A stretch of DNA of 27,660 nucleotides from a bacterium (GTDB lineage Bacteria > BMS3Abin14). The stretch spans positions 522,463-550,122 of the forward strand of contig CP070719.1 of the NCBI GenBank assembly GCA_020350725.1, given 5' to 3'. How positions within the stretch are numbered: the first letter of the stretch is position 1; each line of letters starts with the position of its first letter. Positions 1 through 27,660 of this stretch are shown piece by piece. The notes under the pieces are model-generated. The model was not told where the DNA came from and made no database searches. It saw only the letters and a program-made list of their open reading frames with translations. Position numbers and translations under genes: made by a program.

Positions 1-50
1 AACCCGTAATATTCTACTGAAAAGATGGAGAAATGTTACAGGGGTAGGAT

Positions 51-140
51 ATTGGAGATTAGAGCATTGGAGATTAGATCATTGGAGATTAGAGCATTAG
101 AGATTAGAGCATTGGAGATTGGAGCATTGGAGATTGGATG
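51..140. repeat. 15-bp tandem repeat, about six units
   Basis: Six consecutive 15-bp units with consensus ATTGGAGATTAGAGC begin at 51, 66, 81, 96, 111 and 126. The last is partial and single-base variants occur (GATC for GAGC, TTAG for TTGG). Each unit is itself a 7+8 duplication (ATTGGAG / ATTAGAGC), so the array resembles the heptamer-based repeats elsewhere in the window. It overlaps the 3' end of the small minus-strand ORF at 104-352, so unit number would alter that protein's C-terminus. Confidence 0.95.
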
Positions 141-352
141 GCATGCCCGTTCGCGGAAGGATATCGTTGCTTGGGCGCCTGGCCGTAGCCGTGTCGGGTC
201 TTCCCTTTGCCGTAAATGGCTGTGAGGATCATTCCTATGATCAGGGCAGCGGCAAGGAGGATGAGAAGGAGGTCGGCTTTTTTCATGGGGCCAGATTTGC
301 AATGCCGGATATCCCATTCCATCTTCCGGATGAACTCCTTCCGTTTCGCCAT
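104..352 (-). CDS. Small single-span membrane protein, unrecognised
   Basis: An 82-codon ORF starts 36 bp downstream of trkH on the same strand. It holds one clear hydrophobic segment (LLLILLAAALIIGMILTAIY, about residues 27-46) followed by a basic patch (GKGKTRHGYG). I do not recognise a family. The start is uncertain. The first ATG at 352 has its only SD-like bases directly against it. ATG 322 has AAGGAG at a long 12-nt spacing. ATG 286 begins immediately before the membrane span. The last residues are encoded by the 15-bp tandem repeat, so the C-terminal tail is probably not conserved. Co-transcription with trkAH is inferred from position. It could be chance coding in GC-rich DNA, but the well-formed membrane span argues for a real gene. 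Confidence 0.45.
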   Translation of the reverse strand: MAKRKEFIRKMEWDIRHCKSGPMKKADLLLILLAAALIIGMILTAIYGKGKTRHGYGQAPKQRYPSANGHAIQSPMLQSPML

Positions 353-388
353 TTCCTGGAATTCAGAGCCGGGATCCGGAATGGGATG

Positions 389-1849
389 TTATTTCCTCCA
401 GGTCGAGGGCAGCAGGAGGACGAGGATCGAATACAGCTCCAGCCGGCCGGCCAGCATGAGGAAGGACAGCAGCCACTTGCCGGGGATGGAGATCCAGGCG
501 TAATTCTCCACCGCCCCCACCTCCCCCAGGCCGGGGCCGATATTGGACAGGCAGGCGACCGACGCGGCGAAGGCCGTCACAAGGTCCGTGGATTCCGACA
601 GGGTCATGAAGACCGTTCCCAGGCCGAAAAGGGACACGTAGATCAGAAAGTACGTCGTGGCCATGAGGACATAGGAATCGGAAACGGGTTTGGCGTCGAT
701 CTTGACGTGCATGACAGCGTTGGGAAGCAGGGCCTGACGGACGCTCCTGTAGCCCGATTTCAACGCCACCCAGACTCGAATGACCTTCATGCCGCCACCG
801 GTGGACCCCGCACACCCTCCGATGAACATGAGAATGACCAGGACCACCTTCAGAAATGCCGGCCACAGGTTGAAATCGGCCGTGGTGTATCCCGTGGTCG
901 TCAGGATCGAGACCACCTGAAAGGCGGCCGTCCTCAGGACCTCCTCGCCCAGAGATCCCGAGGTCAGGTAGAGGATCGCGGTAAACACAGGAACGCAGGT
1001 CAGGATGAGAAGAAGGTAGGTCCGGAACTCCTCGCTCCGGGTGTAGGAACGCACCTGGCCCCGCAGGGCCTGATAGTGGAGCTGGAAATTGGCTCCTGCC
1101 ATGAGCATGAATCCGATGATGACCCACTGAATGTAGGGGCCGTAGGCGGCGATACTGGCGTTCTTGGTGGAAAACCCCCCCGTTGCCATTGTGCCGAAGG
1201 TGTGACACATGGCGTCGAACAGGGGCATCCCCCCGGCCATCAAAAGGACAGTCTCGGCGAAGCTGAGGATGAAGTAGACCATCCAAAGGGTCTTAGCCGT
1301 TTCCTTCATTTTCGGCCTGACCCTCTCTGCGGTGGGACCGGGCGCCTCGGCGCGATAGAGCTGATAGGCCCCCCTGCCCAGGGCGGGGAGGAGGGCGACG
1401 GACAGAACGATGATCCCCATCCCCCCCAGCCAGTGGGTCAAACTCCGCCAGAACAGGATCCCCCTGGGAAGGGCTTCGATCCGGGTGATGACCGTCGCTC
1501 CGGTGGTGGTGAATCCGCTCGCCGTCTCGAAGAAAGCGTCCGTGTAGGACGGAACCGCCCCGCTCAGGAAGAAGGGAACGGCCCCGAAGACCGATATAAA
1601 GATCCAGGAGAGACCGACGATGGCCAGGCCGTCCTTGGCGTTGAGTTCCTCCATCTCATCCATCGATACGGGGAAGAACTTCCTGACGAGAAAGGTGAAG
1701 ACGAAACCTCCCAGCATCGCTACGAGGAAGGCGCGTGTTTCGGTGCTCGAATAGTCCTCGACAAAGGCCCAGCCGAGGGGAAGGACCATGGACAGGCAGA
1801 CAACCAGAAGGATCCGGGACACGACATTGAGGACGAGTTTCTTGTGCAT
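389..1849 (-). CDS. trkH: Trk-type K+ uptake channel subunit TrkH
   Basis: 486 aa, the usual length of TrkH/KtrB-family K+ translocating subunits. It is a multi-spanning inner-membrane protein that imports K+ with the cytoplasmic gating subunit TrkA. The four pore-loop/filter regions are visible: TASGFTTTGAT, GTMATGGFSTKN, VSILTTTGYTTADF and CLSNIGPGLGE. A glycine-rich gate loop (GGCAGSTGGG) is also present. The start at 1849 has a GAGG element upstream at acceptable spacing. The gene lies 103 bp downstream of trkA on the same strand, the standard trkA-trkH pairing, so the two are likely co-transcribed. The long open frame on the opposite strand is a shadow of this gene. Confidence 0.95.
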   Translation of the reverse strand: MHKKLVLNVVSRILLVVCLSMVLPLGWAFVEDYSSTETRAFLVAMLGGFVFTFLVRKFFPVSMDEMEELNAKDGLAIVGLSWIFISVFGAVPFFLSGAVPSYTDAFFETASGFTTTGATVITRIEALPRGILFWRSLTHWLGGMGIIVLSVALLPALGRGAYQLYRAEAPGPTAERVRPKMKETAKTLWMVYFILSFAETVLLMAGGMPLFDAMCHTFGTMATGGFSTKNASIAAYGPYIQWVIIGFMLMAGANFQLHYQALRGQVRSYTRSEEFRTYLLLILTCVPVFTAILYLTSGSLGEEVLRTAAFQVVSILTTTGYTTADFNLWPAFLKVVLVILMFIGGCAGSTGGGMKVIRVWVALKSGYRSVRQALLPNAVMHVKIDAKPVSDSYVLMATTYFLIYVSLFGLGTVFMTLSESTDLVTAFAASVACLSNIGPGLGEVGAVENYAWISIPGKWLLSFLMLAGRLELYSILVLLLPSTWRK

Positions 1850-1952
1850 ACCTGAGACCTCAGGACGGTTCGGCGAAGGTCTGGGTCATCGTCCGGATGC
1901 CGGGTGTGTAACGGCGTGCCCTGGACATGTCGGGGGTGGTAATGGCCATTTT

Positions 1953-3311
1953 CTAGAGGAGCTTCCTCTTGGAAAAGAACTTCTGGACCTGCGGTACGAC
2001 ATCCTCCTGGCAGAAGACCACGACCTGCTCTCCCTCCTGAACCTGGGTGTCCCCGGCGGCGAGGATCACCTCGGAGTCCCTGATGATGGCGCCGATGATG
2101 GATTTCTTCGGGAACTTCAGTTGGCGTATGGGTTTTTTGGTCACCGGCGAATCGGGTTCGGGGATGAGTTCGAGGACCTCGGCCTTGCACTCCGGAAGGG
2201 TCGCGACCGTACTGATGCGGCCACCGCGGACCAGCCTGAGGATCTGATCGGTGGCCAGCAGGCGGGGATTGATGACCACGTTGATGTCCAGGGCACTGAC
2301 AATTGCCTCGTAGTCGGGCTGCTGGGTGGTGATGACCGTTGTTTTGGCGCCCAGCTTCTTGGCCAAAACGGCGCTGATAAGGTTGGAGTGATCGTTGGCT
2401 GAGACCGCGATAAAGGCGTCGGATGCCTCCACTCCGCATTCCCGGAGGATGTCTGCCTCGGAGGCGGCACCGTTGATGACGGTAACTGAATTGAGACTCC
2501 CGGCGACACGTTCGGCCAGCACCCTGTTCTCCTCGAGGAGGACCACCTCCGGGACGGTCTTGGACAGATCCATAGCCAGGGACTCACCCGTGTTGGTCGC
2601 CCCGTAGATGATCACCTTGCGGGGCAAACGGACACTGGGATGGACGAACGTGAGGAACTCGGCCAGCGAGGGCCGGGGCAGCAAGGTGTAAATCCTGTCG
2701 CCCGTCTCGATGTTGTCCTGACCATGGGGTATGACGATGGACCCGCCACGGTTGATGGCGACAAGGAGGAAGGGCCACGGGAAATCCTTCTCCTTGAGGT
2801 CCTCGAGCTTGAGGTTGACCAGAGGAGAATCATCGTGGATGTCGAACGAGCGGAGGAGAACCTTGCCGTCGGCGAAATCAGCCACCTCTCTGGACCCTGG
2901 AGCAGCCATCACCTTGACAATGGCCTCGGCAGCCACCCTGTCGGGATTGATGATCTCGTCCACGTGGAAATGGGCCATGCCGAACTTCTGAAGAAGGTCC
3001 TTCAGGGATGGATCCCTGACCCTTGCGATACGCCTCTTGGCACCGTAGGCTGCGGCCAGGGAACAGATGATGAGATTGGAGACGTCGGTGTTGGTCACGG
3101 CAATGACCATGTCCGACTGTGCCACGCCCGCAGTCTCGAGGGTGCTCGGCTCCGTGGCACTGCCGACAATGACCCGGACGTCCAGTTTCTCACTGGCCTT
3201 TTTCGCGGTGCTCTGGCGCTGTTCGATCAGGTTGATCTCGTGACCCTCGTCCGACAGGTACCTCGCCAGATTGGATCCGATGACGCCGGCGCCGCAGATG
3301 ATCAGTCTCAA
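1953..3311 (-). CDS. trkA: Trk K+ transport regulatory subunit TrkA (two RCK domains)
   Basis: 452 aa, close to the roughly 458 aa of classical TrkA. It is a peripheral NAD(H)-binding regulator of TrkH with two RCK_N/RCK_C repeats. The first nucleotide-binding fold opens right at the N-terminus (LIICGAGVIGSN) and the second near the middle (IYGATNTGESLAMDL). Each is followed by a TrkA_C-type domain (LEDLKEKDFPWPFLLVAI and LKFPKKSIIGAII regions). I chose the TTG at 3311 because a strong SD (AAGGGGAGGGG) lies just upstream and the protein then starts immediately before the Rossmann motif. The longer ATG start at 3389 would add 26 unlikely residues. Transcription is divergent from the cytochrome cluster. 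Confidence 0.95.
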   Translation of the reverse strand: MRLIICGAGVIGSNLARYLSDEGHEINLIEQRQSTAKKASEKLDVRVIVGSATEPSTLETAGVAQSDMVIAVTNTDVSNLIICSLAAAYGAKRRIARVRDPSLKDLLQKFGMAHFHVDEIINPDRVAAEAIVKVMAAPGSREVADFADGKVLLRSFDIHDDSPLVNLKLEDLKEKDFPWPFLLVAINRGGSIVIPHGQDNIETGDRIYTLLPRPSLAEFLTFVHPSVRLPRKVIIYGATNTGESLAMDLSKTVPEVVLLEENRVLAERVAGSLNSVTVINGAASEADILRECGVEASDAFIAVSANDHSNLISAVLAKKLGAKTTVITTQQPDYEAIVSALDINVVINPRLLATDQILRLVRGGRISTVATLPECKAEVLELIPEPDSPVTKKPIRQLKFPKKSIIGAIIRDSEVILAAGDTQVQEGEQVVVFCQEDVVPQVQKFFSKRKLL

Positions 3312-3427
3312 GGAATATCCCCTCCCCTTTAAGGTCCGCCCGGATCGCAAGGGATTCCTTCGCCAGGGTGGCCCCGGAAAGGTTGACACACAGGCAGAAA
3401 GAAATCAAGGGAGGTAAGAGTAGGATA

Positions 3428-3703
3428 AGTTTCCAGTTTCCGGTTGGGTAACAGCTGTGATTAGTGATTTGTGATCCGTGATTGGTTAACGAATCCAAGG
3501 TCCCAAATCCAAAGTCCAAAAAGGAAAGTTCACGGTTCCCCGTTCGCAGTTGGAAAACGGCCGTGATTGGTGATCCGTGATTCGTGATTCGGTAGCGAAT
3601 CCAAAATCCAAAGTCCAAAAGCCAAAAAGACAGTTCACGGTTTCCGGTTCCCTGTTCACCGTTATAGATTGCTTCACCCGGGCATCGGTTCGCAATGACA
3701 ACC
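3428..3703 (-). repeat. Heptamer repeat island A
   Basis: The region is made of short arrays of 7-nt words: GTGATTA/GTGATTT/GTGATCC/GTGATTG, then AATCCAA/GGTCCCA/AATCCAA/AGTCCAA, then GGAAAG-TTCACGG-TTCCCCG. This GTGATTN, then AATCCAA, then TTCACGG series occurs twice in succession (about 3455-3540 and 3563-3660). Reverse-complemented, the words match those of the islands at 18606, 19401, 21208 and 22901. This island is therefore inverted relative to those four. Confidence 0.85.
3661..3703 (-). repeat. Hairpin-forming interspersed repeat, copy 1
   Basis: This is an inverted-orientation copy of an element of about 44 bp also found at 19624-19667 and 21423-21466. Paired ATTGC (3668-3672) and GCAAT (3692-3696) can form a stem, flanked by GTT/AAC. 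It carries the shared words AGATTGCTTCACCCGGG and GGTTCGCAATGACAACCGC. Confidence 0.7.
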
Positions 3704-3920
3704 GCTTGTTCGCCCCCTCTCCCTCTCGCCCCGCCGCCCCCTCCCATTTCCGCCTCCCCGCGTCCGCTCTTCGCCTGCCCTGCCTGCCGTGAGCTTGTCA
3801 AACGGAGCCTTTCGAAGGGTTCACGGTTGCCGGTTGCCGGGTTCCGGTAGTGCGGACCGGGGAGGAGAGGTTTTACCCTCCAACCGGACCCATCCCAAAA
3901 CCGTAAGCGTCGATCGGTAC

Positions 3921-3949
3921 TTGTTACTTTCGGTCATTCGTGTTATTAT
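3921..3949 (+). promoter_or_regulatory. Candidate sigma70 promoter of the electron-conduit operon
   Basis: TTGTTA (3921-3926) and TATTAT (3944-3949) are separated by exactly 17 nt in an AT-richer pocket of a GC-rich gap. Matches are 4/6 to the -35 consensus and 5/6 to the -10. It would give a 5' leader of about 118 nt before the ATG at 4075. Confidence 0.5.
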
Positions 3950-3976
3950 TTTCACGATCCGCTGTGCTGTACCGAG

Positions 3977-4017
3977 GGGAGAGAGGGTTGATTCTCCCGG
4001 GTTCGATATGTGCCCGG
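3977..4017 (+). promoter_or_regulatory. Structured leader with two mutually exclusive hairpins
   Basis: GGGAGA (3977-3982) can pair with TCTCCC (3993-3998). CCGGG (3997-4001) can pair with CCCGG (4013-4017). The stems share bases 3997-3998, so only one can form completely. Both lie between the candidate promoter and the cytochrome start. I see no match to a known riboswitch class, so a regulatory role is inference only. Confidence 0.3.
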
Positions 4018-4074
4018 AGGCGGGTGTTCGGTTTCCCTCTGTTAAAACCCAACGGTTGAGAGGAGATCGTTGCC

Positions 4075-5085
4075 ATGACTGCCGGTAGAAAAGGGATGCG
4101 ATGCATCCGCACTGCCGCGATCCTCGCGGCCGCCACCCTGGTCCTTGCTGTTTCCGTGCTGTCCTGCTCTACCCTGAAGACAAGCCGTCCTCTGGTCCCC
4201 ATGAGGGAATACGAGAAGATGCTGGTCGGTTCCCTCTTTGCCGACTACGTGGGCAACGAGAACTGCCTCAAGGCCTGCCACGTCCACGACCGGAACGCGG
4301 CCTTCCTGGAGAAAAGCGTCCACGGCCAGCAGAGGGTCGAGGGGACCGGTGTGCCGCTGGTGAACTGTGAAACCTGCCACGGCCCGGGAAGTGAGGCCGT
4401 TTCGGCGGACTACATCAACCAGAACAACCAGTGCGACACCAGCAAATTCATACCCATCAGAGAGTTGCCGGCGGCGGCCCAGTCGCTGCTCTGCCTCAAG
4501 TGTCACAGCGCCTATTCTATGGTAAACGTCCAGTTCTGGCAGAACAGTGAGCACGCCATGGCCGAAGTCAGCTGTCCCGATTGCCACAAACTCCACGAGG
4601 GCACGAGGCAGAAGAAACAGGGGCGGGAGATCAACGACCTCTGCTATTCCTGCCACGAGGGGGTGAGAAGCCAGTTTTCGCTCGTCTCCCGGCATCCCCT
4701 TCCCGAGGGGTTGATGCTCTGTTCCGACTGCCACGATCCCCACGGTACGGGCAATCCCGGCCTCCTGATAGCCGCTGACGAGAAGACGCTCTGCGGGAAC
4801 TGTCACGCTCAGGCCATCGGCCCTTACACCTTCGAGCATGCCGATGTCACGGACGAATGCATCACATGCCACAGGGTCCACGGCTCCATGTTCGCGGACA
4901 TGCTGAACTACCAGGAGCCTTTCCTCTGCCTTCAATGCCACACCGGCCACACCGATTTCGGGAGCCCGAGTGCTCCTCGAGCCGGAGTAAAGCAGGCCTT
5001 CTATACCCGGTGCACCAACTGCCACTCCCAGATCCACGGGACCGACACGAGGGGTCCGCATCCGGGCAGCGGCCTGACCCAGTAG
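4075..5085 (+). CDS. Decaheme c-type cytochrome, MtrA/DmsE-like lipoprotein
   Basis: 336 aa with a signal sequence ending in a lipobox-like VLSC (Cys31), so probably a periplasm-side lipoprotein. There are nine CXXCH heme sites (CETCH, CLKCH, CPDCH, CYSCH, CSDCH, CGNCH, CITCH, CLQCH, CTNCH). A tenth, expanded site at residues 64-69, CLKACH, is CX3CH. Ten sites, this length and the following barrel gene fit the MtrA/DmsE/PioA type. These decahemes sit inside an outer-membrane porin and carry electrons between periplasm and cell surface. The start has GAGGAGA about 8 nt upstream. A barrel gene follows after 39 bp. The lipobox is unusual for MtrA homologues, which are mostly soluble. The CX3CH site may or may not bind heme. 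Confidence 0.9.
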   Translation: MTAGRKGMRCIRTAAILAAATLVLAVSVLSCSTLKTSRPLVPMREYEKMLVGSLFADYVGNENCLKACHVHDRNAAFLEKSVHGQQRVEGTGVPLVNCETCHGPGSEAVSADYINQNNQCDTSKFIPIRELPAAAQSLLCLKCHSAYSMVNVQFWQNSEHAMAEVSCPDCHKLHEGTRQKKQGREINDLCYSCHEGVRSQFSLVSRHPLPEGLMLCSDCHDPHGTGNPGLLIAADEKTLCGNCHAQAIGPYTFEHADVTDECITCHRVHGSMFADMLNYQEPFLCLQCHTGHTDFGSPSAPRAGVKQAFYTRCTNCHSQIHGTDTRGPHPGSGLTQ

Positions 5086-5124
5086 AGGGGGAATGGAAGA
5101 GAACGCCTTGACAGGAGCTTTACG

Positions 5125-7029
5125 ATGAGGGGATTACGAGGGTCGGTTGTCAGTGCTGTCCTTTTCTCATCCCTGCTGATCATCCCGGCGGCGCCCGGCG
5201 AGGTTCGGGGGGATGTATCCGACTTCGAGGAGATCGTCGTCGACGTGGAGGATCTCATCGGGTACTTCGGACTCGTTGACTTCGACATCAGTGGCGGCGG
5301 CGAGACGGTCGTCCCGTACGGCACCCTCGATGCCCACGGGACCCTCGGCGGACAATACCTGGTCGGATCGTCCTTCGGGATCCTGGACCTCTCCCTGAAC
5401 TTCAACACCGAGCAGTATTACGATTTTCAAGGTCACCTCCACACGGACGAGGTTGCCGTCGATCTCGATGCCATGCGGTTCCTCAGGAACATAGAACATC
5501 GCAACCTCCCCCTTGCCTCGGACACCTCCGCTGCGCCCCTGTACACCCCGGACGACAGGGATCCAGCCGACGATTACGGGGCGGAGATCGGGGAACAATC
5601 GGTGGAAGCCAGATGGAAGGTGCCGGGCTACCCGGCCCACGTGAGGGTCCTCGCCCGGCAATACACCGTGGAGGGGGAAAGACAGCAGGTCTTTCTCAAC
5701 GAGAACTGCACCACCAATTGCCACAATGTGTCGATGACCAGGAGAGTGGATACTACCACCCGCCAGATGGGGATAGGTGCCGACGCCCACGCCGGTTATG
5801 TGGATATCTCCTATAATTTCAAGGGCACCCGGTTCGAGGACAACGAGCCCGACCCTGTTTTCGGGTACGATCCCATATTTTCGCCCCTGGGCACGATCAG
5901 GGCGGCGACGACCAGTGTCCACAACGCCTATCCCGACATGAAGTCATCCCGGCACGAGCTCCATATCACCACCAACGCCACCGGGCGCTGGACCGGCGGG
6001 ATGGGCTGGACCCTCGGTGAGCGGGAGAACGACGATGCTGACCTCACCGAGGAATTCCGCGGGGTATCCGGATACCTGACCTGGCGGCCCAGCGAGAAAA
6101 TCCTCCTGTCGGCCGATTCGAGGCAGATACTCAGACAGGACGAGGCTCCCCGGGCGGGGTCCCAGGCAGCTCTGGCCAGGATCACCGATGGCCTTCCCCT
6201 GGAGTACGGTACCCTGGAGACGCGCTACCGGGCATCCATGACCTACTACCCAACCCCCGATGTCAAACTCAAGGGGAAGGTCAGTCGGGCAGAGACGGAG
6301 AGGGAGGACGAGGAAAGCTGGGGCCTGCCTGACTGTACCACCACCGACGAATGGGGGATCCTGGGCCGGTTTCGCCTCGGGCGGGGATGGATCTTGCGGG
6401 TCGACCACAACACCAGGGATACCTCGGACCCCGAATATGACACGTCGCCGACGGGCAGCCGCCACTCGATGCTGGAATCGCAGTGGACCCCCCTGCCCAA
6501 CCTGGCGGTGGTGATCGATATAAGGGACATCAGCGACGAGAATACCGACAGCGGGAGGGTCAGCGAGAGGCTCCTGCTGAATGCCGGCGTGACCTATTCC
6601 CCCTCTCCCCCGGTAAACCTAGGTCTTCACCTGTTCAGGTACGAGGACGACGTGGACACCGACCTGACCTTCGATGGGGGCAGCGGGACGATCCTGGCTG
6701 ATCCGGGCGCGCCCTACCGGGCCGAGAGCGATCACCTTCTTTTCCGGATCTCCTGGGCGGCCACGGAAAGCCTCCAACTGACAGGTGCTTTCAGTCACCT
6801 CGACGCTAACGGGTCCTTCCGATCCGAACTGCCCCAGTTCTCGGATGTCGGGGACTACTCCAGGCTGGAGGTGACTCAGGTGGAGTCCTCCCTGGACGTC
6901 CTCTACCGGATGAAGGGCGGATGGAGCCTGACGGGAAGACTGGCACAGCTGGAATACGAGGACAGGGGATCCCTCCGTGAAGACGAAGAGGTCAGGCGGC
7001 TGGCCGCCGTGATCAGCAAGAGGTGGTAG
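5125..7029 (+). CDS. Outer-membrane beta-barrel of a porin-cytochrome complex
   Basis: 634 aa with an N-terminal signal peptide (about residues 1-30). A long series of alternating amphipathic strands follows, and the protein ends in a terminal Trp (ISKRW), a usual outer-membrane barrel signature. Length and position directly after a decaheme cytochrome fit the MtrB/PioB-like or Geobacter OmbB-like porins that house such cytochromes. Family identity is inferred from context and architecture, since these barrels diverge strongly. An odd CTTNCH (CX3CH) motif lies at about residues 197-202 and recalls the expanded first motif of the upstream cytochrome. It may be a redox cysteine pair or a heme site. 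SD AGGAG lies 7 nt before the ATG. The stop is almost contiguous with the next start, implying translational coupling. Confidence 0.8.
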   Translation: MRGLRGSVVSAVLFSSLLIIPAAPGEVRGDVSDFEEIVVDVEDLIGYFGLVDFDISGGGETVVPYGTLDAHGTLGGQYLVGSSFGILDLSLNFNTEQYYDFQGHLHTDEVAVDLDAMRFLRNIEHRNLPLASDTSAAPLYTPDDRDPADDYGAEIGEQSVEARWKVPGYPAHVRVLARQYTVEGERQQVFLNENCTTNCHNVSMTRRVDTTTRQMGIGADAHAGYVDISYNFKGTRFEDNEPDPVFGYDPIFSPLGTIRAATTSVHNAYPDMKSSRHELHITTNATGRWTGGMGWTLGERENDDADLTEEFRGVSGYLTWRPSEKILLSADSRQILRQDEAPRAGSQAALARITDGLPLEYGTLETRYRASMTYYPTPDVKLKGKVSRAETEREDEESWGLPDCTTTDEWGILGRFRLGRGWILRVDHNTRDTSDPEYDTSPTGSRHSMLESQWTPLPNLAVVIDIRDISDENTDSGRVSERLLLNAGVTYSPSPPVNLGLHLFRYEDDVDTDLTFDGGSGTILADPGAPYRAESDHLLFRISWAATESLQLTGAFSHLDANGSFRSELPQFSDVGDYSRLEVTQVESSLDVLYRMKGGWSLTGRLAQLEYEDRGSLREDEEVRRLAAVISKRW

Positions 7030-7030
7030 A

Positions 7031-7999
7031 ATGGGTGAAACCGGGAAAAGAAAACTCCGATCCACCGGAAAAAAATGGTTTGCTCTGGGGCTGATGCTGG
7101 CCCTGTCCGTTCCTTCCCCCAGCCCTGCCGCCGATACCGTAGGGATGATCCTCCCCAGGGACTGTGCCGTCAGTGCCGACGCCAAGGATAAATTCGTCCA
7201 GATGCTCTTCGCCCGGGATATACCCTCCGGGAATGTGGAGGTTTTCGTCCAGAGGCCGGCACCCGACAGGGTGTCCCGCCTCAACAGCGCCAGGAAGTTC
7301 CTCTCCTTCGGGGTGGCGGCTATCGTCATCTGGGGCGGGACCGCGGTCGAGGAGATCCTCAGGGAGTCGGGACGGACACCCGTGGTGTTCGTCGGTGTCT
7401 ACAATCCGGTCAAACAGGGGATCGTCAAGGACCTCAGGGCGCCCGGCAAGAACACGACGGGTGTCGCCTCCACCACGTCGCTGTCCTTTCTCCTGGACAA
7501 CATTCTCGAGGTCGTCGACGACGGTGTCCTGGGGGTGGTCTACCACTCGGACATTACCGACAGCGTGGTCCAGTTCGAGGAGCTCACGTCCCTCGCAGGC
7601 GCGAAGGGGCTCAAAATCCTCTCCGTGGACGTTCTGGGAAGCGATCCAGCAGGGATCTCGGAGGTGCTGGCCCCTGCTCCCTTCCTCTACCTCGCCCAGG
7701 GCTGCTACGTCGAGGATGGCAGCTTCGTCAACATGGAGAAACTGGGCAAACCGGCGGCTACCCAGACCCCCGGCATCACCGGCGGTGGAGTGGTGTTCTC
7801 CCTTGCCCCCGATATAGACGAGATGCTCAATGAAGCTGCCGGGATCACTGCGCGCATTCTCAAGGGCGAAAAGGCGGGCGACATTGAAGTTGTCCGGATG
7901 AAGAAGATCGACTTCGTCATCAACATGGGCGAGGCCAGGGCGATGGAGCTGAAGGTTCCCTTCGCGGTCCTGAACCGGGCGACGAAAGTCATCAAATGA
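7031..7999 (+). CDS. Periplasmic ABC_sub_bind-family binding protein
   Basis: 322 aa with a signal peptide (hydrophobic stretch about residues 18-36, cleavage near PSPAA-D). The fold signature of ABC_sub_bind (PF04392) proteins is seen in TPVVFVGVYNPVKQGIV followed by APGKNTTGVAST. The C-terminal region (ITARILKGEKAGDIEV) is also typical. Family members bind small ligands, often amino acids or related compounds, but the ligand cannot be read from sequence. No permease or ATPase gene is nearby. The start is one base after the barrel stop, with AGGTGG as SD, and a chemoreceptor gene begins 10 bp downstream. I therefore infer a sensory role, presenting a ligand or redox state to that receptor, rather than transport. 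Confidence 0.8.
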   Translation: MGETGKRKLRSTGKKWFALGLMLALSVPSPSPAADTVGMILPRDCAVSADAKDKFVQMLFARDIPSGNVEVFVQRPAPDRVSRLNSARKFLSFGVAAIVIWGGTAVEEILRESGRTPVVFVGVYNPVKQGIVKDLRAPGKNTTGVASTTSLSFLLDNILEVVDDGVLGVVYHSDITDSVVQFEELTSLAGAKGLKILSVDVLGSDPAGISEVLAPAPFLYLAQGCYVEDGSFVNMEKLGKPAATQTPGITGGGVVFSLAPDIDEMLNEAAGITARILKGEKAGDIEVVRMKKIDFVINMGEARAMELKVPFAVLNRATKVIK

Positions 8000-8009
8000 G
8001 GTGGGTCGG

Positions 8010-10103
8010 ATGAGCAATCTCCTCAAGATGGATCTCAGAACCAAGGCGGCCGTTTTCATTGCGGCCATCCTCGTTGTCGTCATGGGACTGTCCACGGCGA
8101 TGCTCACCTCCCAGGCCATCGGGCAGCTGGAGACCGCCCTCCTCAAGTCCTCCATCCTCGTAGGCAGGAATCTCGTCGATGAGATCACCAAAACCATCAG
8201 CATGGGGATCTACCTCAACGAGCTGGAGGGCCTTTCCGACCAGTTGACGACCTCGGTTCAGCAGAATGAGGATCTCGGCTACATATTCATCACCGACTCC
8301 GCGGGAAAGGGCCTTTACAGGAGTGAGGGCGTGGCCAGGTGGGTGGAGGAACGGGCGGCCCCATTCAGGACGGGGACGGGCGGTGAGAAGGCCGAGACGG
8401 TCAACCAGATCCAGGAGGAAAACGTCGGGTACTACAACATCACCCTCGCCATCGCCCCTCAGGGCAAGACGGAGGGTTACCTCCACCTGGGCATGAAGGC
8501 CGAGGTGGTCAAATCCCAGACCAGGGGCATCATCTGGCGCATGCTGCTCATCGGTGTGTCCGGCTTTGTCGTCGCAACCGCCCTCATCATCGTTTTCGTC
8601 AGCAGGGCGATCAGCCGGCCCCTGGGAGGGCTGGCCGACACCGCCCGGGAGATATCGGCGGGCAGGCTGATCCTGCCCGAAAAGGTCCACAGCGGCGACG
8701 AGATCGGGGAGCTGTCAGGTGCCTTCCGGGTCATGGTCCAGAGCCTGACGGATATGATGGGCAGCCTCAGCGGGACCTCGGGAAGCCTGCAGCAGTCCTC
8801 GAGCGAACTGTCGGATGTCGCCCGCAACCTGTCCGGATCCTTCGGCGAGCAGGTCGAGACGCTGGACAGGGTGGCAGCTTCCATCCTCGAGCTGGACGAG
8901 CTCGCCCAGGACCTGTCCCGTCAGGCCCAGCACCTGTCCGACTCGGCCAACGAGTCCTCCTCGTCCATTCTCGAGTCGACATCGGCTCTCGCTGAGATCA
9001 ATCAGAACATGGGCGAGATCAACACCTCCATTGAGAACATCTCATCCTCGGTGATGGAGATGACCTCCACCTTCACCCAGCTGGCCGAGGGAGCGGAGCA
9101 GACGGCCAAACTGGCCGAGGAATCCCGGGAGGCCATCGCCCGCATCAACGAGGGCGTCAAGAACATGGAGGAGATGGTCATTCAGTCGGGCTCCCTCGCC
9201 CAGGATCTGAAGGTCAACGCCCAGGATATCGGAGCGAAGGCCGTCAAGGAGACCCTGAGCGGGATCCTCTCCATCCAGGAGGATGTCAAGAGCTCCGAAC
9301 AGGCCATGAAGGTCCTGAACGAGAGGGTGGACAGCATAGGGGAGATCATCACCGTGATCGAGACGATCGCAGAGCAGACCAATCTCCTCGCCCTCAACGC
9401 AGCCATTATCTCGGCCCAGGCCGGGGAGGAAGGCAAGAGTTTTTCGGTCATCGCCTCCGAGATCAGGGACCTGTCGGCGAGCACCACCGAATCGACAAAG
9501 AAGATCTCGTCCCTCATCAGTTCCGTCCAGCAGGAGGCGAAGAACTACGCCGGGTACGTCTCGAGGGTCACCAAGAGCGTGGAGGAGGGCTACCGCCTCG
9601 GCCAGCAGGCGGAGGCGGCCCTGGAGAAGATCGTCGCTTCGGCCGATGAGTCGGCCGAGATGTCCGGACTCATCGCCCGGGTGACCCGGGAGCAGGCGGA
9701 GGCCAGCGAGAAAGTCTCCAGCAGCGTCAATATCTTCACCGAGAGGGCCGACGAGATTCGGAAGGCGACGTCTGAGGAGGCGGACGCCGCCAAGTTCATC
9801 CGGGAATCGGTGGAAAAGGCCAAGACCATGGTTGAGAGGGTGTACCGGTCGACAGAGGAACAGAACAAGACCAGTCAACTCCTGAACGAGACGGTGATCA
9901 AGGCTGAGGAGATAGCGGGCAGACTGAATGCGGCCACCGAAAAGGAGAAGGAGCTCAGCGGTATGATCGCCGCCGCGGTTGAGGAGATCAAGAGCCAGAG
10001 TCACCAGAACTTCGACGTGGTCAAGAACGTCAACACCTCCTCGGAGATGCTCACCCGGTTGGCGGCCTCCCTGGCGGAGGAACTGAGGAGGTTCGGACAG
10101 TGA
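8010..10103 (+). CDS. Methyl-accepting chemotaxis protein
   Basis: 697 aa. TM1 is at about residues 11-31. A periplasmic sensor region of about 140 residues follows, with a dCache-like or sCache-like YIFITDSAGKGLY strand. TM2 is at about 173-198, then HAMP (ISRPLGGLADTAREI) and a long coiled-coil signalling domain. The CheA/CheW-contacting hairpin tip reads IAEQTNLLALNAAIISAQAG. It differs from the usual AIEAARAGE sequence, a variation also known in deltaproteobacterial receptors. I chose ATG 8010 because GAGGTGG sits 5-6 nt upstream. The GTG at 8001 would overlap that SD. Its place between the conduit porin and outer cytochrome, next to a binding protein, points to energy or electron-acceptor taxis. 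Che genes are not in the window. Confidence 0.93.
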   Translation: MSNLLKMDLRTKAAVFIAAILVVVMGLSTAMLTSQAIGQLETALLKSSILVGRNLVDEITKTISMGIYLNELEGLSDQLTTSVQQNEDLGYIFITDSAGKGLYRSEGVARWVEERAAPFRTGTGGEKAETVNQIQEENVGYYNITLAIAPQGKTEGYLHLGMKAEVVKSQTRGIIWRMLLIGVSGFVVATALIIVFVSRAISRPLGGLADTAREISAGRLILPEKVHSGDEIGELSGAFRVMVQSLTDMMGSLSGTSGSLQQSSSELSDVARNLSGSFGEQVETLDRVAASILELDELAQDLSRQAQHLSDSANESSSSILESTSALAEINQNMGEINTSIENISSSVMEMTSTFTQLAEGAEQTAKLAEESREAIARINEGVKNMEEMVIQSGSLAQDLKVNAQDIGAKAVKETLSGILSIQEDVKSSEQAMKVLNERVDSIGEIITVIETIAEQTNLLALNAAIISAQAGEEGKSFSVIASEIRDLSASTTESTKKISSLISSVQQEAKNYAGYVSRVTKSVEEGYRLGQQAEAALEKIVASADESAEMSGLIARVTREQAEASEKVSSSVNIFTERADEIRKATSEEADAAKFIRESVEKAKTMVERVYRSTEEQNKTSQLLNETVIKAEEIAGRLNAATEKEKELSGMIAAAVEEIKSQSHQNFDVVKNVNTSSEMLTRLAASLAEELRRFGQ

Positions 10104-10110
10104 TACCCCT

Positions 10111-10126
10111 GGGCGCCGCGGCGCCC
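10111..10126. promoter_or_regulatory. Perfect GC palindrome in the MCP-cytochrome gap
   Basis: GGGCGCCGCGGCGCCC is a perfect 16-bp palindrome just after the chemoreceptor stop. It could form a hairpin that attenuates or stabilises the mRNA, or it could be a protein-binding site. There is no T-tract, so it is not a standard intrinsic terminator. Confidence 0.4.
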
Positions 10127-10202
10127 CGCGTGGGACGACACGCTGAGTGCACTCGTCAGGAGGTCATACCCGCGACGGGGATAGACTCAAGGAGTGAGGA
10201 TC

Positions 10203-12404
10203 ATGACCGGTAAGCGGATCGCCTGGTTAGCCACGTTTCTGGCCATTGTCCTGGCTGTTTCGGGCTGTGTCGGCTCTCTGACCGACAGCGACGAGGGAGC
10301 ACCCAACGCGTTCATCCCCAGCAATCTCGGGATGGACGTCTGCTGGACGACGGCCGGCTGCCACGACTCGGCGACGTCATTTGACAACAATCAGATCTAC
10401 AGTGACTGGAGCCAGGCCGGCCATGCCAATGTCCTCAATGTGCCAGACACGAATTTCTTCGGAAATTCACCCGAGAACTGCACGGGATGCCACGACATCA
10501 GCGGCGACAGCGCCAATCTTGGTTACGGAGGGCCCGGCGACACACCAATTAACAGGCCCGTCGTGGGATGTGAGGCCTGTCACGGGGGCGTGGAAAGACA
10601 TTTCAGCAGCTATGTTCCTCCCCCCTATCCCCTCCCTGATTTCGATCGCTGCGGACAGTGTCACAACCAGACCTTCGATACGGTGTCCCACGGCGCACCG
10701 GAGGGGGAGGCCATCGTCGAGAACTACAGGGCCTCGCCCCACTTCAGGTCGGTGAACGATGCCGTGAAGGCCGACGCCAACCGGGCCTTCGCCAGGTGCT
10801 CCAAGTGCCACACCGACAGGGGAGCCAAGGACTACCGGAACGTTTCCGGAGGATACGACACTCTGGTTGCGGCTCTCCCCCGGGACGGGACGGCGGCCAC
10901 CCCGAACATCTTCCCGGCCGAACCGGTCCAGTGCCGGACCTGCCACTTCGGCCACACCCCGGAGGACCTCCTGCTGGGACAGAATGAGAACGTCCCCGGT
11001 TCCTCCGAGTTCAATACCTGCACCAATTGCCACCAGCTTACCGACAGCACCGGCAGCAGGATCCGGGCCTATCACGATCCCGTTGTCAATACCCGGAGCA
11101 GTGTGGAGGAGATCATCACCGACACCCATTTCGGAGAGGCAGGCAGCTTCACCGGGGCCAACGGTGCCAACGTACTGCCTATCGCCGGGTACGTCCTGGA
11201 TGCCAACGACGGCCGGGTGTGCCGGAACTGCCACAACCAGCACAGCGCCGATCTGGCGATCAACCGGCAATGGATCCAGTCGGACCATGCCGACACGACG
11301 GCCCTCGGGGCGTGGGCTCATTACAACTGGAGCGATCGCCCCGACTGTCAGCGGTGCCACACCCTCGCGGGCTATCAGGCCTACGCCGCGGCCAACGCCG
11401 ACGGGGACGACTCGGATTACAGCCCCCCGTTGTCACCCGATCCGAATTACAGGCCGCAGATGCTCTACTGCCACGGCTGCCACGCCGACAACGCCGGCGG
11501 CCTGAACAGCACAGGGCCCATGACCGCAGACTACAGCTATTACTCCGGCTCCACCCAGGTGACCACCGAGAGTTTCGCCTACACCGGCGTGGCAGGATCG
11601 AACCTCTGCATGCCCTGTCACACGGCCCTGCAGAGCGGCGCCACCATCGCCGGCCTCGTCTCGGGCAATGGGGTCAGCGTCAGCTTCAGCAACCAGAGCA
11701 GGATCCAGCCCCACTACCTGGCCGCGGGCGGCGTTCTCTACAGGGGCGTGGGATACGAATACGCCGGTACAATCTACGACGACTATCCGTTCTTCCGCCA
11801 CAACGCCATCGGTATCGCCTACACCGCCGGCCTCGGTGTCGAAGGGCCGTGCATCGGGTGCCACCTGTCGTCACCGGAGAGCCACCTGCTCAGCCCGTTT
11901 TCCCGGGACAGCGGCGGAAGGATCAGCTCTGTCGCCAGCACAGCCTGCGGGGGAAACACCGACTGCCATGTCGGCCAATTTGCCCTGGATGCAGCCGAGT
12001 TGAACGAGGAAGAGGAGAGGTTCCACGAAGCCCTGGACGCCCTCGAGCAGAAACTGGCCACCAACGGCTATTTCTTCGCTCCCAGTTACCCCTATTTCTT
12101 CAACACCTCGGTCCCCGGTCCCCCCTCGACGTGGGTGACGGACTGGCTGTCTCCGGGAGACACCCAGATCGATGGAAGTGTCACGGGCAAGGACAACATG
12201 GGAGCGGCGTTCAACTTCGACCTGCTTCATCATGATCCGGGTGCCTGGGTCCACAACCGGAGATACACCAAACGGCTGATCTTCGATTCCATCGACTGGC
12301 TGGAGGACAACACCCTGGACGGGACGGTGGACCTGTCGGCGTTCCCCGAGGCGGCTGCCTACCTGGACGGCGACCCGGTCACGACCGGCGTGCAGAGACC
12401 CTAG
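10203..12404 (+). CDS. Large multiheme c-type cytochrome, outer-surface lipoprotein
   Basis: 733 aa with a signal peptide and a good lipobox (VSGC). There are eleven CXXCH sites (CTGCH, CEACH, CGQCH, CSKCH, CRTCH, CTNCH, CRNCH, CQRCH, CHGCH, CMPCH, CIGCH). Two CX5CH motifs are also present, CWTTAGCH near the N-terminus and CGGNTDCH near the end of the heme region. Size, lipobox and neighbourhood fit the cell-surface cytochrome of a porin-cytochrome conduit, comparable in role to OmcB or MtrC, passing electrons to external acceptors. The C-terminal 150 residues lack heme motifs. ATG 10203 is preferred because AGGAG lies 8 nt upstream. The in-frame GTG at 10194 would be inside that SD. Whether the CX5CH sites carry heme is unknown. 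Confidence 0.9.
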   Translation: MTGKRIAWLATFLAIVLAVSGCVGSLTDSDEGAPNAFIPSNLGMDVCWTTAGCHDSATSFDNNQIYSDWSQAGHANVLNVPDTNFFGNSPENCTGCHDISGDSANLGYGGPGDTPINRPVVGCEACHGGVERHFSSYVPPPYPLPDFDRCGQCHNQTFDTVSHGAPEGEAIVENYRASPHFRSVNDAVKADANRAFARCSKCHTDRGAKDYRNVSGGYDTLVAALPRDGTAATPNIFPAEPVQCRTCHFGHTPEDLLLGQNENVPGSSEFNTCTNCHQLTDSTGSRIRAYHDPVVNTRSSVEEIITDTHFGEAGSFTGANGANVLPIAGYVLDANDGRVCRNCHNQHSADLAINRQWIQSDHADTTALGAWAHYNWSDRPDCQRCHTLAGYQAYAAANADGDDSDYSPPLSPDPNYRPQMLYCHGCHADNAGGLNSTGPMTADYSYYSGSTQVTTESFAYTGVAGSNLCMPCHTALQSGATIAGLVSGNGVSVSFSNQSRIQPHYLAAGGVLYRGVGYEYAGTIYDDYPFFRHNAIGIAYTAGLGVEGPCIGCHLSSPESHLLSPFSRDSGGRISSVASTACGGNTDCHVGQFALDAAELNEEEERFHEALDALEQKLATNGYFFAPSYPYFFNTSVPGPPSTWVTDWLSPGDTQIDGSVTGKDNMGAAFNFDLLHHDPGAWVHNRRYTKRLIFDSIDWLEDNTLDGTVDLSAFPEAAAYLDGDPVTTGVQRP

Positions 12405-12424
12405 GATCCGGCTGGTCCCGCCGC

Positions 12425-12452
12425 TTGAATTTGCCGATTGGTATGCTACTAT
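12425..12452 (+). promoter_or_regulatory. Possible sigma70 promoter for the small membrane protein
   Basis: TTGAAT (12425-12430) is followed after 16 nt by TACTAT (12447-12452), with an overlapping TATGAT at 12450-12455. It lies 45 bp before the ATG at 12498, so the small gene may have its own promoter besides read-through from the cytochrome gene. Confidence 0.35.
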
Positions 12453-12497
12453 GATCCGCAGCGGCAAAGGTTTTTCCCGCGCGGAGAGGAGAGGTGA

Positions 12498-12764
12498 ATG
12501 TTAATCTGGCTGATAATCGCGATCGTGCTGGGGTTCCTGGGTATCCTCGAGTATCTCCTGGGATTCTCGGTTCCCTACCCCCTGCTCCGGACCATCATGG
12601 TCTTCCTCATCGTCGTCGGCATGGCATACCGTATCTACTTCATGGAGAAGGACGCCGAGAAGGAGAGGCTCAAGGAGAGGGTCCGGGAACTGGAGGACCG
12701 GGTGCGGGAGTTCGAGATGGGGATGCCGCAGGCCAAGGCCGAATCCGGCGAAAAGGATCTCTGA
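12498..12764 (+). CDS. Small two-span membrane protein with coiled-coil tail
   Basis: 88 aa. Two hydrophobic segments (about residues 2-22 and 29-48) are followed by a highly charged heptad-like helix (KDAEKERLKERVRELEDRVR) and a short acidic end, so the tail is probably cytoplasmic. No family is recognised. The start is well supported by GGAGAGG about 8 nt upstream. It is the last plus-strand gene before a strong intrinsic terminator and lies 93 bp after the surface cytochrome, so it may belong to the conduit transcript or have its own promoter. Confidence 0.75.
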   Translation: MLIWLIIAIVLGFLGILEYLLGFSVPYPLLRTIMVFLIVVGMAYRIYFMEKDAEKERLKERVRELEDRVREFEMGMPQAKAESGEKDL

Positions 12765-12795
12765 AGGACGGCGGGAAAATAAAGGTGTTCGCCAC

Positions 12796-12822
12796 AGCCG
12801 GCCCCGGGAGGGGCCGGTTTTT
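12796..12822 (+). terminator. Intrinsic terminator
   Basis: CCGGCCCC (12798-12805) pairs perfectly with GGGGCCGG (12810-12817) around a four-base loop and runs directly into TTTTT (12818-12822). It closes the electron-conduit region on the plus strand. The minus strand has no T-tract here, so it acts one way. Confidence 0.92.
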
Positions 12823-12884
12823 CTTTCAGTGAAAAGGTTACAGATAAAGTAGAAAGGGAATCCAGGTCCTCAGGGACAAACGGG

Positions 12885-12940
12885 TAGAGATAAGTAAAGG
12901 CGTATTCTACTTATCACTTATACTTGGCACTTAGGACTTC
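12885..12940. repeat. Degenerate heptamer module B
   Basis: The words GAGATAAGT, CTACTTATCACTTAT and CACTTAGGACT match one module (GATAAGT / ACTTATCAC / TTAGGACT) of the larger islands at 18606, 19401 and 22901. No other modules are present. This is either a remnant or a minimal copy in the 185-bp gap between convergent genes. Confidence 0.55.
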
Positions 12941-12949
12941 TTTAACCTT

Positions 12950-13891
12950 TCACCTTCTCCCCATCGCCTGTTCATGCAGTTTCATCAGTTCCGGGTTGAC
13001 CATGGATGGCTGAGGGCGGAAGGAGGGATCAAGGCCGTAGGATTCCCGGAGAGCCGCCAGGGCACTGTCCCGGTCCCCGTAGGCAAGGTGGCAGGAAGCC
13101 AGAAGGCGCAGGGCCTCGGGCCGGTCCGCGGAAGATATGCTCCTCTGACCTTCCGCCAGGAGATCCCTGGCCTCACCATAGTCCCCCCTCCGGAAGGCCT
13201 CCTCAGCCTGGATCAGGGTCCTGTCGGGCTTGCGGGATGCGGGAGCCGGTGGGGGCGGTTTTTTCACCGGAGCCGGGGTCGCCGGCTTTGCCGGTGCGGG
13301 TGCCGGCCGCGGCCTTGGCCTTGCAGCCCTGGTAAGGATCAGCGGTATCTTGATCCTTGTCCCGGCGGCGATCCTCGCCGGGTCGTCGATGGCACTCGCC
13401 AGGGCGATGGGCCGGAACTGTTTCGGGTTTCCGTAGTAGGAACCTGCCACGGTGGACAGGCTCTCGCCCCTCCCGAGGCGATAGGGGACCATGACCGGTA
13501 TCCGGATCTTCGTTCCCGCCGGAACGGACTCGGGTCGGGCGATGCCGTTCACGTCAGCGAGAACCTGGTAGAACATGGGGGTGTTCCAGACCCTCTTGGC
13601 TATCAGGCTGAGGCTCTCACCCCGGCCCACCGTCACCCTCTCGGAGAAGGGGAGCCTGATCACGGTCCCAGGCTTGATCCTCTCCGGATCGTCTATCCCG
13701 TTGTAGAGAGCGATGACCGCAAACAGGTCTTTGTCCCCGTAGAAATCCCTGGTGATGGCCGACAGGGACTCTCCCGGCTGTACGGTATGCCTGGCAACTC
13801 CGGCCCAGACGGGTGCCGGTCCCGACAGGATCGTGAGCAGGGAGACGAGAGATGCTGTCCAGAGGATGTTACGGAAAAGGGACACCCTCAT
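12950..13891 (-). CDS. Exported triple-LysM protein with TPR-like C-terminus
   Basis: 313 aa. The signal peptide is at about residues 1-28 (ending PVWAG). Three LysM modules follow at about 32-80, 83-131 and 134-182, each with the PGESLS or GRGESLS motif and an RIP/KIP end. Next come a Pro/Ala/Lys-rich linker (about 187-225) and a helical C-terminus resembling TPR repeats (AEEAFRRGDYGEARDLL and LLASCHLAYGDRDSALAAL). LysM domains bind peptidoglycan, so this is probably a periplasmic wall-associated protein. The ATG at 13891 overlaps the kinase stop (ATGA), so it is translationally coupled to the kinase gene. The longer upstream frame lies inside the kinase gene and lacks a signal peptide. A periplasmic partner or output of the kinase pathway is inferred. 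Confidence 0.85.
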   Translation of the reverse strand: MRVSLFRNILWTASLVSLLTILSGPAPVWAGVARHTVQPGESLSAITRDFYGDKDLFAVIALYNGIDDPERIKPGTVIRLPFSERVTVGRGESLSLIAKRVWNTPMFYQVLADVNGIARPESVPAGTKIRIPVMVPYRLGRGESLSTVAGSYYGNPKQFRPIALASAIDDPARIAAGTRIKIPLILTRAARPRPRPAPAPAKPATPAPVKKPPPPAPASRKPDRTLIQAEEAFRRGDYGEARDLLAEGQRSISSADRPEALRLLASCHLAYGDRDSALAALRESYGLDPSFRPQPSMVNPELMKLHEQAMGRR

Positions 13892-15147
13892 CGGCCCTTC
13901 TCCAGAAAATCCACGGCTATCCTGTGGGGTGTGCCGGGCGAGAGGTCCAGGGTGAAGGTCCTGCTTCCCAGGTGGGGATTCTCCAGGGTCAGGGTATGCC
14001 TTCCGGGAGAAACCGGGAAGGGCAAGGCGGCCGGCGTGTAGCCGAGGGACCGGCCGTCGAGGATGATCTCCGCCCACGGATAGGCCACGATCGTCAGGGG
14101 GACCTGGAGGGACTGAGGAGCCGCGGGAATGCCGGCGGGCTCCCTGGGAGTCTCCCTGGGCCAGGCGAGGAGAAGGATGACGCATGCCGCAAGGGTTACC
14201 CCCGCCAGGATGGAGAACCGGACATACCGGCGGGGCTGAATATCGGTGGTCACCGGTATGGTGGCGTCAGGACTCTCCGAGGCCCTTCCGTCCCTGATGA
14301 GCCTGGCCACCCCCTCCTGAACGGCAAGGGCCCTTCTCGGCAGAGTCCTCCTCAAGGCCGCAGCCATCTCCTCCATGGTGGCAAACCTGCGGTGGGGTTT
14401 CTTCCGCAGGCTCTTCATGATCGTCCGGGACAGGCTTCTGTTGACGGCTGGATTCAGCCGTCGGGGCCGGATGGGCCTTCTCCTGAGGATGGCATGGGTC
14501 AGGGCGACGTCACTGGGGGCTGTAAAGGGCTTGGAACCTGTAGCAGCCTCGTAGAGAACAATTCCCAGGCTGAAGATATCTGAGGCGGGGGTCAGTTCCT
14601 CGCCGCGTATCTGTTCGGGCGACATGTAGGAAGGGGTTCCGATGATCTGTCCTGTCGTGGTCAGGTCTGCCGACCCGGAGACGAATACAATGCCGAAATC
14701 GGCCAGTTTGACATCCCCCTTGGCCGACAGCATGATGTTGCCCGGCTTGACGTCCCGATGGATGATCCCCCTCTCGTGGGCGTAGCTGAGGGCATCGCAC
14801 ACCTTGATGACGATCTGGGCGGCGAGCATGGGATCGACGGCCCCGAACCGGTCAAGGACCTCCTTCAGCTCCAATCCGTCCACGAACTCCATGGCGATGA
14901 AGGCCTTGTTGGTCATCTCCCAGAAGTCGTGGATGGTGATGATGTTCGGGTGATCAAGGGATGCCGCCGCCCGGGCCTCGAGGCGGAACCTCTCGGCGGC
15001 CCTGATGTCAGCGGTGGTCCTCCGGATGTCCAACTCCTTGATGGCAACGACCCTGTCGAGGGACTCCTGGCGGGCTCGGTAGACCACGGCCATACCCCCA
15101 CGACCGATCTCGGCCAGGATCTGATATTTGCCCAGTTTTCTGCTCAT
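13888..15147 (-). CDS. Hanks-type Ser/Thr protein kinase with C-terminal PEGA domain
   Basis: 419 aa. The kinase domain is at about residues 7-270. It has a glycine loop (IGRGGMAVVY), catalytic Lys in VVAIKEL, HRDVKPGN catalytic loop, DFG, and an activation segment with Thr residues (DLTTTGQIIGTPSYMSPEQ). It is therefore an active RD-type kinase by motif. One transmembrane helix follows at about 310-330, then an extracytoplasmic PEGA domain (about 350-412, VAYPWAEIILDGRSLGYTP). Substrates of such kinases are often FHA proteins, and one FHA gene lies 20 bp upstream in the same operon. No obvious SD precedes the ATG, which suggests coupling to that gene. No PP2C phosphatase gene is in the window. 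Confidence 0.93.
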   Translation of the reverse strand: MSRKLGKYQILAEIGRGGMAVVYRARQESLDRVVAIKELDIRRTTADIRAAERFRLEARAAASLDHPNIITIHDFWEMTNKAFIAMEFVDGLELKEVLDRFGAVDPMLAAQIVIKVCDALSYAHERGIIHRDVKPGNIMLSAKGDVKLADFGIVFVSGSADLTTTGQIIGTPSYMSPEQIRGEELTPASDIFSLGIVLYEAATGSKPFTAPSDVALTHAILRRRPIRPRRLNPAVNRSLSRTIMKSLRKKPHRRFATMEEMAAALRRTLPRRALAVQEGVARLIRDGRASESPDATIPVTTDIQPRRYVRFSILAGVTLAACVILLLAWPRETPREPAGIPAAPQSLQVPLTIVAYPWAEIILDGRSLGYTPAALPFPVSPGRHTLTLENPHLGSRTFTLDLSPGTPHRIAVDFLEKGR

Positions 15148-15167
15148 GGATAAAGGGCGGTTGTAGC

Positions 15168-15584
15168 TCAGCCTCCAGATGGGTCCAGAAGGTAGGGATT
15201 GCCGTCGGCGTCCACCAGGAGGAACTGGAGGACCTGTTTTCCGACGGTGATCCTGTCGCCGTGGCGGAGGAGCCTTTTGTCCACAGGCCTGCCGTTGACC
15301 TGAGTCCCATTGGTGCTTCCCATGTCCATAAGGTAGAATTCGGTGCCGAAGGGCTGGAGGGAGGCGTGCCGGCGTGATGCGTCCCGATCATCGAGGGTGA
15401 GGTCGCAATCCTTGCTCCTCCCGATGACGATCCGCCTGTCCGTCGGGAGGGGGTACTGGCTGCCGGCCTTCTCGCCCGTCAGGACAGCGAGGTAGGCTTT
15501 GAGGGCGGGGGGTTTTTTCGGGGCCGCATTCCTCTTGGATATGATCTGCGTGGGATGGAACTCGTCTCTTTCGTCGTTTGCCAT
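15168..15584 (-). CDS. Cytoplasmic FHA-domain protein
   Basis: 138 aa. A roughly 45-residue N-terminal tail with several Thr/Ser (HPTQIISKR) precedes an FHA domain with canonical phosphothreonine-binding motifs VIGRSKDC, ASRRHASL and MGSTNGTQVN. It is a phosphothreonine-reading adaptor, likely phosphorylated by or docking to the kinase encoded 20 bp downstream. I chose ATG 15584 with GAGGGG about 8 nt upstream. The 33 extra residues of the longer frame are unsupported. It is separated from the upstream VWA gene by 277 bp and a terminator, so it probably starts its own transcript. Confidence 0.88.
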   Translation of the reverse strand: MANDERDEFHPTQIISKRNAAPKKPPALKAYLAVLTGEKAGSQYPLPTDRRIVIGRSKDCDLTLDDRDASRRHASLQPFGTEFYLMDMGSTNGTQVNGRPVDKRLLRHGDRITVGKQVLQFLLVDADGNPYLLDPSGG

Positions 15585-15861
15585 GGGTCTGACCCCTCGA
15601 GGGCGATGTTCAGGTTGCGCCTTCGGTGAATGGGTGTCCTGCGAGCCAACAATACTGCTATCATATTTGGCAGATGAGGTCAAAGGGTAGAACGGCTCAA
15701 GGCCAAAGGGGAAGGGTGAGGGCTTCCGATTCGGGGGAAAAGGCTGGTCGAGAGTGGGGAAAGGGGTTGGGAATGTGGGCCGGAAACGGTAAAGGAGCGG
15801 GGTCCCAACGGAGAGCCCCGCCCCTCACTCGACCCTGAAAACTTTTCCTTGGACCTCTACC
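15585..15861. other. Gap between the two FHA gene groups
   Basis: 277 bp without a credible gene. It holds the minus-strand terminator at 15791-15824 and must contain the promoter of the FHA-kinase-LysM operon. I could not identify that promoter with confidence. TTGACC and TATGAT occur on the minus strand around 15664-15688 but their 12-nt spacing is too short. Confidence 0.6.
15791..15824 (-). terminator. Likely terminator after the FHA/VWA gene
   Basis: On the minus strand a nine-pair stem (GGGGCGGGG with CCCCGCTCC, one G-T pair) closes a 13-nt loop and is followed by TTT. It sits 38 bp after the stop of the VWA gene. The T-tract is short, so termination may be partial. Confidence 0.55.
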
Positions 15862-17958
15862 CTATCCTCTGTGAAGGATCGTGGTGTCGCCCCAGGTGAG
15901 GGTTTCGCCCGGGCGGAGCGTCCTCGTCCCCTTTACGGGCTGATTGTTGACGAGTACCGTCTCGCCCCCGATGGTCATGGGGACGGTCCCGCCGCCTTCG
16001 GCCAGGACCCTGGTGATCATGCGCGTGGCCTGGGAAGAGCCCTCCACCAGGAGGACGGGGTCCCGGCTCAGATTGTACTTCGTCAACCGGCCGGCGGCAA
16101 AGAGCCCCGCGGGGCCCAGGAGGGCCAGGAGAAGAAGAACCGGCGACCTCGCCCCCGATGTCCCGTAAAAGGATGCCCTGGGAGAGAAATAGGCACCCTC
16201 AATGGAGAGCTCACCGGAACCGGAGGAGAGGTTCAGCGCCACCGGCACCGCCGCCGCGGCGGTGAGGGGCGAGCGGTAACGGATGAGAACCTCCCTTGAG
16301 ATGTCGTCAGCGAATGCCTCGAAGAGTCTGGCCAGGTCGGAGGGGTTGGACGTGTAGACGCTGGTCCCGCCGGTTTTTCCGGCCATGGTCTCCAGGCGGT
16401 TCCTCCTGGCGTCCGGCCCCAGGCCCACGAAGAGCAGGCTTACCCCACCGTCCTGGGCCGCGAGCAGGGCCTCATCCATGGAGACAATGCCCCGGTTGGC
16501 CATGCCGTCGGTGAGAGTGATGACGACTCTCCTGCCCGGCTGGTTTTCCAACAGGGCTGTGCCCGATCTGATGGCATCGAAAAGGGCCGTGTGGCCGCCG
16601 GCCTTAAGCTCCGATACCTCGCGATAGAGCATGCTGGCGGGTATTCCCTCGGCGATCACTCTGACCTTGTCGCTGAACGAGATCAGGTTGACCCGGGCCG
16701 AGGGATGTATGGACTGGGTGAAACGGAAGATGGCGTCCTTGGCCTCCTGCAATTTGGCGCCGGTCATGCTCCGGCTTGTGTCGACGACAATGGATATCGT
16801 GAGGGGAACGTCCCTCGTCCCCCTCTTCAGATCCCTGACCTCGAGGAGGAGGGCCTCCCGGCCGCCTTCGGACACCTCCATAGTGTGAAAGCGGCCCGGG
16901 CGAAGGCTGCCGGGCAGGGATGCGTAAAGGTCCACCACGGGGAAGCCGGATGCGTCGATCTGGGTTATCCTGGCCTGTTCGTTGTCATCCGCACAGGCGT
17001 TACCCGGAATGGACACCGGACCGGCCAGGACCAGAACGGCCAGACAGAGGACGGTCGCCGCCCGCCCGGTTTTCAGGCCGGCTGCACTCACCCTGAAGAG
17101 GCTTCGGCCGATGCGGATGAGATCTCCGTGGGTAAGGCGTGCCGAGGTTCCGGATATCTTTCGGTCGTTCACCCTGCTTCCGAGAGGAGAGCCCATGTCC
17201 TCTATGACGGGGCCGCTGCTCCGGACAACGATCCTGGCGTGCTTGGGGGCCACACCGGCTTCGGTCAGGCGGACAGGGCAGCTTCCGTGACTTCCGATCA
17301 GGGTGCTCCTCCCTATGGGCAGTTCCGAGCCCCGGCCGGGTCCCTCGAGGATCTGAAGCCGCACGGAGGAGAGGACCCTCTCGGTCCAGGAGATGCCGAA
17401 ACCCATGGCCACTCCAAGGGCGATGAGGCCGAAGACAAGACTGGCCTGACCCATCATGGGCCTGAAGAGCTGCATGATGATGCCCCCCAGAGCACCGCCC
17501 GCCGCCCCCCCTGCGGCCGTCAGGAGCCACCGCGACCGTCTGGATGAGAAAGGCAGGGTGATGGCCGTCCCGACACCGATTCCGGTCAGCGCCCATCCGG
17601 CGCCGGCCCCGAGAGAAAGGGGAACGGCGATGCCGGTGGCTGACCCGCCCACCAGATGCTGGCCCAGTGCGGCAAACGATGTCTGGCCCAGATAGGCTCC
17701 CGCGGCCCCTCCCAGGGCGCCCAGGGAGCCTGAAGCGAGAATCCGGTAGAAAAAACGATCCCGCATCTGTGTCCACAGCTGTTCGAAGGCCGTCAGAAAG
17801 CCCGCGATGGTGCCGCCGAGGATGGAGCCGAAAAGCAGGCTGGTAGGCCCCCTGCTCAGGGGAAGGGAAAGGATCAGGCCAAGGGGAAATGCGGCGCACA
17901 GAGCAGCGCTGGCCCCGACAAGGCCCATCCGGAGGTTCCTGTTTCCGATGGCTTTCAT
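15862..17958 (-). CDS. Membrane protein with FHA, VWA and C-terminal FHA-like domains
   Basis: 698 aa. The N-terminus (about 10-190) is a glycine-rich block of several membrane spans. An FHA-like domain follows at about 198-292, then a hydrophobic segment at 300-317. Next is an extracytoplasmic VWA domain at about 385-555 with an intact MIDAS (DTSRS at 393-397, Thr457, Asp484). Another span lies at about 606-623. The tail (635-698) resembles the second half of an FHA domain (VNNQPVKGTRTLRPGETLTWGD). The first FHA lacks key residues: IGS for GR, APKH for SRRH, SPLGS for STNGT. It probably does not read phosphothreonine in the normal way. ATG 17958 overlaps the upstream stop (ATGA). The ligand of the VWA domain is unknown. 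The architecture suggests a transmembrane assembly or sensor in the kinase pathway. Confidence 0.85.
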   Translation of the reverse strand: MKAIGNRNLRMGLVGASAALCAAFPLGLILSLPLSRGPTSLLFGSILGGTIAGFLTAFEQLWTQMRDRFFYRILASGSLGALGGAAGAYLGQTSFAALGQHLVGGSATGIAVPLSLGAGAGWALTGIGVGTAITLPFSSRRSRWLLTAAGGAAGGALGGIIMQLFRPMMGQASLVFGLIALGVAMGFGISWTERVLSSVRLQILEGPGRGSELPIGRSTLIGSHGSCPVRLTEAGVAPKHARIVVRSSGPVIEDMGSPLGSRVNDRKISGTSARLTHGDLIRIGRSLFRVSAAGLKTGRAATVLCLAVLVLAGPVSIPGNACADDNEQARITQIDASGFPVVDLYASLPGSLRPGRFHTMEVSEGGREALLLEVRDLKRGTRDVPLTISIVVDTSRSMTGAKLQEAKDAIFRFTQSIHPSARVNLISFSDKVRVIAEGIPASMLYREVSELKAGGHTALFDAIRSGTALLENQPGRRVVITLTDGMANRGIVSMDEALLAAQDGGVSLLFVGLGPDARRNRLETMAGKTGGTSVYTSNPSDLARLFEAFADDISREVLIRYRSPLTAAAAVPVALNLSSGSGELSIEGAYFSPRASFYGTSGARSPVLLLLALLGPAGLFAAGRLTKYNLSRDPVLLVEGSSQATRMITRVLAEGGGTVPMTIGGETVLVNNQPVKGTRTLRPGETLTWGDTTILHRG

Positions 17959-18392
17959 ACCGTTCCCCCTTCCGGCTGTCCGCGGTGGAACACGGCCTTC
18001 AGGCGGCCCAGATAGATGGTGTCGCCCTCGGCCAGCGTCACCTTTTCGCCCGGCTGGATCCTCTCCCGGTTGACGATGGTTCCGTTCGTACTGCCCAGGT
18101 CCTGAAGGCGGAATTCGTCCTCGAGGCACTCAATGATGAGGTGACGGCGGGAGACACCCAGTTCGTGTCCGCCGTGGACAGCGAGGTCCACGTCAGGGTG
18201 GATGCTCTCCGATGGGTCCAGCCGTCCAAAAAGGGTCTCCTCTCCGAAAAGGTCGAGGCGGCTCCCGTCCTCCAGGGAGAGGTAGGCGGCCGGTCCTGCT
18301 GCCAGAGCCGCCTCCGCATCCTCCTCCGCGCACTCCGGACAGTTTTTCATCCCCTTTTCCAGTTCCATTTGACATTTCGGGCACTCGTTCAT
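17955..18392 (-). CDS. Zinc-ribbon plus FHA-domain protein
   Basis: 145 aa. The N-terminal two-CXXC zinc ribbon (CPKC at 4-7, CPEC at 18-21) precedes an FHA domain with canonical motifs LFGRLDP, VSRRHLII and LGSTNGTIVN. It is probably a cytoplasmic phosphothreonine-binding adaptor. ATG 18392 has a strong GGAGGTGG SD about 4 nt upstream. The longer frame start is not supported. First gene of a two-gene unit, it overlaps the FHA/VWA gene by 4 bp. A TGGC-N7-TTGC sigma54 promoter candidate lies about 50 bp upstream. Confidence 0.9.
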   Translation of the reverse strand: MNECPKCQMELEKGMKNCPECAEEDAEAALAAGPAAYLSLEDGSRLDLFGEETLFGRLDPSESIHPDVDLAVHGGHELGVSRRHLIIECLEDEFRLQDLGSTNGTIVNRERIQPGEKVTLAEGDTIYLGRLKAVFHRGQPEGGTV

Positions 18393-18439
18393 GGTCCACC
18401 TCCGAATTTGAATTCTGGTCTCATTCCGATGATCACAGG

Positions 18440-18454
18440 GCAAGAAGGGGGCCA
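18440..18454 (-). promoter_or_regulatory. Candidate sigma54 (-24/-12) promoter
   Basis: Read on the minus strand, TGGC (18454-18451) is followed after exactly 7 nt by TTGC (18443-18440), the invariant core of sigma54 promoters. Transcription would start near 18429 and give a leader of about 37 nt before the zinc-ribbon/FHA start at 18392. A GAFTGA-containing sigma54 activator with an FHA domain is encoded 1.4 kb away at 19824-21101, which strengthens the call. Confidence 0.6.
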
Positions 18455-18605
18455 GAATTGCAGAGGGTAAAGTGAAAAGAAGAAAGTGAGAAAAAACAGC
18501 GAGTTAGACTGACATGCCAAAAGAAAACCTGCCCTCTCGACCCCGGGTAAAGCGTTTGGAAATTGGACGGGTGTTCGGGGATAGGACAGACGCAGGGAGA
18601 AATAA

Positions 18606-18960
18606 GTCCAGAGTCCAGGGTCCAGCGTCCAGAGGGGGCGAAGAGCGGACGCGGGGACGCGGGGACACGGAAATGCGAGGGGGTGAAGGAGGAAGGATAT
18701 ATAGTGCTAAGAGATAAGTGATAAGAGATAAGTCTACTGAGCTGTTAGTTATCACATATCGCTTAATTCTTAGGACTCAGCTCTCAGTTCCCGGTTCTCA
18801 GCTCTCCTTTCTTCAAACCTGAGAACCAGGTTTTCGAATCACCAATCACGAATCACCAATCACGGAAGTTAAATTTTGGATTTTGGATTCGTTTCCGAAT
18901 CACTAATCACGAGTCACAAATCACGGCTTTTTTTTACTGGAAACTGTGAACCGTCTTTAC
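18606..18960 (+). repeat. Heptamer repeat island C
   Basis: The 720-bp gap between the divergent genes at 18392 and 19113 is mostly this island. In order it has GTCCAGA/GTCCAGG/GTCCAGC/GTCCAGA, then GACGCGGG units, GATAAGT/GATAAGA/GATAAGT, CTCAGCT/CTCAGTT/CCCGGTT/CTCAGCT, and GAATCAC/CAATCAC arrays. TTTTGGA words, a second GAATCAC/TAATCAC/GAGTCAC/AAATCAC array and ACTGTGAACCGT close it. The block from GTCCAGA to GAATCAC is nearly colinear with island F (22901-23290). No gene is seen inside it. Confidence 0.9.
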
Positions 18961-19112
18961 CTGATTAAAGTGGCCCCTTTCCGTTAATTGTGGTAGCTTT
19001 CAGCGGACGCTGCCGTGGGTCGACGCATCTCCTCCACGGCCCTTGCCTTATACTCAGAGGAGACGATCCCGGGTCCGAAGCCGGGCCTGAAGAGAATGCG
19101 AGGGAGATATAT

Positions 19113-19364
19113 ATGAGCGACGATCGGATAAAATTCGAAGAGTGCCCCGTGTGCTCCGGCTGCCACGAGTTCGTCCTGGATGTCCATCGCAAATCCATCC
19201 AGGTCGTCATCTCGCCGGACAGGGAGACCGATACCGCCTTTACCAAAGCCGACGTGTTGTTCACCTGTCCCGATAAGGACCAGACATTCGAAGCGGAGGT
19301 CACCCTCCTCCACAGGCCTTACGAATACATCAAGTCGGTGGAGGTCAAATCCGAGGACGACTGA
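19113..19364 (+). CDS. Small soluble Cys-containing protein, unrecognised
   Basis: 83 aa. No signal peptide or membrane span is visible. An N-terminal CPVCSGCH cluster and a lone Cys in FTCPDKDQ suggest a small metal-binding (zinc-like) domain. The rest is beta-rich and acidic, ending KSEDD. CSGCH matches a heme motif by letter, but without an export signal heme attachment is unlikely. ATG 19113 has GAGGGAG 6-7 nt upstream. The longer upstream frame is unsupported. The gene stands alone, flanked on both sides by heptamer islands in the same orientation. Function unknown. Confidence 0.7.
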   Translation: MSDDRIKFEECPVCSGCHEFVLDVHRKSIQVVISPDRETDTAFTKADVLFTCPDKDQTFEAEVTLLHRPYEYIKSVEVKSEDD

Positions 19365-19400
19365 GCCGGAATAATGTCGGCAGGGAGACCGAGAGGCTAG

Positions 19401-19770
19401 GACGCGGGGAGCGATGTGCCCAGAGTCCAGAGGCCAGCGTCCAGAAGGGGAGCATGGGTGAGGGGGAAAGGATATATAGTTCTAAGAGATAAGTGATAAG
19501 AGATAAGTGTACTGATCACTTAGTAATTAGGACTCAGCTCTCAGTTCACAGTTAGTACCTGGAACGTGGAACTTGCATCACCAGCAACGGGGACGCGGGG
19601 ACGCGAGGACGCGGAGGAAAGGCGGTTGTCATTGCGAACCACTAACCGGGTGAAGCAATCTATAACCGGGAACTGTGAACGGAGAACTGTGAACTAGTCT
19701 TTTCGAATCACTAATCACGAGTCACAAATCACAGCGGTTTTCCAACGGCAAACTGCAAACCGAAAACTCT
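19401..19770 (+). repeat. Heptamer repeat island D
   Basis: It fills the 435-bp gap between the convergent genes ending at 19364 and 19824; no gene is visible in it. Modules in order are GACGCGG, GTCCAGA/GGCCAGC/GTCCAGA, GGATATATAG, GATAAGT/GATAAGA/GATAAGT, TTAGGACTCAG, TCAGTTCACAG, GTACCTGGAACG, GACGCGGG repeats and the hairpin element (19624-19667). ACTGTGA, GAATCAC/TAATCAC/GAGTCAC/AAATCAC and CGGTTTTCCAAC follow. Confidence 0.9.
19624..19667 (+). repeat. Hairpin-forming interspersed repeat, copy 2
   Basis: GGTT (19624-19627) and ATTGC (19631-19635) can pair with GCAAT (19655-19659) and AACC (19664-19667). It shares GCGGTTGTCATTGCGAACC with copy 3 and, inverted, with copy 1. It is embedded within island D. 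Confidence 0.7.
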
Positions 19771-19799
19771 CCTTTGGATTTCGTGCCCAGAATCTGGGA

Positions 19800-19847
19800 T
19801 CAGATCCTGTACTGCTTCATCTTTCAGATCCTGTACTGCTTCATCTT
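19800..19847. repeat. 24-bp perfect tandem duplication at a gene 3' end
   Basis: Bases 19800-19823 and 19824-19847 are identical. Read on the minus strand each copy encodes K-M-K-Q-Y-R-I-stop, so the last eight codons of the sigma54-activator gene, stop included, are duplicated directly after the real stop. Confidence 0.95.
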
Positions 19848-21101
19848 AGCGTACAGCGTGGAGGGCGCGATGCCTAACAGGCGGGCGGCCTTTCGCTTGT
19901 TGCCGCCGGCCCTGTCCAGGGCCTCCCGGATGGCCTGGGCCTCGGCGTCGCGGATGCTTCCGCCCCCTGCCTCTCCCCCGCCCCCCCCGAGGGGGGGGAG
20001 GTCGTCCACCGTGATGGTGTCCCCGGTGGTGAGGGCCACCGAGGTCTCCAGGACGTTTTTGAGTTCCCGCACGTTGCCCGGCCAGTTGTAGGCCTTCAGG
20101 GCCCTCTCGGCATCCCTCTCCAGGCGGGCCTTTTTGCCCGACCTTCCGGAGATCTCGACCAGGAGGTGGGCGGCGAGGGCGGGGATGTCCTCCGGGCGCT
20201 CACGGAGGGGGGGGAGCTTGACCCTGGCCGCCGACACCCTGAAATACAGATCCTGGCGGAAGGTGCCGTCCCTGACCTGCTTTTCGAGGTCCCGGTTCGT
20301 GGCCGCGACGAACCGGATATCCGTGTGGCGGACCCCGTCGGTTCCCAGACGCCTGAACTCCCTCCTGTCCAGGAGGCGGAGCAGCTTCGGCTGCAGGGTT
20401 GGGGGGAGTTCGCCGATCTCGTCCAGGAAGAGCGTTCCCCCCTCGGCCTGTTCCACCGCTCCGGCCCGATCCTCGGTGGCGCCGGTGAAGGCACCCTTCC
20501 GGTGGCCGAAGAGCTCGCTCTCCATGAGCTCCGAGGGAACGGTGGAGCAGTCGAAGACGACGAAGGGCCCCCTGGCCCTTGATCCGTGATCGTGGAGGGC
20601 CCTGGCGGCCAGCTCCTTGCCCGTCCCCGTCTCCCCGTCGATGAGGACCGTGACGTCGTGGACGGCGAGTTTCGAAAGCAGGGAGAAGGCCTCCCGCATG
20701 GGACCGCTCTGCCCCACCATGTCCCCGAACCGGGTGAGTTTTCCGGCCTTCGGGTCGATGGTCTCGCTGCTGAGCTGAAAGCCCAGAACGCTCTTGCCCA
20801 GGGTGATGATCGAACCCGCCTTGAGGTAGGCCCGATCCACACGCACACCGTCGAGTTGTGTTCCGTTGGTGCTTCCGAGATCCTGGAGGAGGAACCCCTC
20901 CGAGGTCCTGGAGATCTCCGAATGTCTCCTGGAAACGGTGGGGTCGTTCAGGCGCAGTCCGGCTTCCTCGTGGGTCCCGATGACCAGGACTCCCTCCTCG
21001 AGGGTGACGGCCCGGCCCCTGTCAGGACCTTCGGTCACCTGAAGAGTGGCTCTCTCGATCCGGACGGTGCTTTTACCTGGTATGCGCCGGGTCATGGTCA
21101 T
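19824..21101 (-). CDS. Sigma54-dependent activator with N-terminal FHA domain
   Basis: 425 aa. The FHA domain is at about residues 13-108 (IGTHEEA, VSRRHSEI, LGSTNGTQLD). The AAA+ sigma54-interaction domain is at about 127-355, with Walker A GETGTGKE (156-163), the GAFTGA loop (203-208), Walker B GGTLFLDE and the R-finger region (FRQDLYFRV). A Gly-rich linker (372-381) leads to a Fis-type HTH (401-421, NKRKAARLLGIAPSTLYAKM). FHA-type activators are controlled by threonine phosphorylation instead of by a response-regulator aspartate. The start is uncertain: ATG 21101 or 21095 fits the domain boundary but has no clear SD. The longer frame would begin in repeat sequence. The linker is encoded by adjacent C8 and G8 runs. 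It stands alone between islands D and E. Confidence 0.92.
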   Translation of the reverse strand: MTMTRRIPGKSTVRIERATLQVTEGPDRGRAVTLEEGVLVIGTHEEAGLRLNDPTVSRRHSEISRTSEGFLLQDLGSTNGTQLDGVRVDRAYLKAGSIITLGKSVLGFQLSSETIDPKAGKLTRFGDMVGQSGPMREAFSLLSKLAVHDVTVLIDGETGTGKELAARALHDHGSRARGPFVVFDCSTVPSELMESELFGHRKGAFTGATEDRAGAVEQAEGGTLFLDEIGELPPTLQPKLLRLLDRREFRRLGTDGVRHTDIRFVAATNRDLEKQVRDGTFRQDLYFRVSAARVKLPPLRERPEDIPALAAHLLVEISGRSGKKARLERDAERALKAYNWPGNVRELKNVLETSVALTTGDTITVDDLPPLGGGGGEAGGGSIRDAEAQAIREALDRAGGNKRKAARLLGIAPSTLYAKMKQYRI

Positions 21102-21207
21102 GGGTGAAAGAATACCGAAGACAGTGGTCTTAATAAAGGATTTCCTTGATCTCCAAAGTGCCCGATCAAGAGTCCATACACCTTCACGGAAGCTGCGGCG
21201 GGAAAGA

Positions 21208-21510
21208 CGGACGCGGGGACGGGAGGAGAGATGAGTCCAGAGTCCAGAGACCAGCGTCCAGAGGGGATGCATTGGCGAGGGGGAGAGAAACAGGCGCGGG
21301 GAGACGGGGAGAGGGGGCGATAGGGCGAAGGGGCGATAATCAAGTTCCCAGTTTCCGGTTCACAGTTCACAGATAGTACCTGGAACGAGGAGCGTGCATC
21401 ACCGGACGCGGGGAGAAAAGGCGGTTGTCATTGCGAACCGTCACTTGAGAGAAGCAATCTCTAACCGGGAACAGTGAACCGTGAACTGTGAACTGTCTTT
21501 TCGGATTTAA
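21208..21510 (+). repeat. Heptamer repeat island E
   Basis: The 484-bp gap between divergent genes (21101 and 21586) holds this island and no visible gene. Modules are GACGCGGGGAC, GTCCAGA/GTCCAGA/GACCAGC/GTCCAGA, GGGCGATAGGGCGAAGGGGCGATA, TTTCCGGTTCACAGTTCACAG, GTACCTGGAACG and GGACGCGGGG. The hairpin element (21423-21466), AGTGAACCGTGAACTGTGAACTGTC and TTTTCGGATTT follow. It lacks the GATAAGT module of the neighbouring islands. Confidence 0.88.
21423..21466 (+). repeat. Hairpin-forming interspersed repeat, copy 3
   Basis: GGTT (21423-21426) and ATTGC (21430-21434) can pair with GCAAT (21454-21458) and AACC (21463-21466), as in copy 2. The centre of the element differs from the other copies while the stems are kept. 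Confidence 0.7.
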
Positions 21511-21585
21511 GGCATTATCAAGCGCCCGAAAACCAGTCCCTGATTCCACATTGACCCCATTGTGAGCGTCTGTTACAAAGGCCCG

Positions 21586-21843
21586 ATGGCATATTCCGCC
21601 AACTCCCCCGTCCTCCTTGCCGTCCTCCTGTCGGCGACCTTCGTCCTGACACTGCCCTTCGGGGCCTGGCGGGCCAGGTGCCGGAAGTTCACCCTGAAAT
21701 GGTGGCTTGCCATCCACCTGATCATTCCGGTGATCATCCTCATGCGAATGTGGGGCGGCTTCTCCTATTCCTACATCCCCCTGTTCCTGGCGTCCACCGT
21801 CCTGGGCCAGATCGCCGGGGGGAAGATCAAACAGTACAAGTAG
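21586..21843 (+). CDS. Small multi-span membrane protein, unrecognised
   Basis: 85 aa with probably three hydrophobic segments (about residues 9-28, 42-58 and 62-75) and a basic C-terminus (GGKIKQYK). No family recognised. ATG 21586 has AAAGG 4 nt upstream. An in-frame GTG at 21562 is possible but less supported. It lies 62 bp before the nucleoside-recognition membrane protein gene on the same strand, so the two may be an operon and act together at the membrane. Confidence 0.7.
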   Translation: MAYSANSPVLLAVLLSATFVLTLPFGAWRARCRKFTLKWWLAIHLIIPVIILMRMWGGFSYSYIPLFLASTVLGQIAGGKIKQYK

Positions 21844-21905
21844 CCGGGAGACAGGGACCGGGCGTTCAGGACTCAGGAGGAACCATTGGCTGGAGGGGTC
21901 CCAGA

Positions 21906-22880
21906 TTGACCCGGTCTGAACAGCTTTCAGGCAGCCCGCACCTCCCCGTGCCCGCCAGGATAAGGAACAGCGGGAGGAGGGGCTTCGCCTCCGGCCTGGC
22001 TACCGCCTGGATCATGGTCAAGATCATGGTACCCACCATCGTCCTTGTCCAGATCCTCCGGGCTGCCGGTATTCTGGAAATCCTTTCCAGCGCGGCGGCA
22101 CCGTTCATGAAGTACTTCGGCCTCCCGGGTGAGGCGGCCCTCGCCCTCATCACCGGTGCGGTGGTGAACATCTATGCCTGTATCGCGGTGGCCGTCAATA
22201 TCCCCATGACTGCCAAATCCATGACCATACTGGCTGTCATGGTCCTCATCGCCCACAACCTCATTGTGGAGACCGCCGTCCAGAGCAAGGCGGGGACGCC
22301 GGCCGCCCTCATGCTGGCGGTCCGGCTGTCGGCTTCCTGGATCGCCGGTCTGGTCTTCGCCGCCATCATCCCGGACGAAGGGACCTTCCTCAACCTTGCT
22401 GTCTCCACTCAGTCCCCGCGGGGCGTGGGCCAGGTGATCCTGAGCAACGCGGTTTCCCTGGCCAAGATCGCAATCATCATTATTACCCTCCTTCTCCTGA
22501 CTGAGATCCTGAGGGAGTTCGGGGTCATGGACCGGTTCATGACCGCCCTTAACCGCCCCATGAGAGTCCTCGGAATGGACCGGAAGACGTCCTTTATCGC
22601 GGCGGTGGGACTTGTCCTCGGCCTGACCTACGGTGCCGGATTGATCATCGACGAGGCGAAGAAGAACCCCTTCACCCGTCGGGAGATCCTGGCCACCAAC
22701 GTTTTCCTGGGGACCAACCACGCCCTCATCGAGGACTCCCTTCTCTTCGCTGTGGTGGGAGCGAGCCTGCCGTGGATCGTACTGGGCCGGCTGGCCTTCG
22801 GGTCCGTTTACCTGCGGGCTGTGATGCCGGTGATCAAGAGGTGTGTGAAGGACGAACCGGAGTCCATCCGCCTCCGCTAG
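21906..22880 (+). CDS. Nucleoside-recognition (Gate) domain membrane protein
   Basis: 324 aa with about eight membrane spans. Two related halves carry the Gate-type pattern, with VLVQILRAAGILEILSSAAAPF and ILTEILREFGVMDRFMTAL-like helices and the polar NVFLGTNHALIEDSLL segment. This pattern is typical of the nucleoside-recognition/SpmA-like family. The transported substrate is unknown. No ATG fits the N-terminus. I chose TTG 21906 because GGAGGGG lies 7 nt upstream. ATG 22014 would cut into the first span. The gene is flanked by islands E and F. Confidence 0.8.
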   Translation: MTRSEQLSGSPHLPVPARIRNSGRRGFASGLATAWIMVKIMVPTIVLVQILRAAGILEILSSAAAPFMKYFGLPGEAALALITGAVVNIYACIAVAVNIPMTAKSMTILAVMVLIAHNLIVETAVQSKAGTPAALMLAVRLSASWIAGLVFAAIIPDEGTFLNLAVSTQSPRGVGQVILSNAVSLAKIAIIIITLLLLTEILREFGVMDRFMTALNRPMRVLGMDRKTSFIAAVGLVLGLTYGAGLIIDEAKKNPFTRREILATNVFLGTNHALIEDSLLFAVVGASLPWIVLGRLAFGSVYLRAVMPVIKRCVKDEPESIRLR

Positions 22881-22900
22881 GACCTGCGGCAGACAGGGAC

Positions 22901-23290
22901 ATGGGGCGCGGGGAGAGATGAGTCCAGAGGCCAGAGTCCAGCGTCCAGAGGGAGCGCAGGGGCGAGGGGACGAAGGAGGAAGGATATATAGTTCTAAGAG
23001 ATAAGTGATAAGAGATAAGTTTATTGAGCTGTTACTTATCACATATCACTGAGTACTTAGGACTCAGCTCTCAGTTCCCGGTTCTCAACTCTCCTTTCTT
23101 CAACCCTGAGAACCAGCTTTTCGAATCACGAATCACAAATCACGAATCACGGCGGTTTCCCAACAGGGAACTGTGAACCGTGAACTGGGAACGGTCTTTT
23201 TGGATTTGGGACTTTGGATTTTGGATTCCATACCGAATACCGAGTCACGAATCACAGCGGTTTTCCAACTGGAAACTGTGAACTTGCTTT
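22901..23290 (+). repeat. Heptamer repeat island F
   Basis: It fills most of the 569-bp gap before the rubredoxin gene; no gene is seen in it. The order is GTCCAGA/GGCCAGA/GTCCAGC/GTCCAGA, GGATATATAG, GATAAGT/GATAAGA/GATAAGT, ACTTATCACATATCAC, TTAGGACTCAG and CTCAGTT/CCCGGTT/CTCAACT. GAATCAC/GAATCAC/AAATCAC arrays, ACTGTGA/ACCGTGA/ACTGGGA, TTTGGAT/TTGGGAC/TTTGGAT/TTTGGAT and GAGTCACGAATCACAG follow. Its first two thirds are nearly colinear with island C, with few substitutions. Confidence 0.9.
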
Positions 23291-23356
23291 TTTCCCCTTG
23301 CCCCATGCCTAACGGGACTTACATTTGGTATGGAAGCAACCTGAAACCATTACACC

Positions 23357-23385
23357 TTGACACGCAGCCGGGTATGGGAAAGAAT
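23357..23385 (+). promoter_or_regulatory. Candidate sigma70 promoter of the rubredoxin-FDP operon
   Basis: A perfect -35 TTGACA (23357-23362) is followed after 17 nt by AAGAAT (23380-23385), 4/6 to the -10 consensus. It lies about 65 bp before the rubredoxin ATG and just after island F. Confidence 0.55.
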
Positions 23386-23449
23386 GCATCTTCGAGTGGG
23401 GGCCGATTCCCCGGCATATTCACGGAAACCCTTTAACAGGAGGAGTGAG

Positions 23450-23608
23450 ATGAGCAAATGGCGCTGTTCGGTATGCGGTTACGTCTACGATCCTGTAGCC
23501 GGTGAGCCCGATGACGGGATAGACCCGGGCACCTCTTTTGACGATCTTCCCGACGATTGGGTTTGCCCCGACTGCGGAGCGGACAAGAGCTTCTTCGAGG
23601 AAGTTTAA
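23450..23608 (+). CDS. Rubredoxin
   Basis: 52 aa, the canonical length. Four Fe ligands are in two CXXC-type knuckles (Cys6/Cys9 in CSVCGY and Cys39/Cys42 in CPDCGA), with the family YVYDP and [11 protein letters not shown] segments. It is a one-iron cytoplasmic electron carrier. ATG 23450 has a full AGGAGGAG SD; the longer frame is not needed. It is the first gene of the operon, with its stop one base before the flavodiiron start. This pairing makes it the probable direct electron donor to that enzyme. Confidence 0.97.
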
Positions 23609-23609
23609 T

Positions 23610-24797
23610 ATGAAACCGGTCCAAATGGTTCCGGGGGTCCACTGGACGGGAGTTCTGGACCCCCAGCTTCGAACCTTCGACGTGATCATGCACGCCGATC
23701 ACGGAACGACATACAACTCCTATCTGGTCAAGGGAAGCACCGGCTGCGCCGTCATCGAGACCAACAAGACCAAGTTCAAGGACACCTACCTCGAAAACCT
23801 GGCCTCCCTGGTGGACTTTTCGGAGATCACCCATATCATCGTGAACCACACGGAGCCCGACCACTCGGGCTGTCTGGAGAGCCTGCTCGAGCGGGCCGGG
23901 TCGGCCAAACTCGTCTCGTCCAAGAACGCGGTGCCCCTGATCAAGGCGATCCTCAATCGGGACGTCGAGGTCATGACCGTTGGAGACGGCGACACGCTGG
24001 ACCTCGGCGGAAAGACCCTCAGGTTCATCACCGCCCCCTTCCTTCATTGGCCGGACACGATGTTCACCTATCTGGAGGAGGACGGCATCCTTTTCCCCTG
24101 CGATTTCCTCGGATGCCACTACGCGGACGATCGCCTGTTCAACGACCTCGTGGACGATTTCAGCTATTCCTACGAATACTATTTTCACGTCATCTTCAGG
24201 CCCTTCAAGGAACACGTCCTGAAGGGTCTGGACAAGATCAGGGATCTGCCCATCAGGATGATCGCCCCCAGCCACGGTCCGATCCTCAGGGAGGATCCCT
24301 CCCACTTCACGGACCTATACAGGAAATGGGCTTCCGTACCTGAAGAAAAGGGAAAGCCCAGCCTGATGGTGCTTTACGCCAGCGCCTACGGCAACACCGC
24401 CAGGATGGCCGAGGCCATCGCCGAAGGGGCCAGGGAGGGCGGCATGGAGGTCTCCGTCTTTGACCTGGAGGTTGCCGACCCCATATCGCTCCTTGACAAG
24501 GTGGAGAGCGCCGACGCCCTGGCCGTGGGCAGCCTCACTATTGAAGGTGATGCGGTCAAGCCCGTGTGGGACTTTCTGTCCTCCCTTGCCACACTCAAAC
24601 GGAGGGGCAAAGTGGCGATGTCCTTCGGCTCCTACGGTTGGAGCGGCGAGGCGCCGAGGTTTATCGAGGAACGGCTCAAACAGCTCAGGTTCAAGGTCCC
24701 GGAAGAGAATCTCCGGGTTCAGATGTTCCCCACCGAAGAGGACCTCAAATCCTGTAATGATCTGGGCCGCAGACTCGCTGAATTAGTCGCGGAATGA
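23610..24797 (+). CDS. Flavodiiron protein (rubredoxin:oxygen/NO oxidoreductase)
   Basis: 395 aa, the typical two-domain class A flavodiiron protein. The N-terminal beta-lactamase-like diiron domain carries the ligands His80, Glu82, Asp84 (HTEPDHSG), His146 (FLHWPDT), Asp165 (CDFLG) and His222 (PSHGP). The C-terminal flavodoxin domain starts at about residue 246 with the FMN loop ASAYGNTARM. These soluble enzymes reduce O2 to water and/or NO to N2O with electrons from rubredoxin, protecting anaerobes. Substrate preference cannot be read from the sequence. ATG 23610 follows the rubredoxin stop by one base with GAGGAAG as SD, so the two are translationally coupled. Confidence 0.96.
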   Translation: MKPVQMVPGVHWTGVLDPQLRTFDVIMHADHGTTYNSYLVKGSTGCAVIETNKTKFKDTYLENLASLVDFSEITHIIVNHTEPDHSGCLESLLERAGSAKLVSSKNAVPLIKAILNRDVEVMTVGDGDTLDLGGKTLRFITAPFLHWPDTMFTYLEEDGILFPCDFLGCHYADDRLFNDLVDDFSYSYEYYFHVIFRPFKEHVLKGLDKIRDLPIRMIAPSHGPILREDPSHFTDLYRKWASVPEEKGKPSLMVLYASAYGNTARMAEAIAEGAREGGMEVSVFDLEVADPISLLDKVESADALAVGSLTIEGDAVKPVWDFLSSLATLKRRGKVAMSFGSYGWSGEAPRFIEERLKQLRFKVPEENLRVQMFPTEEDLKSCNDLGRRLAELVAE

Positions 24798-24807
24798 TCT
24801 CGCTGTC

Positions 24808-25536
24808 ATGGTGCTTATCTTTCAGCACGACCCCTTCGAAGGTCCGGGCCTGATCGCCGACATGCTGGAGGGAAGGGGAATCCCCTTTGTAGTTGTCGAG
24901 GCCCACGAGGACGATCCGTTCCCCCTCTCCCCCGCCGGTTACTCCGGCATCGTCTCCCTGGGCGGCCCTATGTCCGCCAATGAGGACCTGTTTTTCCTCA
25001 ACCGGGAGAAGGCTTTCCTTGCCGAGGCGGGGAAAAGGGGGATCCCGATCCTGGGGGTCTGTCTGGGCGCCCAGCTCCTGGCGTCGGCCCTCGGGGCGAG
25101 AATATATCCCGGCGAGAAACCGGAGGTGGGCTGGGGAGAGGTGCGCCTGACCCCGGAGGGAGGACAGGACAGGATCCTGACCGGGGTCGACGATGTTCTG
25201 CCGGTTCTTCACTGGCACGGGGATACCTTTGACCTTCCGAAGGACGCTGTCCTCCTCGCCTCCACGGCCGAGTATCCCCACCAGGCCTTCCGCTGGGGTG
25301 ACAGAGCCTACGGTTTTCAGTTCCACCTGGAGATCAACGAGGAGATGGTGCGCGATTGGGTCAAGGAGGACACGGCCAGGGACGGCGGCCTGATCTCGGA
25401 TCCCGATCCCATACTCTCCGGGGTCAAGGCCCATCTGGCAAAGGTGAATCTGGCCGGATCCATTGTTTTCGGCCGGTTCCTGGACATGACGAGGATGGAA
25501 CCGCCGGGGACAGCCGATACGGTTTTGAGACACTGA
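24808..25536 (+). CDS. Class I glutamine amidotransferase
   Basis: 242 aa. A GATase class I fold with nucleophile Cys85 in GVCLGAQLL and the His173/Glu175 pair in FQFHLEIN, so the catalytic triad is intact. It is a stand-alone glutaminase-type protein similar to GMP-synthase-like amidotransferases, but without the synthetase domain. The substrate that receives ammonia is unknown. It begins 10 bp after the flavodiiron stop and clearly belongs to that operon, yet no link to oxygen defence is evident. No strong SD precedes the ATG, suggesting coupling to upstream translation. Confidence 0.88.
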   Translation: MVLIFQHDPFEGPGLIADMLEGRGIPFVVVEAHEDDPFPLSPAGYSGIVSLGGPMSANEDLFFLNREKAFLAEAGKRGIPILGVCLGAQLLASALGARIYPGEKPEVGWGEVRLTPEGGQDRILTGVDDVLPVLHWHGDTFDLPKDAVLLASTAEYPHQAFRWGDRAYGFQFHLEINEEMVRDWVKEDTARDGGLISDPDPILSGVKAHLAKVNLAGSIVFGRFLDMTRMEPPGTADTVLRH

Positions 25537-25569
25537 ATGGAAAACAATAGAATTCTCAGGAGGTAATAC

Positions 25570-25800
25570 ATGGTCGACAAGGAAAAGATCAAAGAGGTTC
25601 TGGACAAGGTAAGGGTCTCACTGCAGGCGGACGGGGGTGACGCGGAACTGGTGGAGATCACCGACGAGGGTCTTGTGAAGTTGCGGCTCACCGGGGCCTG
25701 TGCCGGTTGTCCCATGTCCCAGATGACCCTGAAGGCGGGCATCGAGCGGGCCCTGAGGGAGCACGTCAGCGAGGAGATCACCGTAGAAGAGGCGGTCTGA
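25570..25800 (+). CDS. Nfu-type Fe-S cluster scaffold (NifU C-terminal domain)
   Basis: 76 aa, a single Nfu domain. It has the CXXC cluster-binding motif CAGC (Cys44, Cys47) followed by [12 protein letters not shown], and the N-terminal helix and [13 protein letters not shown] strand typical of NifU C-terminal proteins. It carries or transfers Fe-S clusters in the cytoplasm. ATG 25570 has an AGGAGG SD. It is 33 bp after the amidotransferase, so probably the last gene of the rubredoxin operon, where it may help repair clusters after oxidative damage. Confidence 0.93.
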
Positions 25801-25802
25801 GA

Positions 25803-25817
25803 GCGGCCGATGGCCGC
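25803..25817. terminator. Short GC hairpin after nfu, weak terminator candidate
   Basis: GCGGCC (25803-25808) pairs with GGCCGC (25812-25817) across a three-base loop, 3 bp after the nfu stop. No T-tract follows on either strand, so efficient intrinsic termination is doubtful. Confidence 0.3.
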
Positions 25818-25906
25818 AGTTAAAAGGACAAAGCTGAAAGTTCAACGTGATCCGGAAGGGCTGTTTTCCCCCGGCTTTTCCCTTATTCGCTTTTACCTTT
25901 AACCTT

Positions 25907-26404
25907 TTAATCCGTGGTCATTTTTTCCCGGATCTGATAGAGCCTGGCGGCGTGGCCCCGCTCCTGTCGCTCCAGGTCCTCGACTGAGGCCCTGTCCTCG
26001 GGATCCTCTATGATCCGGGCCAGATCCTGGTAGAAGGAAACGGACCGGAGCTCGAAATCGAGCGCCATATCGATGGCCTCCACGGCATCCGACAGGGCTT
26101 CGGCCTTGGCCACGGCGTCCTCCGGATCCTGGAAGATCCTCCGGCTGGCGAAGGCCCTGAGGTAGAGAAGCTCCTGTTCGGAGACCGAGTACTCCACGTT
26201 GCCGTGCTTCTCCAGGGCGGAATCCAGGACATCCTGAAAATCCTTCATGTGCTGGTATTCTGCTGCCTCGAGATATCCAAAGAGCTCCTCGGCCTCCTCG
26301 TTCCGGGCTATCTCCTTGACCCTTTTATAGAAGGCCGCCCCGGATGTCTCGATCTGGATGGCCATCTCGATGATCTCCTTAAGGTTGTACGTCTGGTTCG
26401 CCAT
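25907..26404 (-). CDS. Rubrerythrin-like ferritin-fold diiron protein
   Basis: 165 aa forming a four-helix bundle with diiron ligands Glu19, Glu49/His52 (EYQH), Glu118 (DFELRSVSFY) and Glu148/His151 (ERGH). It matches the ferritin-like/rubrerythrin family but lacks the C-terminal rubredoxin domain of classical rubrerythrin. Such proteins reduce peroxide or store iron. Here it may be served by the rubredoxin of the adjacent convergent operon. ATG 26404 has GAGGGAG about 3-4 nt upstream. Confidence 0.88.
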   Translation of the reverse strand: MANQTYNLKEIIEMAIQIETSGAAFYKRVKEIARNEEAEELFGYLEAAEYQHMKDFQDVLDSALEKHGNVEYSVSEQELLYLRAFASRRIFQDPEDAVAKAEALSDAVEAIDMALDFELRSVSFYQDLARIIEDPEDRASVEDLERQERGHAARLYQIREKMTTD

Positions 26405-26498
26405 GGTCTCCCTCTTTTCAGGACAAGAGCTTCCTACTGATTTGACTTACAGGTTAACATAAAACTTATCCGTCCGAATGCAACCGATAAAAGGTTCG

Positions 26499-27383
26499 AT
26501 GATAATGATCCGCACCGGCAGGATCGCTGCTCTCTTCCAGATACTGCTGCTTATGATCCCCCTCAACGCCTCCGGTGCCAAGGTGAGGGTGACGTGGAAT
26601 CCGGCCGCCGTCCATCGCGGCGCCGTTGTTCCCCTCAGAGTGGAATTTCCCGGCGATCTCTACCGTGTCGAGGCGGTGGTCGGAGGTGAGCGTTTTCCTC
26701 TGATCCCGTCACCGCAGGGAGGGCAGGTGGCCCTCGTCGGTATCGATCTCGACCATCAGGGCGACACCCTTCCCGTACTATTCCGACTGCGGCCCTACGG
26801 CAGCAGGGAGCCGCGGGACCTCGTCGCTGAACTCAGGATCCGGGAGAAGGATTTCACCAGCCAGTCCCTCTCCCTGCCCACCGGCATGGTGGACCTGGAC
26901 AGGGAGAAGCAGCGGCGGGTGAGCCGGGACTCGGTGAGGACGAAGGAGGCTCTCAGGGCGAGGGCGAAGGAGCGCTACTGGTCCGCCGGCTTCGCCAGGC
27001 CGGCCGAGGGAAGGGTATCGACCTTCTTCGGCACGGCCAGGGTGCTCAACAGGGTACCCCGCTCCCCCCATCGGGGTGTGGACATCGCCGCGCCGAGGGG
27101 GTCCCCTGTCAAATCGGCCAACTCCGGGGTGGTGACCCTGGTGGGAGACCTGTTCCTGTCGGGCAGGACGGTGGTGGTTGACCACGGCTGGGGCGTCTCG
27201 ACGCTCTACGCCCACCTGGACACGATTACGGTGAGGGAGGGGCAGTTCGTCCGGAGGGGAGAGCTCCTGGGGACCGTGGGCTCCACCGGACGGGCCACCG
27301 GGCCCCATCTTCACTTCGGCGCCTTCATCCGGGGGGCGAACGTCGATCCGCTGCAGCTGATCAGGGCCACCGCGGGATTTTGA
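26499..27383 (+). CDS. Exported M23-family peptidoglycan endopeptidase
   Basis: 294 aa from the chosen start. A signal peptide (about 1-25, ending NASGA) is followed by an Ig-like N-terminal domain (about 27-120), a helical linker and a LytM/M23 catalytic domain (about 170-285). The zinc ligands and catalytic His are intact: His191/Asp195 in HRGVD, His239 in YAHLD, and His270/His272 in PHLHFG. It is a periplasmic metallo-endopeptidase that cuts peptide cross-links, or an activator if regulated. ATG 26499 has AAAGG 4 nt upstream. ATG 26478 is in frame but lacks an SD, and ATG 26505 is also possible. Divergent from the ferritin-like gene. Confidence 0.9.
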   Translation: MIMIRTGRIAALFQILLLMIPLNASGAKVRVTWNPAAVHRGAVVPLRVEFPGDLYRVEAVVGGERFPLIPSPQGGQVALVGIDLDHQGDTLPVLFRLRPYGSREPRDLVAELRIREKDFTSQSLSLPTGMVDLDREKQRRVSRDSVRTKEALRARAKERYWSAGFARPAEGRVSTFFGTARVLNRVPRSPHRGVDIAAPRGSPVKSANSGVVTLVGDLFLSGRTVVVDHGWGVSTLYAHLDTITVREGQFVRRGELLGTVGSTGRATGPHLHFGAFIRGANVDPLQLIRATAGF

Positions 27384-27405
27384 AACAAATTCCTGAAAGA
27401 TAGAT

Positions 27406-27615
27406 CCCAGTTCACCGTTCCCGGTTTGGAAACCAGTGATTCGTGACTCGTGATTAGTGATTCGGCTTTTTCCCCGCGTCCCCGCGTCCGCTTCTCGCCT
27501 GCCCTGAGCCTGTCGAAGGGCCCCCTCTCCCTATCGCCCATGCGCCCCCTCGTGATGGGCTTAGTCCCCGCGTCTGCTAGGTTCCCCTCTGGACGCTGGC
27601 CTCTGGACTCTGGAC
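27406..27615 (-). repeat. Heptamer repeat island G
   Basis: This island is in reverse orientation. It reads CAGTTCACCGTTCCCGGTTTGGAAACC, then GTGATTC/GTGACTC/GTGATTA/GTGATTC, CCCCGCGT repeats, a CCTGAGCCTGTCGAAGGG motif, CGCCC words, and finally GGACGCT/GGCCTCT/GGACTCT/GGAC. Reverse-complemented, the module order matches islands C-F. No gene is seen from 27384 to about 27626. Confidence 0.88.
27503..27520. repeat. CCTGAGCCTGTCGAAGGG dispersed motif
   Basis: This 18-bp word belongs to a widely dispersed bacterial intergenic motif (reverse complement CCCTTCGACAGGCTCAGG). A disrupted relative, GAGCTTGTC...CGAAGGG with extra bases between, lies at about 3790-3820 in the trkA-cytochrome gap. Confidence 0.5.
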
Positions 27616-27626
27616 TATCTCTTCAC

Positions 27627-27660
27627 CTACTCCTCTTCTTCCTCCCTGGCCATCTCCTCC
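27627..27660 (-). CDS. Possible C-terminus of a gene entering from the right edge
   Basis: Read on the minus strand, the last bases encode EEMAREEEEE followed by TAG at 27627-27629, right after the island ends. An acidic tail is plausible for a protein end, but eleven codons cannot prove a gene. Confidence 0.22.
   Translation of the reverse strand, partial: EEMAREEEEE

Follow-up and report, generated by a model that had tools for sequence, protein, structure and literature searches.

Genes and features of the locus

The stretch of DNA analysed here, called the window, is 27,660 nucleotides long (C1:522463-550122) and lies in a genome consisting of one contig of 2.78 Mb. An earlier reading (the sequence-only reading) had described a five-gene conduit unit with an inserted binding protein and receptor within positions 4075-12404. 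All five open reading frames were confirmed at the same coordinates, in the same order and on the + strand. The features are listed below.

4075..5085, + strand: MtrA-like periplasmic decaheme lipoprotein (TIGR03508, haem motifs, lipobox)
5125..7029, + strand: MtrB/PioB (GSU2204)-like beta-barrel, outer membrane (profile matches of relatives)
7031..7999, + strand: PF04392 periplasmic binding protein (SBP) with signal peptide and type I binding-protein fold (PF04392, model)
8010..10103, + strand: chemoreceptor (MCP) composed of TM, periplasmic single-Cache-type domain, TM, HAMP and long MCP signalling domain
10203..12404, + strand: MtrC-like multihaem lipoprotein, surface-type (PF22113, lipobox, haem motifs)
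12498..12764, + strand: small membrane/coiled-coil protein, 88 aa
12796..12819, + strand: stem-loop with T tail, intrinsic-terminator-like (consensus match alone)

The intergenic distances along the five genes are 39, 1, 10 and 99 bp, the gaps of 1 and 10 bp between barrel, binding protein and receptor being exactly those read earlier. In a scan of the + strand no intrinsic-terminator-like site was found between the five genes, the matches falling inside open reading frames. Among stem-loops followed by a T tail the strongest, at 12796-12819, sits past the extra small open reading frame and probably marks the end of the unit. Given the short gaps, the absence of terminator-like sites between the genes and this stem-loop, the five genes are likely to share one transcript, of which the small open reading frame at 12498..12764 is possibly the last gene. 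A scan for sigma-70 sites returned the same count as shuffled sequence and was uninformative on promoters.

The decaheme cytochrome carries a lipobox (VLSC), nine CxxCH motifs and one CX3CH motif (CLKACH, residue 64), which forms the first haem. It scored 238.1 bits against the NCBIfam model TIGR03508 of DmsE-family decahemes (cut-off 192.2), which places it in the MtrA/DmsE family, and 225.9 bits against NF041028, the OmcK/GSU2203 family, of which it is not a member (cut-off 325). The window barrel matched MtrB_PioB (PF11854) with an E-value of 0.011, under the gathering cut-off, and the same profile was matched by 8 of 17 aligned barrel homologues, the best with an E-value of 1.2e-14; on these profile matches, MtrB/PioB membership would be weak for the window barrel and firm for its relatives. 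Against the GSU2204 model NF041027 the barrel reached an E-value of 2.6e-29 but, at 102.4 bits with a cut-off of 350, it is not a member of that family. Its C-terminus is aromatic (...KRW), and it carries a CX3CH motif of its own (ENCTTNCH) which is invariant across the barrel family. The surface cytochrome has a lipobox (VSGC), 11 CxxCH motifs and two CX5CH motifs at places where homologues carry CxxCH. It belongs to the MtrC/MtrF type by its score of 47.1 bits against the domain II/IV model PF22113 (cut-off 30). Searches of the PDB by phmmer with the barrel and with the surface cytochrome as query gave no match.

Judged by these profiles and motifs, decaheme, barrel and surface cytochrome resemble the MtrCAB wire across the outer membrane, and the presence of an MtrA-like decaheme, an MtrB/PioB-like barrel and an MtrC-like lipoprotein supports the earlier description of a complete porin-cytochrome conduit. 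The MtrCAB and PioAB conduits of Shewanella and phototrophs likewise have a decaheme in or beside an MtrB-like barrel, and Mtr also includes an MtrC-like surface lipoprotein. The window differs from them in the CX3CH first haem of its decaheme and in having a binding protein and a receptor inside the unit. The nearest curated families (NF041028 and NF041027) are those of the OmcKL conduit of Geobacter and HotSeep-1 (GSU2203/GSU2204; PMC4070692, PMC10553843). The window proteins are, however, under both cut-offs, and the accessible parts of these two sources describe OmcKL without a binding protein or receptor. The sequence-only reading had remarked that known conduits are not usually described with a receptor inside the unit, and no description of such a gene order was found in the literature searched, most subscription papers and preprints being out of reach of that search.

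Conservation within the family and distribution across phyla

The window family, f1, has beyond it only relatives that share the domain level, and the phylum therefore seems to hold f1 alone among the genomes searched. A search with the SBP recovered it in five other f1 genomes: in G001, G002, G004 and G008 at 54-57% identity, and in G011 as a fragment. Three of these (G002, G004, G008) carry all five genes in the same order; in G011 the contig end interrupts it. In G001 it is divided by the assembly, with the decaheme and an initial portion of the barrel mapping to 1.75 Mb, and the rest of the barrel, the SBP, the MCP and the surface cytochrome to 1.06 Mb. The recurrence goes beyond chance: synteny is conserved among the relatives, and the small gaps are kept at 1 bp and 8-14 bp. 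In identity to the window protein the decaheme (63-67%), the MCP (60-62%) and the SBP (52-56%) exceed the barrel (40-41%) and the surface cytochrome (27-32%), so that the sensing genes are better kept than these latter two. No barrel, decaheme or conduit-type SBP was found in G003, G005, G006, G007, G009 and G010. The only PF04392 protein of G005 is of the transporter type. A scan of named contigs with the window SBP as query gave weak matches only, in Hyphomicrobiales/Rhizobium.

Outside f1, searches with barrel and decaheme profiles were followed by reading of the gene neighbourhoods. The resulting split was clean. Twenty genomes from at least five phyla together hold 21 loci with a decaheme of nine CxxCH motifs and CX3CH at the first haem, and this first-haem CX3CH is common to all SBP-linked decaheme homologues. 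A PF04392 gene follows the barrel at -7 to +21 bp at every CX3CH locus readable through, G001 (assembly split) and G728 (SBP off the contig) being the ones that were not. By comparison, ten-CxxCH decahemes with a barrel (G032, G094, G108, G179, G246, G317) had the SBP in none of six cases.

One candidate counterexample, a decaheme in G158 seemingly without SBP, was rejected as a truncated decaheme fused to an MCP tail. In this genome, a phylum-mate of G296, a CX3CH decaheme cut down to its first half runs in frame into the tail of the same MCP, and the fusion adjoins a tilS-like gene, as does the cassette of G296. The fusion beside tilS indicates that the cassette was once there and has been deleted, or was collapsed in assembly.

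The gene that comes after the SBP varies. The order MtrA, barrel, SBP, MCP recurs in other phyla (G296, G585, G286, G733, G729), with the MCP directly after the SBP in f1, G296, G286, G733, G585 and one copy of G729; in the second G729 copy the SBP is followed by a surface cytochrome and then the MCP. Among the MCP sensors, those of G296 and G729 exceed the sCache_3_2 cut-off, and that of G585 is only weakly CHASE4-like. At the G684 locus the SBP is followed by another SBP, of the phosphonate type, and by a histidine kinase whose sensor region contains a CxxCH motif; a small response regulator comes after the SBP in G319, G409, G650 and G726. The neighbourhoods of G370, G509 and G627 contained the SBP without a signalling gene, while the contigs of G149 and G728 end before any such gene could show.

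The sequence-only reading had staked its model on related genomes not having the conduit without the MCP pair. This held inside f1, where no genome with the conduit and without SBP and MCP was found. Outside f1 it held for the SBP, which is constant, and failed for the MCP, whose place is either taken by a histidine kinase or a response regulator or left empty. The packaging is accordingly wider than a conduit with an MCP: it comprises an SBP and usually a signalling protein, in several unrelated phyla. Since the SBP is constant and the MCP replaceable, the core would be conduit plus SBP with an exchangeable signalling output. The new part, as the gene neighbourhoods present it, is a rule by which the CX3CH decaheme is followed by a barrel and a PF04392 protein, and then by an exchangeable signalling gene.

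Binding protein and receptor

The SBP is a member of PF04392 (ABC_sub_bind; 73.3 bits, cut-off 25.9) and is the sole PF04392 gene of the 2.78-Mb single-contig genome. No permease or ATPase gene lies beside it in the window, which agrees with the earlier description of an ABC_sub_bind-type protein lacking both. Its score against TrpX is 60.8 bits (cut-off 390), and with no adjacent permease or ATPase it is not a TrpX tryptophan ABC importer. The predicted structure (pLDDT 88) aligned with 3lkv and with the Trp-bound 3lft at TM scores of 0.80-0.81, matching aromatic-amino-acid binders and the ribose-binding-protein fold.

Five positions set the conduit SBPs apart. P76, S82, N85, G102 and Q181 are constant in 19 of 19 conduit SBPs, whereas in ten rows of other PF04392 proteins, some of them duplicates of one gene, P76, S82 and N85 were each found in 0/10 and G102 and Q181 each in 1/10. 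Most of the comparison genes adjoin an ABC permease. In the predicted fold, residues P76-N85 come after strand two, and proteins of this fold class have their ligand cleft bordered at that point; this nearness makes a changed ligand in the conduit SBPs plausible as far as the model goes. On these sequence features the conduit SBPs are a specialised PF04392 subfamily, the constant companion of the CX3CH-decaheme subtype.

One rival explanation is that the genes are merely co-regulated, so that conduit and receptor are produced together, the receptor sensing an unrelated nutrient such as an aromatic amino acid, as other PF04392 proteins do. Trp- and Phe-bound proteins are among the nearest solved relatives of the SBP, and in Rhodothermus a single-domain SBP of the same fold group is encoded near an MCP gene (both PMC10805632). 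A generic nutrient is, however, hard to fit with strict linkage to one decaheme subtype, and the conduit SBPs are invariant at just those five positions where other PF04392 proteins differ. We regard co-regulation alone as very improbable.

Distances between decahemes and between SBPs are correlated (r 0.91 for 19 pairs and 0.81 for 11 distant pairs; p 0.0002), as are those between SBPs and MCPs (r 0.96), in Mantel tests on distances, in which whole-genome shared ancestry stays included. The decaheme and SBP trees agree in their main groups.

This co-inheritance of SBP with decaheme also suits a second rival, in which the SBP serves the structure or assembly of the conduit (as a periplasmic chaperone, a plug or a docking platform for decaheme and barrel) or delivers a ligand entering by way of the barrel, and the MCP is a secondary passenger brought into the same transcript. 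The three genomes carrying the SBP without a signalling gene suggest that it may have a structural or transport role, and they keep the signature residues even so; a constant SBP beside a signalling gene that is exchangeable or missing points the same way. Against this, the decaheme-barrel pair of the ten-CxxCH relatives manages without an SBP, and the recurrence of Cache MCP, CHASE4-like MCP, histidine kinase and response regulator after the SBP in several phyla does not look like that of a passenger. We consider this explanation rather unlikely.

The receptor starts at an ATG at 8010, with a GTG at 8001 as alternative. HAMP (PF00672) and MCPsignal (PF00015) are over their cut-offs and, together with a Cache-type periplasmic domain at about residues 35-176, identify a methyl-accepting chemotaxis protein. 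The signalling tip reads IIxAQAGE and lies about 216 residues from HAMP. This is close to the 64H class, whose signalling arms each count about 32 heptads, the window MCP being compared with that class by an estimate of arm length alone. The sensor model, of moderate confidence (pLDDT 76), is Cache-like and matches WalK, CitA, DctB and LuxQ, reaching a Z of about 10 against LuxQ of the LuxP/LuxQ complex.

Two known pairings are similar. LuxP/LuxQ also joins a type I periplasmic binding protein to a Cache-type receptor and the folds are compatible, but LuxQ is a histidine kinase whereas the window receptor is an MCP, and the contact between window SBP and MCP is one that we infer. Cache sensors often have a LuxQ-like fold, so the analogy is weak as evidence. 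The Rhodothermus RmSBP resembles the window SBP in being a TrpX-type binding-protein fold encoded near an MCP; it differs in being single-domain, with one of the two lobes missing, and a cytochrome is not mentioned there (PMC10805632).

Signalling output and proposed mechanism

Four MCPs were identified in the genome. The window MCP and two more share arms of about 216 residues and a II[SA]AQAG tip, while the MCP of the che cluster at 1.96 Mb is short and unlike them. There are two CheA systems, one of which is a CheA-CheW-CheR-CheB cluster at 1.475-1.485 Mb with no MCP of its own; this cluster is plausibly the partner of the window MCP. Genes for PilB and PilT lie adjacent to each other.

The sequence-only reading had proposed a receptor that monitors the conduit or its acceptor for taxis toward extracellular electron acceptors, taken here as chemotaxis by swimming. 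Conduit and receptor in one unit suit that model, and in Shewanella both mtrBC/omcA and a Cache MCP are correlated with congregation at minerals and insoluble acceptors (PMC5789149). The MCP of that system, SO_2240, acts together with the Mtr conduit in behaviour at minerals, but its host is flagellated and SO_2240 lies outside the mtr cluster (SO_1776-1779) (PMC5789149). A search for FliG in nine f1 genomes, the complete window genome and eight relatives, gave weak partial matches only. The weak FliG_C match of the window genome was rejected, being the N domain of an MgtE magnesium transporter, and as the search returned nothing else there, the complete genome has no FliG and does not qualify as having a flagellar chemotaxis system.

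Precedents exist for receptor arrays that do not drive swimming. In Geobacter the Esn system (EsnA MCP-CheW-CheA-diguanylate cyclase) is tied to extracellular respiration: this MCP-CheA network is needed on electrodes and not on Fe(III) oxide, and it acts on electrode colonisation, probably via c-di-GMP (PMC5585712). EsnA differs from the window MCP: a 40H receptor, it lacks a periplasmic sensor and is encoded outside any conduit unit, whereas the window MCP has a sensor and lies inside one. Receptors of the 64H class occur also in non-flagellated Desulfuromonas strains (PMC8235581). With FliG missing, PilB, PilT and che genes present and these precedents from Desulfuromonas and Geobacter, the swimming model is improbable. 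The outputs are likely to be pilus movement, attachment or gene expression, and pilus-driven taxis is possible.

We favour a porin-cytochrome conduit of the CX3CH MtrA subtype with its own periplasmic sensing module that reports to a non-flagellar pathway, a reading to which we give about an even chance; conduit-linked sensing is plausible. The SBP would capture a small molecule linked to conduit use (an electron shuttle, for instance, or a product formed in extracellular respiration), or would alternatively dock on the conduit. The loaded SBP would then engage the Cache domain of the MCP in the fashion of LuxP on LuxQ, and the MCP would modulate a CheA/CheW pathway without flagellar drive. 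The output may tune attachment, biofilm, c-di-GMP or movement by type IV pili to how available an extracellular electron partner is. A broader proposal is a distinct cross-phylum class of self-reporting conduits, in which an SBP of the specialised PF04392 subfamily would be obligatory and would link either use of the conduit or a redox shuttle held in common to outputs that can be exchanged (MCP, histidine kinase, response regulator). This we hold tentatively, with the balance somewhat against it.

How cells sense an electron acceptor that is solid or far away, and so does not reach a receptor by diffusion, is an open question. A receptor and SBP travelling with one conduit subtype across phyla are a testable candidate for such sensing, by which some bacteria may directly sense the manner in which their 'electrical outlet' is used, or the partner that uses it. 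The invariant residues of the SBP and its constant place beside one type of decaheme point to a common ligand, for which shuttles (quinones, flavins, humic-like compounds) and metal chelates are candidates for screening.

A minor observation concerns OmcK and GSU2204, which are relatives of the window's conduit group although the window proteins score under both family cut-offs. In G. sulfurreducens, OmcK (GSU2203) and GSU2204 are reported as up-regulated on hematite and magnetite (PMC4070692).

The barrel and the surface cytochrome

The barrel protein of the conduit (window 5125-7029) carries at residues 191-200 the motif ENC[TA]T[NQ]CH, a CX3CH pattern that is invariant in the family of the window's genome (f1) and in G627, a genome outside it. 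Other barrels have CxxCH or nothing at this place. The barrel CX3CH might bind an additional haem.

The surface cytochrome (window 10203-12404) is 41% identical to that of G729 and 39% to that of G627, both from other groups, versus about 31% within its own family. Because of this closer match outside the family, the surface-cytochrome slot seems to have been exchanged, with the inner four genes of the conduit unit retained.

Sequences flanking the conduit

window 3420-3840: repeat-rich DNA between genes, ahead of the conduit
window 13888-21272, - strand: Ser/Thr kinase and putative FHA-type genes

This upstream intergenic stretch holds numerous degenerate direct repeats of the gattcgtgattcggt and ccggttgccggt types, noticed on visual inspection of the sequence. 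The Ser/Thr kinase is grouped with ORFs assigned by eye from their translations: several appear to be of FHA type, one encodes a VWA/FHA protein and another an FHA-sigma54 activator. This region is possibly a kinase-FHA signalling cluster adjoining the conduit.

Related loci in other genomes

L090 (genome G684) 3442-4932: histidine kinase in the place of the chemoreceptor (MCP)
L092 (genome G158) 6229-6918, - strand: half a decaheme gene and an MCP tail, fused in frame

The G684 kinase is preceded by a phosphonate-type binding protein. Since CxxCH lies in its predicted periplasmic part, it is possibly a haem-based redox sensor adjoining the conduit. The G158 decaheme-MCP fusion adjoins a tilS-like gene; the fusion is either a cassette copy that collapsed or an error of assembly.
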